Positions 1 through 64,000 of a stretch of DNA of 64,000 nt are shown in pieces (the first letter of the stretch is position 1; each line of letters starts with the position of its first letter). The notes beneath the pieces are model-generated. The model worked only from the letters and a program-made list of their open reading frames with translations, did not search any database and had not been told where the DNA came from. Origin of the DNA: Aliihoeflea sp. 40Bstr573 (GTDB taxonomy: Bacteria > Pseudomonadota > Alphaproteobacteria > Rhizobiales > Rhizobiaceae); NCBI RefSeq assembly GCF_024105655.1, contig NZ_JAAAMH010000012.1, positions 1 through 64,000 on the forward strand. The letters run 5' to 3'. Position numbers and translations under genes: made by a program.

Positions 1-84
1 AAGCGGACCGATCAGCGCCCATTCCTCGTCCGTCAAACCAATCCGTTCGCCCAAGGCTGCCTCCAAATGGAAGCCTTGAATCAA
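1..84 (-). pseudogene. N-terminal piece of IS5-family transposase, cut by window edge
   Basis: Reading the minus strand from a possible TTG at 82-84 gives a peptide with the stretch ERIGLTDEEWALIGPL, which resembles the start of IS5-family DDE transposases (LTDEEWxLIxPLLP). An in-frame stop lies just upstream, so the open frame begins here and runs out of the window at base 1. Whether the element is intact cannot be seen. The call rests on one short motif. Confidence 0.5.
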
Positions 85-743
85 AACCAGATTCCGCAGT
101 CAACCTTTGTCCACGAACGCTAGTTCAATGTTCTGGTCCTGGCTCACTTTGGGCAGGGAAATTTCTTCGAGCAAAGCAAAGTCTCCTCTTAGGTTGCTGG
201 TTCTAGCACTTTCCATTTGTCATGCAAGGAAATGTGGAGATGGCTCGTCGACCGACCGCCCGGCAGCGGATTGAAGGCCCCTTGTCCGTCGAGTTTGAGC
301 CTGCGTTGCAGGCTGCGTTCCTCGGAGCGATGACGACCTGCGCAATGGCGCCCCGACACTGGCGGCGAAGACGGATGCTGAAAAGGCGGCCGTACGCCGC
401 AGATATTCCGTGCTTCGATCTGCCTCAGGCCAACCAGAACGTGATGTCGACCGTCTCCATCCTTAGCACGATGTTGCCGGCGGCGAATGGAGGCTCGGCT
501 GATGGCGGTTAAAGTCTGACCCGCAAGTTGCAGCCGGTGTGCCGAACATTACGCCGCTCTCGCTCGAGCGGCCCCACACTCCGCGGCATCGAAGGGCGGT
601 CCTCACTGTTCGCGGGTTTTGGTCGGTCACCCATGAGAACATTACGCTCCATTCCGTCGCATTCGTTCAAGATGAGCCTAGCGTCGGCCGCATCATAAAG
701 CTCCCGTCCACCGGCCCAGTCGCACAAGTTTCGCAGATCAATA

Positions 744-860
744 GGACGCGGTGCGGGGCCAGCCTCGGCTTGGAGGGCCCGCGTAGCCAGCCCCGCTGGC
801 GATTGCCGTCGCCGCGCGCTTCCTGCCACCCGAAATGAGAAAGTCAACCTTCAGTCGTCC
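744..860. repeat. Left arm of a long imperfect inverted repeat
   Basis: The reverse complement of 744-860 aligns along about 110 bases with 1811-1920, with scattered mismatches and two one-base gaps. Shared blocks include GGCAGGAAGCGCG and AGCGGGGCTGGCT. No convincing gene lies in the arm. It could be the end of a decayed mobile element or two opposed copies of a dispersed repeat. Confidence 0.7.
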
Positions 861-1027
861 GCATTTATGATGCGATCGTCATATCTGGAAGAACTGTATG
901 GCGAGATTGGGAAGTCACCACGAAGGGCGGCGACGAACTGCTCATAGCGGCGCCGCTTGAGAAGGAGATAGGCGAGCCGACCCTGAGGTTCTTGTCCATT
1001 GTCTCGACCCGCGCAGATTAAGCTCGC
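851..1027 (-). pseudogene. Coding-like fragment without a start
   Basis: On the minus strand an open frame ending with TGA at 851-853 encodes a coding-looking C-terminus that includes QGRLAYLLLKRRRYEQFVAA and FPISPYSSSRYDDRII. An upstream in-frame TGA near 1030 and the lack of a start codon suggest a truncated or frameshifted gene. A neighbouring frame upstream (LADLKREL) may be its broken N-terminal part. I do not recognise the family. Confidence 0.3.
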
Positions 1028-1313
1028 GCTTCAGATCGGCCAGGGTCACGCGCATGAAAATTTTACGCTCCGCAGCGGACGAACCGAATCGGCTCGACCA
1101 GGAGCACTGCTGCGCCAGCACCTCGTCGACGCTCATCTACGTGACCGGCTCGGCAAGCTTGTCAGTGCCGACCTCGGTCTGGCAAAACAAGTGGAGCAGC
1201 CGGGCAGCGCAGGCCAGGACGGTCGGATCCATAGCAGTGTGTCCTTTCCCCGGTGGGAGCGGGTGATTGTGAGGGCGGGGTAGGATTGGTAAACTTGCCG
1301 CTTGCGAGGAACG

Positions 1314-1625
1314 ATGAACAGCAGCGAGCTAAAGCAGATCAGGGAAACACTCCAAGCACGGGCGGTTGATGCCAATGCGATGCGGCGCGCGATCGAACAT
1401 CTCGCCTCGATCAAGGAGGCCCATTGTCAGCGGATCAGCCGTGACCGGCATTTGCAGACGGCGGTCATCGGTTTGGAGCGGGGGCTGCGCGACATGCTGT
1501 CCGTAATCGACCGGCCCGCGTCGGATGGAGATCGAGCCGCGTTCGTTCATCTCGCGGCGATCGAATACCTTCTTGATGAGGACTGTCGTCTTCCCGCGGA
1601 CGGGCGGGGTAATTGTGGTGGATGA
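1314..1625 (+). CDS. Hypothetical protein, 103 aa
   Basis: The ATG at 1314 is preceded by GCGAGGA at 1304-1310, a usable ribosome binding site. The product is mostly helical in character (MNSSELKQIRETLQARAVDA at the start) with no signal peptide or membrane segment. I do not recognise the family. It sits between the two inverted arms at 744-860 and 1811-1920, so it may be cargo or the relic of an element. Codon use looks coding, but support is modest. Confidence 0.4.
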   Translation: MNSSELKQIRETLQARAVDANAMRRAIEHLASIKEAHCQRISRDRHLQTAVIGLERGLRDMLSVIDRPASDGDRAAFVHLAAIEYLLDEDCRLPADGRGNCGG

Positions 1626-1666
1626 GCTTTCTGATAAATTGACGGGAGAAGCGGCAGGATCAGGCC

Positions 1667-1792
1667 ATGCGTCAGAACGATTCTGACCCGGAAGACCACT
1701 TAATCGGCAAAGGTGACTGGAAACTTTGGCTCGGTCTCGCGCTCGTCGTCTCAGTCCCCTATCTCGCCATCTACTGGTTTCTCGTGAGATAA
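1667..1792 (+). CDS. Small single-pass membrane protein, 41 aa
   Basis: An ATG at 1667 opens 41 codons ending in TAA at 1790-1792. A charged N-terminus (MRQNDSDPEDHLIGKG) is followed by one hydrophobic segment (WLGLALVVSVPYLAIYWFLV) and a short basic end. This is typical of small inner-membrane proteins. No clear ribosome binding site is visible and the family is not recognised. Confidence 0.4.
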   Translation: MRQNDSDPEDHLIGKGDWKLWLGLALVVSVPYLAIYWFLVR

Positions 1793-1810
1793 CACCGCAT
1801 CGCAAGGGTG

Positions 1811-1920
1811 GGTGACTGAAGATTAAGTCAACGTTTCGGATGGCAGGAAGCGCGTGGCGACGCAATCGCAAGCGGGGCTGGCTGAGCGTTCCCTCCAAAC
1901 CGATCCGGCCCAGCACCGCT
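1811..1920. repeat. Right arm of the long imperfect inverted repeat
   Basis: This is the partner of 744-860 in opposite orientation; about 950 bases separate the arms. The stretch 1793-2125 otherwise shows no gene I can support. Confidence 0.7.
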
Positions 1921-2125
1921 TGTGCGTGTCAGGATGGCCCACTCGCTCGCAGCCTGCCTCATATGGGCAAGACTAGCATATGACGTTGCGGTACATTTGA
2001 AATTGGCAGAAACTGGTTGCCTGCCCAGTCGCCTCGGCACCCTGTAGTCTCTTTGACCGCCACCGGGCGGTCCTTTTTCTAAATCCGGAAGTCCATGCCT
2101 GGGCCAGGTTCTGTGCGCATGTCAA

Positions 2126-2269
2126 ATGAACAGAGAAAGCGCAAGATCCATTGCCCATCGCATAATGACGTTGTTAATGTCGCTTTCTCTCGGCGCCTTC
2201 CTCGGCCTCTATGCCTGGGAGAGCTTCGCACTGACGCGCGATAGCCGTGGCGAGGCTGTATTACCTTAA
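2126..2269 (+). CDS. Small putative membrane protein, 47 aa
   Basis: The ATG at 2126 opens 47 codons ending with TAA at 2267-2269. The peptide has a polar start, a hydrophobic helix around MTLLMSLSLGAFLGLYAW and a polar end. It overlaps the stop of the cytochrome c remnant on the other strand by 9 bases. No family is recognised and no ribosome binding site is obvious, so the call is tentative. Confidence 0.4.
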   Translation: MNRESARSIAHRIMTLLMSLSLGAFLGLYAWESFALTRDSRGEAVLP

Positions 2270-2346
2270 GGGTTTCGGGTCCGCCTCGAGGTAAGCGATC
2301 ACATTGGCGATTTCCACCTCATTCCGGAGGCCCGGAAACGCCATCT
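2261..2346 (-). pseudogene. 3' end of a class I cytochrome c gene
   Basis: The minus strand encodes GKMAFPGLRNEVEIANVIAY followed by LEADPKPLR and a TAA stop (2261-2263). The methionine in K-M-x-F-P/A-G-L is the axial heme ligand segment of small class I cytochromes c, and the following helix (IANVIAYL) is their C-terminal helix. The CXXCH part is missing. Upstream the reading frame changes directly into an IS110 transposase start at about 2347, so the gene was cut by an insertion or rearrangement. Confidence 0.65.
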
Positions 2347-2451
2347 TCCCCGTTTATGGCCGGGGGCTTCGATCAGGACTTCATTGCGAAGCTTAGCGAT
2401 ATCGATCGCTACCAACACCGCATCGGCGGGTATAATATTGGGGCTGGTCAT
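2347..2451 (-). pseudogene. N-terminal fragment of IS110-family transposase
   Basis: From the ATG at 2449-2451 the minus strand encodes about 35 residues, including LVAIDIAKLRNEVLIE and APGHKR. This matches the first catalytic segment (D-I-A-K) of IS110/IS116/IS902 DEDD transposases. The frame then runs out of homology where the cytochrome c remnant begins, so some 300 residues are missing and the copy is dead. Confidence 0.7.
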
Positions 2452-2520
2452 GGTCGGTCTCCGGAATGGGTTGTGAACATTCACATTCTAGAGATCCTTC
2501 GACTGGCCATGGCCACCTCG

Positions 2521-2559
2521 ATCGGTGCGCGCCTGCAGCGAAAAGCTGCGCGCACCGAT
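2521..2559. repeat. Strong hairpin between two IS remnants
   Basis: ATCGGTGCGCGC at 2521-2532 pairs with the complementary arm ending at 2559. The stem continues through GCAGC/GCTGC around a GAAAA loop with a 4-base bulge. It sits in the junction between the IS110 and IS481 remnants and has no run of T after it, so it is not a typical terminator. Confidence 0.55.
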
Positions 2560-2589
2560 GTCTCGGCTGCCTCCACTCATTCCTTCCGG

Positions 2590-3153
2590 AGGTGCTACGG
2601 CCTGCCCTTCGCCAGCCCCAACGGGCTTTACAATCTGTCGAAACTGTCGGTCTTCTGGTTACGGCTTGGCATCGCCATCGAGCGCATCAGGCCAGGCAAC
2701 CCGCAGGAGAACGGTCGCCATGAACGCATGCACCGCACCCTCAAGCAGGAGACGGCGCGTCCGCCCGGCATGAACGCCCTTCAGCAGCAGGGCCGCTTCG
2801 ACGACTTCGTCAGCGAGTTCAACGAGGAACGCCCCCACGAGGCGCTCGCCATGAAGACGCCGGCCGAAGCCTATACACCCTCTTCAAGACCGTATGAGGG
2901 GTTGCCCGAGGTGGACTATCCCCTCCACGACAGGGACATCCTCGTCACCGCCTGCGGCCGTATCTGCATGGCACGGAAGAAGATCAACGTCTCGACCGTG
3001 CTCGCCGGCCAGAGATTGGGAATCACCGAAGTCGACGACGGCATTTGGCTCGTCGGCTTCATGCACTATGATCTGGGATATATCGATCTGGAACAGAGGA
3101 CCTTGCAGACCATCGACAACCCGTTCGGCACGAGGTTGTCACCTATGTCTTAG
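2590..3153 (+). pseudogene. Truncated IS481-family transposase (C-terminal part)
   Basis: The frame carries the last part of an integrase-core transposase: SPNGLYNLSKLSVFWLRLGI, the N-P-x-E-N-G-R-H-E-R segment with its catalytic glutamate, and a C-terminal beta-rich tail typical of IS481 elements (EGLPEVDYPLHDR). The helix-turn-helix domain and the first catalytic aspartates are absent. Downstream, around 3155-3190, TGTTACCCATGTCTCCGG resembles the right end of IS481 elements. The copy is a 5'-truncated remnant. Confidence 0.75.
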
Positions 3154-3196
3154 GTACAAACTGTTACCCATGTCTCCGGGTCGTACAGTACCGAAA

Positions 3197-3239
3197 TGGC
3201 GCGCCGGTGAGGATGAAACTGGGCACCGCTATGTCATTG
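3197..3239 (+). repeat. 43-bp direct repeat, copy 1 (att-like)
   Basis: This copy begins TGGCGCGCCGGTGAGGATG and matches the copy at 6098-6140 at 37 of 43 positions. The first 18 bases match the 3' end of the tRNA-Arg gene at 32803 at about 15 positions. Translated in one frame it reads WRAGEDETG, parallel to the WRARKDSN end of the serine recombinase. It may be the scar of an earlier integration site. Confidence 0.6.
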
Positions 3240-3355
3240 TAGGCGCTCTATAATTCTTGTAGCAGTGACCAGCGTTTGGGGGCGAGACCGCCTGTTTGAA
3301 TAGCCCCTAGATTTGTGGACGCCTTCTTCCCTAAATTTGAGGCAAGGAGGCCCTG

Positions 3356-3628
3356 ATGCGGTCTGGCAATTTCACTGATGAGTTCAAGCGTGACGCGGTC
3401 GCGCAGATCACCGAGCGGGGCTATCCCGTTGCAGAGGTTTCGAAGCGGCTCGGGGTCAGTCAGCATTCACTTTATGCGTGGCGCAGGAAGTTCTCGAAGC
3501 CGTCGGTCTCGACAGATGACGATCAGGCAGCCGAGATCCGACGCCTGAAGAAGGAGTTGGCGCGCGTTACTGAGGAGCGCGACATCCTAAAAAAAGCCAC
3601 CGCGTATTTCGCCAAGGATGCAAGGTGA
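3356..3628 (+). CDS. IS3-family transposase OrfA (helix-turn-helix)
   Basis: The 90-residue protein has an N-terminal HTH_8 type domain (EFKRDAVAQITERGYPVAEV, then SQHSLYAWRRKF) followed by a leucine-zipper-like coiled coil (IRRLKKELARVTEERDILKK). It binds the terminal repeats and is the first half of the OrfAB transposase. An A7 run at 3589-3595, read as A-AAA-AAA in this frame, is a classic slippery heptamer. It lies shortly before the stop and orfB is in the -1 frame. Confidence 0.92.
   Translation: MRSGNFTDEFKRDAVAQITERGYPVAEVSKRLGVSQHSLYAWRRKFSKPSVSTDDDQAAEIRRLKKELARVTEERDILKKATAYFAKDAR
3589..3595 (+). other. Programmed -1 frameshift slippery site
   Basis: Seven A residues are read CTA AAA AAA GCC in the orfA frame. 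OrfB continues in the -1 frame, so slippage here would make the OrfAB fusion transposase. This is standard for the IS3 family; no stimulatory structure was worked out. Confidence 0.75.
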
Positions 3629-4485
3629 GATACGCGTTCGTTGCCCAGCATCGCCAGCAGTTCAAGGTGCGGGCGATGTGCCGCTGCCTGCGCATCCGAC
3701 CCAGCGGCTTTTATGCCTGGCTGAAGAACCCGCTGAGCAAGCGGGCTCGAGAAGACGCACGTCAGACCGAGCTTCTCAACAAGGCCTGGAAGGAGAGCGG
3801 CAGGGTCTACGGCTATCGTAAGCTGCACGACGACCTTCTTGATCAAGGAGAGAGCAGTTGCGCCAACCGCATCGCCCGTCTCGCCAGGCTGGCCGGGATC
3901 AAGGCGCAGATCGGCTACAAACGCCGGCCCGGATACTATGGCGGCAAGCCGTCAGTTGTGGTCGACAACACCCTTGCCCGGCAGTTCGATGTCGATGCGC
4001 CGGACAGGGCGTGGGTGACAGATATCACCTACATCAGGACCCAGGAGGGCTTTGCCTATCTGGCTGTGGTGATCGACCTGTTCTCGCGCCGCGTGATCGG
4101 CTGGTCGCTGCAGAGCCGGCAGACTACTGATGTCGTGCTGCAGGCTTTGCTCATGGCGGTGTGGCGTCGAAAGCCGAAGAGCAAGGTCCTGGTCCATTCC
4201 GATCAAGGCTCGCAATTCACCAGCATGGACTGGGCGGCGTTCCTGAAGCACCACAATCTTGAGCACTCGATGAGCCGTCGCGGCAACTGCCATGACAATG
4301 CCGTGGCGGAGAGCTTTTTCAATCTCCTCAAGCGCGAGAGGATACGGCGCAGGACCTACCGAACACGCGAGCAGGCAAGGCAGGACGTGTTCGACTACAT
4401 TGAGATGTTCTACAACCCGAAGCGCAAGCACGTCAGGAACGGGATGCTGTCACCCGTAGAGTTTGAACGGCAGCAGGAAATGTAA
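3625..4485 (+). CDS. IS3-family transposase OrfB (DDE integrase core)
   Basis: This is a 286-residue catalytic subunit. It has an HTH_21 segment (GYRKLHDDL) near residue 70 and an rve integrase core with the DDE triad: D in VTDITYIRT, D in LVHSDQGSQFTS, and E in NAVAESFFNLLK. The end carries the usual Y-N-x-x-R-x-H motif (FYNPKRKHVRNGMLSPVEFE). The frame starts with GTG overlapping the orfA stop by 4 bases. Alone it is probably made mainly as the OrfAB frameshift product. No truncation is seen. Confidence 0.93.
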   Translation: MRYAFVAQHRQQFKVRAMCRCLRIRPSGFYAWLKNPLSKRAREDARQTELLNKAWKESGRVYGYRKLHDDLLDQGESSCANRIARLARLAGIKAQIGYKRRPGYYGGKPSVVVDNTLARQFDVDAPDRAWVTDITYIRTQEGFAYLAVVIDLFSRRVIGWSLQSRQTTDVVLQALLMAVWRRKPKSKVLVHSDQGSQFTSMDWAAFLKHHNLEHSMSRRGNCHDNAVAESFFNLLKRERIRRRTYRTREQARQDVFDYIEMFYNPKRKHVRNGMLSPVEFERQQEM

Positions 4486-4590
4486 CCCGAGGGCGTCCAC
4501 GAAACTCGGGGCTATTCAGTTTCTGGTCCAGAGTCTCAGCGAAGCGGTCATTCATCAAAACGGCAGAGTTCAGTACGCTGCCACCGCAGG

Positions 4591-4992
4591 CTATCCCGGC
4601 GGTTCAGCATTCCCTCCGCTTGCAGGAATGCGATGGAAGTTGATTTCGATCCAATCGGCCAGAATCCGTACCTTCTCCGCGACTTCTTCGCCAAGGGGGG
4701 TCAATGAATATTCCACATGGGGCGGCACAACGGGATAGGCGCGGCGCAAGACGAACCCGTCCGCCTCCAGCAATTGCAGCGCCTGCGCCAGCATGCGCTC
4801 ACTCACGCCGCCAATCTTGCGGCGCAGTTCAGAAAAGCGGTGCGTTCCTCCTTCCAGCACGATCAGCACCAGAACACCCCATTGACTGGTCACATGTTTG
4901 AGCACGTCGCGCGAAGGACAACCTGCCGACAGAAGCTCGCCATGCACCTTGTCGGAAAGCCCGATCGCCGTGCCGTCATCGTGAATGTTCAT
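4591..4992 (-). CDS. HxlR-family winged-helix transcriptional regulator
   Basis: The 133-residue protein has the HxlR layout. A cysteine sits near the N-terminus (SAGCPSRDVL), followed by a winged helix (WGVLVLIVLEGGTHRFSELR, then GVSERMLAQALQLLEADG) and the wing/dimer region (YSLTPLGEEV). Members of this family often sense reactive aldehydes or quinones through that cysteine. It is transcribed away from the QorB-like gene with about 84 bases between starts, the usual arrangement for a local redox-responsive repressor or activator. Start codon ATG at 4990-4992. Confidence 0.9.
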   Translation of the reverse strand: MNIHDDGTAIGLSDKVHGELLSAGCPSRDVLKHVTSQWGVLVLIVLEGGTHRFSELRRKIGGVSERMLAQALQLLEADGFVLRRAYPVVPPHVEYSLTPLGEEVAEKVRILADWIEINFHRIPASGGNAEPPG

Positions 4993-5029
4993 ACTTACCT
5001 TCCTGTGCGTACTTACTTTGCGTTAGTAT
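4991..5029. promoter_or_regulatory. Candidate HxlR operator (three half-sites)
   Basis: ATACTTAC (4991-4998) and GTACTTAC (5009-5016) are direct repeats 18 bases apart. GTTAGTAT (5022-5029) is an inverted copy, giving an imperfect palindrome GTACTTAC-TTTGC-GTTAGTAT. The site lies between divergent hxlR and qorB and overlaps the hxlR start. HxlR proteins typically bind such repeats; binding here is inferred. Confidence 0.6.
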
Positions 5030-5076
5030 GAGCCTATATCATGGCTTTGGATCATCAAGACAAGGAGTCACTCGCC

Positions 5077-5925
5077 ATGACCATCGCCGTAACCGGAGCC
5101 TCGGGCCAGTTGGGCCGCCTCATCGTCCAGAAGCTCAAGCAGAAGATTGAGCCCAGCCAGATCGTCGCGCTGGCGCGCAGCGTCGAGAAGGCGTCCGACC
5201 TCGGCGTCGAAGTGCGCGCAGCCGATTACGAGAAGCCCGAAACCCTCGACCGGGCGCTGCAAGGCGTCGAGACGCTGATGCTGGTTTCCTCCAGCGAGGT
5301 CGGCAAGCGGGCCGCGCAGCATCGGAATATCATCGACGCCGCCAAAAAGGCCGGCGTGAGGCGCATCGTCTATACGAGCCTACTCCATGCCGATACGTCG
5401 TCACTGAGCCTTGCACCCGAGCATGTAGAAAGCGAAAGCCTCCTGAAACAGTCGGGCATCGCCAACACTGTTCTGCGCAATGGCTGGTACACGGAAAACT
5501 ACACGGTCTCGGTCCCCGGCGCGGTGAAGGCCGGCGCATTTGTCGGCAGCGCGGGCGAGGGCCGCATCTCGTCGGCAACGCGCGCCGATCTGGCCGAGGC
5601 CGCCGTCGTCGTGCTGACTGGCGAGGGCCATGACGGCAAGGTCTACGAGTTGGCTGGCGACGACGCCTATACGCTGGCTGATCTCGCGGCGGAGATCTCC
5701 AAACAGACTGGCAAGGACATCCCCTACAAGAACCTGCCGCAGGATGAATATGCCGCCGTGCTGAAGGGTGTGGGTATACCTGCAGATTTCGCCGGTGCTC
5801 TGGCCGCCTTCGACATCGACGCCTCCAATGGAGCGCTGTTCGACGACAAAGGCCAGCTTTCGGCGCTGATCGGGCGTCCGACTACCCGGCTGTCGGATGC
5901 GGTGGCTGCGGCCCTCAAATCATAG
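5077..5925 (+). CDS. qorB: NmrA/QorB-like NAD(P)H:quinone oxidoreductase
   Basis: The 282-residue single-domain protein has an N-terminal Rossmann motif (VTGASGQLGR, residues about 4-13) and the atypical short-chain dehydrogenase pattern of QorB/YtfG (LRNGWYTENY, VYELAGDDAYT). It is expected to reduce quinones with NADPH in the cytosol. The ATG at 5077 is chosen because AAGGAG lies at 5062-5067; an in-frame ATG at 5041 has no such site. The divergent HxlR regulator suggests induction by quinone or electrophile stress. Confidence 0.88.
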   Translation: MTIAVTGASGQLGRLIVQKLKQKIEPSQIVALARSVEKASDLGVEVRAADYEKPETLDRALQGVETLMLVSSSEVGKRAAQHRNIIDAAKKAGVRRIVYTSLLHADTSSLSLAPEHVESESLLKQSGIANTVLRNGWYTENYTVSVPGAVKAGAFVGSAGEGRISSATRADLAEAAVVVLTGEGHDGKVYELAGDDAYTLADLAAEISKQTGKDIPYKNLPQDEYAAVLKGVGIPADFAGALAAFDIDASNGALFDDKGQLSALIGRPTTRLSDAVAAALKS

Positions 5926-6223
5926 ACGAACAGACCCTGACCGCTCATGCGCCGGACTGCCGTACGCGATGAGGCATGGCTGCCTCCGCAACGCGTCAAG
6001 AATGATCGCTTCCGGGTTGGGTGAGACCAGTCCGGAAGCGCACAAGGGGTCGATAGCCGACCTTCGTGCCCGGTTTTGTTCCGGAATGGTGGAGATTTGG
6101 CGCGCCGGAGAGGATGAAACTGGGAACTGCTATACTATTGCTTTTAAAACACAATTCGCAAAACTGCGAAGATAACAACTACGCGCGCTTCTGGCATGGC
6201 AGATCACGGTGCATTCCAACTGG
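5926..6223. other. Intergenic stretch holding the second att-like repeat
   Basis: No gene is supported here. It contains repeat copy 2 (6098-6140), after which GC content falls (CTTTTAAAACACAATTCGC). That is consistent with a junction between chromosome and acquired DNA. Confidence 0.5.
6098..6140 (+). repeat. 43-bp direct repeat, copy 2 (candidate island left junction)
   Basis: It begins TGGCGCGCCGGAGAGGATG and matches the 3197 copy at 37 of 43 positions. The first 18 bases match the tRNA-Arg 3' end (32803-32820) at 16 positions. A shorter copy, TGGCGCGCCGGAG, occurs at 16358. Copies near both sides of acquired genes make it a plausible attachment-site remnant, but a serine recombinase needs little identity, so this is inference. 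Confidence 0.5.
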
Positions 6224-6904
6224 CTAGGCTTCCGCAAGAGCAGACCATTCATTGTTATCGAAATGCGCCGCAAGGGTGCGGACTGGCTTCATTGCGGTAT
6301 TCCCATATCGGTCTGTCACGCTGCCCCATCCCAGGCGGTAGAGGCTGCCACTTGACCAGGATCGCCATGATTGCAGCTTTGACGTCCGCAGCGGGACGAA
6401 CACATGCTTTGGATTATCAGAGGCGACGACGATCACCGCATTGTGCCAAGGCGGACGCTGCTTCCAGAATCGACTCATCCGATCGAACGACAGCGCTGCA
6501 CCCAGCATCGGCACCCCGCGGGCAATGTAGCGGTCGCGAGCGCCCTTGATCTTCTTGCTACCGTCCGGCACATCATCTTGGATAGCATCGGCAGAATAGC
6601 CCGACAGCGGGCTTCCGCTGTTGATCTCCGATATCACGATAGCGCCTGCCGCGCTGCGGAACACTAAGGCAGGGAGCTCTGCGATATAGAAAACGGATCC
6701 TTGCGTTCGTTGACGCTCGGCCGTGTTCTTCGCGCTCTCAAGGTCAGAGTGCATGCACCCTTCGGTGTATCGGGTGATCCAAGTCGAATGCCACGCATTG
6801 CGGCCGCTGAAGAGATAGTACAAGACACCGGCCTCGACCGATTTCACTTTAGATCGCGCCAGTTTCCCATAATGTTCTTCTGTAAATCTGTATAAGCGCG
6901 TCAT
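6224..6904 (-). CDS. Hypothetical protein, 226 aa, behind a G10 tract
   Basis: No family is recognised. The protein is soluble in character, rich in aromatic and basic residues (WRSWSSGSLYRLGWGSVTD near the end), with no signal peptide. The start is taken as the ATG at 6902-6904. An alternative ATG at 6917-6919 would place the homopolymer inside the frame. On the coding strand ten consecutive G occupy 6906-6915, directly before the ATG where the ribosome binding site should be, so length changes could alter expression. It may be the first cargo gene of the island. Confidence 0.6.
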   Translation of the reverse strand: MTRLYRFTEEHYGKLARSKVKSVEAGVLYYLFSGRNAWHSTWITRYTEGCMHSDLESAKNTAERQRTQGSVFYIAELPALVFRSAAGAIVISEINSGSPLSGYSADAIQDDVPDGSKKIKGARDRYIARGVPMLGAALSFDRMSRFWKQRPPWHNAVIVVASDNPKHVFVPLRTSKLQSWRSWSSGSLYRLGWGSVTDRYGNTAMKPVRTLAAHFDNNEWSALAEA

Positions 6905-7042
6905 GCCCCCCCCCCGCATCGAAACGCATATCGACCTCGGGCGATTATAAGTCGTTAAATCCCGTACAGCGAGAAGTATGATTCGGCGGCAGCACTATGC
7001 TGGCGCTTCACAATTCTGCAACGAGCCCTCGCTGACAACCGC

Positions 7043-7912
7043 TCATGTCGCTGGAAACAAGGCCTCCAGCCGACTACTAATCCAGTCGAACGCCTCCTGT
7101 GATGTATCGAATTGCGGGGCCGGCGTGGTGGGATCAAGCAGAGCCTTCAGGACATATCCGGCGTTCTCAAGACCCACGCTTCGGTGTCCCGTCTGGAATA
7201 TATCCACAGCTTCGCGGAATCGCAGGATTGCAGCGGGATGGTCATTTCCGGCGCCTACCGTTTGCTCAAACAAAAATAGCCAGGTCAGGGCAACCACGAT
7301 CATTAGGACACGAAATTCTCGCTGGAGACCGTTTCCCGCCCTGTCCAAAATCCATCGCGTGGCGAAGGCATCGGCACGGTATTCCTGCTTCACGAGGAGG
7401 TCTTTGGGAAGAAATTTCACATCACCGTGATGAATGTGGGCAATCTCGTGAAGGATGATCCAGCTTAGGGCGCCAAAGAAGACATTGTTCACTCGACCTT
7501 CTTGCGTATCAAACTCGGGGCAAATCGACGGCGGCGGGAGGTCGTTTGGCCAATCCTGATCTGCCCGGTAAAGCGCCTTTGCATAAGCAATATAGCCGGG
7601 AATATTTCGGGCCGCACACTCTTCCGCAATATTGATCTCGGTCTGGACGGGTTGTTTGAGCGCTCGTTGTGCTCGGGAAGTGATGTCTGCAACATGGAAG
7701 GCCGCGTAGGCGATGCACCACAGGCTCCCGAGCCCCGCGTACGAGAGATAAATCGCTTTGTCGGCAGGCACCGCATAGAAGTTCGCCGCTGTTTCGCTTG
7801 GAAGAAGGTTCCATTTTCCGGAGCCAAAAATCTCCTCCGCAAGTTCCCCGCCGCGTTCGGGCGCAATGTTGAACGGCGTTCGGGCTGCATACCGAAAGAA
7901 AGGTTCAGTCAC
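7043..7912 (-). CDS. Lit-like zinc metallopeptidase (peptidase U49 family)
   Basis: The 289-residue protein carries HEIAHIHHGD near residue 155 (HExxH zinc motif), with the downstream E-x-R-A-D-A-F-A-T-R helix supplying a third ligand, then a hydrophobic helix (VLMIVVALTWLFLFEQ). This layout fits the peptidase U49 family. The best-known member, E. coli Lit, cleaves EF-Tu during phage infection and aborts phage growth. A phage-exclusion role here is inference from family and island context. The gene lies 39 bases downstream of a DUF3644 gene on the same strand. Confidence 0.7.
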   Translation of the reverse strand: MTEPFFRYAARTPFNIAPERGGELAEEIFGSGKWNLLPSETAANFYAVPADKAIYLSYAGLGSLWCIAYAAFHVADITSRAQRALKQPVQTEINIAEECAARNIPGYIAYAKALYRADQDWPNDLPPPSICPEFDTQEGRVNNVFFGALSWIILHEIAHIHHGDVKFLPKDLLVKQEYRADAFATRWILDRAGNGLQREFRVLMIVVALTWLFLFEQTVGAGNDHPAAILRFREAVDIFQTGHRSVGLENAGYVLKALLDPTTPAPQFDTSQEAFDWISSRLEALFPAT

Positions 7913-7951
7913 TTGCTTGTGGTTGGCATAGATAATTCAGTCCAATTCCGG

Positions 7952-9127
7952 TCAGGGGCGGGTCCAGCCTTCGGCCAGCTTCTCCAGCACCTTTTCAAAC
8001 CAATGCTCGTACCAGTACCAAGTGCCGGCAATCATCACGCCAAAGCCCTTGCCAGGTGTCCGGGCGTCCAGTTGCCGTGCCAGCAGGGTATGGTCGTGCA
8101 TATTGAAGGCCGGGTATCCGGCAGCCCTGACTTTCGCGACGATCTCTGACGGTCGATATTTCGGACGCTCAACCTCTTTCAGGAGGACGCGTTCGACGGC
8201 TTCCGCTTCTGGTGAGCCGGGCTTGATGAACTCAACAGCAAGATCGGATTTTGACGCTTTGCCTGATACCTTCGGCACAAATGCGACCCGGTATCGGAAT
8301 TTCGGGTCGCTCTGTTCTTCCTCGGTCAGAGCATCCTGAAAATTATCCATCGCCGTGGCAATGTGTGGCGGCAATTCCGCACCGACCAATCCGGCGCGTT
8401 GTGCGCCGTCGAAGGTTACGAACTGGAGCGCGATCGGCAGCCTTTTCTCCAGCGCAAATTCTTTGCCGAAAAGCTGCTTGATCGCATCGTTGAAATTGAT
8501 GCAGCAGGCTTGGAGCTTCGCGCTTAGTGCGTCATCTATGCGGTTGGTTGAGCGATGCTCAATCTCATGACGGATCTCTGTGAGGAAGCTCAGATTGTTG
8601 ATGACGCCTTTGTCGAGCGGGCATTTGCCATGGGCGAGGCATTGTCCTAGCTCCCAGTACTTATCGGCGCCGCTCGGCGTTTTCTGGACCACGCCACCCT
8701 TCTTATAGCGGTAATCGACACCTTCTCGCTTGTAGTAGGCGTGCAGCAGGTAGGTCCAAGCGATAATGGACGTGACGATGAACAGTTCGGCGCGGAAGTG
8801 CAGCCCGGCGCTGTTGAACGTATGTACGGCCGCGATCATCGCCTCACGAGCTTTGACCAGCAGTTCGTCCCCTTGCAGATGGAGGCCGGTCGCTGGATCA
8901 ACATTCGGCCACGCTTTCAGAAATGCATCCAGTTCGGCGTCAGATGCTGCCTTTATGGCTTTGTGCTTTGTCCCGTCCCGAATTTCCGATATTCGGGCAT
9001 GATTGATAGAACGGGTTGGGCGGGAAAAGTACGCCTGAATGTCTTGCGGCACATACTTCTTCGCAAGCATCGCCTTGACGATCGCCACTTCCCACTTCTC
9101 AAGCGTATTTCCCGGTCGTCGTGCCAA
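7952..9127 (-). CDS. DUF3644 domain-containing protein
   Basis: The 391-residue protein has an N-terminal basic helix-turn-helix-like segment (VPQDIQAYFSRPTRSINHAR), then a DUF3644 region (LLVKAREAMIAAVHTFN, then AELFIVTSIIAWTYLLHAYY and EIRHEIEHR), and a C-terminal part ending with WYWYEHWFEKVLEKL. DUF3644 proteins are found in genomic islands and share an alpha-helical nucleotidase/HEPN-like appearance. The RHEIEH motif resembles the R-x4-6-H of HEPN RNases, which would suit a toxin or defence role, but this is inference. Confidence 0.65.
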   Translation of the reverse strand: MARRPGNTLEKWEVAIVKAMLAKKYVPQDIQAYFSRPTRSINHARISEIRDGTKHKAIKAASDAELDAFLKAWPNVDPATGLHLQGDELLVKAREAMIAAVHTFNSAGLHFRAELFIVTSIIAWTYLLHAYYKREGVDYRYKKGGVVQKTPSGADKYWELGQCLAHGKCPLDKGVINNLSFLTEIRHEIEHRSTNRIDDALSAKLQACCINFNDAIKQLFGKEFALEKRLPIALQFVTFDGAQRAGLVGAELPPHIATAMDNFQDALTEEEQSDPKFRYRVAFVPKVSGKASKSDLAVEFIKPGSPEAEAVERVLLKEVERPKYRPSEIVAKVRAAGYPAFNMHDHTLLARQLDARTPGKGFGVMIAGTWYWYEHWFEKVLEKLAEGWTRP

Positions 9128-9144
9128 GCCCCCTCCGCCTGAAT

Positions 9145-9462
9145 CTACCGTCTAAGCGAATTTTGTTCCGTAAAACTTGGCTTGGATTCAGGAGTAACGT
9201 CAATCTCAATCACGTAATCTTCTACAACCGCTTCATCAATAGAAGCGAGCACGGCCCTGCGGCTGCGAGATTCCGGCAAATTGCGGCCATCCGTTCCTAT
9301 GCCTTCGAGATAGGTTGCGACCGCGTCCGGCAGGTTGGCTTTCGCTTCTTCCACCGTGTCACCGGTGGTCAGCATGGCGCCGAAATCAGGAACGGTGGCG
9401 ACATACGGCGCGTCCGGTTCCTTCATGATGACGGCGACGTAGCGCCGGGTTGTCCTGTCCAT
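9145..9462 (-). CDS. HicB-like antitoxin, orphan
   Basis: The 105-residue protein has the partial RNase H fold of HicB antitoxins: YVAVIMKEPDAPYVATVPDF and the T-x-G-D-T-V-E-E-A motif at about residues 35-45, then a DNA-binding tail. The ATG at 9460-9462 has AAGGAGG seven bases upstream. HicB normally neutralises HicA, a small mRNA interferase next door. No HicA-like frame (about 60-80 aa with G-[ST]-H) is found on either side, so the toxin appears lost or replaced. Confidence 0.75.
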   Translation of the reverse strand: MDRTTRRYVAVIMKEPDAPYVATVPDFGAMLTTGDTVEEAKANLPDAVATYLEGIGTDGRNLPESRSRRAVLASIDEAVVEDYVIEIDVTPESKPSFTEQNSLRR

Positions 9463-9485
9463 TCTCAAACCTCCTTATCTATGTG

Positions 9486-10910
9486 TTACCGCGAGCGGCC
9501 TCTGCCGCGATCGTGAGACGGGTTCTGGCTCTTCCGCCGCCCTTCGGCCAGAAGTTCCTGCACCCGCGCACGCCTTTCCTCGCGGCTATCCTTGGTAATA
9601 TCGGTCGCTGTATCCCTGATTTCGTCTTTACGCTGCCGGACTTGTGCTTCGCGCACATGATCTTCGGCGCGGGCCTGCCGGACAAGATCGCGGATCAGAC
9701 CGCGCCGCTCGCGCGCATCGATCATGTCGAGCGCCTTGGCGCGGCGATCGATCGACCGGTGTTCACGCGCATGGCGGCGCTCCAGCGCTTCACTCTCGAT
9801 CCTGTGACGCTCGCCGGCATTGATCGCCGGATTGCGCCGTAACGGCAGGATGACGGAGCGCAGGGCCGGTACGCGGTCAAAGAGTGCGAAGACCTTGCCG
9901 GCAACTCTGTTGAACAGCTTGCCCTGCTCTGCCTTATGGGTGGCGTGCAGGGACAGCTTTTCAGCGCGCTGGATCACCTCCAGCGCCTGCCGCTTGGCAT
10001 CGATGACCTTGCGCCGCCGCGCCTCCTGCTTCGCGGCAAGATCGGCGGCGGACTTCGCGCCACGGGCGCGCGCCGTTTCACGCAGCCGTTCGGCCAGCGC
10101 CTTGTCGTGCTCGGCCTGCTGCGCGCGGGCCTGCTCGACATCGGGCAGGTTCACCGGCGGCAGGCCCGCCAACCGCACCTTCAGCTCGCGCGTTTTGACG
10201 CCGTCGATCTGACGGGCGAGGGCATGAACATGGCCGGCGCGGTCAACGACGACATAGGCGCGGCGCTCGCCCTGGGCGAGGATATAACCGGCGCGCTCCA
10301 GCCCGACGCGGAAGGATTCCGCATTGTCGGAATTGCGGTAGAGCGCGGTGATGGCAGTGCGGCGGGCCTCCGGCGTGATGCCGCTGGCCTCCGCCATGGC
10401 CTTTTCGGCGAAGCTGATTTCGGGCGTCTTCTCGAAGCGCGCGTCGCCACGGTCTTCGGCGAGGCCGTGGGGAAGGGTAAGGCCATAGGCATGGGCCAGT
10501 TCGCGGGCGCATGTGCGCAGCTTCATGTGGTCATGGCTGATCGGGATAGCCTTCATGTTGTCGATGTCGATGCGCGACCAGACGACATGGCAATGCTCGC
10601 GCCCGTCTTTCACATGAAAGACGATGGCGCGCGGCTGCCCGTTCAGCCCGAGCTTATCCTCGATATGGTCGATGGCCGCCATGTACTGCGCCCGCGAAAG
10701 CGGGGCGGACGGATTGATCGACAGGCTGTAGAGCGGCTTCACGCACCGCGTGCCTGTCGCCACAGCCTCGTATTCGGCCAACGCGCCGTGGAGATCATCC
10801 GCGACCGTCCCGCGCACGGATGCGAGTTCGATACGCTCATTGTCGTATTCATTCGAGAGGTGCGTGGCGAGGTCGCGTCCGCCTGCGCGCTGGCTGCCTT
10901 TGAGGATCAT
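9486..10910 (-). CDS. Relaxase / mobilization nuclease (VirD2-MobA type)
   Basis: The 474-residue protein has an N-terminal HUH relaxase domain. MILKGSQRAGG starts the protein, SNEYDNERIEL resembles the tyrosine region, and DGREHCHVVWSRID carries the paired histidines of the metal site. The C-terminal 200 residues are a highly charged helical region, ending in a basic tail. It should nick oriT and pilot the strand to the coupling protein. The start overlaps the stop of the MobC-like gene by 4 bases (ATGA), so the two are co-translated. Confidence 0.88.
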   Translation of the reverse strand: MILKGSQRAGGRDLATHLSNEYDNERIELASVRGTVADDLHGALAEYEAVATGTRCVKPLYSLSINPSAPLSRAQYMAAIDHIEDKLGLNGQPRAIVFHVKDGREHCHVVWSRIDIDNMKAIPISHDHMKLRTCARELAHAYGLTLPHGLAEDRGDARFEKTPEISFAEKAMAEASGITPEARRTAITALYRNSDNAESFRVGLERAGYILAQGERRAYVVVDRAGHVHALARQIDGVKTRELKVRLAGLPPVNLPDVEQARAQQAEHDKALAERLRETARARGAKSAADLAAKQEARRRKVIDAKRQALEVIQRAEKLSLHATHKAEQGKLFNRVAGKVFALFDRVPALRSVILPLRRNPAINAGERHRIESEALERRHAREHRSIDRRAKALDMIDARERRGLIRDLVRQARAEDHVREAQVRQRKDEIRDTATDITKDSREERRARVQELLAEGRRKSQNPSHDRGRGRSR

Positions 10911-11260
10911 GGCTCTCTCCCCAGGGCCTCGAAGCAGACGGTGCGCATCTCGGCAATATCGCGGAGCGCGGCGGCAACGGTCGGCTCTGCCGGATCGAGT
11001 TGTCCCGCCTCGGCGGCGGCGCGCAGAGTCTGCGCGATCCGCCCAAGATTGCCGAGAAGACGGGCAGCCGTTTCATGGTTGACCGTAGGCCGGCGGATGG
11101 CACGGCCAGGCGATCGGTTCAACGCTGCGGCACGCAGGTAGGAAGCCACGGGGACACCCGCGCGATCGGCTATCTGCCGGATCGCCTCGGCTTCCTGATC
11201 GTTGAACCGCGCCGTCAACGTCGTTTGACGCTGACGGGTATCGCTGCCGCTACTTGTCAT
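10907..11260 (-). CDS. MobC-like relaxosome accessory protein
   Basis: The 117-residue protein begins with a ribbon-helix-helix-like segment (TTLTARFNDQEAEAIRQIAD, then GVPVASYLRAAAL) and continues with the helical MobC region (LLGNLGRIAQTLRAAAEAGQ). Such proteins bind oriT and open it for the relaxase. The ATG at 11258-11260 follows GAAGGGG; the longer open frame to 11449 has no better start. The intergenic region upstream carries several inverted repeats and is the likely oriT. Confidence 0.82.
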   Translation of the reverse strand: MTSSGSDTRQRQTTLTARFNDQEAEAIRQIADRAGVPVASYLRAAALNRSPGRAIRRPTVNHETAARLLGNLGRIAQTLRAAAEAGQLDPAEPTVAAALRDIAEMRTVCFEALGREP

Positions 11261-11573
11261 CGCCGGCCCCTTCCGCGCATCCAAGGACGCGCTTCCCTTG
11301 GTCGTGGTGCAGCGTCGAAACGCTGCGATCGGTCCCGAACAGGCTCGATGCCGGGCGGGACCGACAAGCTGGGGGATGCAACGGGGGGCGGCTTTTGAGC
11401 CCCCCTTGCCAAGATGGCGCGGAGACTCCGCGCACATCTTGCAACCCATGCTAATGTTAAGATTAATTATCCCAGAACAAGATTAGGGACTTCTTAAGGA
11501 ACATGTCAGGGCATGCTCAATCCGGGAATTTGAATGAGTTTACAACAATATAAGGCCGTTGGTCAAATTCTGG
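11261..11573. other. Candidate oriT region with clustered inverted repeats
   Basis: No gene is seen. Three perfect 7-bp-arm repeats stand out: GGTCCCG...CGGGACC (about 11330-11370), GGGGGGC...GCCCCCC (about 11380-11406) and GCGCGGA-GAC-TCCGCGC (about 11416-11432). An AT-rich stretch follows (11450-11560). Position just upstream of mobC-relaxase is where mobilizable elements usually keep oriT; the nick site was not identified. Confidence 0.45.
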
Positions 11574-11939
11574 TCACTCTGATGACTGGGCCATTTCTTC
11601 GGCTTCGGCGATGTAATCGGAGAGGTCTTCGTCCACCCGACAACGCGCGGCGATGACGGTTGGCCAGCGTCCGTTTCCATCGGGCTGAATCGCGGCGCGC
11701 CAGTCCTCGATCAGCATGCGGGCGAGGGACAGGTTGTTCGTGCCCACGGCTATGTGCAGTGCAGCAAGGCCGGTGGCCCGATCCTGCGCGTTTACGTCGG
11801 CGCCGTCCTCCAGCGCCGCGATCACCGCATCGCGGTCGGCGGCATAGGCCGCTTTCAGCAGGGCGTGATCGAGCCTGTCCGCTGCCTCACTGTCGTCGGG
11901 GCGGGTTTTGGGGGCGCGTCGTGGTGCCGCGCCGCTCAT
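11574..11939 (-). CDS. Ankyrin-repeat protein
   Basis: The 121-residue protein contains two ankyrin-type repeats, with the core D-R-D-A-V-I-A-A-L-E-D-G-A-D-V-N at about residues 36-51 and G-L-A-A-L-H-I-A-V-G-T-N-N at about 56-68. This suggests a small protein-protein adaptor. Its ATG overlaps the stop of the gene upstream by 4 bases. Function in the island is unknown. Confidence 0.7.
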   Translation of the reverse strand: MSGAAPRRAPKTRPDDSEAADRLDHALLKAAYAADRDAVIAALEDGADVNAQDRATGLAALHIAVGTNNLSLARMLIEDWRAAIQPDGNGRWPTVIAARCRVDEDLSDYIAEAEEMAQSSE

Positions 11940-12706
11940 GTTTCCCCCTCCGGCCCGACGCGATCGAAGATCACGCGGGCGGAGCTGAAGGCGGCCGCGT
12001 TGACCGGACGGTCCTCAATGGGGGTTGCGGTTTCATGGCCGTAGCCGGTCAGGCGCGGCCCGTCGAAAGCGTCCAGCCAGTAAAGGCGCGGTGCGCCGGT
12101 GAGGCTGTTGCGCAACGCCAGCAGCAAGGCTCCCGGCGGATGAAGCAGGACGCCTTCGTAAGATCGGCGCACATGGTCGCCGGGGTCCGGCGATACCGTG
12201 CGGCTCCAGTTGCTGATCGTCTCTGCCGCGCGGGCGTAGGGCTGCGCCGGGACGGCCTCGACGGTCAAGGCGGAGAACGGTACCCATGAATCCTGTCCCA
12301 TCCGCAGGCCGGTGACCGCTTCCTCGGCTCGACCCTCAAACGTGCCGATCATGTCGGGGGCCAGTGCCTGCCAGTTACGGACGCTGGCCGTCGCGCCCCA
12401 GAAGCCGATCAGCGCTTCGCCGAAACTGTCCAGCGGATCGTCATCGGCGAGGTCTGCTGCGAAGCGCTGACAGAACCTGACCATGATATCGTTGGAGCGA
12501 TGGGTATCGGCGAGGAACCGTTGCAGCGTCTTCAGCGGCAAGCGGTCGAGGGTCAGGTCGTTGGCCTCGGCAATGAGCTTTTGCAGCGTCGGGACGCCGA
12601 TACGATTTTCTTCCATGTAGCGCAGCAGGCATCGGCGAATGCGATTGCGATCAGCCTGATCGAACCGCGTCTGCTCCGTCGCTATCGCTGCCTGCGTGCC
12701 CGTCAT
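11936..12706 (-). CDS. Hypothetical island protein, 256 aa
   Basis: I do not recognise the family. The N-terminal 100 residues look like a helical DNA-binding or regulatory domain (RIGVPTLQKLIAEANDL, then LKTLQRFLADTHRSNDIMVR). The C-terminal half has beta-type segments (WVPFSALTVEAVPAQPYA). There is no signal peptide. It is divergent from the coupling protein gene with about 96 bases between starts, so it may regulate transfer, but that is only position-based inference. Confidence 0.65.
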   Translation of the reverse strand: MTGTQAAIATEQTRFDQADRNRIRRCLLRYMEENRIGVPTLQKLIAEANDLTLDRLPLKTLQRFLADTHRSNDIMVRFCQRFAADLADDDPLDSFGEALIGFWGATASVRNWQALAPDMIGTFEGRAEEAVTGLRMGQDSWVPFSALTVEAVPAQPYARAAETISNWSRTVSPDPGDHVRRSYEGVLLHPPGALLLALRNSLTGAPRLYWLDAFDGPRLTGYGHETATPIEDRPVNAAAFSSARVIFDRVGPEGET

Positions 12707-12802
12707 TGCTCCGTTTCAGTCTGACCAGCTCGTGCCCAATACGCGTGCGCGATCCGTGCGGCACGCTCATTCCCATAATGCACAAATTGACGGAGCGGTC
12801 AC

Positions 12803-14428
12803 ATGGCGAATACCGGGCAGCGCAAATCGAGCATTCCGGCATGGCTCGCGGGTGCGGCGTTGTTCTGGGCGGCATCAGTCTCGCCGGAAGGTCCGGGGCA
12901 GTTGCTGTTCGGCGGGACCGGCGCGATCGTGCTGTATGGCGCGACGCGGATCATGCGCCAGAACCGGGACGAGGCGCGCAAGATCGCGGCCGCAAATACG
13001 CCGAGCGGTGTCTATGGTCAGGCGCGCTTTGCCAGCCGAAAAGATGTCGCCAAGGCCGGACTGTACGATCAGGACGGGCTATTCCTCGGCGTTCATGACC
13101 GCAAGCTGATCTTTCACAACGGCAAGGCGCACCTCCTGACCGTCGCGCCCGCACGAACGGGCAAGGGGGTGTCGGTCGTGACGCCCAACCTCTTGCACTG
13201 GCAGGGCAGCGTGTTCGTCACCGACCCCAAGGGTGAGCTGGCCGGGATGACGGCCTGGCACCGGCATGAGACGTTCGGGCAGAAGGTCTGCATCCTCAAT
13301 CCGTGGGGATTGCACGGCCTGCCGCAGCACCGGTTCAATCCGCTGGCGGTTCTGGTGGCGCTTTATGAAGATGACAACCAGCGGCGCGGCCTGACCGGCG
13401 CGGTGCGCGATCTTGCGCTCCAGCTCGTCCCGGAGCCGGAGACCGATGCGAAGAACCGGTTTTTCCGGGAGGGGGCGCGCAAGCTGCTGCGTGCGCTGAT
13501 GCTCTATCTCGCCACGCGCGAAGACCCGGCCACCAACACACTGCCAGAGCTGTGGCGCATCCTGCAATCCACCGCGCGGATGGACGATGCGCTGACCGAT
13601 ATGGCAGGCTCGGACGCGCTTGGTGGCGTCGTCGCCGACCTGGCCGAAGACCTTGCGCGGCTGAAGGCGAGCAACCCGGAGCAGTTCGGCGATTTTCGGG
13701 AAGGGGCGGTGCAGGCGGTCGATATATTCGAGCCGTCAGGCTGGCTTGCCGATTGCGTCAGCGGATCGGATTTCGATTTCGCGGAGTTGAAGAGCGGCGC
13801 GACCAGCATCTATCTCGTCATCCCGCAGGATGAAATTCAGACCAACGGCGCATGGCTGGGGCTGCTGGCGCGGCAGGCGATCGATGCGGTGGCGCGGCAG
13901 GGCGGCAATAATCAGGTGCTGTTCCTGCTGGATGAGGCGTCGAACATGGGCCGTATCCATAACCTGACCGAGAGCCTGACCGCCCTGCCGGGGTTGGGCG
14001 TGCGGGTATGGATGATCGTGCAGGAGCTGGCCGAGCTGCGCCGCGTCTATGGGCGCGAGGCCACCGCAACGATCCTGTCGCAGTCCGAGGTGGTGCAGTA
14101 TTTCGCGGTGCAGAACCACGAGCTGGCGAAGGAACTTTCGGCGGCGCTCGGCAACCGTACGGTCGTCACCAATAGCTATAATCTCGGCCGGTCTATGGAC
14201 GACGCCGCCGGAGAAAGTTTCAGCGAGACGGGGCGGCCACTGCTTTCCCCCGATGAGATACGGCAGCTTCCCCGCGATGCGCAAATCCTGTTCGTGCAGA
14301 ACAACCCGCCGATCATGGCGCGGCGCGTGCCGTTCTGGGAGGTCATCCCCTGGCAGGACTGGGTGAACACCAATCCGGTTGAGGGCGATCCGCCGACGCC
14401 GTGGCCGAAATACCGTGTGAAATACTGA
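12803..14428 (+). CDS. VirD4/TraG-type conjugative coupling protein
   Basis: The 541-residue protein has two N-terminal hydrophobic segments (PAWLAGAALFWAASV and LLFGGTGAIVLYGAT), then an ATPase domain. Walker A is APARTGKGVS at about residue 116 and Walker B is VLFLLDEASNMG at about 374; the C-terminus has RMPxxE-like TraG features. It should bring the relaxase-DNA complex to a type IV secretion channel. No channel genes lie in the window, so the partner must be supplied by another element. GGAG stands before the ATG. Confidence 0.9.
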   Translation: MANTGQRKSSIPAWLAGAALFWAASVSPEGPGQLLFGGTGAIVLYGATRIMRQNRDEARKIAAANTPSGVYGQARFASRKDVAKAGLYDQDGLFLGVHDRKLIFHNGKAHLLTVAPARTGKGVSVVTPNLLHWQGSVFVTDPKGELAGMTAWHRHETFGQKVCILNPWGLHGLPQHRFNPLAVLVALYEDDNQRRGLTGAVRDLALQLVPEPETDAKNRFFREGARKLLRALMLYLATREDPATNTLPELWRILQSTARMDDALTDMAGSDALGGVVADLAEDLARLKASNPEQFGDFREGAVQAVDIFEPSGWLADCVSGSDFDFAELKSGATSIYLVIPQDEIQTNGAWLGLLARQAIDAVARQGGNNQVLFLLDEASNMGRIHNLTESLTALPGLGVRVWMIVQELAELRRVYGREATATILSQSEVVQYFAVQNHELAKELSAALGNRTVVTNSYNLGRSMDDAAGESFSETGRPLLSPDEIRQLPRDAQILFVQNNPPIMARRVPFWEVIPWQDWVNTNPVEGDPPTPWPKYRVKY

Positions 14429-14439
14429 ACCGGCAGCAA

Positions 14440-14694
14440 TCAGACGCCGTGCTCGTCCGCCGCGCTTTCATAGGCTTCGATCAGGTCGATTTCATCCAGC
14501 GGCGTTTTCTCCGGCACGATCAGCACCCGCCCGGTAATCGCAATTCCGGGCGGAATGAACATGACCAGGCCGCCCTTCACCGACGGCAGGGCCGTGCCGA
14601 CCCTGTGCGGTTTGTTCCGCGTCTTGCCGCGATAGGTGAAGGATTCAAATATAATAACGTCGTATCGCTTCTTTTCTGCTGATTCAATGCGCAT
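14440..14694 (-). CDS. Hypothetical protein, 84 aa
   Basis: A small soluble protein with beta-rich character (GKTRNKPHRVGTALPSVKGG) and an acidic helical end (LDEIDLIEAYESAADEHG). No family recognised. It is convergent with the coupling protein gene and divergent from the LamG/DUF1566 gene. The perfect palindrome at 14721-14738 lies between the divergent starts, so it could be a local regulator. Confidence 0.5.
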   Translation of the reverse strand: MRIESAEKKRYDVIIFESFTYRGKTRNKPHRVGTALPSVKGGLVMFIPPGIAITGRVLIVPEKTPLDEIDLIEAYESAADEHGV

Positions 14695-14720
14695 CTATTT
14701 CCCCATGACTTTTGGCGATA

Positions 14721-14738
14721 TTCTATTGTACAATAGAA
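14721..14738. promoter_or_regulatory. Perfect 18-bp palindrome, candidate operator
   Basis: TTCTATTGTACAATAGAA equals its own reverse complement. It lies in the 50-base gap between two divergent genes, in a locally AT-rich stretch unlike the surrounding GC-rich island DNA. That is what a dimeric repressor site overlapping a promoter looks like. The binding protein is unknown. Confidence 0.65.
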
Positions 14739-14747
14739 ACTTTATTA

Positions 14748-16355
14748 ATGCGCATAATGGGGATGTATTTGAGACGCGCCGTATCGTTATTGTTAGGGTT
14801 GGGCTTGATGTCCCTGTCGGCGGTGCCGGCATGGGCTGACTGCGACGTCGTACCGAACGGCACGACGATCCTTGCCCCCGAAACCCGACCGGCCGGGACA
14901 ATCATCTACAATAGCGATCACAGGATGCTTCAATATTGCGATGGCTCGGGCTGGATTGCGATGCACGGGGCCGGAACGGGCAGCGGCGGTTGCAGCAGTC
15001 CCACGCGCGATGAGGGGACGATCTTCTATAATACTGACCACCGGGTATTGCAGGGATGTGCGGGCAATGCGTGGCAGGCGATGGGTCCAATGATGGTACC
15101 GCCTGCGGCTGGCCTTGTTCATCATTGGAAACTCGATGATGCCGGTGCCGGGCCATTTGTGGACGAGGTGGGAGGCGTTGACTGTGTGGTATCCGGCGGA
15201 CCGGCTGCCTCAGTTCCAGGCCGCGACGGCACCGCCATCCATTCGGCAGGGAATAATGACGTGGAATGCGGTGTGCTGCCTGCCGCCGAAGGCGTCGCCC
15301 GCGTGACGGTCGCGGGTTGGATCAAGAAGGACAGTGCCGGGAGCACCGTCTATCTTGGGAATCACGGTGACAATACAGACGGTTTTCATATTTCGCCCAA
15401 CGGCGACGGCGAGGTTTATTTCGCGGTCGCGGCACCGGGCGGCTCGCCTCCCGGCTGGTGGGAGGCGGCAGGCTATTCACTCGATGATGCCCAGTGGCAT
15501 CACTACGTACTGGTCTTTGATGGCACTCAAAGTTCCAATGAGATGCGCCTGAAAGGCTATGTCGATGGCCAGCAAGTGGACTTGGACTTTGTTGGCACCA
15601 TTCCTTCCTCTACACCGGACGGGAACCAAACGTGGTACCTGTTGAGGTCGGTCTTCGCCGACTACACGGTCGATGATGTTCGTGTATATGACAGGCCGCT
15701 TGGCAGCGCGGAAGTCGAAAGGCTTTACTTGACCACCGGGGGTAATTCCGGCGAAGGCTGCACCGCACCGCAAGGAAACGAGGGCGCGCTTTTCTACAAT
15801 ACGCGATGCGGCGTCATGCAATATTGCGACGGGGCAAGCTGGATCGGGATCGGCAAAGCGCTGGATGGCCCGACTTGCTGCCCGAATGTCGGCGATCAAT
15901 GTAGCGACGGCACCTATTATGCCGGGGCCATCGGCGGCACGGATGTTTATGTCAGCGCCGCCGCGCATGAAACCACCACGACATGGAACAACGGCACGGC
16001 GAACTACACCTCGACCGGCTTCACCAGCACCACGGACGGGCCGGGCAATACGGCGGGGCTGGTGGCGCTGGCCGATGCCGGCGCGCCGTACGAGGCGGCG
16101 ATGTATTGCGACGGGCTGTCGGCTCATGGTTACGATGACTGGTATTTGCCGGCGATAGCCGAGCTCGACCTGATTTGGAATGCAGGTAATCCCACAGGCA
16201 ACGTTGCCGAGCAATCTGGCTATAATTATTGGTCTTCATCAGAGTCCAACGCACAAAATGCGATGATGTTCGGCTTTAGCAATGGCGTGGCTGACGATGA
16301 CTTGAAAGATGATCCCATGGAATGGGGGCGACTAATCAGGTGCGTCCGTCGTTGA
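14748..16355 (+). CDS. Secreted LamG / DUF1566 repeat protein
   Basis: This is an exported protein of about 535 residues. A signal peptide (RAVSLLLGLGLMSLSAVPAWA) is followed by three copies of a G-T/A-I/L-x-Y-N-T/S-x-x-x-x-x-x-Q-Y/G-C-x-G motif (near residues 50, 95 and 350). A LamG/concanavalin-like jelly roll (WKLDDAGAGPFVDEVG to DDVRVYDRPLGSAEV) and a C-terminal DUF1566 domain (YDDWYLPAIAELDLI, then YWSSSES) complete it. Such modules occur in bacterial surface and tip-fibre proteins. ATG codons at 14748, 14757 and 14763 are all possible starts. It is the only obvious surface protein in the island. Confidence 0.75.
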   Translation: MRIMGMYLRRAVSLLLGLGLMSLSAVPAWADCDVVPNGTTILAPETRPAGTIIYNSDHRMLQYCDGSGWIAMHGAGTGSGGCSSPTRDEGTIFYNTDHRVLQGCAGNAWQAMGPMMVPPAAGLVHHWKLDDAGAGPFVDEVGGVDCVVSGGPAASVPGRDGTAIHSAGNNDVECGVLPAAEGVARVTVAGWIKKDSAGSTVYLGNHGDNTDGFHISPNGDGEVYFAVAAPGGSPPGWWEAAGYSLDDAQWHHYVLVFDGTQSSNEMRLKGYVDGQQVDLDFVGTIPSSTPDGNQTWYLLRSVFADYTVDDVRVYDRPLGSAEVERLYLTTGGNSGEGCTAPQGNEGALFYNTRCGVMQYCDGASWIGIGKALDGPTCCPNVGDQCSDGTYYAGAIGGTDVYVSAAAHETTTTWNNGTANYTSTGFTSTTDGPGNTAGLVALADAGAPYEAAMYCDGLSAHGYDDWYLPAIAELDLIWNAGNPTGNVAEQSGYNYWSSSESNAQNAMMFGFSNGVADDDLKDDPMEWGRLIRCVRR

Positions 16356-16357
16356 GG

Positions 16358-16375
16358 TGGCGCGCCGGAGGATGG
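16358..16375 (+). repeat. Short third copy of the att-like motif
   Basis: TGGCGCGCCGGAG followed by GATG matches the start of the repeat at 6098 with two bases missing. It lies directly after the stop of the LamG/DUF1566 gene. The match is short and may be chance. Confidence 0.3.
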
Positions 16376-16378
16376 CGG

Positions 16379-16744
16379 TTAGAACAGCGCAAGCTGCGCA
16401 TCCGCCGGGTCTTCGATGCCGTAGACGAGGCGCGCCATGGCAACGGTGGTGCGCCCTACGAAGGTCGGCATCATCGTGACATGGTTGTGGGTTTTCCACG
16501 ATATCCAGATTTTCAGGCCCGCGCCCTGATAGGTGAGGGAGAGGCGGTCCGGGCCGCCGGAGCCGCCGAATATGCCCAGTTCGAAGGAGAGTGCCTCGGC
16601 CAGTTCGGCGTCGGTCATGCCGCGCGCGGCGCGTTCGGCCCATCGTTGTTCGGCGCGGGCGAAGCCGCCGGTGGCGCGGATGAAACCTTCGCGCTTGTCG
16701 GCTTCGGTGAGGGGGCGGTCGGCCTGACCGGCTGTCGTGTCCAT
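16379..16744 (-). CDS. Hypothetical protein, 121 aa
   Basis: A soluble protein with a helical N-terminal half (GFARAEQRWAERAARGMTDA) and a beta-rich C-terminal half (LSLTYQGAGLKIWISWKTHN). No family recognised, though short proteins of this kind are common in alphaproteobacterial plasmids and islands. The ATG at 16742-16744 is preferred because GGAGG lies just upstream; the frame continues to an ATG at 16759. Followed downstream on the same strand by nothing before the LamG gene end. Confidence 0.55.
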   Translation of the reverse strand: MDTTAGQADRPLTEADKREGFIRATGGFARAEQRWAERAARGMTDAELAEALSFELGIFGGSGGPDRLSLTYQGAGLKIWISWKTHNHVTMMPTFVGRTTVAMARLVYGIEDPADAQLALF

Positions 16745-16793
16745 GGCGTGATCCTCCATCTGGATGTCCGTTTGCGGGGAAGTGAGGGGGCGC

Positions 16794-17000
16794 TTACGCG
16801 CCCGCCTCCTGCTTGGGTTTCGGTTCGCGGAGGACGATGCGGCCAGTGAAGGCGACGGGAACCATTTCCAGTTGGAGGGTGAGCCCCTTGGCGTCTTCGT
16901 GATCCCAGGCGGCGCCGATGCGGGTCCAGTTGCCGTCTTCGCCCTCGGTGACGTGGTAGGCGATCAGGTTCGGCATCTTGCGGTTCGTTTTCTCGGTCAT
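16794..17000 (-). CDS. Small hypothetical island protein, 68 aa
   Basis: The product resembles small conserved plasmid/island proteins with the pattern K-M-P-N-L-I-A-Y-H-V-T-E-G-E and I-G-A-A-W-x-H-x-D-A-K-G. The sequence around W-D-H-E-D-A-K-G looks like a compact beta fold. A good site (GAAAGGAACTG) precedes the ATG. Function unknown. Confidence 0.65.
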   Translation of the reverse strand: MTEKTNRKMPNLIAYHVTEGEDGNWTRIGAAWDHEDAKGLTLQLEMVPVAFTGRIVLREPKPKQEAGA

Positions 17001-17500
17001 TTTTCAGTTCCTTTCGTTCAAAGTTGCTTCGATGCGAAAGGCCGGGCGGGCGTCATCAGCCGCCGCCGTCAAGACCAACACGGGAGCGCAGCGAATGGAG
17101 CGGGCAGCGTCATTGACGGCAAGGCGACGGCCGCCAGAACCGAGCATCAAATGAAGCAACGGGCGAAAGGGACAGGCAAAGGATGACCGGGGAACCGCAG
17201 GAGCGGGCCGGGTTGATCTGCCGCCGTCCGGGCAGATGGGATGGACATGCGCGCGCCGCGCCAGCGGGCACGAAATTCCGGTGCGATAATAATCATTACG
17301 GAAAATAGGGGGGCGATCTTCCAGCCGGATCAATAGCTTGGCCAATCCGTGACCAAGAACCCGAAGCGTCGGAAGCGTATCTAGGCCCTGTCAGACCGTG
17401 ACCGGAGCGCCATCGCAGTGTGCTGGGCCGCACGCCGGGCCGCAGCGGGCAAACGATCGGGCTCTGGCGCCGCGAGACAGCTACGCTGACGGAGAAAGCT
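17001..17500. other. 500-base stretch with no supported gene
   Basis: Open frames exist on both strands but lack coding character and start signals. The sequence is GC-rich with a short AT-rich spot near 17288-17310 (GATAATAATCATTACGG). I see no RNA gene or repeat array. Confidence 0.4.
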
Positions 17501-17845
17501 ATGAAGGAGCGCACAATCACGCTGGAGTATGCCGCTTTCGAAGACGATCACGGCATCATTGATGGATTGGGGCTGGCGCGGGAGTTGATCGCTGATGCTC
17601 AGAAGCTGGTGCTATCCTACGCGGGCCCTGATGCACCATGTAGCGAGATATTCGAGATACTGATGTCGGATGCCTTCGCTGAGAATGTCGCTAGAGGAGT
17701 TTCGCCTCGACTAATCGCGACTAATCCAGGTGCGGCCGATCTGGCCAAACGGGAGCGCGACCATTTTCGGGATATGCAGCGTCATGTTGCAGCGCTTCTC
17801 AAGAAGGGTCGCGCGGCGAGTGCGCGTTACTGGGCTGGTCTGTGA
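17501..17845 (+). CDS. Hypothetical protein, 114 aa
   Basis: The ATG at 17501 follows ACGGAGAAAG. The product is acidic and helical (LGLARELIADAQKLVLSYAG; ERDHFRDMQRHVAALLKKGR). No family recognised. It stands alone on the plus strand, convergent with the DUF3883 end of the defence-like operon. Confidence 0.5.
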   Translation: MKERTITLEYAAFEDDHGIIDGLGLARELIADAQKLVLSYAGPDAPCSEIFEILMSDAFAENVARGVSPRLIATNPGAADLAKRERDHFRDMQRHVAALLKKGRAASARYWAGL

Positions 17846-17885
17846 CAACTCGGCGTGCGATCTATGGAGAGGCTTCACTCCGAGT

Positions 17886-18707
17886 TCAGATGCCTGTGAG
17901 ACTGACGAGCGTGTCTTGCCACCGACCGTTGCCTAGATCGTGTGGAACGTGCGGCCTGACGGCCGTGACCGGCAATTCACAAAGCTCTTCGTCAGGCATT
18001 TTCCAGATGTGGAAGACGTACTGGGTCGCGGCACTATCCGCATTTCGCCATTCGTTCCGGCTGATATGGAAGCTGTCAGCCAAAGTGCTCTTGACTTCAA
18101 TCAGGCGGCTGACAATTGCGCCATCTTGTATATCGTATGACCGGATGTCGTAGCCTAAAGAGTTGTCTTCTAAGGCGACCCACTCGGGCTCAACCGCTAG
18201 CCCCAACGATAGCAATCTTGCGCGCTCACGCTCCAACGATAGCCGTTCTGCGCTACGCGCTTGCTCCATGCGCTCCACCTCCACCAAACCTCGCGTAAGG
18301 GCGGCTAGTCGGTCCCACCACGAGACAACAGCGGCATCTGGATTCGGATCGTAAAGGCCGGCTCGCCTCAGGCATTGCAGCTCGTTCGGCGTGAGTACCG
18401 GCTTGAGACGTTCTCTGCCCGATGGCGCAAGCCTGAGCCACCAAGGCTTATGGATTTCCAGGAGCAAAAATGAAATTTCCTGTACGGATGTACGGGTCTC
18501 TCGCCAGGAGTGCTCAACACCCGCGACGGCCTTCAGATGCAATGCAGCGGGAAAATCAAGACCAGTGGAGTCGGCATCCGTCTTCAGCAAAAGCTCAACG
18601 ATGTTAGGCAGGGTCAAGTCGGGATGTCGCTCTGCTGCTCGACAAATCATATCGAGCGCAGTGTAGGCTCCGGCCGAAAAGCAGCGATCGAAGGCGATGC
18701 CGGTCAT
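17886..18707 (-). CDS. DUF3883 protein, possible PD-(D/E)xK nuclease
   Basis: The 273-residue protein is helical for its first 170 residues. A DUF3883 domain follows: N-S-L-G-Y-D-I-R-S-Y-D with D187, then L-I-E-V-K-S-T with E204 and K206, and FHISRNEW. The spacing D...E-x-K is what PD-(D/E)xK nucleases show, so this may be the cutting subunit of the operon. DUF3883 domains often sit beside helicases in restriction-like loci. Its ATG overlaps the stop of the helicase by 4 bases, which indicates coupled translation. Activity is not established. Confidence 0.75.
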   Translation of the reverse strand: MTGIAFDRCFSAGAYTALDMICRAAERHPDLTLPNIVELLLKTDADSTGLDFPAALHLKAVAGVEHSWRETRTSVQEISFLLLEIHKPWWLRLAPSGRERLKPVLTPNELQCLRRAGLYDPNPDAAVVSWWDRLAALTRGLVEVERMEQARSAERLSLERERARLLSLGLAVEPEWVALEDNSLGYDIRSYDIQDGAIVSRLIEVKSTLADSFHISRNEWRNADSAATQYVFHIWKMPDEELCELPVTAVRPHVPHDLGNGRWQDTLVSLTGI

Positions 18708-20611
18708 TCACCTTCTTCCTCGCTGTAAACTGCGCGCCCTTCTAGTTCCTCTATCAAATCGACCAGATCGTCAGGATTGATGTCATAGTCGATGGGCTCG
18801 TCCGCGTTCTCTTCGTCTAGAGCTATGCGATGCAAATCCTCGTCATCAAGAAGCTGCTGCAGCGCCCGGAGCTTTGTGCGGAGGCGCCTACTGACTGAGT
18901 GATCGACGCAGCCTAGGCCCATAGGGGCCTTAGTCTGGAAGATATGGATATTGGTCTCGGTGCCCGGCGGTAGACCCAAGCGATGGATGCGGTCAATTGA
19001 TTGAAGAAAATGGGTCGAATTATAGCTGCGATCCAGATAAATCGCATCGTGGCAAACGTGGTGCAGACTGATGCCTTCTCCCGCCGCAGCCGGGTTGGCT
19101 ATGAACACCATACATGAAGGGTCCGTCTTGAAGCGCTGGATCTTCCCTTCGCGGGTTTGAGGATCGCTGACGTCCCCAGAAGGGATCGCACCGTAAACGG
19201 TGACCGGGTTCAGCTCCGCGAGCATACGCGCCATCTGTTCAATGGTGTCAGTAAAGATGGTCCAGATCACCGTCTTGCGACCCTCAGCAGCTAACCGCCG
19301 GGCGAGTTCCTGAACATCGCACATCTTTGGTGAAGGGCCATCCTCGAGTACCTGCTGGACTATGCCGGAATGCACGCTCGGGGCATCTTCCATTATTCCA
19401 CGAAGCGCGAGGACGGGGTTAGCCGAGAGCTGGAGCAAACGCATGACGGAGCGCCGGGCTCGGACAATGTCGACACCGCTCCCCGTTCGCAACGAGCTAA
19501 GATTGCGCAAGGTCTCGTCGCGCGTAATAGCGTAAAGTGCGGCTTGCCCCCTCCCCATTTCCGACTGAATGAAATGTCGCTTGGCTGGCGGAAGTCCCAG
19601 GTCAGCCTTCGTGGTCCGCACGTAAAGATTTCCGATCACCTCCTTTGGAGGCGTCCCGCCTGCGATTCGTAACCCCAATCCGACTCCTGGCCATAGGAAA
19701 TCAAGTTGCGATTGCATGTCCGAAGGGGATTGGGGCATGGGTGTGCCACTCAAAATGTCACGCCGCTTTGGTAGGCTAGCAACGTTAAGAAGAGCAGCAC
19801 CGCGCTTAACCGCCAAACCACCCTTCATTCGATGCGATTCATCTAAGACCAGATGAACGGGATTCTGAAGCAGGTAGGAGGTTATGGTGTCCTGTACGTT
19901 GATCAACTGCTCGTAGTTGATAACAAACCGCCGTTTCCCTGACGTCAAAAGGCGCCGAATGGCATCGGCGCCTCCCGTCAGCACTGTGAACGGTTCTGTT
20001 ACCCAGTCAGGCGCGTCAGGCCCAATACACTCGCCAATAACCTCACTCCAAGCGGGAAAGGCGCTCTTCGGCCCAACCACCAAGATGTGGTCTTCTGGTT
20101 GCCGTGTTAGAAGATGCAGGGCAAATGTGACAGTTGTTTTCCCGGCTCCCGGCACAGAAAAATTTGCGCCATTAGGAAGGGACAATAGCCGCTGCAAATC
20201 GCGTATCTGAAAGTCTCTCAACGGCCGATCCCGCTTGAAGCCCAGCTCCCTCAAACGCTCTTCGATCTCGGCCGCGGATAGCTTCTGTGGCTCGGTTTTC
20301 TGGGCAGCGCGTGCTGCACGATACTGCACGAGGAACTCTTCGATACGGGTTTTCGCCTCGTCCAGCGGCCGAAATCTGAATCCCAGTCGCTTCTGCGCAG
20401 GAGCGTATTCCCGCACGAGCGCCAGAACAGACGGCCAAGGCAGGGATATAGAATCTTGCTGAAGAGCGTAGTCTTCAGTCAGCCCTAGGCTGCTCTGTCT
20501 GAGGCGGTCCCACAACGAGGTTTGAGCGGAGGCCGCATCAATCGATAGGGTGCCGCGCTGTTGATCACGGTCATACCGGATAAAAACCTCAGCTTCATTC
20601 AATCCGCGCAT
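18704..20611 (-). CDS. SNF2-type DEAD/DEAH helicase
   Basis: The 635-residue superfamily 2 ATPase has Walker A VPGAGKTT at residues 153-160, motif II DESH at 257-260 and motif III SGTPMPQ at 288-294. Motif V is in NPAAAGEGISLHHV and motif VI in QSIDRIHRLG, as in SNF2-like translocases. The first 120 residues are a non-ATPase region and the last 40 are strongly acidic (YDINPDDLVDLIEELEG). It probably tracks along DNA and delivers or activates the neighbouring nuclease. It starts 5 bases after the ParB-like gene. Confidence 0.88.
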   Translation of the reverse strand: MRGLNEAEVFIRYDRDQQRGTLSIDAASAQTSLWDRLRQSSLGLTEDYALQQDSISLPWPSVLALVREYAPAQKRLGFRFRPLDEAKTRIEEFLVQYRAARAAQKTEPQKLSAAEIEERLRELGFKRDRPLRDFQIRDLQRLLSLPNGANFSVPGAGKTTVTFALHLLTRQPEDHILVVGPKSAFPAWSEVIGECIGPDAPDWVTEPFTVLTGGADAIRRLLTSGKRRFVINYEQLINVQDTITSYLLQNPVHLVLDESHRMKGGLAVKRGAALLNVASLPKRRDILSGTPMPQSPSDMQSQLDFLWPGVGLGLRIAGGTPPKEVIGNLYVRTTKADLGLPPAKRHFIQSEMGRGQAALYAITRDETLRNLSSLRTGSGVDIVRARRSVMRLLQLSANPVLALRGIMEDAPSVHSGIVQQVLEDGPSPKMCDVQELARRLAAEGRKTVIWTIFTDTIEQMARMLAELNPVTVYGAIPSGDVSDPQTREGKIQRFKTDPSCMVFIANPAAAGEGISLHHVCHDAIYLDRSYNSTHFLQSIDRIHRLGLPPGTETNIHIFQTKAPMGLGCVDHSVSRRLRTKLRALQQLLDDEDLHRIALDEENADEPIDYDINPDDLVDLIEELEGRAVYSEEEGE

Positions 20612-20616
20612 GGACC

Positions 20617-21924
20617 TTAGCTTTTCTGGTAGGCCTGGAGGGACTCGCGAAGTTTTGTCGCTCGCTCGATCACGCTTTCGAGCTGCGGTGCAATGGAGGC
20701 GTACGTGTCGGGATCTGCCTTGCTCAAATCCACTTCCTGCAATTTTGCATTTGCCGCTTGAACAGCCGCCAGCGCTCTCCTGCCGATCTCCCCTTGTTTG
20801 TCTCGTTCAATAATGCTGTCGCAAACTGCTACGAGGGCATCGGAGACGGTATCTCGCTGCCCGGCGTCATCAAAAGCCTCAATCAAGGGTTCTAGCGTGG
20901 TTTCGCCTTCATCATCTCCAAGATCGATGTCGAGTTGATCCTCGGTCGCCTCTTCACTTTCCTGGGCGGTCAGCTCGATCCCAAGTCGATCCACCACCTG
21001 AGAAACAACTTCGTCGGTACGCCGATCGAAGCTGAAGCCATAATCATAAACACGACGGCTCAGCTTATTTCGTGAGTTACTTGAAAACAGGGACCATGCG
21101 ATCCGTCTACTCACCTCAAGGGCTTCGCCCTCCTTGTTCTCCAATGCCTTAGCAAGATCGTTGAAGAATTGCTGCCCATCCTCGACAAGCTGATACTCAC
21201 CGGGCTCCCGCAACCATTCTTTGAGGTAGAGCTCGGCTTCGGTAAGCGCGCGAGCAGCCCGCTCAACATCTTTCCGCTTCTTCTTCATCAGATCGGCAAT
21301 GTTGTCCGTCTTGCGGCCGCTCTGCATGAGCTCCTGAATCGCAAGCGACTCATTGACCCACTCGTAAGGCAACTTGGTTTCCGGCCGCATCTGCAGTCGG
21401 ACTTCAATCTCTCGCATTTCCTCTGCAGTCACGTTCTCCGGCAGTATGGCGCAATCAACGTGACTGAAATGCCGATAGCTTTGCGGATCTTCTGTGAAGA
21501 GCTCCCTGATGGCTGCTAGCCGCCGATTTCCATTGACGACCACGCCACTCGCCGAAAGAAGCAGGGGATCGCGCTGCTCTTCCGTTTTGAGCTCCTCGAT
21601 GATTGGAGAGACCGACGCCGCTCGGCCCTGTTTCGCGAAGGTGACAAGCAGGTCATGCTGCGCCTGTTGTGCAGCCTCATTCTCCAAGCCGGTGCGGAAG
21701 AATTCTGCATCCTTGCCGTGATCATGGATGAACTTCAATTGCGCCGTGCGCGTACGGTAGTTCTCCATGCGGTAGACGGGTAAACCAATTTCAAGCCGAA
21801 TGACGGGCAAGTCAGTTCTGGCATTTTGATACTCATGAAACGGATGAGTCTGCTTCGAAGCCCCCACAGCTCGCTTAATCGTCTCTTTTCGCTCCTGCAG
21901 CGCTACCGTGTTGGTTCGGTACAT
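20617..21924 (-). CDS. ParB/sulfiredoxin-fold protein
   Basis: The 435-residue protein contains a ParB-like N-terminal domain. The conserved VVVNGNRRLAAIREL at residues 128-142 matches the G-N-R-R-L-x-A motif that binds nucleotide in ParB/Srx folds. The second half is helical with an acidic segment (DQLDIDLGDDEGETTLE). Such domains act as CTP switches in ParB and as ATPase or nuclease parts in DNA modification systems such as Dnd/Ssp. In this operon it may couple DNA marking to the helicase. It is not a partition gene by context; ParA is 6 kb away. Confidence 0.72.
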   Translation of the reverse strand: MYRTNTVALQERKETIKRAVGASKQTHPFHEYQNARTDLPVIRLEIGLPVYRMENYRTRTAQLKFIHDHGKDAEFFRTGLENEAAQQAQHDLLVTFAKQGRAASVSPIIEELKTEEQRDPLLLSASGVVVNGNRRLAAIRELFTEDPQSYRHFSHVDCAILPENVTAEEMREIEVRLQMRPETKLPYEWVNESLAIQELMQSGRKTDNIADLMKKKRKDVERAARALTEAELYLKEWLREPGEYQLVEDGQQFFNDLAKALENKEGEALEVSRRIAWSLFSSNSRNKLSRRVYDYGFSFDRRTDEVVSQVVDRLGIELTAQESEEATEDQLDIDLGDDEGETTLEPLIEAFDDAGQRDTVSDALVAVCDSIIERDKQGEIGRRALAAVQAANAKLQEVDLSKADPDTYASIAPQLESVIERATKLRESLQAYQKS

Positions 21925-21938
21925 TTCCCCTCCTCTTC

Positions 21939-22400
21939 CTATTCGAACGCCACGATCATGAGCGGCACAGTGATAATTCGATCGAGTATCTTTAGCTCGT
22001 TCCAGATGCGCTCCACATTTGCAACATTGCTACCAATATTGGATGCTGCTTCTTTGGTTGGAACGGCAAGAACGGCTGCGTCAATATTCTTTCGGGCATA
22101 CATATGCTGAATTTTTAACAAGTCATAAGCGTATCGACTGATATTTCCCGTCTGTATCTGCAGAACGAGATCCGCCTTCTTCGCAAAAACTGTTAGATCG
22201 GCCTCCGGATCGACGCGCACGTCGAATGCCCACCCCTCCTTCTCCAACTCGGTCTTTACGTGCTGCCGGATATCGCTGGTGGAGCGCGGTGCCACGGCGA
22301 TTCTGGGCGCTTCAAATATGTCCGTCACCCATTCATACAGGTCGCGGTCCTTCCAGATGTCGACCCCGTGATGATGGGAATAGGTTGCAACGAATTTCAT
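21939..22400 (-). CDS. BglII/BstYI-like restriction endonuclease fold protein
   Basis: The 153-residue protein matches the pattern of BglII/BstYI-type enzymes: ADLVLQIQTGNISRYAYDLL followed by a helix and NIDAAVLAVPTKEA. In this family a Glu normally occupies the first position of the E-x-Q catalytic pair. Here the pair reads Q81-I-Q83, so cleavage may be weakened or lost. The chain is also shorter than BglII (223 aa). It overlaps the methyltransferase stop by 4 bases. It could serve as a sequence reader for the helicase complex rather than as a cutter. Confidence 0.65.
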   Translation of the reverse strand: MKFVATYSHHHGVDIWKDRDLYEWVTDIFEAPRIAVAPRSTSDIRQHVKTELEKEGWAFDVRVDPEADLTVFAKKADLVLQIQTGNISRYAYDLLKIQHMYARKNIDAAVLAVPTKEAASNIGSNVANVERIWNELKILDRIITVPLMIVAFE

Positions 22401-23278
22401 TCGCTTTCCCCGCGATCTGGTTCGTAGACCGGCTTGTTCATCGGTCGCGTCCGGAGCGTGCCGCTTCTCAGCTCGTGAATGCGCTCCCAGGCGATGTCTA
22501 CGTATGATTGGTCTAGGTCGCAGCCATAGGCGTTTCTATCGTGTTTAACTGCAGCAATTGCCGACGACCCCACACCGACGTATGGGTCGAGCACGTTGTC
22601 GCCGGGATTTGTCAGGCCGAGAACCAGCCTTTCGACAAGCCCGACCGGGAACTGGCAAGGGTGGTCGGTTTTCTCGACATGGTTCCACTTAACGTTCGGA
22701 ATCTCCCATACGTCGGAAGGATTCTTGCCAAGTGGATTGCTAGATACCTTGCCCTTGTTCGGCCCCTTAAAGTGCTTTTTGTTTGGGTATTTTGACGGGA
22801 CGCGAATGGGATCCAGATTGAAGACGTAATCGTCCGACTTCGTGAACCAGAGTATCGTCTCATGCCGTCCGGAAAAGCGGTTCTGGCAATGGAGTCCGTG
22901 TCCGAACGTCCAGACAATCCTGTTGCGCAGGAATAGTCCGTGGTTCTTAAATATGGGATAGAGCAGGATATCGAGTGGGAAAATCTCGCCGCTGTCAACG
23001 TGGTTCCCTACCTGCCAGCAAATTGATCCTCGCGGATGCAGCAGTCGCACGGCCTCCGCGATACATGCGGCCTGCTCTTCGATATAGGTCTCCCGAGACC
23101 GCTTCTTCTCGTAGGCTTTCCCGATGTTATATGGCGGCGACGTGACGATGAGCTGCATGGATTCGTCTTCCAGGCGGCGCATGTATTTCAAATTGTCCAT
23201 CTTCGCGATGTCAACATTAACGTCGCGCTGAAGCCGAGTGACTTTGGCAGTTTTTTTTACGCTAGACGATTTCGTCAT
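22397..23278 (-). CDS. Beta-class DNA methyltransferase
   Basis: The 293-residue protein has catalytic motif IV TSPPY at residues 46-50 and the SAM-binding motif I DPYVGVGSS at about 231-239. This order defines the beta class (N4-cytosine or N6-adenine). BglII-type systems use an N4-cytosine enzyme with an S/T-P-P-Y motif, so N4-cytosine is plausible. The ATG at 23276-23278 is preferred because AAGGA lies nine bases upstream; the open frame continues to 23356 but overlaps the small gene upstream. It should protect host DNA for this operon. Confidence 0.85.
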   Translation of the reverse strand: MTKSSSVKKTAKVTRLQRDVNVDIAKMDNLKYMRRLEDESMQLIVTSPPYNIGKAYEKKRSRETYIEEQAACIAEAVRLLHPRGSICWQVGNHVDSGEIFPLDILLYPIFKNHGLFLRNRIVWTFGHGLHCQNRFSGRHETILWFTKSDDYVFNLDPIRVPSKYPNKKHFKGPNKGKVSSNPLGKNPSDVWEIPNVKWNHVEKTDHPCQFPVGLVERLVLGLTNPGDNVLDPYVGVGSSAIAAVKHDRNAYGCDLDQSYVDIAWERIHELRSGTLRTRPMNKPVYEPDRGESE

Positions 23279-23477
23279 GCGGCCCGTCCTTTCTTCTTTT
23301 TCTTGTTCGGGCTGGATGACCGATGGGCTTTCCGGCATCGCTTTCAACACGATCAATATACCCCCTCATAAATTCCCGTATCACTTGTGCCGCCGGACGG
23401 TCGCTCGATCGACAGGCATCAACAAATTTGTCGCGCAGGTCGCGTTCCACGCGGATACGAAATCCCGAATCCTTCAT
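23262..23477 (-). CDS. Ribbon-helix-helix protein, putative operon regulator
   Basis: The 71-residue protein has a ribbon-helix-helix-like core, FRIRVERDLRDKFVDACRSS followed by AAQVIREFMRGYI, and a basic tail (TRKRRKD). It is the first gene of the restriction-like operon and overlaps the methyltransferase start by 17 bases. Small first genes in restriction operons often control timing of expression. The ATG at 23475-23477 is chosen because the core begins right after it. Confidence 0.6.
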   Translation of the reverse strand: MKDSGFRIRVERDLRDKFVDACRSSDRPAAQVIREFMRGYIDRVESDAGKPIGHPARTRKRRKDGPHDEIV

Positions 23478-23614
23478 GTTTCCAGTGTGCCCAATGGATA
23501 CACATTTGAAAAGAACAAAATGGAAACTACTCCGCGTCGCGCTCTTTCGCTGCCGTTGCGCCTTCTGGGACTGCGCTGGCGCGCTGTCAGAGCGGGAATG
23601 ATGCATGGCCCCCA

Positions 23615-24382
23615 TCACCCTGTCCCAGCCGGCCTCCGCACAAAATACGGATTGTCCTGCTCAGAGGAGCGAAGCTCGACCTTATCGACGCGGTATAGCC
23701 CACAGTTCAGGAGTTCTGCCGCGTCGAGGTCGAAGATCGCGAGGTTGAACCCTTCACCAAAATTGCTCTTATAGCCGACGCCATCGAAACCCTCCCTTTT
23801 GAAGAGCTCGGCAATGATCTGTGTCGGCACATAATCGGCGGTATCATCCCCGCGGGTCATCGGTTCGGAGAAAGCCCGATCGATGTGCGCCCACACGGCC
23901 TCTGTCCGCTTTTCCTGCGCCGGCTCCTCCAGAAACAGCGGCTGTCGATCATGACCGCGGGCGCAGTCGATGATCCTCAATTGACGAAGGAGCTTGAACT
24001 GGGCCACCGACACATACGAGCCGATCCACGGTCGCACTTCGGCAATGGCGGTGTCTTTTCGGTTGGCCAGATAGAGACAGGGGATCCCGCGAGGATTCGC
24101 CCGACCATCGGAGGCGCGATCCCGGAGCGGCCTCATGCGCGACGGCGGGTGGGCGCACGGGACTTCTACGGCGGCATCGCCTTCTCCGTCCTCACGCCAG
24201 CTATGGCCGAGCTGTGATCGCCAAAGAACCGTGCCTTCGTTCAAATCCACCTGGCGGTCGCGACTGGTGGCCAATACCGCCTCCAGGAATGCCTCAACCT
24301 CTGGCGTTCTGACAAATCGAAGTTGGCGGCTGACCGCCGCCCTGAAATCCCAATAGCTGCGCCATGATCGGAAAGCGGTCAC
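23615..24382 (-). CDS. RES-domain toxin-like protein
   Basis: The 255-residue protein fits the RES family: W-R-S-Q near residue 54, then G-R-A-N-P-R-G-I-P-C-L-Y-L-A and T-A-I-A-E-V-R-P-W at about residues 93-118. These carry the Arg and Glu of the NAD-binding pocket. RES toxins degrade or phosphorolyse NAD+. The usual partner is an Xre/DUF2384 antitoxin, which is not present. Upstream, 42 bases away, is a HigA-like Xre protein, so the three genes higB-higA-RES may form one operon. Confidence 0.75.
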   Translation of the reverse strand: MTAFRSWRSYWDFRAAVSRQLRFVRTPEVEAFLEAVLATSRDRQVDLNEGTVLWRSQLGHSWREDGEGDAAVEVPCAHPPSRMRPLRDRASDGRANPRGIPCLYLANRKDTAIAEVRPWIGSYVSVAQFKLLRQLRIIDCARGHDRQPLFLEEPAQEKRTEAVWAHIDRAFSEPMTRGDDTADYVPTQIIAELFKREGFDGVGYKSNFGEGFNLAIFDLDAAELLNCGLYRVDKVELRSSEQDNPYFVRRPAGTG

Positions 24383-24424
24383 TCGTTCGATAGTCCCCTG
24401 TGCCTCTGGGCCTTACCAGCGCTC

Positions 24425-24742
24425 TCAGCCCGGTTGCGGGTGGCTACTGCCGGGTGCATGCGCCGTTCTGGTAGGAAGATGCCGGATCGCATCGCCAGTC
24501 TCCTGATCGGCAAGCGCCAGCTCGTGCTGGGCTTGCAGGTTGAGCCAGAACTGCGGATCGGTGCCGAACCAGTGACCAAAGCGCAGCGCCGTATCGCCGG
24601 TGATGGCGCGCTTGCCGGCGATGATCTGTGAGACACGGTTTGGCGGCACATCGATCTGACGCGCGAACTCGGTCGGCGTGATGTCGGCAGCTTCCAGCTC
24701 GTCCTTGAGGACTTCGCCGGGGTGAACAGCTCTCATGAACAT
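24425..24742 (-). CDS. higA: HigA-type antitoxin (Xre family)
   Basis: The 105-residue protein starts with the HigA signature HPGEVLKDELEAADITPTEF, then a helix-turn-helix (VPPNRVSQIIAGKRAITGDT) and the L-x-F-G-H-W-F-G-T-D-P-Q-F-W-L-N-L-Q segment. It binds HigB and represses the operon. It lies 17 bases after higB, the toxin-first order typical of higBA. The stretch after about residue 90 is basic and not conserved. Starts at 24742 or 24736 are equally possible. Confidence 0.9.
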   Translation of the reverse strand: MFMRAVHPGEVLKDELEAADITPTEFARQIDVPPNRVSQIIAGKRAITGDTALRFGHWFGTDPQFWLNLQAQHELALADQETGDAIRHLPTRTAHAPGSSHPQPG

Positions 24743-24759
24743 GGCCTGATCTCCTTTCC

Positions 24760-25044
24760 TCAGTGATAGTCCACGATTTCAACATTGTGCGGTCCGGGTT
24801 CGCCGGCCGGCCACTCGAAGCAGATGCGCCATTGCTGATTGATGCGAATGGAATACTGCCCGGCACGATCGCCTTTCAGGGCCTCCAGCCGGTTTCCCGG
24901 CAGAGCGCGGAGCGTATCGAGCGACGGGGCGGCATTGAGGACCGATAGCCTGCGTGCGGCTTGGGCCTCAAAACCTTGAAAGGCTTTGACGAAGTCCCCT
25001 GCCGCAAACTGCTCCGTCTTCTTATCGCGATAGCTCTGAATCAT
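24760..25044 (-). CDS. higB: HigB-type mRNA interferase toxin (RelE family)
   Basis: The 94-residue protein has the HigB pattern: MIQSYRDKKTEQFAAG, then LNAAPSLDTLRALPGNRLEA and YSIRINQQWRICFEW. These are the conserved basic and aromatic residues of the ribosome-dependent RNase fold. The start at 25044 is set by the motif; the frame runs further upstream without coding sense. A sigma-70 type promoter with an overlapping palindrome lies immediately upstream. Confidence 0.92.
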   Translation of the reverse strand: MIQSYRDKKTEQFAAGDFVKAFQGFEAQAARRLSVLNAAPSLDTLRALPGNRLEALKGDRAGQYSIRINQQWRICFEWPAGEPGPHNVEIVDYH

Positions 25045-25052
25045 GCTCCCTG

Positions 25053-25083
25053 ATAATACATTAGATTGACGCTGTACGTCAAT
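25053..25083 (-). promoter_or_regulatory. higBA promoter with overlapping palindromic operator
   Basis: On the minus strand TTGACG (25077-25082) and TATTAT (25053-25058) are separated by 18 bases. The interrupted palindrome ATTGACG-CTGTA-CGTCAAT (25065-25083) covers the -35 box. That is the expected place for HigA autorepression. Confidence 0.75.
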
Positions 25084-25116
25084 CGTCAATTTTCTGCCGC
25101 TTGCTTGCAAGCGACC

Positions 25117-25149
25117 CGGCGTTCGCTCAAGGCGAACGCCGAATTTTTT
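25117..25149 (+). terminator. Intrinsic terminator pointing along the plus strand
   Basis: CGGCGTTCG (25117-25125) pairs with CGAACGCCG (25133-25141) and is followed by AATTTTTT. Both flanking genes (higB and ardC) are on the minus strand, so the T-run is on the wrong side for them. It may serve a short plus-strand transcript or act poorly in both directions. Confidence 0.6.
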
Positions 25150-25176
25150 GCCCCTGCTCTCGCCAAAGGCCGCCGC

Positions 25177-26094
25177 TTACGCGGCGACCTTCTCGGGTGC
25201 GGTTTCAGTGGCTTTGGCTTCGGGCTGCAAGCTAGTTAGATAATCAGCAGCACGCTGCGCATGGGCGGCTGCGGTGAAGACCGCCCGCTTGTCATCCTTC
25301 AGCACCTTCAGCCATGAGGCGATATAGCTGGCATGATCGGCGCGTGGTTCCGGGGTAATATCCAAGTCAGCCGACAAGAAGGCCGCGCCCAGCTCGGCGA
25401 CCAGTTCCTCTTTCGCATATCCTTCATCGCCCCACTTCTTGCGGCCAAAGCTGCGATCCAGCCGGCTCGGGTGGCGCGTCCAGTGGGTCAGCTCGTGCGC
25501 GAGGGTCGCATAGTAGCTTTGCGCATCGCGGAACGCTTCAAACGGCGGCATCTGCACGCGATCCTCGCCTATGGCATAGTAGGCCTGATTGCCGCCATGG
25601 CGGATATCGGCACGAGTCGCGGCAAAGAACATCTCTGCCTTCTCGATGCGCGCCACGGGGTCAAGGGCCGGCTCCTGCAAGGCGTAGAAATGAGCCGGCA
25701 GCCCGTCCACCTGCTCGGCGTTGAAAACCGTATAAGCCTTCATGAACGGTATGTTGTGTTCGACATCCTCGCCAGTGTCGGCGTCCTGCTCGGTTCTGGT
25801 GATGGTGTTGGCATAGACAACGGGACTCCCCTTCTCGCCTTTGCGTACCTGTCCGCCCAGTTCCTGCGCCTGCTTGTAGGTTAGCCACAGCGGTGCGGCG
25901 AAGCCCTTTTCCACGGCGGACGCCCAGAGCATCAGGATATTAATTCCACGATAGGCGACGCCATTGGCGCGCAGCGGTCGGGTGATGCGTCCGGCGGCAT
26001 GTTCGGCGTTCCACGGCTTGAGCCATGGCCGCACGCCATTTTCCAGCTCGGCCACGATCTGATCGGTCACACGTTGGTAAATATCGATTTTCAT
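25177..26094 (-). CDS. ardC: ArdC-like antirestriction protein
   Basis: The 305-residue protein has the ArdC N-terminal ssDNA-binding domain (DIYQRVTDQIVAELENGVRP, PWLKPWN, YRGINILMLW) and a C-terminal zincin-like metallopeptidase with HELTHW and the downstream EELVAELGAAFL helix. ArdC proteins protect incoming single-stranded DNA from host restriction during transfer. The ATG at 26092-26094 has AAAGGAGAAAGG upstream. A hairpin lies further upstream (26115-26134). It suits a mobilizable island that enters new hosts as single strands. Confidence 0.9.
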   Translation of the reverse strand: MKIDIYQRVTDQIVAELENGVRPWLKPWNAEHAAGRITRPLRANGVAYRGINILMLWASAVEKGFAAPLWLTYKQAQELGGQVRKGEKGSPVVYANTITRTEQDADTGEDVEHNIPFMKAYTVFNAEQVDGLPAHFYALQEPALDPVARIEKAEMFFAATRADIRHGGNQAYYAIGEDRVQMPPFEAFRDAQSYYATLAHELTHWTRHPSRLDRSFGRKKWGDEGYAKEELVAELGAAFLSADLDITPEPRADHASYIASWLKVLKDDKRAVFTAAAHAQRAADYLTSLQPEAKATETAPEKVAA

Positions 26095-26655
26095 TTGCCT
26101 TTCTCCTTTGAAAGCGGGTTGCGCATGCAACCCGACTAGCCAGAGCGGCAATGAGCGGGGTGGCGGCGGTCAGGGCCGCCGCCGGGGAAAGGGGGATCAC
26201 CCGGCCTGCACAAACGCAGTGCGGAAGGCTGGGGAACGCCCCGGCGGCGTCCGCAGCGTCAGCGGAGGATGAAAGCCTTGACGGCCAAACGGGGCCGCAG
26301 GCCCCTCTTCCAAACGCAATGAAGCGGGCAACGCCCGCACCGCCGGCCGAAGGCGGGGCAAGCCCGCCCGGCCCTCTTCTTCACGCAAGGGATAGTTACC
26401 GCATGGCCGAGACCCGACACCTCGGGGTTCGGGGCGCCGCGGCGCCTATAGCCCGGTCCGGCCTGCCGGATGCGCACGCAGATTCTGACTTCAGGGGAAT
26501 TTCAAATCCGACGACGGCGCACAGCCCGTCCCCTTCTCTTCCACCAGTTATCCTCGACCGCCAGCCATGGCGATCCATTCCGGTGCCGATTGTGTGTGTG
26601 GGCAAGCACGGAATGGCTCTGATGACCGGGGCCTCGTCAACAAGGAGGAACGAAG
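26095..26655. other. ardC leader and 500-base gene-free stretch
   Basis: CGGGTTGC and GCAACCCG (26115-26134, 4-base loop) form a hairpin or operator 20 bases before the ardC ribosome site. The rest is GC-rich with no gene I can support. Codon structure is absent, although long open frames exist on both strands. Confidence 0.45.
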
Positions 26656-26841
26656 ATGAACAAGCTGATGACCATCGCCGAACTGCAATCCCGCACTGAA
26701 ACCGAACTGCGGTGCCTGTTCCGGCAGGCGACACTGGCCCTGGCGCGTACCGCCACCGGTACGCCGGAGCGTCGGAACAACCTGGCCACGCTGGAGAACA
26801 TATCCCGCGCGATTGCAGCGGGACCGGGTCGGGGGCTCTAG
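26656..26841 (+). CDS. Hypothetical protein, 61 aa
   Basis: The ATG at 26656 has a strong AAGGAGGAA upstream. The product is helical and basic (LRCLFRQATLALARTATGTP). Similar short proteins are common beside ardC-type genes in alphaproteobacterial islands, but I know no function. Its stop overlaps the end of the convergent DUF2726 gene. Confidence 0.55.
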   Translation: MNKLMTIAELQSRTETELRCLFRQATLALARTATGTPERRNNLATLENISRAIAAGPGRGL

Positions 26842-27626
26842 CCCCCACCATCTCGGTCTCTATAGATGAACGATGCGAGCGACTCGGGCAGGCCGGGCGG
26901 ATCGGATACCTGTGTCGGTAGCGGTTGAGGTGCCGTCGTCTTGGTTTTCGGAGCTTTCGGACGTGGGAGGAGTATCTTCGTCAGCATCCTCATGACTTCT
27001 TCACCAGAAGTGTGCGCCTCTATCTCGATACATGGAATGCCCGCACGTTCCAGCGCCAGACGCTTGACTTCCATCCTGTCATCCGCGTCATCGGATAGGT
27101 CGTGGCCGGTTCCATTATATTCTACGGCCAACTTGGGCTGACCTTTTCTGTCAATGAGTAGGAAATCGACACGCTTGCTATTGTAGGAGCTGAACGCCTT
27201 GTCGTGGGATTTTCGTTGCGCTTCATTCTCCGGGTCGTATGGAGTTTTTATGAAGGCGCCCATCGAAACTTCGAAACCAACCCGCCAACCCCGCTTATAT
27301 TCGTATATCCAATCTTCGATGGCGTACATTATTCCTACGGCTTCTTTATTGACAGGGCGGACGGCGCGCAAAGTCACATTCTCAATGAACCTTTTTTGAT
27401 TCTCTGGGTCGCGAACGTCATTTTCCTCAGCAAATTGCTTGCGTCCCTCTTCTCTGTGAAGACGTTGAGCTTCAGCGTATTCCAGCACATTGAGTTGATG
27501 GAGAAGCTCGCTGATTTCGCGAACGCGCGCATCTATCTGAAGCTTCGCACTTCGGTTCCGATGGCAGTAACCGGCTCCGTATCCAATTAATAACAGGATG
27601 AGCAGTTCCAAAAGCCGCCTCCTCAA
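26838..27626 (-). CDS. DUF2726 (nuclease-fold) membrane-anchored protein
   Basis: The 262-residue protein has an N-terminal membrane segment (LLELLILLLIGYGAGYC), a coiled region, and a DUF2726 domain. That domain includes SKRVDFLLIDRKGQPKLAVE followed by EYNGTGH, resembling the D...E-x-N/K core of Vsr/PD-(D/E)xK-type nucleases, and AGIPCIEIEA. The last 50 residues are proline-rich. It overlaps the small ParA partner gene by 4 bases, so it is part of the parA operon. Role unknown. Confidence 0.65.
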   Translation of the reverse strand: MRRRLLELLILLLIGYGAGYCHRNRSAKLQIDARVREISELLHQLNVLEYAEAQRLHREEGRKQFAEENDVRDPENQKRFIENVTLRAVRPVNKEAVGIMYAIEDWIYEYKRGWRVGFEVSMGAFIKTPYDPENEAQRKSHDKAFSSYNSKRVDFLLIDRKGQPKLAVEYNGTGHDLSDDADDRMEVKRLALERAGIPCIEIEAHTSGEEVMRMLTKILLPRPKAPKTKTTAPQPLPTQVSDPPGLPESLASFIYRDRDGGG

Positions 27627-27979
27627 CTCTTTTGGGTATACTCGCGCTCCAGCAGCGCCACCGCGTGCTCAAGCGTCTCGCCCAGCCCCCAGCCCTGGCT
27701 ATCAGCGATCGCACAATAAGCTTCGATCGTCTCAGGCCTGGCTTTGAGGTTGAACTGCGCGTTTCGTCCGGTGCGTCGCCGCCGCGGCGGGTCAGGCGGC
27801 TTGGCTACCAGCGGCGCAGCTTTCGGTTCACGGCTCCGGAAACCTGCTGCTTCTGCCGCCCTGCTTGTTTCGACGGGGGCCGGTTTGTCATTGGCGGAAG
27901 CGGCAGCCGGGAGCCATTCGGCAGGATCAAACTCGTCCAGCGCGTCGGCAAAGCCAAGGTCAGCGCGTTGCTTGTCCAT
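27623..27979 (-). CDS. Small ParA-partner / partition protein
   Basis: The 118-residue protein has a disordered, proline-rich first part and a compact C-terminal segment, N-A-Q-F-N-L-K-A-R-P-E-T-I then AIADSQGWGLGETLEHAVAL. This looks like a ribbon-helix-helix of ParG/CopG type. Such proteins bind centromere repeats and pair with a Walker ParA. It begins 1 base after the parA stop. The iteron-like repeats just upstream of parA are its likely target. Confidence 0.65.
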   Translation of the reverse strand: MDKQRADLGFADALDEFDPAEWLPAAASANDKPAPVETSRAAEAAGFRSREPKAAPLVAKPPDPPRRRRTGRNAQFNLKARPETIEAYCAIADSQGWGLGETLEHAVALLEREYTQKS

Positions 27980-27980
27980 G

Positions 27981-28667
27981 TCAGGCCACCTTCGCGGCGC
28001 CGGCACCCGCCTTCAAACGTGCAATGACTTCACCGGCGAAGGCACGGGCATTTTCACGCGCCTTCTCAACATTGGAGACCTGATCAGCGGACAGATCAGA
28101 CAATAGCCCGCCGAAGTCGAACAGATCCCGGAAGGCGGCACGCTCAACAATCGATGTGTCCAGCACTTCGATGCCGGCCTTATCGAGCTGATCGCGGACA
28201 TTGCGCAGGGCGCGCGACGCGATCGCGGCGCTGGTGCGCGTCAGCAGGATGGCGTGGGATATGGAGCGGCGCGCCATACGCTCCTGATTGCGGATAAGCC
28301 GAATGGTCTTGGCGGCGCCCTTGGCGTCCATTGACGCGCCCTGCGTCGGGATCAGCACCAGGTCGGACATGCCGATGGCGTTGGCGACCATCAGGCTCGC
28401 CGTCCCTTCCAGATCGACAATGACGAACTGCGCGGTGCGGGCAGCCTTGTCGATGTGGTCGACAATCGAATCTTCGGTCACGTCCCCTATGATCTCGATG
28501 TTCTGAGGCTTGCCGGGCAGCTTTGCCCATTGTGATATCCAGCGCTCTGGATCGGCATCGATGATGGCCACGCGCGCGCCCTTGGCGGCAAGCTCTCCGG
28601 CGAGTAGCAGGGCAGAGGTGGTTTTTCCGGCTCCCCCTTTGGGATTGGCAAAAGAAATAACGGGCAT
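27981..28667 (-). CDS. parA: ParA-family Walker-type partition ATPase
   Basis: The 228-residue protein starts MPVISFANPKGGAGKTTSAL with the deviant Walker A (KGGAGKTT), then AIIDADPE and VIVDLEGTASLM. It lacks an N-terminal helix-turn-helix, so it belongs to the short type Ib ParA/MinD-like class that usually pairs with a small RHH partner. Presence of partition genes in an integrated element suggests a plasmid ancestry or an excised replicating form. The start at 28667 is taken for family length. Confidence 0.9.
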   Translation of the reverse strand: MPVISFANPKGGAGKTTSALLLAGELAAKGARVAIIDADPERWISQWAKLPGKPQNIEIIGDVTEDSIVDHIDKAARTAQFVIVDLEGTASLMVANAIGMSDLVLIPTQGASMDAKGAAKTIRLIRNQERMARRSISHAILLTRTSAAIASRALRNVRDQLDKAGIEVLDTSIVERAAFRDLFDFGGLLSDLSADQVSNVEKARENARAFAGEVIARLKAGAGAAKVA

Positions 28668-28710
28668 GAATGCCTCACGGGGCATGAATTAAAACAACGT
28701 CAAATAAAAA

Positions 28711-28815
28711 TACCAGATAGCTATCCGATAACAAAAGCATTTCTAAATAATACCAGATAGCTTCCGGATAACTTGCCGGTAGCTATCGGATAGCTATCAA
28801 GAAGCTACCAGATAT
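28711..28815. repeat. Iteron / centromere-like repeats upstream of parA
   Basis: TACCAGATAGCT followed by an (A)TCCGGATAAC-like half occurs at 28711-28732 and 28751-28772. An inverted partner (GGTAGCTATCGGATAGC) starts at about 28779 and a partial copy (TACCAGAT) at 28806. The stretch is AT-rich. It may be parS for the ParA system or iterons of a replication origin. Confidence 0.7.
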
Positions 28816-29026
28816 GCTCGCGCGCACGAGAATCTATTTATTCTCTTTGATTCGGCGGGTTCTGGCGGATTTTGGAAGGAGGCGCCTGGCGAAACGCGCA
28901 ATATCTGCGCGATCCAGCAACAGACTTGCCATGCGGCGTCACATTACGGACAATTACAACTTGGCTCGAAACGAGCGACAGAAGAAATTTCCATATTGTT
29001 CTGGAGTATATATGACTTAAAAGAGG

Positions 29027-29085
29027 AAAACCCGCCGAAGCGGGTCTCACAAAAACTGTGTATTGGGGAAGTGAACAATCCCAAT
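29027..29085 (+). promoter_or_regulatory. Two hairpins in the leader of the winged-helix gene
   Basis: ACCCGC-CGAA-GCGGGT (around 29030-29045) is followed by TATTGGG...CCCAATA (around 29060-29084). They lie between the repeats at 28711-28815 and the gene at 29179 and could be an attenuator or a counter-transcript target. The first has no proper T-run. The rest of 28816-29178 holds no gene. Confidence 0.4.
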
Positions 29086-29178
29086 ATTGCAGAATAGGCT
29101 GATCGGCGCAAGTATTTTTTGCGACGGTTTCGTGCGACCTAATCTCGGGGGTTTTCTCCAACCTGAAAGGAGAAGACC

Positions 29179-29871
29179 ATGACGCTGGATCAAGCAGCCT
29201 TTATCGAGGCGCACCAGAACCTCAAACGCAGAACCGTTGAGGGACGGCCCGCCGCGCCGCCGATACGCCGTACTGCTGACGCCGATCGCCCCCGGCGCTC
29301 ACTGCAAACCTGTCACCGCTATGCAGCGCGTGAGCCGGTACGCCAACCCACGCCTAAGGATACGGGCGCCTATGTGCCGGAACTGTCGGCGCGGCTGGAG
29401 AACGATCCCAATCTCTGCGACGGCGCACGGCGCTGTGCCCGGAAACTTGCGGAGATTACCTACCGCATCAACCGCGAAGGCCGGTCGCTGGTGGTGACGG
29501 TTTCCTATCTCGCACGGGCCTTGGGGCGGTGCCGCAGAACCGTGCAGCGCTATCTGCGGCAACTGGAGCGGGAGGGCTATATCGGCGTTGATGTTCTGGC
29601 GGGCAGCCGCTCGCGCCTCTGCGTGGGGCTTGTCGTGCGGCTCTGTACGCGGCTGGTTGCCCGGCATCACCGGCGGCGGTGGCCCGATAGCGCCCGGAAA
29701 CCAGGGGCGACACTGGAGTCACAGAAATATAGGTTCAGAGATTATAAGAAGGGCATCTGCGCCCATATCCCGGTCGATATGTGGGCGATGCGCTGCATGG
29801 ATGGGGTTTTCAGGGCTTTTATGAAAACCGATCCGCTGGCGGGTCTCCCGCCTTTGCCTGCCGGCCGATGA
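29179..29871 (+). CDS. Winged-helix DNA-binding protein, possible replication factor
   Basis: The 230-residue protein has a basic N-terminus and a central winged helix (LVVTVSYLARALGRCRRTVQ, then RYLRQLEREGYIG). The C-terminal part, KYRFRDYKKGICAHIPVDMW, lacks recognised motifs. AAAGGAG precedes the ATG. Homologous helix-turn-helix proteins are common in rhizobial and sphingomonad mobilizable islands, near parA and the origin-like repeats. A role in replication or control of the excised form is inferred from position only. Confidence 0.65.
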   Translation: MTLDQAAFIEAHQNLKRRTVEGRPAAPPIRRTADADRPRRSLQTCHRYAAREPVRQPTPKDTGAYVPELSARLENDPNLCDGARRCARKLAEITYRINREGRSLVVTVSYLARALGRCRRTVQRYLRQLEREGYIGVDVLAGSRSRLCVGLVVRLCTRLVARHHRRRWPDSARKPGATLESQKYRFRDYKKGICAHIPVDMWAMRCMDGVFRAFMKTDPLAGLPPLPAGR

Positions 29872-30004
29872 TCACTGCCGCAACGACGATACCGATTCCG
29901 GCCCGCAAATGGGGCGGAGAGTGCGGTATTGCTTGGCGAGCGGGGGATTCGGCCCGGTTCGCGCGGGATGGCCTCCTGCGCCAACCGGGGCCAAGGCTGG
30001 CGGT

Positions 30005-30649
30005 CTATGCGGCCATACGGTCACTGGCTGTGTGGAAGTATCCCTGATCCAGCTCGATTCCCGCATAGGCACGGCCTACGGATCGGGCGGCGGCAAGCGT
30101 TGAGCCGGAGCCGCAGAAGGGGTCGAGCACCAGCCCGCCTTCCGGGCAGAATGCCTCGATCAGGGGCGTCAGTGAGGCGACGGGCTTTTGCGTCGGATGT
30201 AGGCGGTTTCCGGTATAGACCCAGTCGATCACATCGGCGGGTGGATTGTCCGGCAGGGCGGGACGGCCCTTCGCCAGCACGTAAGCCGATTCGTGCGTGT
30301 AGCTGACGAAGCGCGCTTTCGAGGCGTAGCGTTTGCGGAAGACGATGTGACCAACGATGCTGAAGCCCGCTGCACGCCATGCGCTCATGAAGCGGTCGGT
30401 CTGGGTCCAGCCGTAGAAGCTGACGCAGAGGCTGTCGTTCTTTAGCACCCGGAACATCTGCTTGGTGGCCGGCTCCAGCCAGTCGGCGTTGTCGTCGTTG
30501 GCGAGGCTGCGGCCCGTGCGATCCTTGAAGCGAACCAGATAGGGCGGATCGGTGAGGATGAAGTCCACCGAGCGGGCGGGCATTGCTGCCATCAGATCGA
30601 TGCAATCGCCCTGGGCGATCGTGTTGCGGGGGAAAGTGGTGTGTTTCAA
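30005..30649 (-). CDS. Beta-class adenine DNA methyltransferase, orphan
   Basis: The protein of about 214 residues has DFILTDPPYLVRFKDRTG (motif IV DPPY) near the start and LDPFCGSGSTLAAARSVGRA (motif I) near the end, the order of beta-class N6-adenine enzymes. There is no restriction gene beside it. It may protect the island from host restriction or control its replication. TTG at 30647-30649 is preferred because ACAGGAG lies six bases upstream; an ATG at 30677-30679 has no such site. Confidence 0.85.
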   Translation of the reverse strand: MKHTTFPRNTIAQGDCIDLMAAMPARSVDFILTDPPYLVRFKDRTGRSLANDDNADWLEPATKQMFRVLKNDSLCVSFYGWTQTDRFMSAWRAAGFSIVGHIVFRKRYASKARFVSYTHESAYVLAKGRPALPDNPPADVIDWVYTGNRLHPTQKPVASLTPLIEAFCPEGGLVLDPFCGSGSTLAAARSVGRAYAGIELDQGYFHTASDRMAA

Positions 30650-30901
30650 GGCGAACTCCTGTCGTTCAAGCGTTTTCATGACGCTGACAGGGCTGGCCGG
30701 AGAGGGCGGCGCTGCATGGCCCACACGGGAGGCATCGCCGAACGGAGCGGGCAGGCCATTGCGGCGGCGGCACGGGCAGACATAAGCGGCCGGAAGAAAA
30801 CGCGGCGGCTGGCGGGTGCAAGAGACAGCGCCGCTTCATGCAACGCAGAGTGACCAGCTTGTGGGCAATCGGCTTGGCGAGCCGTGCGCCATGGTCACGT
30901 C

Positions 30902-31102
30902 ATGCGCGTCGATCTCTACAGCCTCGGTCCGGTCACGCTTCGGGAGAAGCCGGAGTTGCGCGTATCCGACGACTTCCCGGCGGACATGCCGGTGACGGAT
31001 GCCGAGTTGGATGTCGTGGAGGCTTTTTTGGGAGACCAATTGCGCGCCATTCTGGCCGAAGAGACTGAAAAACCTAAGAAAAGCAGGCAACGTGGTGACT
31101 GA
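30902..31102 (+). CDS. Small hypothetical protein before the recombinase, 66 aa
   Basis: An acidic, soluble protein (MRVDLYSLGPVTLREKPELR; VTDAELDVVEAFLGDQLRAI) with a basic tail. No family recognised. It sits 71 bases before the serine recombinase on the same strand and could be a recombination directionality factor, judged only by its size and place. Confidence 0.45.
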   Translation: MRVDLYSLGPVTLREKPELRVSDDFPADMPVTDAELDVVEAFLGDQLRAILAEETEKPKKSRQRGD

Positions 31103-31173
31103 GGACAGGAAATGGACTCAATCTTTTGCCATAATTGCGCTGAGCAAAGAAGAACCGTTCGGGGGTGATTGCG

Positions 31174-32832
31174 ATGGCTGGTCCGTTGACTGCGACTGTT
31201 GCCGGTGCCGAGAAAGAAGCGCCGCAGCGTGTGGCGCTCTATATGCGCGTATCGACAGGACGGCAGGCCGAGAGTGATCTTTCGATTCCTGATCAGCGCC
31301 ATCAGGCGGTAGCCTTCTGCAAGGCGCGGGGCTGGAACGTGGTGGCCGAGTTTGTCGATGCGGGTTTGTCCGGCACCGATGACAAGCGGCCTGAGTTGCA
31401 ACGCCTGCTCGATATCGCGACAGGCGGTGGCGCACCATTCGACGCCGTGGTGGTCCATTCCTTCAGCCGGTTCGCGCGCGACCACTTCGCGCTGGAATAC
31501 CATGTCCGGAAGCTGCGCAAGCACAATGTCCGGCTGGTTTCGATCACGCAGGACCTTGGCGATGATCCCATGAGCGTCATGGTCCGGCAGGTCTTTGCGC
31601 TGTTTGACGAGTACCAGTCCAAGGAAAACGCCAAGCACGTCCTGCGCGCCATGAAGGAGAATGCGCGGCAGGGGTTCTGGAACGGCGCGGCGGCGCCCTA
31701 TGGCTACGCTATCGTCGCCGCCGAACAGCGGGGCGCGAAGACCAAGAAGAAGCTCGCCATTGATCCGGTCGAATCCGAAGCCGTGCGGCTGATCTTCAAG
31801 CTCATCAGGGAAGGGGACGGCACGTCCGGCCCGATGGGCGTCAAGGCCGTAGCCACATGGCTTAACGATCATGGCTATCGGACCCGTCGCGGGGCGCGGT
31901 GGGGCATTGGCCCGCTGCACAAGCTCATTACCTGTACCACCTACAAGGGCGAGCATCGCTTCAACACGAAGGTCTGGAAGACCAGAGAGGCCAAGCCGGA
32001 ATCGGAACAAGTTGTGGTGCCGGTCGATCCGATCATCGATGCCAAGACATTCGACGCGGTGCAGGCGCAGCTCAAGGCCCGGAATCCGAAATCCACCGCG
32101 CCGCGTACTGTAACCGGGCCGATCCTGCTAACCGGGCTTGCGACCTGTGCGAGTTGCGGCGGGGGCATGACGCTGCGGACCGGCAAGTCGGGGCGTTATC
32201 GCTATTATGCCTGTGCGACGTGCGCCCAGAAGGGCAAGTCGGCCTGCAAGGGCCGCGCGATCCCCATGGACAAGCTCGACACGGTCGTCACCGATAGAAT
32301 TGCCGATCAGCTCCTGACGCCCCGCCACGTCGAAAAGCTGCTGACGGGTCTGATGGAACGCCAGACGGCGCGCGATGAAGATCATGCGCAGCGCCTGCGA
32401 GCGCTCAAGGACAAGCTGAACGATGCCGAGGAACGGTTGAAGCGCCTCTATCAGGCGATCGAAAGCGGGATTGCCGATCCGGGCGATCCTACGCTGAAAG
32501 ACCGGATTGCGGCGGTGAAAACGGAGCGTGACATTGCACAGATCGCCCATGATCGCGCCGTAGCGGAACTGCGGCCGGATGCCCGCATCACCGAGGACAA
32601 GATCGAGACCGCCGTTGCAGTCATGCGCGCCAATGTGCTGGACGGCGCGATTCCGTTCCGGCGTTCGTATCTGCGCGCGCTCATCGACAATGTGGAAGTC
32701 GATGATACGGAAATCCGCATTCACGGACGGACGTCGGTTCTTGAACGTCTTGTGATGGGGAAAGGGATGGCTCCGGCCGGAGTTCCCAGTTTTGTTCGTA
32801 AGTGGCGCGCCCGAAAGGATTCGAACCTCTGA
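31174..32832 (+). CDS. Large serine recombinase (island integrase)
   Basis: The 552-residue protein has a resolvase domain (ALYMRVSTGRQAESDLSIPD with the catalytic serine, then VVVHSFSRFARD), a recombinase domain with APYGYAI and LNDHGYRTRRGARW, a zinc ribbon (CASCGGGM...CATC) and a coiled coil. It should integrate and excise the island. Its last 30 bases overlap the 3' end of tRNA-Arg, which produces the C-terminus KWRARKDSNL. This places the attachment site inside the gene end. ATG at 31174; a GTG at 31165 is an alternative. Confidence 0.95.
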   Translation: MAGPLTATVAGAEKEAPQRVALYMRVSTGRQAESDLSIPDQRHQAVAFCKARGWNVVAEFVDAGLSGTDDKRPELQRLLDIATGGGAPFDAVVVHSFSRFARDHFALEYHVRKLRKHNVRLVSITQDLGDDPMSVMVRQVFALFDEYQSKENAKHVLRAMKENARQGFWNGAAAPYGYAIVAAEQRGAKTKKKLAIDPVESEAVRLIFKLIREGDGTSGPMGVKAVATWLNDHGYRTRRGARWGIGPLHKLITCTTYKGEHRFNTKVWKTREAKPESEQVVVPVDPIIDAKTFDAVQAQLKARNPKSTAPRTVTGPILLTGLATCASCGGGMTLRTGKSGRYRYYACATCAQKGKSACKGRAIPMDKLDTVVTDRIADQLLTPRHVEKLLTGLMERQTARDEDHAQRLRALKDKLNDAEERLKRLYQAIESGIADPGDPTLKDRIAAVKTERDIAQIAHDRAVAELRPDARITEDKIETAVAVMRANVLDGAIPFRRSYLRALIDNVEVDDTEIRIHGRTSVLERLVMGKGMAPAGVPSFVRKWRARKDSNL

Positions 32833-32879
32833 CCCCCAGATTCGTAGTCTGGTGCTCTATCCAGCTGAGCTACGGGCGC
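32803..32879 (-). tRNA. tRNA-Arg (anticodon ACG)
   Basis: The minus strand folds into a cloverleaf. The acceptor arms are GCGCCCG/CGGGCGC with discriminator G and encoded CCA. D-loop AGCTCAGCTGGATAGAGC, anticodon stem CCAGA/TCTGG with loop CTACGAA (anticodon ACG), and T-arm AGAGG-TTCGAAT-CCTTT complete it. Length 77. The island recombinase ends inside its 3' part, so the tRNA is the integration site and remains intact. Confidence 0.97.
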
Positions 32880-33037
32880 GCAGCGATCGTGGCGATCGCG
32901 GTGCCGGCGGACCGGCACGTGAAGTGGCCGTTACCTAGCCATTGAGCCGTCGAAAAGCAAGCGTCGTTTCCAGAAAAAAGCGAAGCCCCGCATTCCGTTT
33001 GGGCAGGCGGCGGCGGGCTGGCGCGCGGGTTCGGCGA

Positions 33038-34525
33038 TCAGGCCGGGCGGCGAATTGACTTGCGCGCCTCGTCGAGTGCGATCGGCTGGTCGGGGATGCA
33101 GATTTCGAAGATCGTGCGGCCGCCGCGCGTCTCGATCAGCTCGAGCGTGCCGGCATGGGCGCGCACGAGTTCGTGCGCGATGGCGAGGCCGAGACCGGTT
33201 CCACCGCTGCGCGCCGCGCCGCGGAAGGCGGCGAAGAGATTTTCGCGCGCCCGCTTGGGCAGGCCCGGTCCGGTGTCCTCGATGGTGATCTTGGAGACGG
33301 TTCCTTCGCGTCCGGCGCCGATGGTCAGCCGCTTGACGATCGCGGTCTCGGTGTCGGTCTGCATCGCCTGGACGGCGTTGCGGGCAAGATTGGCAAGGAC
33401 CCGGAAGAGGTGGTCCGCGTCCGCCTCGACTTCGAGCGAGGGATCGACCGCGTTGACGAATTCGATGTCGCCCTCGGTTTGAAGGCCGAGGATTTCGCCG
33501 ACATCGTCGACCATCTGCGCGAGCCGCAACTTGCGGCGCGAGGGCGGCGCCTCCTGCGTGCGGCCATAGGCGAGCACGCCTTCCGAATAGGAAACCGCCC
33601 GGTCCAGCGTGCGCACAAGCTTCGGCACGAAGGACTGGACGGTCGGATTGTCGATGAGGCGCAGTCGGTCGGACATCAGCTGCGCCGCCGCCAGCATGTT
33701 GCGCATATCGTGATTGATCTTGGAGACGGCGAGGCCGAGCTCGGCCAGATGCCGCTGCTCGCCGAGCGTGCGCTGCAATTCGCCCTGCATGGATGCCAGT
33801 TCGTGCTGCGCGATGCCGATCTCGTCGGAACGCCGACCGGGCCGGATCACGCGCCCCGGGTCGTCGGGCGCGGCGGAAAAGGCGAGCATGGAATGCGTCA
33901 TGCGCCGGATGGGGCGGATCATCATGCGGTTGATCGCCCAGAAGACGAGGCCAGCGGTGATGACCGAGATAATGAGCGACAAGATTGCGACGTTGCGTGC
34001 ATAGATCATCATCGCCTTTCGCAGGCCCTTGTCTGGAATGATGAGCTCGAATTCCTTCGCGCTGTCGCCGACCGGGCCAAAGACGCGCAGCATGCGGTCG
34101 CCACCCCACAGCGCCGTCGAGAGGGCGCCGCGCACGGCGGCAAGCGGCGAGGTGGCCGCGAGCGCGATGTGCTCGTCGACCTGCGGCGGCATTTCGGCCG
34201 CGACGAGAAGCTGCGACATGCCCTCATCACGCACCGCGACGGCCTTCGCGCCGAGCGATGCCAGCACCTCGTCCTGCGTCGCGCGCGAAAGGGTGGAGGT
34301 GTCTTCGTCGACGAGAACCGTGGCGACGGCGGCCGCTGTGCTCAGTCTTTCTTCCAGCCAGCGCAGGCGAAAATTGGCGATGGATGGAATGAAGATCAGC
34401 ACTTCCGCGATGAGCACGAAGAGCATGGTGAGGACGAGCAGTTTCGTCGACAGGCCGCGCCCGAGCGCGACGCTTGCGCGCTTGTCGAGCGTCTTGGAGT
34501 TGCCGTCTGCTTCGCTGTCCCTCAC
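33038..34525 (-). CDS. Sensor histidine kinase
   Basis: The 495-residue membrane protein has a first helix at about residues 29-50 (LLVLTMLFVLIAEVLIFIP), a periplasmic part, and a second helix at about 178-200 (VAILSLIISVITAGLVFWAI). A HAMP-like segment (RPIRRMTHSM) and an H-box (SKINHDMRNML) follow. The ATPase domain carries NLARNAVQAM, DTGPGLP and GGTGLGLAIAHELV. No response regulator adjoins it. It follows a flavoprotein disulfide reductase gene by 18 bases in the same direction, so it is probably part of that operon; signal unknown. Confidence 0.9.
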   Translation of the reverse strand: MRDSEADGNSKTLDKRASVALGRGLSTKLLVLTMLFVLIAEVLIFIPSIANFRLRWLEERLSTAAAVATVLVDEDTSTLSRATQDEVLASLGAKAVAVRDEGMSQLLVAAEMPPQVDEHIALAATSPLAAVRGALSTALWGGDRMLRVFGPVGDSAKEFELIIPDKGLRKAMMIYARNVAILSLIISVITAGLVFWAINRMMIRPIRRMTHSMLAFSAAPDDPGRVIRPGRRSDEIGIAQHELASMQGELQRTLGEQRHLAELGLAVSKINHDMRNMLAAAQLMSDRLRLIDNPTVQSFVPKLVRTLDRAVSYSEGVLAYGRTQEAPPSRRKLRLAQMVDDVGEILGLQTEGDIEFVNAVDPSLEVEADADHLFRVLANLARNAVQAMQTDTETAIVKRLTIGAGREGTVSKITIEDTGPGLPKRARENLFAAFRGAARSGGTGLGLAIAHELVRAHAGTLELIETRGGRTIFEICIPDQPIALDEARKSIRRPA

Positions 34526-34543
34526 GCCGCGTCTCCTTGACCC

Positions 34544-35971
34544 TTAGCCAAACACCCGAAGGAGGCGGACGATTCGCCGGATCAGGGGCTTGCGGGCCAT
34601 TTCTCCAAAATAGGACACGGCGGCGCGTTTGCCAATTTCTCCAACGGTCGGATAGGGCGAGACGAAGCCGGTGAGGTCGCGCAGGCGCACCTTCTGCGAC
34701 AGCGCCAGCGACCAGAAATTGCCCATCTCGGATGCGCCTTTCGCGAGGATCGAGACGCCGACGACGCGCCCGCGCCGGTCCGCCATCAGCTTAATGAGGC
34801 CCTTCGTCTCGCGTTCGGCTTGGGCGCGGTCGTTTTCGTGGACAGGCCAGGTGAGTGTGCGGACGTTCCCATGCGCTTCCCGTGCTTGGCCTTCCGTCAG
34901 GCCGATCTGGACCAACTCGGGATCGAGGAACGTTGCGCGCGGCAGCGCCGAATAGTCGACCTTCCCCGGCAGACGAAACAGGAGCGCACGGATCACGATG
35001 CCGGCATGGTAATTCGCGACATGGGTGAATTGCGGCCCGCCGGCGACGTCGCCGATCGCATAGATGCGCCGGTTCGAACTGCGCAGGCCCGAATCGACGG
35101 CGACGCCCTTCTTGTCGAAGCGCATCTTCGCGGCATCGAGGCTGAGCGAGGCGATGTTCGGCGCCCGGCCGGTGGCGACCAGAAGATGCGAGCCCTCGAT
35201 CGCGATCTCTTCGCCGCTTGCAGGCTTGGCGAAGAGCCGCAGACCCGATTCGGTACGCTCCACCCGTGTGACGGAATGGTGATCGTGAAGCGCGATGCCC
35301 TCCTCGCGCAGCGTGTCGAGCGCGATGGCGGCAAGCTGCGGGTCCTCCCGCGAGAGACAGGCCTGCGCCTCGACGACCGAGACGCGCGCGCCGAGACGGC
35401 GATGCGCCTGGGCGAGTTCGAGCCCGATCGGACCGCCGCCGATGATAACCAGATGCTCGGGCCGCTCCGCGAGGTCGAAGATGGTTTCGTTGGTCAGCGC
35501 TTCGACCGTGTTGATGCCCGGGATTGGCGGGATGACAGGCGAGGAGCCGGTCGCGATGACAAAGCGCCGGGCCGTGATGAGGGTTTCGCCCGCTGCCAGC
35601 GTTCGCTCATCGACGAACCGGCCCTCCGCCTGAACGATCGTGACACCGAGCCCTTTGAAGCGCTCGACGGAATCGTTGGGTGCGATGGCGTCGATCACGG
35701 CGCGGACATGGGCGTGAACTGCCGAAAAATCGATCGCAGGTTCGACCGCGCCGATGCCGAAGGTCGAGGCGGTGCGCATGGCGTGAGCGCGCTTTCCTGC
35801 GGCGATCATCGACTTAGACGGCACGCAGCCATAGTTGAGGCAATCGCCGCCCATCCTCCCGCGCTCGACCAGCACCACCTCGACACCGAAGGCAGCGGCC
35901 GCTGCCGCGACCGACAGGCCGCCGGACCCGGCGCCGATGATGCAAATATCGGGCGAAAGATGTTTCGGCAT
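34544..35971 (-). CDS. Pyridine nucleotide-disulfide oxidoreductase (mercuric reductase-like)
   Basis: The 475-residue FAD enzyme has the N-terminal Rossmann GAGSGG, the redox pair in GGDCLNYGCVPSK, a second nucleotide site (VIIGGGPIGLELA) and YAIGDVAGG. The usual C-terminal H-P-T/S-x-x-E active motif of this class is replaced by S-P-Y-P-T-V-G-E, so the catalytic base may differ. Genes of this type next to a TVP38/TMEM64 protein are a recurrent pair in proteobacteria. Substrate unknown; MerA-type metal binding cysteines at the very end are absent. Confidence 0.88.
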   Translation of the reverse strand: MPKHLSPDICIIGAGSGGLSVAAAAAAFGVEVVLVERGRMGGDCLNYGCVPSKSMIAAGKRAHAMRTASTFGIGAVEPAIDFSAVHAHVRAVIDAIAPNDSVERFKGLGVTIVQAEGRFVDERTLAAGETLITARRFVIATGSSPVIPPIPGINTVEALTNETIFDLAERPEHLVIIGGGPIGLELAQAHRRLGARVSVVEAQACLSREDPQLAAIALDTLREEGIALHDHHSVTRVERTESGLRLFAKPASGEEIAIEGSHLLVATGRAPNIASLSLDAAKMRFDKKGVAVDSGLRSSNRRIYAIGDVAGGPQFTHVANYHAGIVIRALLFRLPGKVDYSALPRATFLDPELVQIGLTEGQAREAHGNVRTLTWPVHENDRAQAERETKGLIKLMADRRGRVVGVSILAKGASEMGNFWSLALSQKVRLRDLTGFVSPYPTVGEIGKRAAVSYFGEMARKPLIRRIVRLLRVFG

Positions 35972-35981
35972 GGGCGTCCGT

Positions 35982-36731
35982 TCAGTCGGCAGCGGACCCC
36001 TTTGCAGCGGTCCTGCGGGTCCAGTAGGTTTTCACCAGCATGGCCGAAATGGCCAGCAGGGCCAAGCCTGCCAGAGCCAGGGTAATCTGCGGGGTCACGA
36101 TGTCGGAAAGGGTCGGCGTTTCGCCCGCTTCGTTGGCCGCGGTGAGTACGCTGTCGACGCCGGCGCCGAGATAGGCGAGGACGAACGTGCCGGGCAGAAT
36201 GCCGAGAAAGGTCGTCGCGACATAAGTCGACAGGCGCACCTTGAAGAGGGCAGGGGCGACATTGACGACGAAGAAGGGCAGGACCGGGGTCATGCGCAGG
36301 ACAAGCAGATAGCCAAAGGCATTGTCCTCGAAACCCTTCGACAGCGCCGCGGCACGGCCCCGCACGCGGCTGCGAAGCGCATCGCCAAGCGCGGAGCGGG
36401 CGGCAAGGAAAATCAGCGTCGCGCCGATCGTGGCCGAGACGGCGACGACCGCGCCCGCTACTGCCCAGCCAAACAGGAAGCCGCCGAAGACGGTCAGCGC
36501 TCCGGCTGCAGGAAAGGCAAAGGCCGTCGCCACCATGTAGAGAAGGCCGAACAGCAAAGGGGCGAGAACGCCGTAGGAAGCGGCGTAGGCCTGCAACTCA
36601 TCCTTGCGCGCAGCAAGTTTGCCAAGGCTCAGATGTTCGTGCCAGCCGAGCGCGTAGCCGATCGCGAGGCCCCCGGCGATGATCGCCAGCGGGATGAAGC
36701 GCCAGATGGATCGTGACCGGCCGGCGGCCAT
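35982..36731 (-). CDS. TVP38/TMEM64 family membrane protein
   Basis: This integral membrane protein of about 249 residues has several hydrophobic segments (IPLAIIAGGLAIGYALG, VLAPLLFGLLYMVATAFAFP) and the SNARE-associated Golgi domain pattern F-P-A-A-G-A-L-T-V-F-G-G-F-L-F-G. A second re-entrant motif is present (LPGTFVLAYLGAG). The ATG at 36729-36731 with AAGGA upstream is chosen; the frame extends to 36833. It begins the operon with the flavoprotein (10-base gap) and the kinase. Family members are lipid scramblase- or DedA-like, but the exact role is open. Confidence 0.88.
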   Translation of the reverse strand: MAAGRSRSIWRFIPLAIIAGGLAIGYALGWHEHLSLGKLAARKDELQAYAASYGVLAPLLFGLLYMVATAFAFPAAGALTVFGGFLFGWAVAGAVVAVSATIGATLIFLAARSALGDALRSRVRGRAAALSKGFEDNAFGYLLVLRMTPVLPFFVVNVAPALFKVRLSTYVATTFLGILPGTFVLAYLGAGVDSVLTAANEAGETPTLSDIVTPQITLALAGLALLAISAMLVKTYWTRRTAAKGSAAD

Positions 36732-37123
36732 GGCGTGGTCCTTTGTCCGCTCGCGCGGGTTCGATGCCACGGCGCGAAGAGAAGGTCGCGGCATGTCGTT
36801 CATGGCTTTGGCATCGGCGAGTTTGGCTGGCAAGGACTGCTCCTGCGGTTGACGCAGTTACACATGGCCCATGCACGGGGCGCCAGCAATGGCGCACGGC
36901 GGGTCTCAAGCTCTATTGACGTGGGCCGGGGCGCGCCTCACCCCGCCGTGACCGTCGCGCCATCGCCGCTCCGGCTTTGATTGACTCGGCGCTGCGTTCT
37001 TTCTATAAGCCGCGCACGCTCGGGCCCCGGTTCTGGCGCGACTTATGTTGCCCATGGCCGGCCGAAGCTCCTCGTCCGATGAGACAGCTACCAAGAAGGG
37101 CCGCACGCCGCGGTATTAAATAA
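36732..37123. other. Intergenic region upstream of rpmH
   Basis: This holds the divergent control regions of the TVP38 operon and of rpmH. No gene is supported. The only clear signal is the rpmH promoter at 36981-37009. Confidence 0.6.
36981..37009 (+). promoter_or_regulatory. Sigma-70 type promoter of rpmH-rnpA-yidC
   Basis: TTGACT (36981-36986) and TATAAG (37004-37009) are separated by 17 bases and lie 115 bases before rpmH. This is the best housekeeping promoter in the window and is where the ribosomal protein promoter is expected. Confidence 0.75.
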
Positions 37124-37258
37124 ATGAAGCGTACTTACCAGCCGTCCAAACTCGTCCGCAAGCGCCGCCATGGTTTTCGCGCGCGCATGGCCACCAAGGG
37201 TGGTCAGAAGGTCATCGCTGCACGCCGCGCCCGCGGCCGCAAGCGCTTGTCCGCATAA
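37124..37258 (+). CDS. rpmH: Large ribosomal subunit protein bL34
   Basis: The 44-residue basic protein is unmistakable bL34: [20 protein letters not shown] then MATKGG and [12 protein letters not shown]. It is a core component of the 50S subunit. It starts with ATG at 37124 and is followed by rnpA, the conserved bacterial order. Confidence 0.98.
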
Positions 37259-37292
37259 TTTTCGCGAAGCCGGATGCCGAAGGGCAAAGGGG

Positions 37293-37631
37293 TTGACCGA
37301 CCGGCCGCAGAAGAATGCACCGGCGCGCTTGAAGAAGCGCGCCCAGTTTCTGGCCGTTCGCCGGGGCGAGAAGCGCCGGGGGCGGCTTTTTCTGTTGGAG
37401 GCGCTGCGGCGTGACGACGCGGGCGAACCGCGCGTCGGCTTCACTGTCACCAAGAAAGTCGGCAATGCGGTGGTTCGCAATCGCATCCGCCGTCGCCTGA
37501 AAGAAGCCGTTCGCGTCCAGGCGGCGCGTGACATGGCGCCCGGCACCGACTATGTGATCGTCGGCCGCCGCGAACTGCTCAAGACGCCGTTCGACGAATT
37601 GAAGGCAGAGCTCTCCCGCCGATTTCGCTGA
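37293..37631 (+). CDS. rnpA: Ribonuclease P protein component
   Basis: The 112-residue basic protein has the RnpA core: R-L-K-K-R-A-Q-F, then [26 protein letters not shown], split here only for description. The R-N-R-x-x-R-R-x-x-K-E motif binds P RNA. A TTG at 37293 with AAAGGGG upstream gives a normal length; no ATG is available between the stop upstream and the conserved core. It matures the 5' ends of tRNA with RnpB RNA. Confidence 0.93.
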
Positions 37632-37651
37632 GCGGGGATAGGGATTCCTTG

Positions 37652-39478
37652 ATGGAAAACAACCGCAACTTCTTCATCACGATCGCGCTTTCCGTCGTGA
37701 TCCTGACGCTCTGGCAGGTGTTCTACATGAACCCCCGCATCGAGGCGCAGCGCGAGGCCGCCGAGATCCAGGCGCAGCAACAGCAGGCGACGACCCCTCA
37801 GGGCCAGTCAGCCGGCGGTGTAGCCGGTGGTGGAGACGTTCCGGCGGCGCCGGGCACGGCGGCCGAGGTTCCCGGCAGCGGGACGGCAGGCGCCGCTCCC
37901 CAGACGCGCGAGGCCGCGATCGCCGGAACCAACCGCATCGCGATCGACACGCCACGTCTTTCGGGCTCGATCAATCTGACCGGCGCGCGCCTCGACGACC
38001 TTCTCCTCAAGGATTACCGCGTCACCGTCGAGCCGAATTCGCCCAATATTTCGCTGTTGAATCCGTCGCCCCTCGCTGACGGCTATTATGCCGAGACAGG
38101 CTATGTCGCGCAGGGCAACGCCGGCGCGGTTCCCGGACCGCAGACGGTCTGGAGCGTCGAGGGCAATCCGCAACTGACGCAGGACAGCCCCGTCACGCTG
38201 ACCTACACCAACGATGCCGGCCTGACCTTCGAGCGCACCATATCGGTCGACGCGGACTACATGTTCACGTTCTCCGACAGCGTGACGAATTCCGGCGGCG
38301 AGCCGGTCGAATTGATGAATTATGGCCGCATCACGCGCGTCGGCACGCCGCAGATCGCGGGCATCTTCGTCCTGCACGAAGGCCTCATCGGCGTTACCGG
38401 CGAGGAAGGCCTGCAGGAAATCGACTATTCGACGCTTGCCGAGGATCGACAGATCACGCCCGGCAAGAGCAACGATGGCTGGCTCGGCATCACCGACAAG
38501 TACTGGGCCGTGGCGATGGTGCCGTCCACCGGCCAGGCGTTCCAGCCGCGCTATTCCTATTTCGAGGACGGGCGCGTGCGCTATCAGGCGGATTATCTGT
38601 CCGACGCGGTCGCGATTGCCCCCGGCCAGTCGGCCGATATCGAGACCCGCGTCTTCGCCGGCGCCAAGGTCGTCGACGTCATCGACGGCTATCAGGACGA
38701 GCACGGCATCCGCCAGTTCGAGCTCCTGATCGACTGGGGCTGGTTCTATTTCATCACCAAGCCGATGTTCTTCGTCATCGACTGGTTCTTCCGCCTGTTC
38801 GGGAATTTCGGCGTCGCGATCCTCGCCACGACCGTTCTCGTCAAGCTCATCTTCTTCCCCCTCGCCAACAAGTCCTACGTGTCGATGGCGAACATGAAGA
38901 AGGTGCAGCCCAAGCTGATGGAAATCCGCGAAAAATATGCGGACGACCGGATGAAGCAGCAGCAGGAGATGATGGAGCTCTATAAGAAGGAGAAGATCAA
39001 TCCGATCGCCGGCTGCTGGCCGATCCTTCTGCAGATTCCGGTGTTCTTCGCGCTCTACAAGGTGATCTACGTCACCATCGAAATGCGTCATGCGCCGTTC
39101 TTCGGTTGGATCGAGGACCTGTCGGCCCCGGACCCGACCTCGCTGTTTAACCTGTTCGGCCTTTTGCCTTACGATGTTCCATCCTTCCTGATGATCGGCG
39201 TCTGGCCGTTGATCATGGGCATCACCATGTTCCTGCAGATGCGCATGAACCCGACCCCGCCCGATCCGACGCAGGCGATGATCTTCAACTGGATGCCAGT
39301 GGTCTTCACCTTCATGCTGGCGACCTTCCCGGCGGGTCTGGTCATCTACTGGGCCTGGAACAACACGCTTTCGGTTCTCCAGCAGGGGCTGATCATGAAG
39401 CGCCAGGGCGCAAAGATCGAGCTTTGGGACAATCTGAAGGGCTTGTTCCGGAGGAAATCGAAAGAGCCTGCCGAATAA
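37652..39478 (+). CDS. yidC: Membrane protein insertase YidC
   Basis: The 608-residue protein has a first membrane helix (NFFITIALSVVILTLWQVFY), a large periplasmic beta domain (residues about 60-350) and the conserved five-helix insertase core. That core includes FFPLANKSYVSMANMKKVQP, INPIAGCWPILLQIPVFFAL, then the F-N-W-M-P-V-V-F-T-F-M-L segment and WAWNNTLSVLQQGLI. It inserts proteins into the inner membrane, alone or with SecYEG. It begins 20 bases after rnpA and ends before a strong terminator. Confidence 0.98.
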   Translation: MENNRNFFITIALSVVILTLWQVFYMNPRIEAQREAAEIQAQQQQATTPQGQSAGGVAGGGDVPAAPGTAAEVPGSGTAGAAPQTREAAIAGTNRIAIDTPRLSGSINLTGARLDDLLLKDYRVTVEPNSPNISLLNPSPLADGYYAETGYVAQGNAGAVPGPQTVWSVEGNPQLTQDSPVTLTYTNDAGLTFERTISVDADYMFTFSDSVTNSGGEPVELMNYGRITRVGTPQIAGIFVLHEGLIGVTGEEGLQEIDYSTLAEDRQITPGKSNDGWLGITDKYWAVAMVPSTGQAFQPRYSYFEDGRVRYQADYLSDAVAIAPGQSADIETRVFAGAKVVDVIDGYQDEHGIRQFELLIDWGWFYFITKPMFFVIDWFFRLFGNFGVAILATTVLVKLIFFPLANKSYVSMANMKKVQPKLMEIREKYADDRMKQQQEMMELYKKEKINPIAGCWPILLQIPVFFALYKVIYVTIEMRHAPFFGWIEDLSAPDPTSLFNLFGLLPYDVPSFLMIGVWPLIMGITMFLQMRMNPTPPDPTQAMIFNWMPVVFTFMLATFPAGLVIYWAWNNTLSVLQQGLIMKRQGAKIELWDNLKGLFRRKSKEPAE

Positions 39479-39493
39479 TCCGGCACCGCTTCG

Positions 39494-39522
39494 AAAAGCC
39501 CCGCTTCGTGCGGGGCTTTTTC
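39494..39522 (+). terminator. Intrinsic terminator after yidC
   Basis: AAAAGCCCCGC and GCGGGGCTTTT flank a TTCGT loop and continue into T-rich sequence. The stem is perfect over 11 bp. Confidence 0.92.
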
Positions 39523-39609
39523 GTTGTCACGCTTCGGTGATGGCCGAAACCGGCGACGTCGCGATGCCGTACCTTGGGTGTCGACTACAACGCTTTTGGG
39601 AGAGGCAAG

Positions 39610-40161
39610 ATGAAGAAGCTTTCGATCACCACCCTTCTGGTATCCGTGGCGCTCGGACTGGCCGCGCCTGCGATGGCGCAGGAAAATCCGACCGTGGGCG
39701 GCGCGCCGATGCTCGTCGAGCGCAACATCGTGGAGAACGCGGTGAACTCACCTGTCCACACGACGCTTGTAGCGGCCGTGAAGGCTGCCGATCTGGCCGG
39801 CACCTTGTCTGGTCCCGGCCCGTTCACCGTCTTCGCGCCAGTGAATGACGCCTTCGCCATGCTGCCTGCAGGCACGGTCGAAACGCTGCTGATGTCTGAG
39901 AACAAGGATCAGCTCAGCGGCGTGCTGACCTATCATGTCGTGCCTGGCAAGCTGAGCGGCCCGGAGCTCCTGCGCCGCGCCAATGCTGGCGGTGGCGAAG
40001 CGCAGCTCACCACAGTCCAGGGCGGCACGCTGACCGTCGTTCCGTCCGGCCGCGGCGTCGCCGTCATGGACGGCAACGGCACGACGAGCGTGGTCACCAC
40101 GGCAGACGTCAACCAGTCGAATGGCGTCATCCATGTCGTCAACCGTGTGCTCCTGCCCTAA
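39610..40161 (+). CDS. Secreted fasciclin-domain protein
   Basis: The 183-residue protein has a Sec signal peptide (KLSITTLLVSVALGLAAPAM then AQ) and one fasciclin (FAS1) domain. H1 reads FTVFAPVNDAFAMLP, H2 is around V-L-T-Y-H-V-V-P-G-K-L, and a final strand ends NGVIHVVNRVLLP. FAS1 proteins are periplasmic or surface adhesion modules. The ATG at 39610 follows GGGAGAGG. It stands alone between two terminator-like hairpins. Confidence 0.92.
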   Translation: MKKLSITTLLVSVALGLAAPAMAQENPTVGGAPMLVERNIVENAVNSPVHTTLVAAVKAADLAGTLSGPGPFTVFAPVNDAFAMLPAGTVETLLMSENKDQLSGVLTYHVVPGKLSGPELLRRANAGGGEAQLTTVQGGTLTVVPSGRGVAVMDGNGTTSVVTTADVNQSNGVIHVVNRVLLP

Positions 40162-40172
40162 GGGTCTGTGAA

Positions 40173-40198
40173 CCCGGCCGCAAATTTGCGGTCGGGCT
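40173..40198 (+). terminator. Hairpin after the fasciclin gene
   Basis: CCCGGCCGCAAA pairs with TTTGCGGTCGGG with one G-T pair and no real loop beyond the centre. The T-run is weak (CTTCCCC), so termination may be partial. Confidence 0.5.
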
Positions 40199-40275
40199 TC
40201 CCCAGACTTCCGGTTGACAAGCCGGCTTGAAACCTCAATGCCATCCGTGATGATCATGGCCACGGAGACTCGACG

Positions 40276-40941
40276 TTGAGCGATATGGAAGAGCCGCGCC
40301 CGGCTCCGATCGAGGCCATCCAGTTTCCGAAGAACTGGATCTTCATCCGCGGCGTGCCGTCGATGAAATTCCTGCCTCCGGAAGGTCCGCCCGAGATCGC
40401 GTTCGCCGGCCGTTCGAATGTCGGCAAGTCGTCGCTGATCAACGCGCTTGTCGCGAAGAAGGGGCTGGCGCGTACGTCGAACACCCCCGGCCGTACCCAG
40501 GAACTCAACTATTTCGTGCCCGACGGTTATTCCGGCCAGCCCGGTGACCTGCCACCCATGGCGCTGGTCGACATGCCGGGCTACGGCTTTGCCAAGGCGC
40601 CGAAGGCGCAGGTCGACGCCTGGACCAAGCTCGTCTTCGACTATCTGAAGGGCCGTGTGACGCTGAAGCGCGTCTATCTTCTGATCGACGCCCGCCATGG
40701 CGTGAAGCAGATCGACTCCGATGTGATGGATCTCCTCGACAAGGCGGCCTGCTCCTATCAGGTGGTCCTGACCAAGACCGACAAGATCAAGACCGCGGCT
40801 GTCCAGCCGCTGATCGAGGAGACGACCCTCAAGATCAGGCGCCGCGCCGCCGCCTATCCGACGGTGCTTGCGACATCGTCGGAAAGGGGCGAGGGTATGG
40901 ATGAATTGCGCGAAGCGATCGTCGGGGCCTGCTTCTCGTGA
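40276..40941 (+). CDS. yihA: Ribosome biogenesis GTPase YihA/EngB
   Basis: The 221-residue GTPase carries G1 [10 protein letters not shown]2 region [10 protein letters not shown]3 DMPGYG, G4 TKTDK and G5 ATSSERG, the exact order of the EngB family. It assists assembly of the large ribosomal subunit. The frame starts at TTG 40276; an internal ATG at 40285 is possible. In most Hyphomicrobiales argB follows; here an O-antigen-ligase-like gene overlaps its stop by 4 bases. Confidence 0.96.
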
Positions 40942-42260
40942 ACCACGACCTCGAATCTGCTCGGAATTCCGGTCGCGATCGGTCGAATCGTTGGTATACC
41001 GCGGCGGTGATTGGCGGCGGCGGAGCGATCGGCAGCGGTATCACCGTTCTGTTCATCTGCGGTATTGTCTGGGGACTGTTTCTTGCCGCCCGCCGCCAGT
41101 TTGAGGTCAGAGCGCCAAGTCCGGTCCTCTGGATCGCAGGTGCGTTCGCGCTTCATTTCCTCGCCGAATTCATCTCGATGGTTGTGAACGAGCCGACGCC
41201 GCGCGGCGTCATCGGATCGGTCGAGAACCTGCCTTTCCTTGCCGTGGTCCTGGTCTTCTCGCGGCTTGCCTTCTCTCCGCGCGAGGCGATCGAGGACTGG
41301 GTCGAGATCGGCGCGGTGGCTGGAGCCTTCGCGGCGGCGATCTTTGCCGTTTGCCAGGTCGTGTTCCTGGACGTCACTCGTGCAACCGGTCTGGCTGGCA
41401 ATCCCGGTCCATTCGCGGTCGTATGCGCCGTTCTTTACGGGCTTTGCATCATGTCGGCCGTTCGTCGCCGCGAACGTCGGCGCATTCTAGCGATCTTCGG
41501 CGCGCTCGCGGCCGCTGCGGCGCTGATGCTGTCAGGCATGCGCACTCTTTGGCCGGTGATCCTGTTGGCCCCCTTCATCCCGGTGGTAGCGATGGGCAGC
41601 CGATGGAGCACGCGGCGGCTCGCGAGCTATACGGCCGCCAGTCTGGCCCTTGTCGCGATCGTCGGCGCGTTGACATTCTCGGCGTTGGAAGACCGCGTCG
41701 GCGCGCTCGAATCGGACCTGGCGCTTCTTGAGCGCGGAGATCTCGACAGCTCGCTCGGCCAACGCCTGTTGATGTGGCAGATCGGCGTCGATCTCGTCCA
41801 GGAGCGGCCGATTTTCGGCTACGGACCGAAGAGCGTTTCAGCCACGCTTGCAGCCCATACGGCAAATTCCGATGTGACGATCCAGTATTCGCACATGCAC
41901 AATTTCCTTCTCAATGCTCAGGTTCGGTCCGGCATCCTCGGTCTGATCGCTGTTCTTGGACTTCTGCTCGTGCCAGCCGCCGTCGGCTGGCATGGCCGAA
42001 ACCGGGACGGGACGGCACAGTTCGGGTTCGGCATGATGCTCGTCCTGGCATTCGCTTATGTGTGCAGCGGCATGCTCAACGTGAATTTCGGGCACGACAT
42101 TCTCGACACGCTCTATATCTACGGAACGATCGTCGCGTCCTATCTGGTGTTTGGCGAGCCGATGGCCGCGGGTGAGGCTCGCGACGATGGCGCGCGGGAG
42201 GCGGCCATACTGGCCGGCATGACTGTTCAGGCTGGAGATGAAAGGCGGCATGGAATTTGA
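40938..42260 (+). CDS. O-antigen ligase/polymerase-like membrane protein (Wzy_C)
   Basis: The 440-residue protein has about ten hydrophobic segments and the Wzy_C pattern in its central loop: [20 protein letters not shown] followed by FGYGP and [18 protein letters not shown]. This is the R-x-x-x-W and H-N-x-x-L signature of O-antigen ligases/polymerases in the inner membrane. The start GTG overlaps the engB stop. Its substrate cannot be told; no other polysaccharide gene is nearby. Confidence 0.85.
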
Positions 42261-43530
42261 TCTGATCGTCAAAGGCGGGACACTGGCAGACAGCCGCGTC
42301 GCCGATATTGGCATTCGCGGCGGCCGGATCGCAGCGATCGAGCCGAGGCTTGAGGCCGAGGCGGGCGAAGTGATCGATGCCGCTGGCGACCTCGTCGCAC
42401 CTCCTTTTGTCGACCCGCACTTCCACATGGACGCGACGCTGTCCTACGGCACGCCGCGCATCAACGCGTCGGGCACGCTTCTGGAGGGCATCGGCCTTTG
42501 GGGCGAGTTGAAGCCGCTCCTGACGCATGAGGCAGTGAAGGAGAGAGCGCTTGCCTATTGCGACTGGGCGGTCTCGATGGGGCTCCTCGCCATCCGCACC
42601 CACGTCGATACCTGCGACGACCGGCTGCTGGCCGTGGAGGCGCTGCTGGACGTCAAGAAGACCGTGGCGCCCTATCTCGACCTGCAACTCGTCGCCTTTC
42701 CGCAAGATGGCTTCTACCGCGACCCCACCGCGCGCGAAAATACCATCCGGGCGCTCGACATGGGCGTCGACGTTGTCGGCGGCATTCCGCATTTCGAGCG
42801 CACGATGGAAGATGGGCGCCGCTCGGTGACCGAGCTTTGCGAAATCGCGGCCGAGCGTGGACTGCGCGTCGACATGCACTGCGACGAGACCGACGACCCG
42901 CTGTCGCGTCACATCGAGCAGCTGGCCTACGAGACAAAGCGTCTCGGATTGAACGGCAAGGTCAACGGCTCGCATCTGACCTCGATGCACTCGATGGACA
43001 ATTACTACGTCTCCAAGCTTTTGCCGCTGATGGCGGAGGCGGAGGTGTCGGCGGTGCCGAATCCACTTATCAACATCGTCCTGCAGGGCCGTCACGATAC
43101 CTATCCCAAGCGCCGCGGCATGACCCGCGTGCCCGAGATGCTCAAGGCTGGCATCCGTGTCGGCTTCGGTCAGGATTGCGTCCTCGACCCCTGGTATTCG
43201 CTCGGCACGGCCGACATGCTCGACGTCGCCTTCATGGGCCTTCACGTGGCGCAGATGACGAGCCCGGCCGACATGCGCCGCTGTTTCGACATGGTGACAA
43301 CGGACAATGCTGCGATTATGGGGCTCGAGGGCTACGGGCTCGAGGTCGGGAATGTCGCAAGCCTCGTCATCCTCGACGCGGGCAATCCGATCGAGGCGCT
43401 GCGCCTGCGTCCCGATAGGCTGTGCGTGGTCTCGAAGGGCAAGGTCGTGTCCCGCAAGAAGCGCAACGATTCCCGCCTGTCGATCGATGGGCGGCCGCCA
43501 AGCGTCCGTCGGCGGCACGCAGCCCACTAG
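42250..43530 (+). CDS. Cytosine-deaminase-like amidohydrolase
   Basis: The 426-residue metal-dependent hydrolase has DPHFHMDATLS (first metal pair H-x-H), the second-shell HVDTCDDR, H-C-D-E-T-D-D (metal and proton shuttle), NGSHLTSMHS and GQDCVLDPWYS (the conserved Asp). The architecture is that of CodA-type cytosine/isoguanine deaminases and related N-acyl hydrolases. The first 55 and last 70 residues form the usual composite beta domain. ATG at 42250 has GAAAGGCGG upstream; 42238 is an alternative. Substrate not determined. Confidence 0.85.
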   Translation: MEFDLIVKGGTLADSRVADIGIRGGRIAAIEPRLEAEAGEVIDAAGDLVAPPFVDPHFHMDATLSYGTPRINASGTLLEGIGLWGELKPLLTHEAVKERALAYCDWAVSMGLLAIRTHVDTCDDRLLAVEALLDVKKTVAPYLDLQLVAFPQDGFYRDPTARENTIRALDMGVDVVGGIPHFERTMEDGRRSVTELCEIAAERGLRVDMHCDETDDPLSRHIEQLAYETKRLGLNGKVNGSHLTSMHSMDNYYVSKLLPLMAEAEVSAVPNPLINIVLQGRHDTYPKRRGMTRVPEMLKAGIRVGFGQDCVLDPWYSLGTADMLDVAFMGLHVAQMTSPADMRRCFDMVTTDNAAIMGLEGYGLEVGNVASLVILDAGNPIEALRLRPDRLCVVSKGKVVSRKKRNDSRLSIDGRPPSVRRRHAAH

Positions 43531-43545
43531 GCTGAGGAGATCCAG

Positions 43546-43812
43546 ATGCGATCTGCCGTTCTTGGTTTTCTCGCGATTGGTCTTGCGGCCTGCACGACCA
43601 TCACGCCGGAGGAGCGCCGGGCGCTAGACAACGAAGCCTGCCGCGCCTACGGCTTCCGAACCGGAACCGATGCGTTCGCGGCCTGCTTGCAACGCATCGA
43701 TCTCGACCGGCGCGCTGAGGCGCGCGCCAGCCGCGCCGAGTTCGACCGCTGGTCACGCACCCCTGCCGTCGTCTATCGTCCGGTATTCGTACCCGTCCAG
43801 CGAAACTACTGA
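43546..43812 (+). CDS. Small putative lipoprotein
   Basis: The 88-residue protein begins with a lipoprotein signal (MRSAVLGFLAIGLAAC; lipobox LAAC) and continues with a charged helical domain (LQRIDLDRRAEARASRAEFD). GAGGAG precedes the ATG. It should be anchored to the membrane by its N-terminal cysteine. Family not recognised; convergent with the AraC regulator 4 bases away. Confidence 0.8.
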   Translation: MRSAVLGFLAIGLAACTTITPEERRALDNEACRAYGFRTGTDAFAACLQRIDLDRRAEARASRAEFDRWSRTPAVVYRPVFVPVQRNY

Positions 43813-43816
43813 TTTC

Positions 43817-44683
43817 TTACGGCCATTCGGCGAAGCTCGGCGTATGCAGCGAAGGCCGATCAGCTTGGGCGTCGATGACGGCACGGCGATAACGGCCTGG
43901 CGGCGTTCCGGTCATCTTGCGGAAGAAGCTGGAAAAATGGGCCGGATCGGAAAACCCGAGGGAGTGGCCGAGCTGCTGGATCGTAAGCGATGAACGTTCC
44001 AGCCGCAGCATCGCCTCGCGCGCCAGCCGCTCGGAAACGAGTGCCTTCGGCGTCTTGCCGATACCGTCGGTGCAGATCGCGTGCAGCCGGTCTGGCGAAA
44101 CGCCGAGCGCGGCGGCATAGCGCGCGACCGGCCAGTGATTCCGGAAATTCATCTCCACCAGCTGGCGGAAGCGCTGCAGGAGGCTCATGCGCTCGCCGAT
44201 GCCTGGCAGCGATTCCCGGCCTCCCGACACCCGCAACATGGAAACAAGCACGATGCGCAGCAGTGCCGAAAGGAGCAGCGCCGAAGCCTCCTGCGGCTGG
44301 CGCCGCTCCGTGATGACCGCTGTCAGGCAGCGCTCGATGATGCCCGACGCTTCTGCATGGTCTTCAAGCGATAGCGTGAAGTCGCGGTCGACAAGATAGC
44401 GCAGGCCGACGGACTGAGCCTCGTCGCCGATCGCCTCGACCAGCGTGCCGTCGCCGATCCGCGCACGCAGGCCCGTCGTGCCGGCTTCGAGCCGTAGACG
44501 CCCGGGCTTGAGGTCGCCAAGCCAAAGGAGGGCCGGAGCGGAAATAGTGAGCCTCTGGCCGCCGGCCTCTGCCTCGCCGCTTCCATCGGTCAAGAGCACG
44601 AGTTGGCGCGCAACCTCGCTGGCCGGCCCGTTGAAGGACCAGAAGCGCGCATGCAGCCCGCAATCGATAGTGTAGACGTCCAT
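43817..44683 (-). CDS. AraC-family transcriptional regulator
   Basis: The 288-residue regulator has an N-terminal cupin-like sensing domain (residues about 15-120) and a C-terminal AraC HTH pair: WPVARYAAALGVSPDRLHAI, then SSLTIQQLGHSLGFSDPAHF and FFRKMTGTPPGRYR. It is divergent from the aldehyde dehydrogenase/ABC operon with 158 bases between, so it most likely controls that operon in response to the transported compound. Confidence 0.9.
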   Translation of the reverse strand: MDVYTIDCGLHARFWSFNGPASEVARQLVLLTDGSGEAEAGGQRLTISAPALLWLGDLKPGRLRLEAGTTGLRARIGDGTLVEAIGDEAQSVGLRYLVDRDFTLSLEDHAEASGIIERCLTAVITERRQPQEASALLLSALLRIVLVSMLRVSGGRESLPGIGERMSLLQRFRQLVEMNFRNHWPVARYAAALGVSPDRLHAICTDGIGKTPKALVSERLAREAMLRLERSSLTIQQLGHSLGFSDPAHFSSFFRKMTGTPPGRYRRAVIDAQADRPSLHTPSFAEWP

Positions 44684-44841
44684 CCGATCGTCCTTCTCTG
44701 CCGGATTTATACAATAGATCGCCAGTTTTTCTCATATCAAGTGCCATCGGCTTGCGCTTCAATCGCATCGTCGCCGGGAGAACGGAGCTCCGAAGGAGCC
44801 GTGGCGGCTGAAGCGGGAATTCCGCTTCGCGGGAGGATGAA

Positions 44842-46290
44842 TTGGCAAAGGCAGCGCGGATCGCGGCGCCCGTAGGGGAGGCCGCCGAGGCACCCTATCT
44901 GGAGCGGATCGGCCCGCTGACGGGGACGGTCGTCACGCGGGTTCACGCATCGACGATCACCGAGGCCCGCCACGCGGCCAACCGCGCCGCCGCCGCCTTT
45001 CCCAAATGGTCGCAAACTCCACCATCGGAGCGCCGCGCGATCCTCAACCGGGCCGCCGAAATTCTCCTTGAACGCAGCGACGAGCTGATTTCGAGAATCT
45101 GCGCCGAGACCGGCGGTACACGCGCCTGGGGTGAGTTGAACTGCCGGCTGGGTGCGGCCATCCTGCGCGAGGCGGCGGCGCTGACCACGCAGATGGCCGG
45201 CGAGGTCATTCCCGCCGACCGCGCGGGCTCCTTTGCCATGGCGATCCGCCAGCCCTGCGGTGTCGTTCTGTCAATGGCGCCGTGGAATGCGCCGATCGTC
45301 CTTTCCGTGCGTTCCATCGCGACGCCGCTCGCCTGCGGCAACACGGTCGTCTTCAAGGCATCGGAGCTGTGTCCAGGCACGCACGCGCTGGTCTGCGAGA
45401 TCTTCGCCGATGCCGGCCTGCCGGAGGGCGCCATCGCCGTCGTTCACAACCAGGAGGATCACGCGGCCGAGATCGTCGAGGCGCTGATCGCCCATTCCGC
45501 CGTGCGCCGCGTCAACTTCACCGGCTCGACCCGCTCGGGCCGGATCATCGCGGAAATGGCCGCGCGGCACCTGAAGCGGGTACTGCTCGAACTTGGCGGC
45601 AAGGCCCCGCTGATCGTCCTCGAAGATGCCGATCTCGACGAGGCCGCGCGCGCCGCAGCCTTCGGCTCTTTTTTCAACCAGGGCCAGATCTGCATGTCGA
45701 CCGAAAGGCTGGTCGTGCAGGAGAGGGTGGCGGACGCGTTCCTCGAAAAGCTTGCGGCCGTCGTTTCGGGCATGAACCTCGGTGACCCCCGCGACGGCGC
45801 GAGCGCGATCGGCCCGATGATCAGCGAGCAGGCCGCCGAACGGGTCAAGGCGCTGATCGACGATGCCGTGCAAAAGGGCGCGCGCCTTGTCATCGGCGGC
45901 GAGCAGCGCTCTGTCTGGCTGGACGCCACGATCCTCGATGGCGTGACGCCCAACATGCGCATCTACTACGAGGAAAGCTTCGGCCCGGTGGCCGCGCTCG
46001 TTCGCTTCTCCGAGGTCGACGAAGCGATCTCGATCGCCAACGATACCGAATACGGGCTGTCGGCGGCGGTCTTCAGTCGCGACGTCACGGGCGCGCTCGC
46101 TCTCGCCCATCGGCTCGAAACCGGCATCTGCCACATCAATGCGGCCACAATTCACGACGAGCCGCAAATGCCGTTCGGCGGTGTCAAATCGTCCGGACAT
46201 GGGCGGTTCGGCGGCCGGGCGGGTATCGAGGAATTCACCGAACTGCGGTGGATCACCATACAGAACGGAAAGCTCGACTATCCGATCTGA
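44842..46290 (+). CDS. Aldehyde dehydrogenase (aromatic/semialdehyde type)
   Basis: The 482-residue enzyme has the ALDH motifs: WNAPIVLSVRSIATPLACGN (NAD site), FTGSTRSGR, catalytic-base region LELGGKAP with Glu, and catalytic Cys in FNQGQICMST. Its closest-looking relatives are vanillin/salicylaldehyde-type dehydrogenases, but specificity is not certain. GGGAGGA before TTG at 44842 decides the start; an ATG at 44836 is in another frame. First gene of the ABC operon. Confidence 0.9.
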   Translation: MAKAARIAAPVGEAAEAPYLERIGPLTGTVVTRVHASTITEARHAANRAAAAFPKWSQTPPSERRAILNRAAEILLERSDELISRICAETGGTRAWGELNCRLGAAILREAAALTTQMAGEVIPADRAGSFAMAIRQPCGVVLSMAPWNAPIVLSVRSIATPLACGNTVVFKASELCPGTHALVCEIFADAGLPEGAIAVVHNQEDHAAEIVEALIAHSAVRRVNFTGSTRSGRIIAEMAARHLKRVLLELGGKAPLIVLEDADLDEAARAAAFGSFFNQGQICMSTERLVVQERVADAFLEKLAAVVSGMNLGDPRDGASAIGPMISEQAAERVKALIDDAVQKGARLVIGGEQRSVWLDATILDGVTPNMRIYYEESFGPVAALVRFSEVDEAISIANDTEYGLSAAVFSRDVTGALALAHRLETGICHINAATIHDEPQMPFGGVKSSGHGRFGGRAGIEEFTELRWITIQNGKLDYPI

Positions 46291-46299
46291 GAAGGACTG

Positions 46300-46317
46300 C
46301 CGGCAGGAAGCTGCCGG
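46300..46317 (+). promoter_or_regulatory. Short intergenic hairpin before the binding-protein gene
   Basis: CCGGCAG-GAAG-CTGCCGG forms a 7-bp stem between the aldehyde dehydrogenase and the solute-binding protein. It may be an mRNA processing or stabilising structure. No T-run follows. Confidence 0.45.
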
Positions 46318-46347
46318 AAATTGGCAACAAACGGGAGGAGACAGAAA

Positions 46348-47544
46348 ATGATCAGACGTACGTTCATCGCACTTGCAGCCGGCGCCGCGACGCTGGCATT
46401 CGTCGGCCACGCGGCCGCACAGGAAACCATCAAGATCGGCGCGAGCGCGCCCAAGACTGGTCCGCTTGCCGCCGGCGCGACCGTCAGCCACTGGCCCAAC
46501 ATCCAGCTTTGGGTTCATGACGTGAACGAGCGCGGCGGCCTTCAGGTCGGCGACCAGCAGATGAAGATCGAGCTGGTCGAATATGATGACCGCACCTCGG
46601 CCGAGACTGCCGTCCAGAACATCCAGCGCCTGGCAACGGTCGACAAGGTCGACTTCATCGTCACGCCGTATTCCACCGGTCTCAACGTTGCGACCGCGCC
46701 GATCATCGCACGCTATGGCTATCCGCACATCACGACGAGCGCGATCACCGATGGCGTCGAGGAATTCGCCGGCCGCTGGCCGAACTCTTTCTGGATGCTG
46801 GGTACCTCGAAGGAACTGGCGGAAGGCACCGCTGCGGCCCTGAAGAAACTGCATGATGCCGGCGAGATCGGCAACAAGGTCGCGCTTGTCCATGTCGCCG
46901 ACGCGTTCGGCCTGGAACTTGCGGGCGCCGGCAAGCCGGCACTCGAAGCGGCCGGCTTCGAGATCGTCTACGAGGCGTCCTATCCGCTCGGCACGCAGGA
47001 CGTCGCTCCGATCATCAGCCAGGCCAAGGCTGCGACGCCTGATGCCTTCGTCGGCTTCTCCTATCCGGGCGACACCTTCGCCCTCACCGAGCAGGCGCAG
47101 ATCCAAGGTCTTGACGTCGGGGCCTTCTACGTCGGCGTCGGCACGTCCTTCCCCGCCTTCGCCGGCCGCTTCGGCGCGGTCGCCAACGGCATCATGGGCG
47201 CTGGCGGCACCAATCCCGATGACGAGAAGATCAAGGAATACCGCGCCAGGCACAAGGAAGTGACGGGCGCGGACGCCGATTACTGGGCGAGTGCGGTGAC
47301 CTATTCGGGGCTCCAGGTTCTCGAGCAGGCGATCGAGGCAGCCGGCACGAAAGACCGCGAAGCGGTCGTCGAGGCCATCAAGACCGGCACCTTCGATACG
47401 GTGATGGGCGAGGTGAAGTTCGAGAACAACGTCAACCGCAATCTGTGGACCGTCGGCCAGTGGAAGGACGGCGTCTTCTACGGCGTCGCTGCCAACGGCA
47501 TCGATGGGGCGGTCGAGCCGGTCAAGAAGGACGGCTGGGAATAA
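46348..47544 (+). CDS. Branched-chain-amino-acid-type ABC solute-binding protein
   Basis: The 398-residue periplasmic protein has a signal peptide (RRTFIALAAGAATLAFVGHA) and a Peripla_BP_6 fold: IKIGASAPKTGPLAAGA, then VEYDDRTSAETAVQNIQRL and DFIVTPYSTG. GGGAGGAGA precedes the ATG. Relatives bind amino acids, urea, amides or aromatic acids. The two aldehyde dehydrogenases of the operon argue for a non-amino-acid ligand, possibly an aromatic compound; this is inference. Confidence 0.92.
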   Translation: MIRRTFIALAAGAATLAFVGHAAAQETIKIGASAPKTGPLAAGATVSHWPNIQLWVHDVNERGGLQVGDQQMKIELVEYDDRTSAETAVQNIQRLATVDKVDFIVTPYSTGLNVATAPIIARYGYPHITTSAITDGVEEFAGRWPNSFWMLGTSKELAEGTAAALKKLHDAGEIGNKVALVHVADAFGLELAGAGKPALEAAGFEIVYEASYPLGTQDVAPIISQAKAATPDAFVGFSYPGDTFALTEQAQIQGLDVGAFYVGVGTSFPAFAGRFGAVANGIMGAGGTNPDDEKIKEYRARHKEVTGADADYWASAVTYSGLQVLEQAIEAAGTKDREAVVEAIKTGTFDTVMGEVKFENNVNRNLWTVGQWKDGVFYGVAANGIDGAVEPVKKDGWE

Positions 47545-47556
47545 GCCTTCAGCAAG

Positions 47557-47583
47557 CGCCATCCCGGCGGTTCCGGGATGGCG
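47557..47583 (+). promoter_or_regulatory. Strong hairpin between binding protein and permease genes
   Basis: CGCCATCCCGG and CCGGGATGGCG form a perfect 11-bp stem with a 5-base loop and no T-run. Such structures protect the binding-protein mRNA and lower expression of the permeases downstream. Confidence 0.75.
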
Positions 47584-47624
47584 CTCCCCGCCTTCGAGGC
47601 GAAGCGAGTATGGTAGCTTAGAGA

Positions 47625-48491
47625 ATGCAGATCATCGTCACAGGCATATTGCTGGGCGGCACCTATGCGCTGATCGCGCTGGGGCTGACGCTGCAATATG
47701 GCGTCGCACGCATCATGAACCTTGCCAATGGAGAGACCTTCGTCGCGGCCTGCTTCATCGCCTTCTGGCTGTTCACCGCCATGCAGATCAACCCGCTCGT
47801 CGGGCTGCTCGTCATCGCGCCGGCGGCCTTCGCAATCAACTGGGCGATCTATTCGATCCTTCTGAAGCCGCTGGTCGATCGGGCGAAGAACCGCGGCATG
47901 CTGGAGGTGGACTCGATCTTGGCGACCTTCGGCCTGCTCTTTCTTTTGCAAGGCCTGATGCTGCTCGCCTTCGGCGGCTCCTACTTCTCCTACACTTTTC
48001 TCGCCGAGCGCTTCATGATCCTCGGCAATCCGTTCGGCCTCAACCGCGTGGTCGCCTTTGGCGCGGCGGTGGTCATCGCCGTCGGGCTCTATCTTTTCCT
48101 CTACCGGACGCGGCACGGAACGGCCGTGCGCGCCGTCGCCGTCGATCCGAATTCGGCCAGGCTCGTCGCGATCGACGTGGCGAAGACGGCGGCCTTCGCC
48201 TTCGCGCTCGGCGGCGCGCTGACGGCCTGCGGCGGCGCATTGCTGTCCACCTTCTACACCTTTAACGCCTCGATGGGCGTGGTCTTCACCATGAAGGCGC
48301 TGATCATCGTCATCATGGGCGGCGTGGGCGACATTCGCGGCGCGGTGCTCGCCGCGCTCATTCTCGGCGTCACCGAAACGGCCGTCGCCAGCCTCATCGA
48401 CCCGGGTCTGACCATCGCCGCGACCTACGCGCTCTTCATCATCGTCCTCCTCTTCCGCCCGCAGGGCATGTTCGGGAGGCAGACGTCATGA
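47625..48491 (+). CDS. LivH-type ABC transporter permease
   Basis: The 288-residue integral membrane protein has about eight hydrophobic segments and the LivH features: GGTYALIALGLTLQYGVARI, MNLANGE (loop), and VIIVIMGGVGDIRGAVLAAL followed by ILGVTE near the end. It forms the channel with the LivM-type subunit. Its last 4 bases overlap the next start. Confidence 0.93.
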   Translation: MQIIVTGILLGGTYALIALGLTLQYGVARIMNLANGETFVAACFIAFWLFTAMQINPLVGLLVIAPAAFAINWAIYSILLKPLVDRAKNRGMLEVDSILATFGLLFLLQGLMLLAFGGSYFSYTFLAERFMILGNPFGLNRVVAFGAAVVIAVGLYLFLYRTRHGTAVRAVAVDPNSARLVAIDVAKTAAFAFALGGALTACGGALLSTFYTFNASMGVVFTMKALIIVIMGGVGDIRGAVLAALILGVTETAVASLIDPGLTIAATYALFIIVLLFRPQGMFGRQTS

Positions 48492-49450
48492 TGACGCTCG
48501 ACCAATCGGAAATTCGCATCGGACTTTTGGGCGCGATTGCCGTCGCTGCACTCGCGACGCTGCCCCTCTTCAGCCAGGGCTACTATCTCTCGCTCGGCGT
48601 CAATTTGATGCTCTATGCGGCGCTTTGCACGGCGTGGACGCTCTTTTCCGGCCCGACGCACTACATCTCGCTCGCGACAGCCGCCTTTTTCGGCCTCGGC
48701 ACCTATACTGTCGGGCTGTGGGTCGATCACGTGCCGTTCTTCGCCCTCGTTCTTGGCGGCGGCGTGGTTGCGGCCGTTCTGGCCGGGCTGGTCGGCCTTG
48801 CGACGCTGCGGCTTTCGGGCGTCTATTTCGTCATCTTCACGCTCGGTCTCGCCGAACTCGTCCGCCAGTTGGTGTCATGGACGCAGACCAAGGTCTCGAC
48901 CCGCATGGGTCTCTACGTCTTCACCGATTTCACCGAGGTGCACATCTACTGGATGCTGCTCGCGCTGACGGTTGCCGTCTTCGTCACCGGCTGGCTGATC
49001 GGACGCTCGCGTCTCGGCTTCGCCATGAAGATCATCGGCAATGACGAGACGGTGGCGCGCCATGTCGGCATCGACACTGCCCGAGCCAAGATCATCCTCT
49101 TCATGATTTCCGGCGCCTTCATCGGCATCGCCGGCGCGATCTCCGCGCCCCGCTACGCCTATATCGAGCCGCCATCGGCGTTCAATCCGATGATCTCATT
49201 CCTCGTCGTCATCATGGCGCTGCTCGGTGGCACCAAGCGTCTGTGGGGTCCGCTGGTCGGTGTCATCCCCTTCACCATCCTGTTCGATCAGGTCTCGGCC
49301 CAGTTCCCGAACCACACGCCGATCGTCATGGGTCTCGCCTTCCTCGCAATCGTTTATCTCCTTCCGGACGGCGTGACGGGACGGCTGGAGCAGTTGCGCG
49401 CACGGACGAAGTCGTCTGAAAAGAAAGTCCTCGAGGAGAAGGTCGCATGA
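48488..49450 (+). CDS. LivM-type ABC transporter permease
   Basis: The 320-residue membrane protein matches LivM: LMLYAALCTAWTLFSGPTHY, SLATAAFFGLGTYTVGL, then the conserved GNDETVARHVGIDTARAKI loop and FLVVIMALLGGTKRLWGPLVG. It pairs with the LivH-type subunit. Start ATG overlaps the previous stop (ATGA), and its stop overlaps the next gene in the same way. Confidence 0.93.
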   Translation: MMTLDQSEIRIGLLGAIAVAALATLPLFSQGYYLSLGVNLMLYAALCTAWTLFSGPTHYISLATAAFFGLGTYTVGLWVDHVPFFALVLGGGVVAAVLAGLVGLATLRLSGVYFVIFTLGLAELVRQLVSWTQTKVSTRMGLYVFTDFTEVHIYWMLLALTVAVFVTGWLIGRSRLGFAMKIIGNDETVARHVGIDTARAKIILFMISGAFIGIAGAISAPRYAYIEPPSAFNPMISFLVVIMALLGGTKRLWGPLVGVIPFTILFDQVSAQFPNHTPIVMGLAFLAIVYLLPDGVTGRLEQLRARTKSSEKKVLEEKVA

Positions 49451-50178
49451 ATGCCATCCTCTCCGTCGACTGCGCTCAGAAGAAGTTCGGCGGTCTGATC
49501 GCCGTCAACGATGTCTCGTTCGATGTCCGCGAGGGCGAACTTCTCGGTCTGATCGGGCCGAATGGGTCCGGCAAGACGACCATGCTCAACCTGATTTCCG
49601 GTGCGCTGCGCCCGAGCGCCGGCGAGATCCGGCTGAAAGGCGAGCGCATCTCCGGCCACGCCGCGCACCACATCGCCCGGCAGGGCGTCGCGCGCACCTT
49701 CCAGCTTGTGCGCATCCTGCCGTCGATGACGGCGGAGGAAAACGTCATGGCTGGCGCCGTCTTCGCGCGCAACCGGCTGTGGGGAACGAACGCCCGTGCG
49801 CTCGCCCGCAAGCTGCTCGCTCGCGTCGGGCTCGAGGGCAGGGCGGACATGCCTGTCGCGTCGATGACCTATATCGACCAGAAGCGCATCGAACTGGCGC
49901 GCGCGCTGGCCGCCGACCCGCGCGTGCTGCTGCTCGACGAATGGCTTGCCGGCCTCAACCCGACCGAACTGCAGATCGGCATTGCGCTGATCGACGATCT
50001 GCGCCGCGAAGGCCGCACCATCATCATGGTCGAACATGTGATGGACGCGATCCGCACGCTTTGCGACCGATGCGTCGTCATGAACACCGGAACCAAGATC
50101 GCCGAAGGGGACGTTTCCGACGTGCTATCCGACCCTCAAGTCGTTCGCGCCTATCTGGGGGACGACGACGATGCTTGA
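49447..50178 (+). CDS. LivG-type ABC transporter ATPase
   Basis: The 243-residue ATPase has Walker A GPNGSGKTT, Q-loop region ARTFQLVRIL, and Walker B RVLLLDEWLAGLNP, with the H-loop in VEHVMDAI. The signature segment reads A-S-M-T-Y-I-D-Q-K-R, where canonical LivG proteins have L-S-Y-G-x-Q-R, a noticeable deviation. It energises transport together with the LivF-type subunit, whose start lies 8 bases inside its end. Confidence 0.92.
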   Translation: MNAILSVDCAQKKFGGLIAVNDVSFDVREGELLGLIGPNGSGKTTMLNLISGALRPSAGEIRLKGERISGHAAHHIARQGVARTFQLVRILPSMTAEENVMAGAVFARNRLWGTNARALARKLLARVGLEGRADMPVASMTYIDQKRIELARALAADPRVLLLDEWLAGLNPTELQIGIALIDDLRREGRTIIMVEHVMDAIRTLCDRCVVMNTGTKIAEGDVSDVLSDPQVVRAYLGDDDDA

Positions 50179-51712
50179 GGTGACGAATCTCGGCGTCCGC
50201 TACGGCCGCCACCTCGCGCTCGAAGGCGTGTCCGCGAAAATCGCCAAGGGCGAAATCTGCGTCATTCTCGGTGCGAACGGCGCCGGTAAGTCCAGCCTGC
50301 TCAAGGCCATCGCAGGCCTGGTGAAAACCGAGCCCGGGACCGAGATCACGATGAACGGAAAGCCGATCCGAGGCGTCAAGGCGCACCGGATCGTCGAGGA
50401 GGGCATTGCCCTCGTGCCGGAAGGTCGCGGCATCTTCGGCGACCTGACGGTGGCCGAGAACCTGCAGCTCGGCGCCTTTGCCGGTCGCGCCCGGCATGGT
50501 GAAAGCGAAACGCTGAAACGCATCTACGAGCTCTTCCCCCGCCTCGCCGAACGCAAGGGGCAGATCGCGCGCACCATGTCTGGCGGCGAGCAGCAGATGG
50601 TCGCGATCGGCCGCGCGCTGATGTCGAAGCCCGACATCCTGATGCTCGACGAACCCTCGCTCGGCCTCTCGCCGCTTCTGTCGAAGGAGCTTTTCAAGTC
50701 CCTGAAGGCAGTGGCCGCCACCGGCGTGGGCATCCTGCTCGTGGAGCAGAACGCCAAGCTCAGCCTGCGCATCGCCGACAGGGGTTATCTAGTCGAGAAC
50801 GGCCTCATCACCGGAGAGGACACGGCGGTCAATCTGATGAGCGACCCTGCCGTGGTGAATGCCTATCTCGGTGGTGGAAAGTCCGAAGACGCCAAGCGAA
50901 GCGCAAGGCGCGGCATTTCGCTGCCGCCCTTCATGGCGCTGCCTGCCACTCTCGAGGCAGTGGCGCGGATGGCGGGCGACCTGGCAAGGCGTGCCGGTGC
51001 GATCCAGACGGCTTTCGTGCGCTACCTGCGACGCGAGAGCCCCGCGCCGAGCGCCTTTGCGGGCCGTTACGACCCGAAGTCCGGTCCCGACCCGTGGGAC
51101 GTGGCAGCCAGGGAGGCGATACAACCGAAACCAGCCTCCATCGACGCTGGCCGGATGTCCGCTCAGGCGGCGGAACTGGCGCGGCGCGCACAGGAGCGGC
51201 TCGCGGCGCATGTGGCGACGAACCGCCTGACCCGCGACGCGGCAATCGTCCGCGCAACGCAGGCACCGCAGCGCCCGGCTTTCGTCACACCTTCGATCGA
51301 ACCACGCCGCGCGGAACTTACGCTCGATGCCGCCGCGCTCGCCGACCAGGCTGCAAAGCGGCTCGCCCAGCATGTTGCCGACCGCCGCAAGCCGATCGAG
51401 CGACCCGTCCTGCCGCGCAAGCCGGTCGTCGCGCCGGCGGCGAAGCTCAATGGCGGCCACGGCCTCGTTGGACACAACAGTGCTGGCTTCGACATCGACG
51501 ATGACGAGACGCAGATGCCCGCAGCGCCGCAGCGCATCGACCTTTCCGACGTCGTGGCACGCGCCGCCGCCATTCAGGCGCAGCATGTCGCCGCGCGTCG
51601 AAAAACACTCGCCGCGTTCACGATCCTGCCGCAACCAGCGGCGAAGCTGGACGCCGAATCCAAACCGAAACAGAAATCCCCCAAAAAGCGGAAGAAGCAT
51701 AAGGAGGCTTGA
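50171..51712 (+). CDS. LivF-type ATPase with a 278-residue repeat-bearing tail
   Basis: Residues 1-235 are a normal LivF ATPase: Walker A GANGAGKSS (34-42), signature MSGGEQQM (136-143), Walker B DILMLDEPSLGLSP (155-168), ending NAYLGG. Residues 236-513 are extra. They hold four related helical repeats (about 259-288, 329-352, 384-407, 456-480), each ending near A-x-H-V-A-x-x-R, spaced by proline-rich linkers, and a lysine-rich end (KQKSPKKRKKHKEA). LivF proteins are normally about 235-240 aa. The tail does not resemble any known regulatory domain that I can name. The stop is 2 bases before the next ATG. Confidence 0.9.
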   Translation: MLEVTNLGVRYGRHLALEGVSAKIAKGEICVILGANGAGKSSLLKAIAGLVKTEPGTEITMNGKPIRGVKAHRIVEEGIALVPEGRGIFGDLTVAENLQLGAFAGRARHGESETLKRIYELFPRLAERKGQIARTMSGGEQQMVAIGRALMSKPDILMLDEPSLGLSPLLSKELFKSLKAVAATGVGILLVEQNAKLSLRIADRGYLVENGLITGEDTAVNLMSDPAVVNAYLGGGKSEDAKRSARRGISLPPFMALPATLEAVARMAGDLARRAGAIQTAFVRYLRRESPAPSAFAGRYDPKSGPDPWDVAAREAIQPKPASIDAGRMSAQAAELARRAQERLAAHVATNRLTRDAAIVRATQAPQRPAFVTPSIEPRRAELTLDAAALADQAAKRLAQHVADRRKPIERPVLPRKPVVAPAAKLNGGHGLVGHNSAGFDIDDDETQMPAAPQRIDLSDVVARAAAIQAQHVAARRKTLAAFTILPQPAAKLDAESKPKQKSPKKRKKHKEA

Positions 51713-51714
51713 AA

Positions 51715-53175
51715 ATGGCTCGTGTTTTCGAAGGCATGTATATCGGTGGCGGCTGGTCCGCGACGAAGAAGTCCTTCAAGGATTTGAACCCGGCTGATGG
51801 CTCGGTCTGGGCTGAGGTGCCCGATTCGGGCCGGGCCGAGACGACAGCGGCCATCGACGCCGCGCACAAGGCATTCCCCGAATGGGCTGCGCTGCCCTTC
51901 TCCAAGCGCGCCCACTACCTTCACAAGGCGGCTGAGATCTGGGAGCGCCGCAAGATGGAGATCATCGATGCCATCCAGGCCGAAGGCGGCGGGTGGTTCG
52001 GCAAGGGCATGTTCGAGACCGGCTATGTGCCTGAAGTGTTCCACGCCGCAGCGGCGTCCGTCTGGAACCCGATCGGCGATGTGATGCCGTCCGAATACGG
52101 AAAGGTCTCGATGGCGGTGCGCCGGCCGATGGGCGTCGTCTCGGTCATCAGCCCTTGGAACTTCCCTTGCATTCTCACCGCGCGCGGCTTCCTTTTCCCG
52201 CTGGTCGCGGGCAACACGATCGTCCTCAAGCCGTCCGAGGAAACGCCTTACCTCGGTGGACTGCTCTTCGCCGAAATCTTCGAGGAGGCGGGCCTGCCGA
52301 AGGGCGTCTTCAACGTCGTCACCTGCTCGCGGGACAATGTCCAGGAAGTTGGCGACGAGCTGATCGAGAACCCTTATGTCAAGGGCATCTCCTTCACCGG
52401 ATCGACGGCGGTCGGCCGGCAGATCGCGGCCAAGGCCGGCGCGCATTTGAAGAAGTGCTGCGTCGAACTCGGCGGCAAGGATTCGCTGATCGTGTGCGAC
52501 GATGCCGAAATGGAGCGCGCTACGCAGGCCGCTAATTTCGGCTCCTTCATGCATCAGGGCCAGATTTGCATGTCGGTCGAAAAGGTCCTCGTTCATGAGA
52601 AGATCTTCGACGATTTCCTGGCGAAGTTCGTCGAGCGCGCCAGGAAGCTCAAGGTCGGCGATCCGACCAAGAGCAAAGAGCACATCATCGGCCCGCTCAT
52701 CAACGACAAGCAGGTCGCCAAGGTGAAGGAGCAGCTCGACGACGCGATCGCCAAGGGCGCGAAGGTCGTGCTCGGCGGCAAGATCGAGGGCCGCTTCGTC
52801 GAGCCGACGATCCTGACCGGCGTGACGCCGGACATGAAGATCTACCAGGACGAGACGTTCGGCCCTGTCGTGCCGGTCATCCCGTTCCGTACCGACGAAG
52901 AAGCGATCGAGATCGCGAACGATACCGAATACGGTCTGTCCGCCGGCGTCATGACGCGCGACGAAGGACGGGGGCTTGCGATCGTCAACAAGCTCGACAC
53001 CGGCAATTGCCACATCAATTGTTCGTCGGTGAATGACGAGCCGCACGTCCCGTTCGGCGGGTTCAAGGCATCGGGCGTCGGCAAGCATGGCGGCCGTTGG
53101 TCGCTGGAAACCTTCACCGAGACGCGCTGGATCACGCTCGACCGCGGTGGTCGGCCCTATCCGCCGATGTTCTGA
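51715..53175 (+). CDS. Aldehyde dehydrogenase (second in operon)
   Basis: The 486-residue enzyme shows WNFPCILTARGFLFPLVAGN (NAD site), FTGSTAVGR, VELGGKDS with the base Glu, and MHQGQICMSV with the catalytic Cys. It is clearly distinct from the first aldehyde dehydrogenase of the operon (44842), sharing only family motifs. AAGGAGG at 51701-51707 sets the start. It ends the ABC operon just before a strong hairpin. Benzaldehyde/vanillin-type substrates are plausible but unproven. Confidence 0.92.
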   Translation: MARVFEGMYIGGGWSATKKSFKDLNPADGSVWAEVPDSGRAETTAAIDAAHKAFPEWAALPFSKRAHYLHKAAEIWERRKMEIIDAIQAEGGGWFGKGMFETGYVPEVFHAAAASVWNPIGDVMPSEYGKVSMAVRRPMGVVSVISPWNFPCILTARGFLFPLVAGNTIVLKPSEETPYLGGLLFAEIFEEAGLPKGVFNVVTCSRDNVQEVGDELIENPYVKGISFTGSTAVGRQIAAKAGAHLKKCCVELGGKDSLIVCDDAEMERATQAANFGSFMHQGQICMSVEKVLVHEKIFDDFLAKFVERARKLKVGDPTKSKEHIIGPLINDKQVAKVKEQLDDAIAKGAKVVLGGKIEGRFVEPTILTGVTPDMKIYQDETFGPVVPVIPFRTDEEAIEIANDTEYGLSAGVMTRDEGRGLAIVNKLDTGNCHINCSSVNDEPHVPFGGFKASGVGKHGGRWSLETFTETRWITLDRGGRPYPPMF

Positions 53176-53186
53176 TCAAAAACCAG

Positions 53187-53212
53187 AAGGCCGGGCAATG
53201 CCCGGCCTTTTC
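53187..53212. terminator. Terminator between convergent operons
   Basis: AAGGCCGGGC-AAT-GCCCGGCCTT is a perfect 10-bp stem followed by TTTCC on the plus strand and preceded by an A-containing flank, so it can act in both directions. It separates the ABC operon from fdsD. Confidence 0.9.
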
Positions 53213-53213
53213 C

Positions 53214-53552
53214 TTAGCCCTGCGATGCGGCGATGCGCGACTTAGTCTCGCCGGATGCCTCGCCCTTGTCGCCCGGCACTCCGGCATTGGCCTGGTGCGA
53301 CTGTTCCGGGCTGACCGGCTGGCCGGGGCGGCGGATCGTGGCAGCAGCTTCCAGAACGATGGGCTTCAGGCCTTCGCCACCTTTGTCGACCACCTCGAAG
53401 AAGTGACCGCGCATGCGCGGCTCCCAGAACTTGTTGATGTGCTCGGCAACACCTGCGACGCCGAGATCGTGCGGCTTCGATTCGAAGAAGGTGCCGATCT
53501 GGTTCGCCATGCGGATCAGCTTCGTATAGGGATTGAAGGCCTCATGCGACAT
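53214..53552 (-). CDS. fdsD: NAD-dependent formate dehydrogenase delta subunit
   Basis: The 112-residue protein has the FdsD core, KLIRMANQIGTFFES followed by GVAGVAEHINKFWEPRMR. The last 45 residues are non-conserved and hydrophilic. FdsD is required for assembly or stability of the FdsGBA complex. Its start lies 11 bases inside the fdhD end, making it the last gene of the operon. Confidence 0.88.
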   Translation of the reverse strand: MSHEAFNPYTKLIRMANQIGTFFESKPHDLGVAGVAEHINKFWEPRMRGHFFEVVDKGGEGLKPIVLEAAATIRRPGQPVSPEQSHQANAGVPGDKGEASGETKSRIAASQG

Positions 53553-54369
53553 GGGTGCTGCTTTCGGGCGTCAGGCGTTCGGGGTGGGTGAAGATGTCGA
53601 ATTCGTCGCCGCGCACCAGCGCGACAAGGCTCATGCCAGCCTCTTCGGCCGTGCGGATTGCAAGCGCCGTCGGTGCCGAAACGGCAATGATGAACGACGC
53701 GCCGATGGCGGCCGTCTTCTGCACCATCTCCACCGAAACCCGGCTCGTGACGACGACCGCGCCGGTCGAACCATTCACTCCGGCTCGCGCCAATGCGCCG
53801 GCGAGCTTGTCGAGTGCGTTGTGCCGACCGACGTCTTCGCGCGCGAAGACGACGCCGCGGCCCGGTACGTAGAACCCGGCGGCGTGGACGGCCCCAGTCT
53901 CCTTGTGGAACGGTTGAACCTTGGAAAGAAGCCGCACGGCCTGCGTGATCTCATAGGGCGAAAGCGTCAGCGCCGAACCGGAAACACCGCGCACGGCACG
54001 CATCGCCTCATCGATGGATTCGATGCCGCACAGCCCGCAGCCGACTGGCCCTGCAAGGCGACGCCGGCGCGCCTCAAAGCGCGTGTTCGCCTTGTCGAGG
54101 AGCCGAATCTGAATATCGATGCCCGCGCCGTGATCCTCTATGTCGATCGCCTCGATCTCGTCCGCTGAGGCAATGATGCCTTCGGTGAGCGAGAAACCGA
54201 TCGCGAAGTCCTCGAAGTCGGCGGGCGAGGCCATCATGACCGCATGCGTCGTCCCGCCATAGGACAGCGCGACCGGCGTTTCCTCGGGGACGTTGCGGTC
54301 CGCGGTCGAGCTGCCGGTCGTACGATGCGCGAGGCGGGAGACGGCGGTGATCGGGGGGCGGGCCTCCAT
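53542..54369 (-). CDS. fdhD: Formate dehydrogenase accessory sulfurtransferase FdhD
   Basis: The 275-residue protein has the FdhD pattern: ETPVALSYGGTTHAVMMASP, the DFAIGFSLTEGII segment, the paired cysteines in VGCGLCGIES, and REDVGRHNALDKLAGA. It transfers sulfur to the molybdenum cofactor before insertion into the alpha subunit. It follows fdsA by 5 bases. Confidence 0.95.
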   Translation of the reverse strand: MEARPPITAVSRLAHRTTGSSTADRNVPEETPVALSYGGTTHAVMMASPADFEDFAIGFSLTEGIIASADEIEAIDIEDHGAGIDIQIRLLDKANTRFEARRRRLAGPVGCGLCGIESIDEAMRAVRGVSGSALTLSPYEITQAVRLLSKVQPFHKETGAVHAAGFYVPGRGVVFAREDVGRHNALDKLAGALARAGVNGSTGAVVVTSRVSVEMVQKTAAIGASFIIAVSAPTALAIRTAEEAGMSLVALVRGDEFDIFTHPERLTPESSTHVA

Positions 54370-54374
54370 CGAGC

Positions 54375-57248
54375 CTACTCCGCCGCCTCCAGCGGCCGTG
54401 CGATCCGCCGGCTCTGCCGCGCCTGGTACTGATAGTCCACCTGCCAGTCCGACGGGCCGTTGGACGGTGTGACCTGAACCGCGGTCACCTTGTATTCGGG
54501 ACAGTTGGTCGCCCAGTCGGAGAAGTCGGTCGTGATGACGTTGGCCTGTGTGTTCGGATGATGGAACGTCGTGTAGACCACGCCCGGCGCGACGCGCTCG
54601 GTGATCAGCGCGCGCAGCGTCGTCTCGCCGGCGCGGCTCGCCAGCCGTACCCAGTCGCCATCACGCAGACCGCGGTTCTCCGCGTCGTGCGGATGGATCT
54701 CGAGCCGGTCCTCGTCGTGCCAGACGACATTTTCCGTACGCCGCGTCTGCGCACCGACATTGTACTGCGACAGGATTCGACCCGTTGTGAGAAGCAGAGG
54801 GAAGCGCGGCCCGGTCTTTTCGTCGGTGGCGACATATTCCGTGCGGATGAACTTGCCCTTGCCGCGCACGAAGCCGTCGATGTGCATGATCGGCGTCCCG
54901 GCGGGCGACTTCTCGTTGCAGGGCCACTGAACCGAGCCCATTTTGTCGAGATAGTCATACGACACCAGTTGGAAGGACGGCGTGGTCTTGGCGATCTCGT
55001 CCATGATCGCCGACGGGTGGCCGTAGTTCCAGTCGAGCCCCATTTCCTGGGCGAGCTTCTGCGTCACCTCCCAGTCGGCAAGCCCGTTCTTCGGCGCCAT
55101 CACCTTGCGAACGCGGTTGATGCGGCGCTCGGCATTGGTGAAAGTTCCGTCCTTCTCGAGGAAGGTCGAGCCCGGCAGGAAGACGTGGGCGTAGTTCGCC
55201 GTTTCGTTGAGGAAGAGATCGTGGACGACCACGCACTCCATGGCGGCAAGGCCGGCCGAGACATGCTTGGTGTCCGGATCGGACTGGAGGATGTCCTCGC
55301 CCTGGATGTAGATGCCCTTGAACGTGCCTTCGACGGCGGCGTCGAGCATGTTGGGAATGCGCAGCCCCGGCTCGTTGTCGAGCTTGGTGCCCCAAAGGCT
55401 TTCATAGATGTCGCGAACGGCGTCGCCCGAGATGTGCCGATAGCCGGGAAGCTCGTGCGGGAACGAGCCCATGTCGCAAGCGCCCTGCACGTTGTTCTGC
55501 CCGCGCAGCGGGTTCACGCCCACGCCCGGCCGGCCGATGTTCCCTGTTGCCATGGCAAGGTTTGCGATCGCCATGACCGTGGTCGAGCCCTGGGAGTGCT
55601 CGGTCACGCCGAGCCCGTAATAGATCGCGCCATTGCCGCCCCGGGCGTAAAGACGCGCGGCGCCGCGTATTTCGTCGGGGTCGATCCCGGCAAGCGCGCC
55701 GACGACTTCCGGCGAGTTCTGCTCCTCGGCGACGAAGGATGCCCAGTCCTCGAACTCCGACCAGTCGCAGCGCTCACGGATAAACGCCTCGTCGAAGAGG
55801 CCCTCGGTCACGATGACATGGGCAAGCGAGGTCAGAACCGCGACATTGGTGCCCGGCTTCAAGGGCAGATGGTGCTGCGCCTCGATATGGGGCGAGCGCA
55901 CGATGTCGGTGCGACGCGGGTCGAGCACGATCAGCTTCGCGCCCTGCCGCAGGCGCTTCTTCAGCCGCGAGGCAAAGACGGGATGCCCGTCGGTCGGATT
56001 GGCGCCGATGATCATCACGACGTCGGTCTGTTCGACCGAATCGAAATCCTGCGTGCCGGCGGACGTGCCGTAGGTCTGGCCGAGGCCGTAGCCGGTCGGC
56101 GAATGGCACACGCGCGCGCAGGTGTCGACATTGTTGTTGCCGAAGCCCTGCCGGATCAGCTTCTGAACGAGATACGTCTCCTCGTTGGTGCAGCGCGAGG
56201 AAGTGATTCCGCCGATCGCGCCCTTGCCGTACTGGTACTGGATGCGGCGGAATTCCTTGGCGATATGGGCGAAAGCTTCATCCCACGACACCTCGCGCCA
56301 CGGGTCCCCGATCTTCTCGCGGACCATCGGATTGAGGATGCGATCCTTGTGGTTCGAATATCCGTAGGCGAAGCGGCCTTTGACGCAGGAATGGCCCCGA
56401 TTGGCCTTGCCGTCCTTCCACGGCACCATGCGCACCAGTTCCTCGCCCTGCATTTCCGCCTTGAACGAGCAGCCGACGCCGCAATAGGCGCAGGTCGTGA
56501 CGACCGAACTCGTCGGCATGCCCTTTTCGAGCACGGATTTCTCGCGCAGCGCGTCCGTCGGGCAGGCCTGCACGCAGGCGCCGCAGGAAACGCACTCGGA
56601 TTCGAGGAAATTGGTCGGCCCGGCGGCGATGCGGGATTCGAAGCCGCGGCCCTCCACCGTCAGCGCAAAAGTGCCCTGGACCTCCTCACAGGCGCGAACG
56701 CATCGCGAGCAGACGATGCACTGCGCCGGGTCGTATGCGAAATAGGGGTTGGAGGTGTCACGCGCGATATAGTCGATATTGAGCGAGCCGTTGCCGGGCG
56801 CGACATGGTTGCGGCCGGCCGTGCCGTAGCGGTTTTCGGTGAGGCCGACCGACTTCAAGACCGCATCGAACTCGCTGCCTCCGAGCCCCGAATTCGAATC
56901 CCAGCCGAGCGGATGGTCGGAGACGTAAAGCTCCATGACGCCGCGCCGGATCGCGCCAAGCCTGTTCGATTGCGTGCGGACGGAGATGCCTTCCGCGACG
57001 GGCGTCGTGCAGGAGGCGGGCGTGCCGCCCCGACCTTCGATTTCGACGACGCAAACGCGGCAGGATCCGAAGGAATCCAGCATGTCGGTCGCGCACAGCT
57101 TGGGGATCTCGGTGCCGAGTTCCAGCGCAGCGCGCATGATCGACGTGCCCTCAGGCACGGTGACCGAGCGACCGTCGATCGTCAGCGTGACCTGCTTTTC
57201 GGATTTCGCGGCGGGCGTGCCGTAGTCGGTTTCGTGGACGAGACCCAT
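54375..57248 (-). CDS. fdsA: NAD-dependent formate dehydrogenase alpha subunit
   Basis: The 957-residue molybdo/tungsto-bis-MGD enzyme has an N-terminal [2Fe-2S] ferredoxin domain (CATDMLDSFGSCRVCVVEIE), a His-containing [4Fe-4S] segment and two ferredoxin clusters (CIVCSRCVRAC, CVSCGACVQACP). A Mo-proximal [4Fe-4S] follows (CAYCGVGCSF). The active site is R-V-C-H-S-P with cysteine instead of selenocysteine. C-terminal molydopterin-binding motifs are present (TTGRILSQYN). It oxidises formate to CO2 and passes electrons to FdsB. Full length for the family. Confidence 0.97.
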   Translation of the reverse strand: MGLVHETDYGTPAAKSEKQVTLTIDGRSVTVPEGTSIMRAALELGTEIPKLCATDMLDSFGSCRVCVVEIEGRGGTPASCTTPVAEGISVRTQSNRLGAIRRGVMELYVSDHPLGWDSNSGLGGSEFDAVLKSVGLTENRYGTAGRNHVAPGNGSLNIDYIARDTSNPYFAYDPAQCIVCSRCVRACEEVQGTFALTVEGRGFESRIAAGPTNFLESECVSCGACVQACPTDALREKSVLEKGMPTSSVVTTCAYCGVGCSFKAEMQGEELVRMVPWKDGKANRGHSCVKGRFAYGYSNHKDRILNPMVREKIGDPWREVSWDEAFAHIAKEFRRIQYQYGKGAIGGITSSRCTNEETYLVQKLIRQGFGNNNVDTCARVCHSPTGYGLGQTYGTSAGTQDFDSVEQTDVVMIIGANPTDGHPVFASRLKKRLRQGAKLIVLDPRRTDIVRSPHIEAQHHLPLKPGTNVAVLTSLAHVIVTEGLFDEAFIRERCDWSEFEDWASFVAEEQNSPEVVGALAGIDPDEIRGAARLYARGGNGAIYYGLGVTEHSQGSTTVMAIANLAMATGNIGRPGVGVNPLRGQNNVQGACDMGSFPHELPGYRHISGDAVRDIYESLWGTKLDNEPGLRIPNMLDAAVEGTFKGIYIQGEDILQSDPDTKHVSAGLAAMECVVVHDLFLNETANYAHVFLPGSTFLEKDGTFTNAERRINRVRKVMAPKNGLADWEVTQKLAQEMGLDWNYGHPSAIMDEIAKTTPSFQLVSYDYLDKMGSVQWPCNEKSPAGTPIMHIDGFVRGKGKFIRTEYVATDEKTGPRFPLLLTTGRILSQYNVGAQTRRTENVVWHDEDRLEIHPHDAENRGLRDGDWVRLASRAGETTLRALITERVAPGVVYTTFHHPNTQANVITTDFSDWATNCPEYKVTAVQVTPSNGPSDWQVDYQYQARQSRRIARPLEAAE

Positions 57249-57257
57249 CTGGCTCTC

Positions 57258-58811
57258 CTATTCGGCTGCGACCGCGACTTCGCGCGGCCTGAAATCGTCG
57301 GGGAAGTGGGTGATCGCGCTCATGACGGGGTAGGGCGTGAAGCCGCCAAGCGCGCACAGCGAACCGAACTTCATCGTGTTGCAAAGGTCGGAGATGAGCG
57401 CGAGGTTCGTCTCCGGCTCGATGCCGGCGCCTATCCGGTCGAGCGTCTCGACGCCGCGTGTCGAGCCGATGCGGCATGGGGTGCACTTGCCGCAGGATTC
57501 GACCGCGCAGAATTCCATCGCGAACCGCGCCTGGGAAAGCATGTCGGCGCTGTCGTCGAAGACGACGATGCCGGCATGGCCGATCAGCCCGTCCCTGGCC
57601 GCGAACGCCTCGTAGTCGAACGGCGTGTCGAACAGCGCGCGCGGGAAATAGGCTCCCAGAGGTCCGCCGACCTGCACCGCCTTGACCGGACGGCCCGACG
57701 CCGTGCCGCCGCCGATCTCGTCGATGATCTCGCCCAGCGTCATGCCGAACGCGGCCTCGAACAGCCCGCCATGCCTGACGTTGCCAGCGATCTGGATCGG
57801 AATGGTGCCGCGCGAGCGACCCATACCGAAATCCTTGTAATGCGCGGCGCCCTTGTCGAGAATGATTGGCACGGAGGCCAGCGAAATGACGTTGTTGACG
57901 ACGGTCGGCTTGCCGAAGAGTCCCTGTAACGCAGGCAGGGGCGGCTTGGCACGCACGACGCCGCGCTTGCCTTCGAGCGAGTTCAGGAGCGAGGTTTCCT
58001 CGCCGCACACATAGGCGCCCGCGCCGACGCGAACTTCCATGTCGAATGCATGTGCCGAGCCGAGCACGCCCGACCCCAATACGCCGGCACCGCGCGCGAC
58101 CTCGATCGCTGCGTTCATGGTCGCAACGGCGTGCGGATATTCCGAGCGCAGATAAATGTAGCCCTTGTTCGCGCCCGTCGCGATGCCGGCGATCGCCATG
58201 CCCTCGATGAGCACGAAGGGGTCTCCCTCCATGATCATTCGGTCGGCGAAGGTGCCGCTATCGCCCTCGTCGGCGTTGCAGACGATGTATTTGCGCTCGC
58301 CCGGCGCGTCGTGGACGGTTTTCCATTTGATGCCGGTCGGAAAGCCCGCACCGCCACGCCCGCGCAGACCGGATTCGGTGACTGTTTGGACGATTTCGAG
58401 CGGCGTCATCGCGACGGCCTTCTCGAGCCCGGCGAGCCCGCCATGAGCGCGGTAGTCGTCGAGCGAAACCGGATCGATGATGCCGCAGCGCGCGAAGGTA
58501 AGACGCGTCTGCTTGGCAAGGAACGGAATGTCCTCCGGCCTGCCGAGCGATTTCGCGTGTTCGCCGCCGGCAAGGAAATTCGCATCGAACAGCGAGGCGA
58601 CATCGGATGGACGAACCGGCCCATAGGCGACGCGGCCATTCGACGTCTCCACCTCGACCATGGGCTCCAGCCAGTAAAGCCCGCGCGATCCGGTTCGCAC
58701 GATCTTCGCATCGATCCTGCGCGCGGCAAGCTCGGCCGCGACCGCCTTTGCGACCTTCTCGGCACCAAGCGCCAGCGATCCGGAATCGCGGGGGATGTAG
58801 ATGGTCGTCAT
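57258..58811 (-). CDS. fdsB: NAD-dependent formate dehydrogenase beta subunit
   Basis: The 517-residue NuoF-like subunit carries an N-terminal thioredoxin-like part, the FMN/NADH domain (GLRGRGGAGFPTGIKWK, NADEGDSGTF, GAGAYVCGEETSLLNS), a SLBB segment, and the [4Fe-4S] motif ESCGKCTPCRIG. It hands electrons from FdsA to NAD+. The ATG overlaps the fdsG stop by 4 bases; the frame extends further upstream inside fdsG but the family starts here. Confidence 0.96.
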   Translation of the reverse strand: MTTIYIPRDSGSLALGAEKVAKAVAAELAARRIDAKIVRTGSRGLYWLEPMVEVETSNGRVAYGPVRPSDVASLFDANFLAGGEHAKSLGRPEDIPFLAKQTRLTFARCGIIDPVSLDDYRAHGGLAGLEKAVAMTPLEIVQTVTESGLRGRGGAGFPTGIKWKTVHDAPGERKYIVCNADEGDSGTFADRMIMEGDPFVLIEGMAIAGIATGANKGYIYLRSEYPHAVATMNAAIEVARGAGVLGSGVLGSAHAFDMEVRVGAGAYVCGEETSLLNSLEGKRGVVRAKPPLPALQGLFGKPTVVNNVISLASVPIILDKGAAHYKDFGMGRSRGTIPIQIAGNVRHGGLFEAAFGMTLGEIIDEIGGGTASGRPVKAVQVGGPLGAYFPRALFDTPFDYEAFAARDGLIGHAGIVVFDDSADMLSQARFAMEFCAVESCGKCTPCRIGSTRGVETLDRIGAGIEPETNLALISDLCNTMKFGSLCALGGFTPYPVMSAITHFPDDFRPREVAVAAE

Positions 58812-59287
58812 GCCCGCACCTCGCGCGCGATTTCCTCGATCCGCTCGGCGTCGAGACGGCCGATCACCTCGCCATCGACCATCGCGGAGGGCGCGCAGGC
58901 GCAAAGGCCGAGGCAGTAGGCGGGTTCGAGCGTGACCGCGCCGTCGGCCGACGTCTCGTGAAAGCCGATGCCGAGCAGCGCCTCAAGTTTCGCGGCCAGC
59001 GCATCGCCGCCCATCGACTGGCATGCTTCTGCGCGACACAGCTTGACGACGTGGCGGCCGGCGGGCTCGCGGCGATAGTCGTGATAGAAGGTCACGACGC
59101 CATGAACCTCGGCATTGGAGATGTTCAGCGCGTCGGCGATCACTGGAAGGGCGTCCTGCGGCACGTAGCCGAACTCGTCCTGAATGCCGTGCAGAATCGG
59201 CAGCAGCGGGCCTTCCAGCCCCTGATGTTCAGCGATGATGGCAGCGGTTCTCGCTGCGATCTGGGTACTTGCCTGCTGCATCCTCAC
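58808..59287 (-). CDS. fdsG: NAD-dependent formate dehydrogenase gamma subunit
   Basis: The 159-residue NuoE-like subunit has the thioredoxin-fold [2Fe-2S] pattern V-K-L-C-R-A-E-A-C-Q-S-M-G then LEPAYCLGLCACAPSAMV. GTG at 59285-59287 with GGAGGG six bases upstream is taken as the start; ATG at 59281 is also possible. It is the first gene of the fdsGBA-fdhD-fdsD operon. Confidence 0.95.
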   Translation of the reverse strand: MRMQQASTQIAARTAAIIAEHQGLEGPLLPILHGIQDEFGYVPQDALPVIADALNISNAEVHGVVTFYHDYRREPAGRHVVKLCRAEACQSMGGDALAAKLEALLGIGFHETSADGAVTLEPAYCLGLCACAPSAMVDGEVIGRLDAERIEEIAREVRA

Positions 59288-59373
59288 GCAGCGCCCTCCC
59301 TGATCAAGGCATATTTGCGATTTCGATGAAGCCGCAGAAATGCTCCGGAATCAATAAAGCCGTCTCGTCGTTT

Positions 59374-59390
59374 GATAGAAGAAATCTATC
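59374..59390. promoter_or_regulatory. LysR-type box upstream of fdsG
   Basis: GATAGAAGAAATCTATC has 6-bp arms GATAGA/TCTATC and contains a T-N11-A core. It lies 87 bases before fdsG and 25 bases from the end of the lysR gene, which fits activation of the formate operon by the adjacent LysR protein. Confidence 0.7.
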
Positions 59391-59414
59391 GAAGCGCCTT
59401 GAGAGCAGACTAGG

Positions 59415-60314
59415 TCAGTGCCGTGGGCCGAAATCGCCAGCCAGCGTCATCGCCTCGTCCAGAAGCGCCGCGACGAGCGGCGTGTGCGGCTGGCGGTCGG
59501 CGGCCACGAGACCGACCAGATGACTGGCGTCCGGCTCGACAATCGGGATGGCGCGGATCGGCTCGGCGAAGCCGAAGGTCTCGGCAAGGTTGAGCGGCAT
59601 GATCGAGGACCATTTGCCCGTCCGGATATGGGAGAACAGCACGATCATCGAATTGGACTCGAGCGTCGGCCGCGCCACGCTGCCCGCTTCGGCCAGATGC
59701 TGGTCGATAAGGCGCCGGTTCTGCATGTCGGGCGTCAGGAGACAGAGCGGCAGGTTGGCAACTTCGGCCCAGGTGACCGACTTGCGGTCGGAAAACTCGG
59801 TGCCGGCGGCGGTGATGAGCTGATAGCGTTCCGAATAGAGCGGCACCGAGACGACGCGGCCGAGCGGTTCGTTGTCGAGATAGGTGATGCCGACATCGAT
59901 GTCGAAATTGCCAAGCAGTGTCAGCACCTCGATCGAGGTGCGCGACAGGACCGAGAAGGTGACGCCCGGATGGTGCTCGCGAAAGGGCGTTGTCAGGCGC
60001 GGGATCATGGCGAGTGCCGTCGGGATCGCCGCAATGCGGATGCGGCCCGAAAGACCGTGCCGCGCCGCGCGCATCTCCTCCTTCATGGTCCGCGCGTCGC
60101 CGGTGATCCTCCGCGCCCAGACGAGAACCTGCTCGCCCTCGGCGGTCAATCCCTGGAAGCGCGATCCGCGCTTGACGAGCATCACGCCGAGCTGGTCCTC
60201 CAGCGCCTTGATGGCGGCCGAAAGCGTCGGCTGGGTGATGCCCAGTTCCTCGGCCGCGCGGCCGAAATGCTGCGCCCTTGCGAGCGCGATGAAGAATTCC
60301 AGCCGGTCGATCAT
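59415..60314 (-). CDS. LysR-family regulator of the formate dehydrogenase operon
   Basis: The 299-residue regulator has an N-terminal winged helix (FFIALARAQHFGRAAEELGI then TQPTLSAAIKALEDQLGV) and a PBP-like effector domain. It lies immediately upstream of fdsG on the same strand, as FdsR does in related bacteria. The palindrome at 59374-59390 is its likely site; formate as inducer is inferred. Confidence 0.88.
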   Translation of the reverse strand: MIDRLEFFIALARAQHFGRAAEELGITQPTLSAAIKALEDQLGVMLVKRGSRFQGLTAEGEQVLVWARRITGDARTMKEEMRAARHGLSGRIRIAAIPTALAMIPRLTTPFREHHPGVTFSVLSRTSIEVLTLLGNFDIDVGITYLDNEPLGRVVSVPLYSERYQLITAAGTEFSDRKSVTWAEVANLPLCLLTPDMQNRRLIDQHLAEAGSVARPTLESNSMIVLFSHIRTGKWSSIMPLNLAETFGFAEPIRAIPIVEPDASHLVGLVAADRQPHTPLVAALLDEAMTLAGDFGPRH

Positions 60315-60352
60315 GGCCGGACCCTATCGTGCTCGCCGCGGCCGCGATAGCC

Positions 60353-60841
60353 TCAGCCGCGCGCGGCTGCTTCCAGCCCGGCGATGTCGAGCTTGATCAT
60401 CTTCATCATGGCTGCGGTGACGCGCGCGGCCTTCTCGCGATCGGGACCTGCCATCAGGCGCGGCAGGATTTCCGGCACGATCTGCCACGAAAAGCCGTAG
60501 CGATCCTTCACCCAGCCGCACTGAACCTCCTGCCCGCCATCTGCCGAGAGCTTGTTCCAGTATTCGTCGACTTCCGCCTGGTCCTTGCAGAGCACCTGAA
60601 ACGACACGCTGTCCGAGCGCGCCGCGCCGGGATGCGGGCCGCCGTTGAGACAGACGAAGCCGTGGCCTTCGATCCGGAATGCGGCCGTCAGAACCTGGCC
60701 TTCCCTCGTGTGTGGCTCGCCGCCGCCCGCCGCCAAGACGACTTCGCCAAGTTCGGCGTTGCGGAAAATGGAGGCGTAATAACGTGCAGCTTCCTCGGCC
60801 TCGGTGTCGAACCACAGCCATGTGGTCAGCTTGTCCTGCAT
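60353..60841 (-). CDS. VOC/PhnB-like 3-demethylubiquinone methyltransferase-fold protein
   Basis: The 162-residue protein has a PhnB-type glyoxalase fold: LTTWLWFDTEAEEAARYYAS, then FRIEGHGFVCLNGGP and CGWVKDRYGFSWQIVP. Start ATG at 60839-60841 is chosen over the longer frame to 60904. No neighbour tells its substrate. Cytosolic. Confidence 0.85.
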   Translation of the reverse strand: MQDKLTTWLWFDTEAEEAARYYASIFRNAELGEVVLAAGGGEPHTREGQVLTAAFRIEGHGFVCLNGGPHPGAARSDSVSFQVLCKDQAEVDEYWNKLSADGGQEVQCGWVKDRYGFSWQIVPEILPRLMAGPDREKAARVTAAMMKMIKLDIAGLEAAARG

Positions 60842-60987
60842 GTCGAACTCCTTGCCTGCTTGCCGTTCGCACAAAGGACGCACGTGCCGTTTCGGTCCCG
60901 ACATCGGCCGACGAAAAACTTCGGTGCTTGGTTCGCGGGCGATAATGGCCTATCTGCTCATCAGTCCATTCCAGCGAAACGCGCATC

Positions 60988-62142
60988 ATGACCGTCACCA
61001 AGGAAGCCGTCCTCGAAGCACTCAAGACCGTGAAGGGCCCCGATTTCGAGGGCGATCTGGTCTCGCTCGGGCTCGTTTCGGATATCTTCATCGCCGATTC
61101 CAAGGTGTTCTTCTCGATCACCGTACCATCTGCCCGCGCGCAGGAATTGGAGCCACTGCGGGCTGCGGCCGAGCGCGTGGTCAAGGCGATCCCCGGCGTT
61201 GCTGGTGCCGTCGTCGCGCTGACGGCGGAGAAGAAGGGCGGCGGCATGGAAGCGGCGCCCCCGCGCGCCGCGCCCAAACCCGCGCCGAGGCCCACACCCC
61301 CGGCGGCACCGCCTTCGACCCAATCCGGCAAGCGCGGCGTTCCCGGCATCCGCTCGATCATCGCGGTCGCGTCCGGCAAGGGCGGCGTCGGCAAGTCGAC
61401 GACTGCGGTGAATATCGCGCTCGGCCTTGCCACCCTCGGCCTCAAGGTCGGCGTGCTTGATGCCGACATCTACGGCCCGTCCATGCCGCGCCTCCTCGGC
61501 ATCAAGGGCAAGCCGGAGACGGTCGATGGCAAGACGCTGAAGCCGATGGAGAATTACGGCGTCAAGGTCATGTCGATGGGCTTCCTGGTCGAGGAAGAGA
61601 CGCCGATGATCTGGCGCGGGCCGATGGTCATGTCGGCGCTGACGCAGATGCTGCGCGAGGTGCAATGGGGCGAGCTCGACGTGCTCGTCGTCGACATGCC
61701 GCCCGGCACTGGCGACGCGCAGCTGACCATGGCCCAGAACGTGCCGCTTGCCGGCGCGGTGATCGTCTCGACACCGCAGGATCTGGCCCTGATCGATGCG
61801 CGCAAGGGCCTGAACATGTTCAGGAAGGTTGATGTGCCGCTGCTCGGCATCGTCGAGAACATGAGCTATTTCATCGCGCCGGACACCGGCGCGCGCTACG
61901 ACATCTTCGGCCATGGCGGAGCGGAGCGCGAGGCGGAACGCCTTGGCGTTCCCTTCCTGGGCGCCGTGCCGCTGACGATGGACGTGCGCGAGACGTCGGA
62001 CGCGGGAACACCGGTGGTCGTATCCGACCCGACCGGCCCGCAGGCCGGCGTCTATCGCGCTATTGCGCAAAAGGTGCTCGCGCGGCTACGCGCGGAAGTG
62101 GCGGCCAGCGAGGCGGCGACGCCGAAGATCGTCTTCGAATAG
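60988..62142 (+). CDS. mrp: Iron-sulfur cluster carrier protein Mrp/ApbC
   Basis: The 384-residue protein has an N-terminal MIP18 (DUF59) domain (ALKTVKGPDFEGDLVSLGLV), an Ala/Pro-rich linker, and a P-loop domain with the deviant Walker A ASGKGGVGKSTTAVN and DADIYGPSMPRLLG. The family cysteine pair C-x-x-C near the C-terminus is not present: the expected place reads M-S-Y-F-I-A-P-D-T-G. That may affect cluster binding. Followed 21 bases later by an enoyl-CoA hydratase gene. Confidence 0.92.
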   Translation: MTVTKEAVLEALKTVKGPDFEGDLVSLGLVSDIFIADSKVFFSITVPSARAQELEPLRAAAERVVKAIPGVAGAVVALTAEKKGGGMEAAPPRAAPKPAPRPTPPAAPPSTQSGKRGVPGIRSIIAVASGKGGVGKSTTAVNIALGLATLGLKVGVLDADIYGPSMPRLLGIKGKPETVDGKTLKPMENYGVKVMSMGFLVEEETPMIWRGPMVMSALTQMLREVQWGELDVLVVDMPPGTGDAQLTMAQNVPLAGAVIVSTPQDLALIDARKGLNMFRKVDVPLLGIVENMSYFIAPDTGARYDIFGHGGAEREAERLGVPFLGAVPLTMDVRETSDAGTPVVVSDPTGPQAGVYRAIAQKVLARLRAEVAASEAATPKIVFE

Positions 62143-62163
62143 ATCGGGGGAAGGGGAGGGGCA

Positions 62164-62964
62164 ATGAGCCAGGACGTTGTCATACACGAGAAGCGGGACG
62201 GCTATTCCGTCATCACGCTCAACAGGCCGGATCGGCTGAATTCGTTCAATGAGGCGCAGCATCTTGCGCTGCGCGCCGTGCTCGAGGAATGCGAGCAGGA
62301 TGCCGATTGCGGCGCGGTCCTCCTGACCGGCGCTGGACGCGGCTTTTGCGCCGGCCAGGACCTTTCGGACCGCGACCCGGCGATGATGGGCGAGCGCCCC
62401 GATCTCGGCAAGACGTTGGAGAATTTCTACAATCCGCTGGTGCGCAAGCTGCGCGCGATGGAAAAGCCGGTCGTCTGCGCGGTCAACGGCGTGGCAGCGG
62501 GCGCGGGCGCCAACATCGCCTTTTCGTGCGACATCGTGCTCGCCGCGAAGTCGGCGAAGTTCATCCAGGCTTTCTCCAAGATTGCCCTGATTCCAGATGC
62601 CGGCGGCACCTACTGGCTGACCCGGCACCTTGGCGAAGCGCGAGCCAAGGCACTCGCCTTGACCGCCGAGCCGCTCTCGGCTGAGGATGCTGCGAATTGG
62701 GGGCTGATCTGGAAAGCCGTCGACGACGACCAGCTGATGGACGAGGCGGTCAAGCTGGTCGAGGCCTTTGCCAAGGGGCCGACCAACGCCTATGCGCTCA
62801 CCAAGAAGGCGATCCACGAGGCATCAAGCAATTCGCTCGACGCGCAGCTCGACGCCGAGCGCAAGTACCAGCGCGAGGCGGGCATGTCGGACGACTACAA
62901 GGAAGGCGTCGCAGCCTTCCTGCAAAAGCGCCCGGCAGACTTCCGCGCGGCGCGAAAGACCTAG
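62164..62964 (+). CDS. Enoyl-CoA hydratase/isomerase (PaaG-like)
   Basis: The 266-residue crotonase-fold enzyme has the oxyanion-hole segments GRGFCAGQDLSDRDP and GVAAGAGANIAFSCDIVLAA, and SKIALIPDAGGTYWLTR. The D in ALIPDAGG is the residue conserved in 2-(1,2-epoxy-1,2-dihydrophenyl)acetyl-CoA isomerase (PaaG) and related isomerases. No other phenylacetate genes are seen, so a role in general acyl-CoA metabolism is possible. GGGGAGGGG precedes the ATG. Converges with the CoxG-like gene with 1 base between the stops. Confidence 0.88.
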   Translation: MSQDVVIHEKRDGYSVITLNRPDRLNSFNEAQHLALRAVLEECEQDADCGAVLLTGAGRGFCAGQDLSDRDPAMMGERPDLGKTLENFYNPLVRKLRAMEKPVVCAVNGVAAGAGANIAFSCDIVLAAKSAKFIQAFSKIALIPDAGGTYWLTRHLGEARAKALALTAEPLSAEDAANWGLIWKAVDDDQLMDEAVKLVEAFAKGPTNAYALTKKAIHEASSNSLDAQLDAERKYQREAGMSDDYKEGVAAFLQKRPADFRAARKT

Positions 62965-62965
62965 T

Positions 62966-63433
62966 CTACGCCGAAGCCTCGGCTTGCTTCCCGCTCACCT
63001 TCGCATTGAAATTCGAGAAGAATTCGCCTGCCAGCTTCTTCGAAGTCGAGGTGATTAGGCGCGAGCCAAGCTGGGCCATCTTGCCGCCGACATCGGCCTT
63101 GGCGGCATAGGTGAGGATGGTGGCGTCGCCGTCTTCCTTGAGCGAGACGTCGGCGCCGCCCTTGGCGAAGCCGGCGATACCACCCTTGCCTTCGCCCTGG
63201 ATCGTATAGGAGTGCGGTGGGTTCAGGTTGAGAAGCTGGACCTCGCCGTTGAAGCGGGCCTTGATGGGGCCGATCTTCAGCGAGACGATAGCGGCCATCT
63301 CGGTATCGGATTTCTTGTCGAGGCTCTCGCATCCGGGAATGCATTCGCGCAGGATCTCTGGATCGTTGAGCGCCTCCCAGACCTGCTGCACCGGCGCTTC
63401 GATCTTTTCTTCGCCTTCGATGATCATCGCCAT
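62966..63433 (-). CDS. CoxG-like SRPBCC protein
   Basis: The 155-residue protein has the CoxG/START-like pattern: EGEEKIEAPVQQVWEALNDP, then ILRECIPGCESLDK and KIGPIKARFNGEV. CoxG homologues help carbon monoxide dehydrogenase and related molybdenum hydroxylases attach to the membrane. No cox genes are in view, and there is a short C-terminal tail only. Function here uncertain. Confidence 0.88.
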   Translation of the reverse strand: MAMIIEGEEKIEAPVQQVWEALNDPEILRECIPGCESLDKKSDTEMAAIVSLKIGPIKARFNGEVQLLNLNPPHSYTIQGEGKGGIAGFAKGGADVSLKEDGDATILTYAAKADVGGKMAQLGSRLITSTSKKLAGEFFSNFNAKVSGKQAEASA

Positions 63434-63523
63434 TGCAGACTCCTCCCTTGCTCCGGTTCAAAACGCCTAGCCCAGCGCCGGGCGCTTGTCCATGCGACGA
63501 AGGTGAGAGCGGCTGTGCGCGCG

Positions 63524-64000
63524 CTAATGTCCCATCGCACTGCGCGGCAGTCGAAGCTCCGGGTGCCGCGCGCGCAGCTCGTCGTCCAGCGTCCGCGGGA
63601 CATGGCGCGGGTAGTGGGTTGCGAGAATGCGCTTTTTCTCGGCGATGGCGCGCTGGAGAATGTCCGGCTTGCCTTTCTCGGCCCATTCCTTGGGACTGAA
63701 CCGGTCGGCGATGGCGGGATAGAAATATTCGCGCTGCATCAGATCGAGCGTCTGGCCATGGCCGAGATAGTGACCGGGTCCGTTGAGGCAGACGTCGCTG
63801 ATCGTCTCGATCGACAGCGCTGCCTCCCCCATGTCGATGCCGCGCACGCAGCGCAGGCACTGGCCGATCATGTCATTGTCGATGATCAGGCTTTCGAGGC
63901 AAAAGCCAAGCAAAGAGGCGTGCATGCCCGCCGCCTCGTAGACCAGATTGAGCCCCGACAGCCCTGCCATCACCTCGGTTATGCCCTTTTCGAAGCCGGA
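63524..64000 (-). CDS. Trimethylamine methyltransferase (MttB) family, C-terminal part
   Basis: The frame continues past the window end. The visible 158 residues contain GLNLVYEAAGMHASLLGFCL, then GHYLGHGQTLDLMQREYFYP, ending with SAMGH. These are MttB-family C-terminal signatures. The pyrrolysine or glycine-betaine-type active site lies upstream, outside the window, so subtype cannot be assigned. It is in the same direction as CoxG with 90 bases between. Confidence 0.88.
   Translation of the reverse strand, partial: SGFEKGITEVMAGLSGLNLVYEAAGMHASLLGFCLESLIIDNDMIGQCLRCVRGIDMGEAALSIETISDVCLNGPGHYLGHGQTLDLMQREYFYPAIADRFSPKEWAEKGKPDILQRAIAEKKRILATHYPRHVPRTLDDELRARHPELRLPRSAMGH

Follow-up and report, generated by a model that had tools for sequence, protein, structure and literature searches.

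Which protein recognizes the DNA, and which one cuts it, is the question raised by a compact operon of Aliihoeflea sp. 40Bstr573 in which a DNA methyltransferase gene and a gene for a BglII/BstYI-like protein are followed by genes for a ParB-like protein, an SNF2-type ATPase and a DUF3883 protein. The operon lies in the first 64,000 nucleotides of contig NZ_JAAAMH010000012.1 (referred to here as the window), where the six minus-strand genes of the original prediction (positions 17,886 to 23,477) were confirmed by open reading frame and domain calls. In order of transcription these are:

23262..23477, minus strand: ribbon-helix-helix (RHH) protein, 71 aa (RHH_9, E 0.0048, below the cut-off)
22397..23278, minus strand: DNA methyltransferase (N6_N4_Mtase, TSPPYN motif, ATG start)
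21939..22400, minus strand: BglII/BstYI-fold protein, 153 aa (AF2 model, Foldseek and profile comparison)
20617..21924, minus strand: ParB-CTPase-fold protein, 435 aa (AF2 model, Foldseek and hhalign)
18704..20611, minus strand: SNF2-type superfamily 2 ATPase, 635 aa (Pfam)
17886..18707, minus strand: DUF3883/NOV_C protein, 273 aa (Pfam NOV_C, 3.4e-13)

By their coordinates, successive junctions from the RHH to the DUF3883 gene are an overlap of 17 bases, an overlap of 4, gaps of 14 and 5, and a further overlap of 4; a longer methyltransferase reading with a TTG start at 23356 is possible. Genes for a relaxase, a coupling protein and ArdC are found near the operon, a setting in keeping with a defence role. 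The reading favoured here, at a probability of roughly 55%, is that of an ATP-dependent defence operon of restriction-modification (R-M) type with divided labour, in which a dead endonuclease would read the site and a clamp, a motor and a nuclease would together cut.

Gene order was compared in 80 loci, the best of at least 518 relatives when ranked by similarity to the Aliihoeflea helicase. The order methyltransferase, BglII/BstYI-like, ParB-like, SNF2 ATPase and DUF3883/NOV_C is retained in 44 of these 80 genome loci, for which 11 phyla are named, and because the five-gene order recurs in this way the operon is not a chance assembly; the co-location of homologues elsewhere, raised as a check on the original prediction, is thereby borne out. 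The ParB-like and SNF2 genes are adjacent in 79 of the 80, with the DUF3883 gene next in 76 of those 79, and a methyltransferase gene can be detected within 6 kb in 44 of the 46 loci flanked on each side by 5 kb or more. In Bacillota a methyltransferase-like gene is located downstream on the opposite strand in 8 of 14 loci. Across a set of 113 loci, 7 have a methyltransferase gene without a recognized endonuclease-like gene (hereafter reader), and both genes are missing from the tested place in 18; among the latter, one (L003) carries a second reader family, and the sequence of five (L034, L059, L083, L106 and L114) starts only within or at the ParB gene. For one ParB relative (G159) the neighbouring SNF2 gene is absent.

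The RHH gene does not share in this conservation. No good relative of it was found among the small open reading frames upstream of the methyltransferase gene in other loci, which by eye encode RHH-like products in some cases and HTH-like products in others, and it was rejected as a core gene. Since it is not conserved, the system is taken to consist of five genes, rather than the six initially proposed as a unit. The RHH protein, for which the domain call is itself weak, is probably a variable operon regulator outside the conserved core; in two stand-alone R-M loci the m5C methyltransferase gene likewise has a CopG-type gene ahead of it.

Three of the five conserved proteins retain the residues expected of active enzymes. 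The methyltransferase matches Pfam N6_N4_Mtase at 1.5e-51, has M.RsrI as its best solved relative (1.4e-37) and keeps the two prolines of the SPPY motif in 91/91 aligned rows with letters there, and it is predicted from sequence to be the self-marking partner. For the SNF2 protein (SNF2-rel_dom 1e-8; Helicase_C 1.7e-6), the Walker A lysine K158 is present in 174/174 and D257 of the DExH box in 175/175 rows with letters, and a role as a DNA translocase is predicted. The nuclease-type residues D187, E204 and K206 are found in all 103 DUF3883 rows, comprising the Aliihoeflea protein and 102 profile matches, making this protein a candidate PD-(D/E)XK nuclease effector.

The BglII/BstYI-like protein departs from this pattern. 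Its Endonuc-BglII Pfam match (1.9e-5, 24.9 bits) falls just below the cut-off of 26, and its fold is supported by an AF2 model (pLDDT 96.1) for which the best 16 Foldseek matches are only BstYI, OkrAI, BamHI and BglII (E 1e-10 to 1e-6), and by a full-length match of the family profile to BstYI at 2.9e-24. The columns for the catalytic Glu and Asp were placed from positions that we take to be catalytic in BstYI, BglII and BamHI. Gln81 of the Aliihoeflea protein stands where the Glu would be, and in the set of 74 copies, all adjoining a ParB-like gene (70 distinct, the Aliihoeflea copy included), an acid occurs in this column in none; in stand-alone relatives it occurs in 27/27 (22 Glu, 5 Asp; 26 distinct). 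Other positions are highly constrained in the ParB-linked copies (Q83, G85 and D93 in 74/74; N86 and R89 in 73/74). Loss of the catalytic Asp is less firm and is only probable; columns 69-73 hold no acid in 74/74 ParB-linked rows, column 68 has an Asp in 22 of the 74, the Aliihoeflea copy among them, and in two stand-alone proteins (L213, L214) an Asp is likewise found at column 68 instead of column 72.

The stand-alone control was drawn from a Pfam search of 385 genomes of the class, which gave 37 places, of which 30 were taken as loci (L189-L218). Sixteen of these aligned to the family profile, 2 being ParB-linked (one of them Aliihoeflea's own) and 14 stand-alone; with L006 the latter make 15 rows, all with Glu (15/15), including an identical pair (L203 and L218) and a fragment without the Asp region (L200). 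The other 14 loci contain no ParB, SNF2 or NOV_C match, and the 12 of these that reach the motif have Glu in 7 and Asp in 5, with an Asp in the other column in all 12; the fragments L210 and L217 were left out of the scoring, giving the total of 27. A further, active copy in the host genome was considered and rejected, as no second copy was matched there at E up to 10. The protein is therefore predicted to be a catalytically dead site reader, and the residue tallies for it and for the DUF3883 protein back the initial suggestion that the former reads sites and the latter cuts.

A second endonuclease family, unrelated to the first, presents the same picture. The motif D...[ED]xK is intact in 9/9 stand-alone copies, both acids are gone in 5/5 ParB-linked copies, and the K is kept in all 14; because the family has no Pfam match, it is by inference that we call the motif catalytic. 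In both acid-losing families the ParB gene is immediately preceded by the reader gene. The stand-alone form was matched in 18 plasmid records, of which 9 were scored (L004, L174-L179, L181 and L182); the remainder comprise Kozakia (gene in two pieces), Sphingomonas naphthae (an IS element inside the gene), five further records, and the Mesorhizobium and Azospirillum records, which are of the ParB-linked form. A cytosine methyltransferase is annotated directly upstream in 8 of the 9 scored, the L177 record being unannotated. One stand-alone and one ParB-linked copy reside together on a Rhizobium plasmid (L004). The Rhizobium locus also encodes a 611-aa ATP-binding protein that matches AAA/SMC-type families and no GHKL family. 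A third reader type, BanI-like, has an acid (Asp) at the position where the two BanI-family proteins used as comparison rows have Glu, together with a change of FQ to YS; this type may or may not have lost catalysis.

The ParB-like protein has only a weak Pfam match (ddrB-ParB, 0.014). Its AF2 model (pLDDT 90.5) retrieved Noc, ParB, KorB and Spo0J in Foldseek at E of about 1e-3, with target TM values reaching 0.60 for whole chains or parts of them, and in an hhalign comparison with the host's own ParB its NGNRR aligned with AGERR (E 1.9e-4, probability 47%). The protein thus shares with ParB-CTPase-fold proteins both the modelled fold and a Box II-like GNRR motif of the GxRR type (G132-R135), in which R135 is present in 116/116 rows with letters. 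The ParB-CTPase fold is reported to recur in many settings, with CTP, ATP or GTP as the bound nucleotide, and according to a section heading of the same source neither sequence nor AlphaFold3 predicts the nucleotide reliably (PMC12704722); the main text of that paper has no match for DUF3883 or SNF2, and its passages describe no such operon context. An NTP-gated DNA clamp or adaptor is predicted from the model, and the fold favours a clamp over a motor. Of the earlier suggestion that the ParB-like protein and the helicase both move on DNA, the helicase part stands as a predicted translocase role, and the ParB part gives way to the clamp as the likelier role.

It is proposed that the N6/N4 methyltransferase would mark host copies of a short palindromic site. 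The specificities of BstYI, BglII and BamHI share a GATC core, and by analogy with these relatives the site of the methyltransferase and reader probably has one too. The BglII/BstYI-fold protein would bind the same site wherever it is unmethylated, leave it uncut and thus act as a specificity subunit, recruiting or loading the ParB-fold protein as an NTP-gated clamp. In the resulting complex the SNF2 ATPase would travel along the DNA with the ParB-fold protein, and the DUF3883/NOV_C protein would cut. The operon may in this way protect its host against phages or plasmids.

Three other explanations have to be weighed against this proposal. That an ordinary type II pair, a methyltransferase with a small active BglII-like endonuclease, merely lies beside unrelated ParB, SNF2 and DUF3883 genes seems very improbable. 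Such a pair does exist on a Sphingobium plasmid, where a stand-alone methyltransferase 66% identical to that of Aliihoeflea accompanies a BglII/BstYI-type endonuclease, the Aliihoeflea reader retains an Asp at column 68, and as in classical type II systems the methyltransferase is linked, its gene overlapping the reader gene by 4 bases. An intact endonuclease site, which a classical type II system also has, is lacking at the Glu column of every ParB-linked copy and is preserved there in every stand-alone one, and this, with the order and tight spacing kept in the 44 helicase-matched loci, disfavours a chance neighbourhood.

A dead BglII-like protein need not be a reader. It could be an antagonist or chaperone that, until methylation is complete, keeps unmethylated host sites covered or regulates the operon, leaving the ParB-SNF2-DUF3883 trio to recognize the invader in some other way; loss of catalysis by itself gives no reason for keeping the protein, and some trio loci lack a recognized reader, so that the trio may recognize DNA unaided by such a protein. 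The occupation of the same slot upstream of the ParB gene by two families that lost their acids counts against this role, which is considered unlikely. Still less likely is that the trio acts independently, as a defence or plasmid-interference system of its own, and is often found next to R-M genes in islands although the two are not functionally coupled. The trio is also found beside quite different restriction systems, its partners including BglII-like and BanI-like proteins and one unnamed endonuclease family, the ParB-SNF2 pair also accompanies type III R-M modules, and two loci (L079 and L086) have no methyltransferase within 6 kb by two profiles, with a weak Pfam N6_N4_Mtase match in a neighbour in L086. 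Against independence stand the methyltransferase genes of nearly all well-flanked loci and the distribution of reader types on the SNF2 tree, where labels change 15 times against 33.6 times when shuffled (none of 200 shuffles being as low); this looks like long-term partnership, near-copies also contributing to the clustering of labels.

Likeness to known systems is partial. The reader has the BglII/BstYI/BamHI fold, and its QTGN lines up with ETGN of BamHI, whereas compared with BstYI it is shorter (153 versus 203 aa), has lost the catalytic Glu and is encoded beside a ParB-like gene. No system in PADLOC (2023 release) fits the operon. Matches listed from this resource cover the best 25 of 69 families for the methyltransferase and are complete for the other five proteins; among them there is no DrmB (DUF1998) or DrmC of DISARM, the SNF2 protein giving weak partial matches to DrmD/DrmA models (best 3.3e-7), and no ZorA or ZorB of Zorya, with an SNF2 cross-match to ZorD at 1.7e-11. 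For BREX, the listed Pfam and PADLOC matches include no PglZ or BrxC-type protein and only weak BrxH helicase cross-matches. Dnd/Ssp phosphorothioation relies on sulfur-modification genes of the DndC/DndD or SspB/SspC type, none of which is among the listed PADLOC matches.

The R protein of CglI/NgoAVII combines B3 reading and PLD nuclease domains, and neither domain was detected in the six operon proteins (Pfam, E up to 10). A comparable three-part logic is nevertheless evident, since these systems are described as having a DNA methyltransferase, an R protein and an ATPase resembling helicases, the ATPase communicating along DNA before cleavage; their endonuclease is the R protein, whereas the operon has a dead reader, a separate DUF3883 nuclease and an added ParB-fold protein (PMC5737866; PMC4267653). 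MORC/paraMORC modular R-M operons are described with methylases, Vsr, diverse nucleases and an SF2 helicase, in some cases SWI2/SNF2, but are defined by a GHKL ATPase, and the passages concerned describe neither a ParB protein nor a dead reader (PMC2292703); with no GHKL match in the six operon proteins, membership was rejected on domain content. DUF3883 has been described as a novel REase domain that forms a fusion with an SNF2 helicase, encoded in one operon alongside a HEPN protein and R-M components; that operon is a different one, and the passage names no ParB-fold or BglII-like gene for it (PMC3710099). The gene set was not found described in the searchable literature, which included few preprints and subscription papers, and it may have been named elsewhere. 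Within PADLOC and this literature the absence of a named match originally claimed is upheld, and since homologues are also co-located elsewhere, the original claim of novelty survives.

A broader and more tentative proposal, for which confidence is limited, is that the ParB-fold clamp, SNF2 motor and DUF3883 nuclease form a portable trio aimed by whichever dead endonuclease is paired with it, with two or more unrelated families each having independently supplied dead copies as site readers, which load the sliding, NTP-gated clamp wherever a site is unmethylated, and that on some plasmids this may provide a second layer behind a living enzyme of the same family. As apparently living and dead relatives of one family occur on a single Rhizobium plasmid, the division of labour is directly testable. 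If correct, dead endonuclease readers could be sought by a simple rule, a ParB gene downstream and a missing catalytic Glu, and the operon would represent a new restriction architecture, with recognition by a pseudo-endonuclease and cutting by a clamp-motor-nuclease module, in which the ParB clamp principle would reach from chromosome segregation into DNA defence.

The six genes of the original prediction are present as described at 17886-23477 (-), and lie close together: three junctions overlap (by 17, 4 and 4 bases) and the other two have gaps of 14 and 5 bases. Their products have the following Pfam matches:

RHH protein: RHH, weak
Methyltransferase (M): N6_N4_Mtase, 1.5e-51
BglII-like protein (B): Endonuc-BglII, 1.9e-5, slightly below the cut-off
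ParB-like protein (P): ddrB-ParB, 0.014, weak
SNF2 protein (S): SNF2, 1e-8
DUF3883 protein (N): NOV_C/DUF3883, 3.4e-13

None of these proteins reaches a curated cut-off in NCBIfam. The claim that the operon corresponds to no named defence system holds for PADLOC (2023; for the methyltransferase, the best 25 of 69 families), which returned only generic matches, to a type II methylase and, for the BglII-like protein, a type II endonuclease, and cross-matches, to ZorD, DrmD, DpdE and BrxH for the SNF2 helicase and to PDC-S36, TmtA and PD-T4-1 for the DUF3883 protein. The nearest system in logic is CglI/NgoAVII (PMC5737866) and the nearest in parts include SNF2-containing MORC/paraMORC operons (PMC2292703) and a DUF3883-SNF2 fusion (PMC3710099); as described in the available portions of these sources, none brings a ParB-fold protein together with a dead type II endonuclease and a DUF3883 nuclease of its own. 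As far as literature searches and PADLOC 2023 reach, the gene set is undescribed.

A helicase-profile scan of 84,980 species genomes yielded at least 518 relatives, the best 80 of which, a set skewed towards resemblance to the window, were kept as genome loci; ORFs in fetched loci were labelled by iterated profiles. Among these best 80, the order M-B-P-S-N is found in 44/80, the remainder being B-P-S-N (17), P-S-N (10), M-P-S-N (5), P-S (2) and S-N (2). Under somewhat looser rules P and S are adjacent in 79/80 and N is next in 76/79, bearing out the co-location on which the prediction of a new system depended, and a DNA methyltransferase lies within 6 kb, on either strand, in 44 of the 46 loci with at least 5 kb on both sides. 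Five of the six predicted genes recur elsewhere in order; the RHH gene falls outside this unit, as upstream regulators vary between loci. Record titles span 11 phyla, several being metagenome bins that are possibly misassigned. A less biased search with the ParB-like protein found matches in 7/385 genomes of the class, own genome included; an SNF2 gene adjoins the match in five of the six others, and none was found beside that of G159. A further profile search of 398 genomes of the phylum gave nine matches, four strong (own included) and five weak.

The protein encoded directly before the ParB-like gene, the putative reader, is BglII-like in the window. Its family profile, which takes in one stand-alone relative (L006), gives a full-length match to BstYI (2.9e-24) and a partial one to BamHI (5.9e-5), and the best 16 Foldseek matches of an AlphaFold2 model of the window protein (pLDDT 96.1; alignment of 38 ParB-linked sequences) are all BstYI, OkrAI, BamHI or BglII (E 1e-10 to 1e-6). 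Columns are named after the catalytic residues of BstYI, BglII and BamHI. The catalytic Glu column (window position 81) holds an acid in 0/74 ParB-linked sequences (70 distinct, window included), where Q (36) and C (29) are commonest, and in 27/27 stand-alone relatives (22 Glu, 5 Asp; 26 distinct), a control defined by lack of a ParB gene in the locus, with two further fragments left out of scoring. Columns 69-73 contain no acid in the 74 linked rows; column 72 is Asp in 12 of the 14 rows of the first stand-alone set with a residue there. Asp occupies column 68 in 22/74 linked rows, the window among them, and since the stand-alone L213 and L214 share it, a displaced Asp may be present in those 22 copies, making Asp loss less clear than Glu loss. 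Judged by alignment, the catalytic Glu is lost in every ParB-linked copy examined, and the BglII-like reader looks dead as an enzyme. Other positions are constrained in the linked rows (Q83, G85 and D93 in 74/74; N86 and R89 in 73/74). A search of the host genome (E up to 10) gave no further BglII-like copy.

Five loci, in Rhizobium (L004), Kozakia (L005), Azospirillum (L003), Mesorhizobium (L183) and a viral contig (L102), instead carry a gene of a second putative reader family, of ∼288 aa, in front of the ParB gene. For the Rhizobium protein there is no Pfam match. Its stand-alone relatives lie directly 3′ of an annotated cytosine methyltransferase gene in 8/9 scored loci, as an endonuclease gene would. 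D-Y...I-[ED]-L-K is kept in 9/9 stand-alone copies; in 5/5 ParB-linked copies V or I replaces D and I replaces E/D, and the K is kept in all 14. We infer that these D...[ED]xK-type residues are catalytic. The Rhizobium plasmid (L004) bears both forms. In Kozakia the stand-alone gene (L180) is split into two ORFs beside a remaining methyltransferase, and the ParB-linked copy is open; in Sphingomonas naphthae L184 a shortened stand-alone gene adjoins an IS256-family transposase gene, and the methyltransferase remains. A third, RE_BanI-like, reader type has no clear acid-loss split between linked and stand-alone forms, which argues against, or at least not for, a general rule of dead readers.

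The P-S-N trio is modular: beyond these readers, the P-S pair appears after a type III Mod/Res pair in four viral loci and elsewhere after other genes. In 113 P-S loci the readers are BglII-like (73), BanI-like (8), type III (4) and second family (3, or 4 with L003, whose ORF the distance rule missed); the rest have a methyltransferase only (7) or other genes (18, five of which begin within the ParB gene or at it). On a quickly built SNF2 tree of 108 rows, with the label of L003 set by hand, reader labels require 15 changes; shuffled labels give 33.6, and 0/200 shuffles fall that low, near-copies adding to the clustering and long branches leaving deep joins unsure. In L112, L113, L115 and L124 the ParB-like and SNF2 genes directly follow Mod/Res; L112, L115 and L124 yielded no DUF3883 gene (L113 stops at the SNF2 gene), so Res may take over the nuclease role there. 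Streptococcus phage Javan191 (L238) has a similar layout of two hypothetical genes, SNF2 and a hypothetical gene, plus a cytosine methyltransferase.

Aligned rows indicate that the DUF3883 and SNF2 effectors are intact in key residues: D187, E204 and K206 of the former are present in 103/103 rows (window and 102 profile hits), and the SNF2 Walker A lysine in 174/174 rows with letters, a set including more distant viral helicases. The ParB-like model (pLDDT 90.5) resembles Noc, ParB, KorB and Spo0J (Foldseek, E about 1e-3), and hhalign pairs its NGNRRLAA with AGERRWRAA in the ParB encoded by the host itself (E 1.9e-4, 47% probability); we read N55/R57 as Box I-like and E174/Q178 as Box III-like. 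The ParB-CTPase fold is reported to include binders of CTP, ATP and GTP (PMC12704722).

The relaxase, coupling protein, ArdC, VirC1/ParA-like and tRNA-Arg genes around the operon are in keeping with a mobilizable island. Its surroundings contain:

9486-10910: relaxase, on one side
12803-14428: type IV coupling protein, same side
14712-16355 (+): Laminin_G_3 and Lcl_C protein, between coupling protein and operon
23615-25110 (-): immediately 5′ of the operon, toxin-like gene with a RES domain (Pfam RES 2.2e-17), HigA-type antitoxin (TIGR02607 4.3e-24) and short possible toxin ORF
25177-26151 (-): ArdC anti-restriction gene, on the other side, as is a VirC1/ParA-like gene
30005-30724 (-): second, separate N6_N4 DNA methyltransferase (Pfam 2.9e-34)
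32803-32879: tRNA-Arg

The gene for the ArdC-type anti-restriction protein is ∼2 kb away from the restriction-like operon and seems to belong to the same element.

Gene order, its conservation, predicted folds and residues together suggest a series of biochemical steps. Methylation by the operon methyltransferase would mark self, and the pseudo-endonuclease would read unmethylated sites; BstYI, BglII and BamHI have sites with a GATC-type core, and the target site may share it because they are fold relatives of the reader. Restriction would be executed by the ParB-like clamp, SNF2 motor and DUF3883 nuclease. The most economical reading is of a restriction-modification system read by a pseudo-endonuclease and carried out by a clamp, a motor and a separate nuclease.
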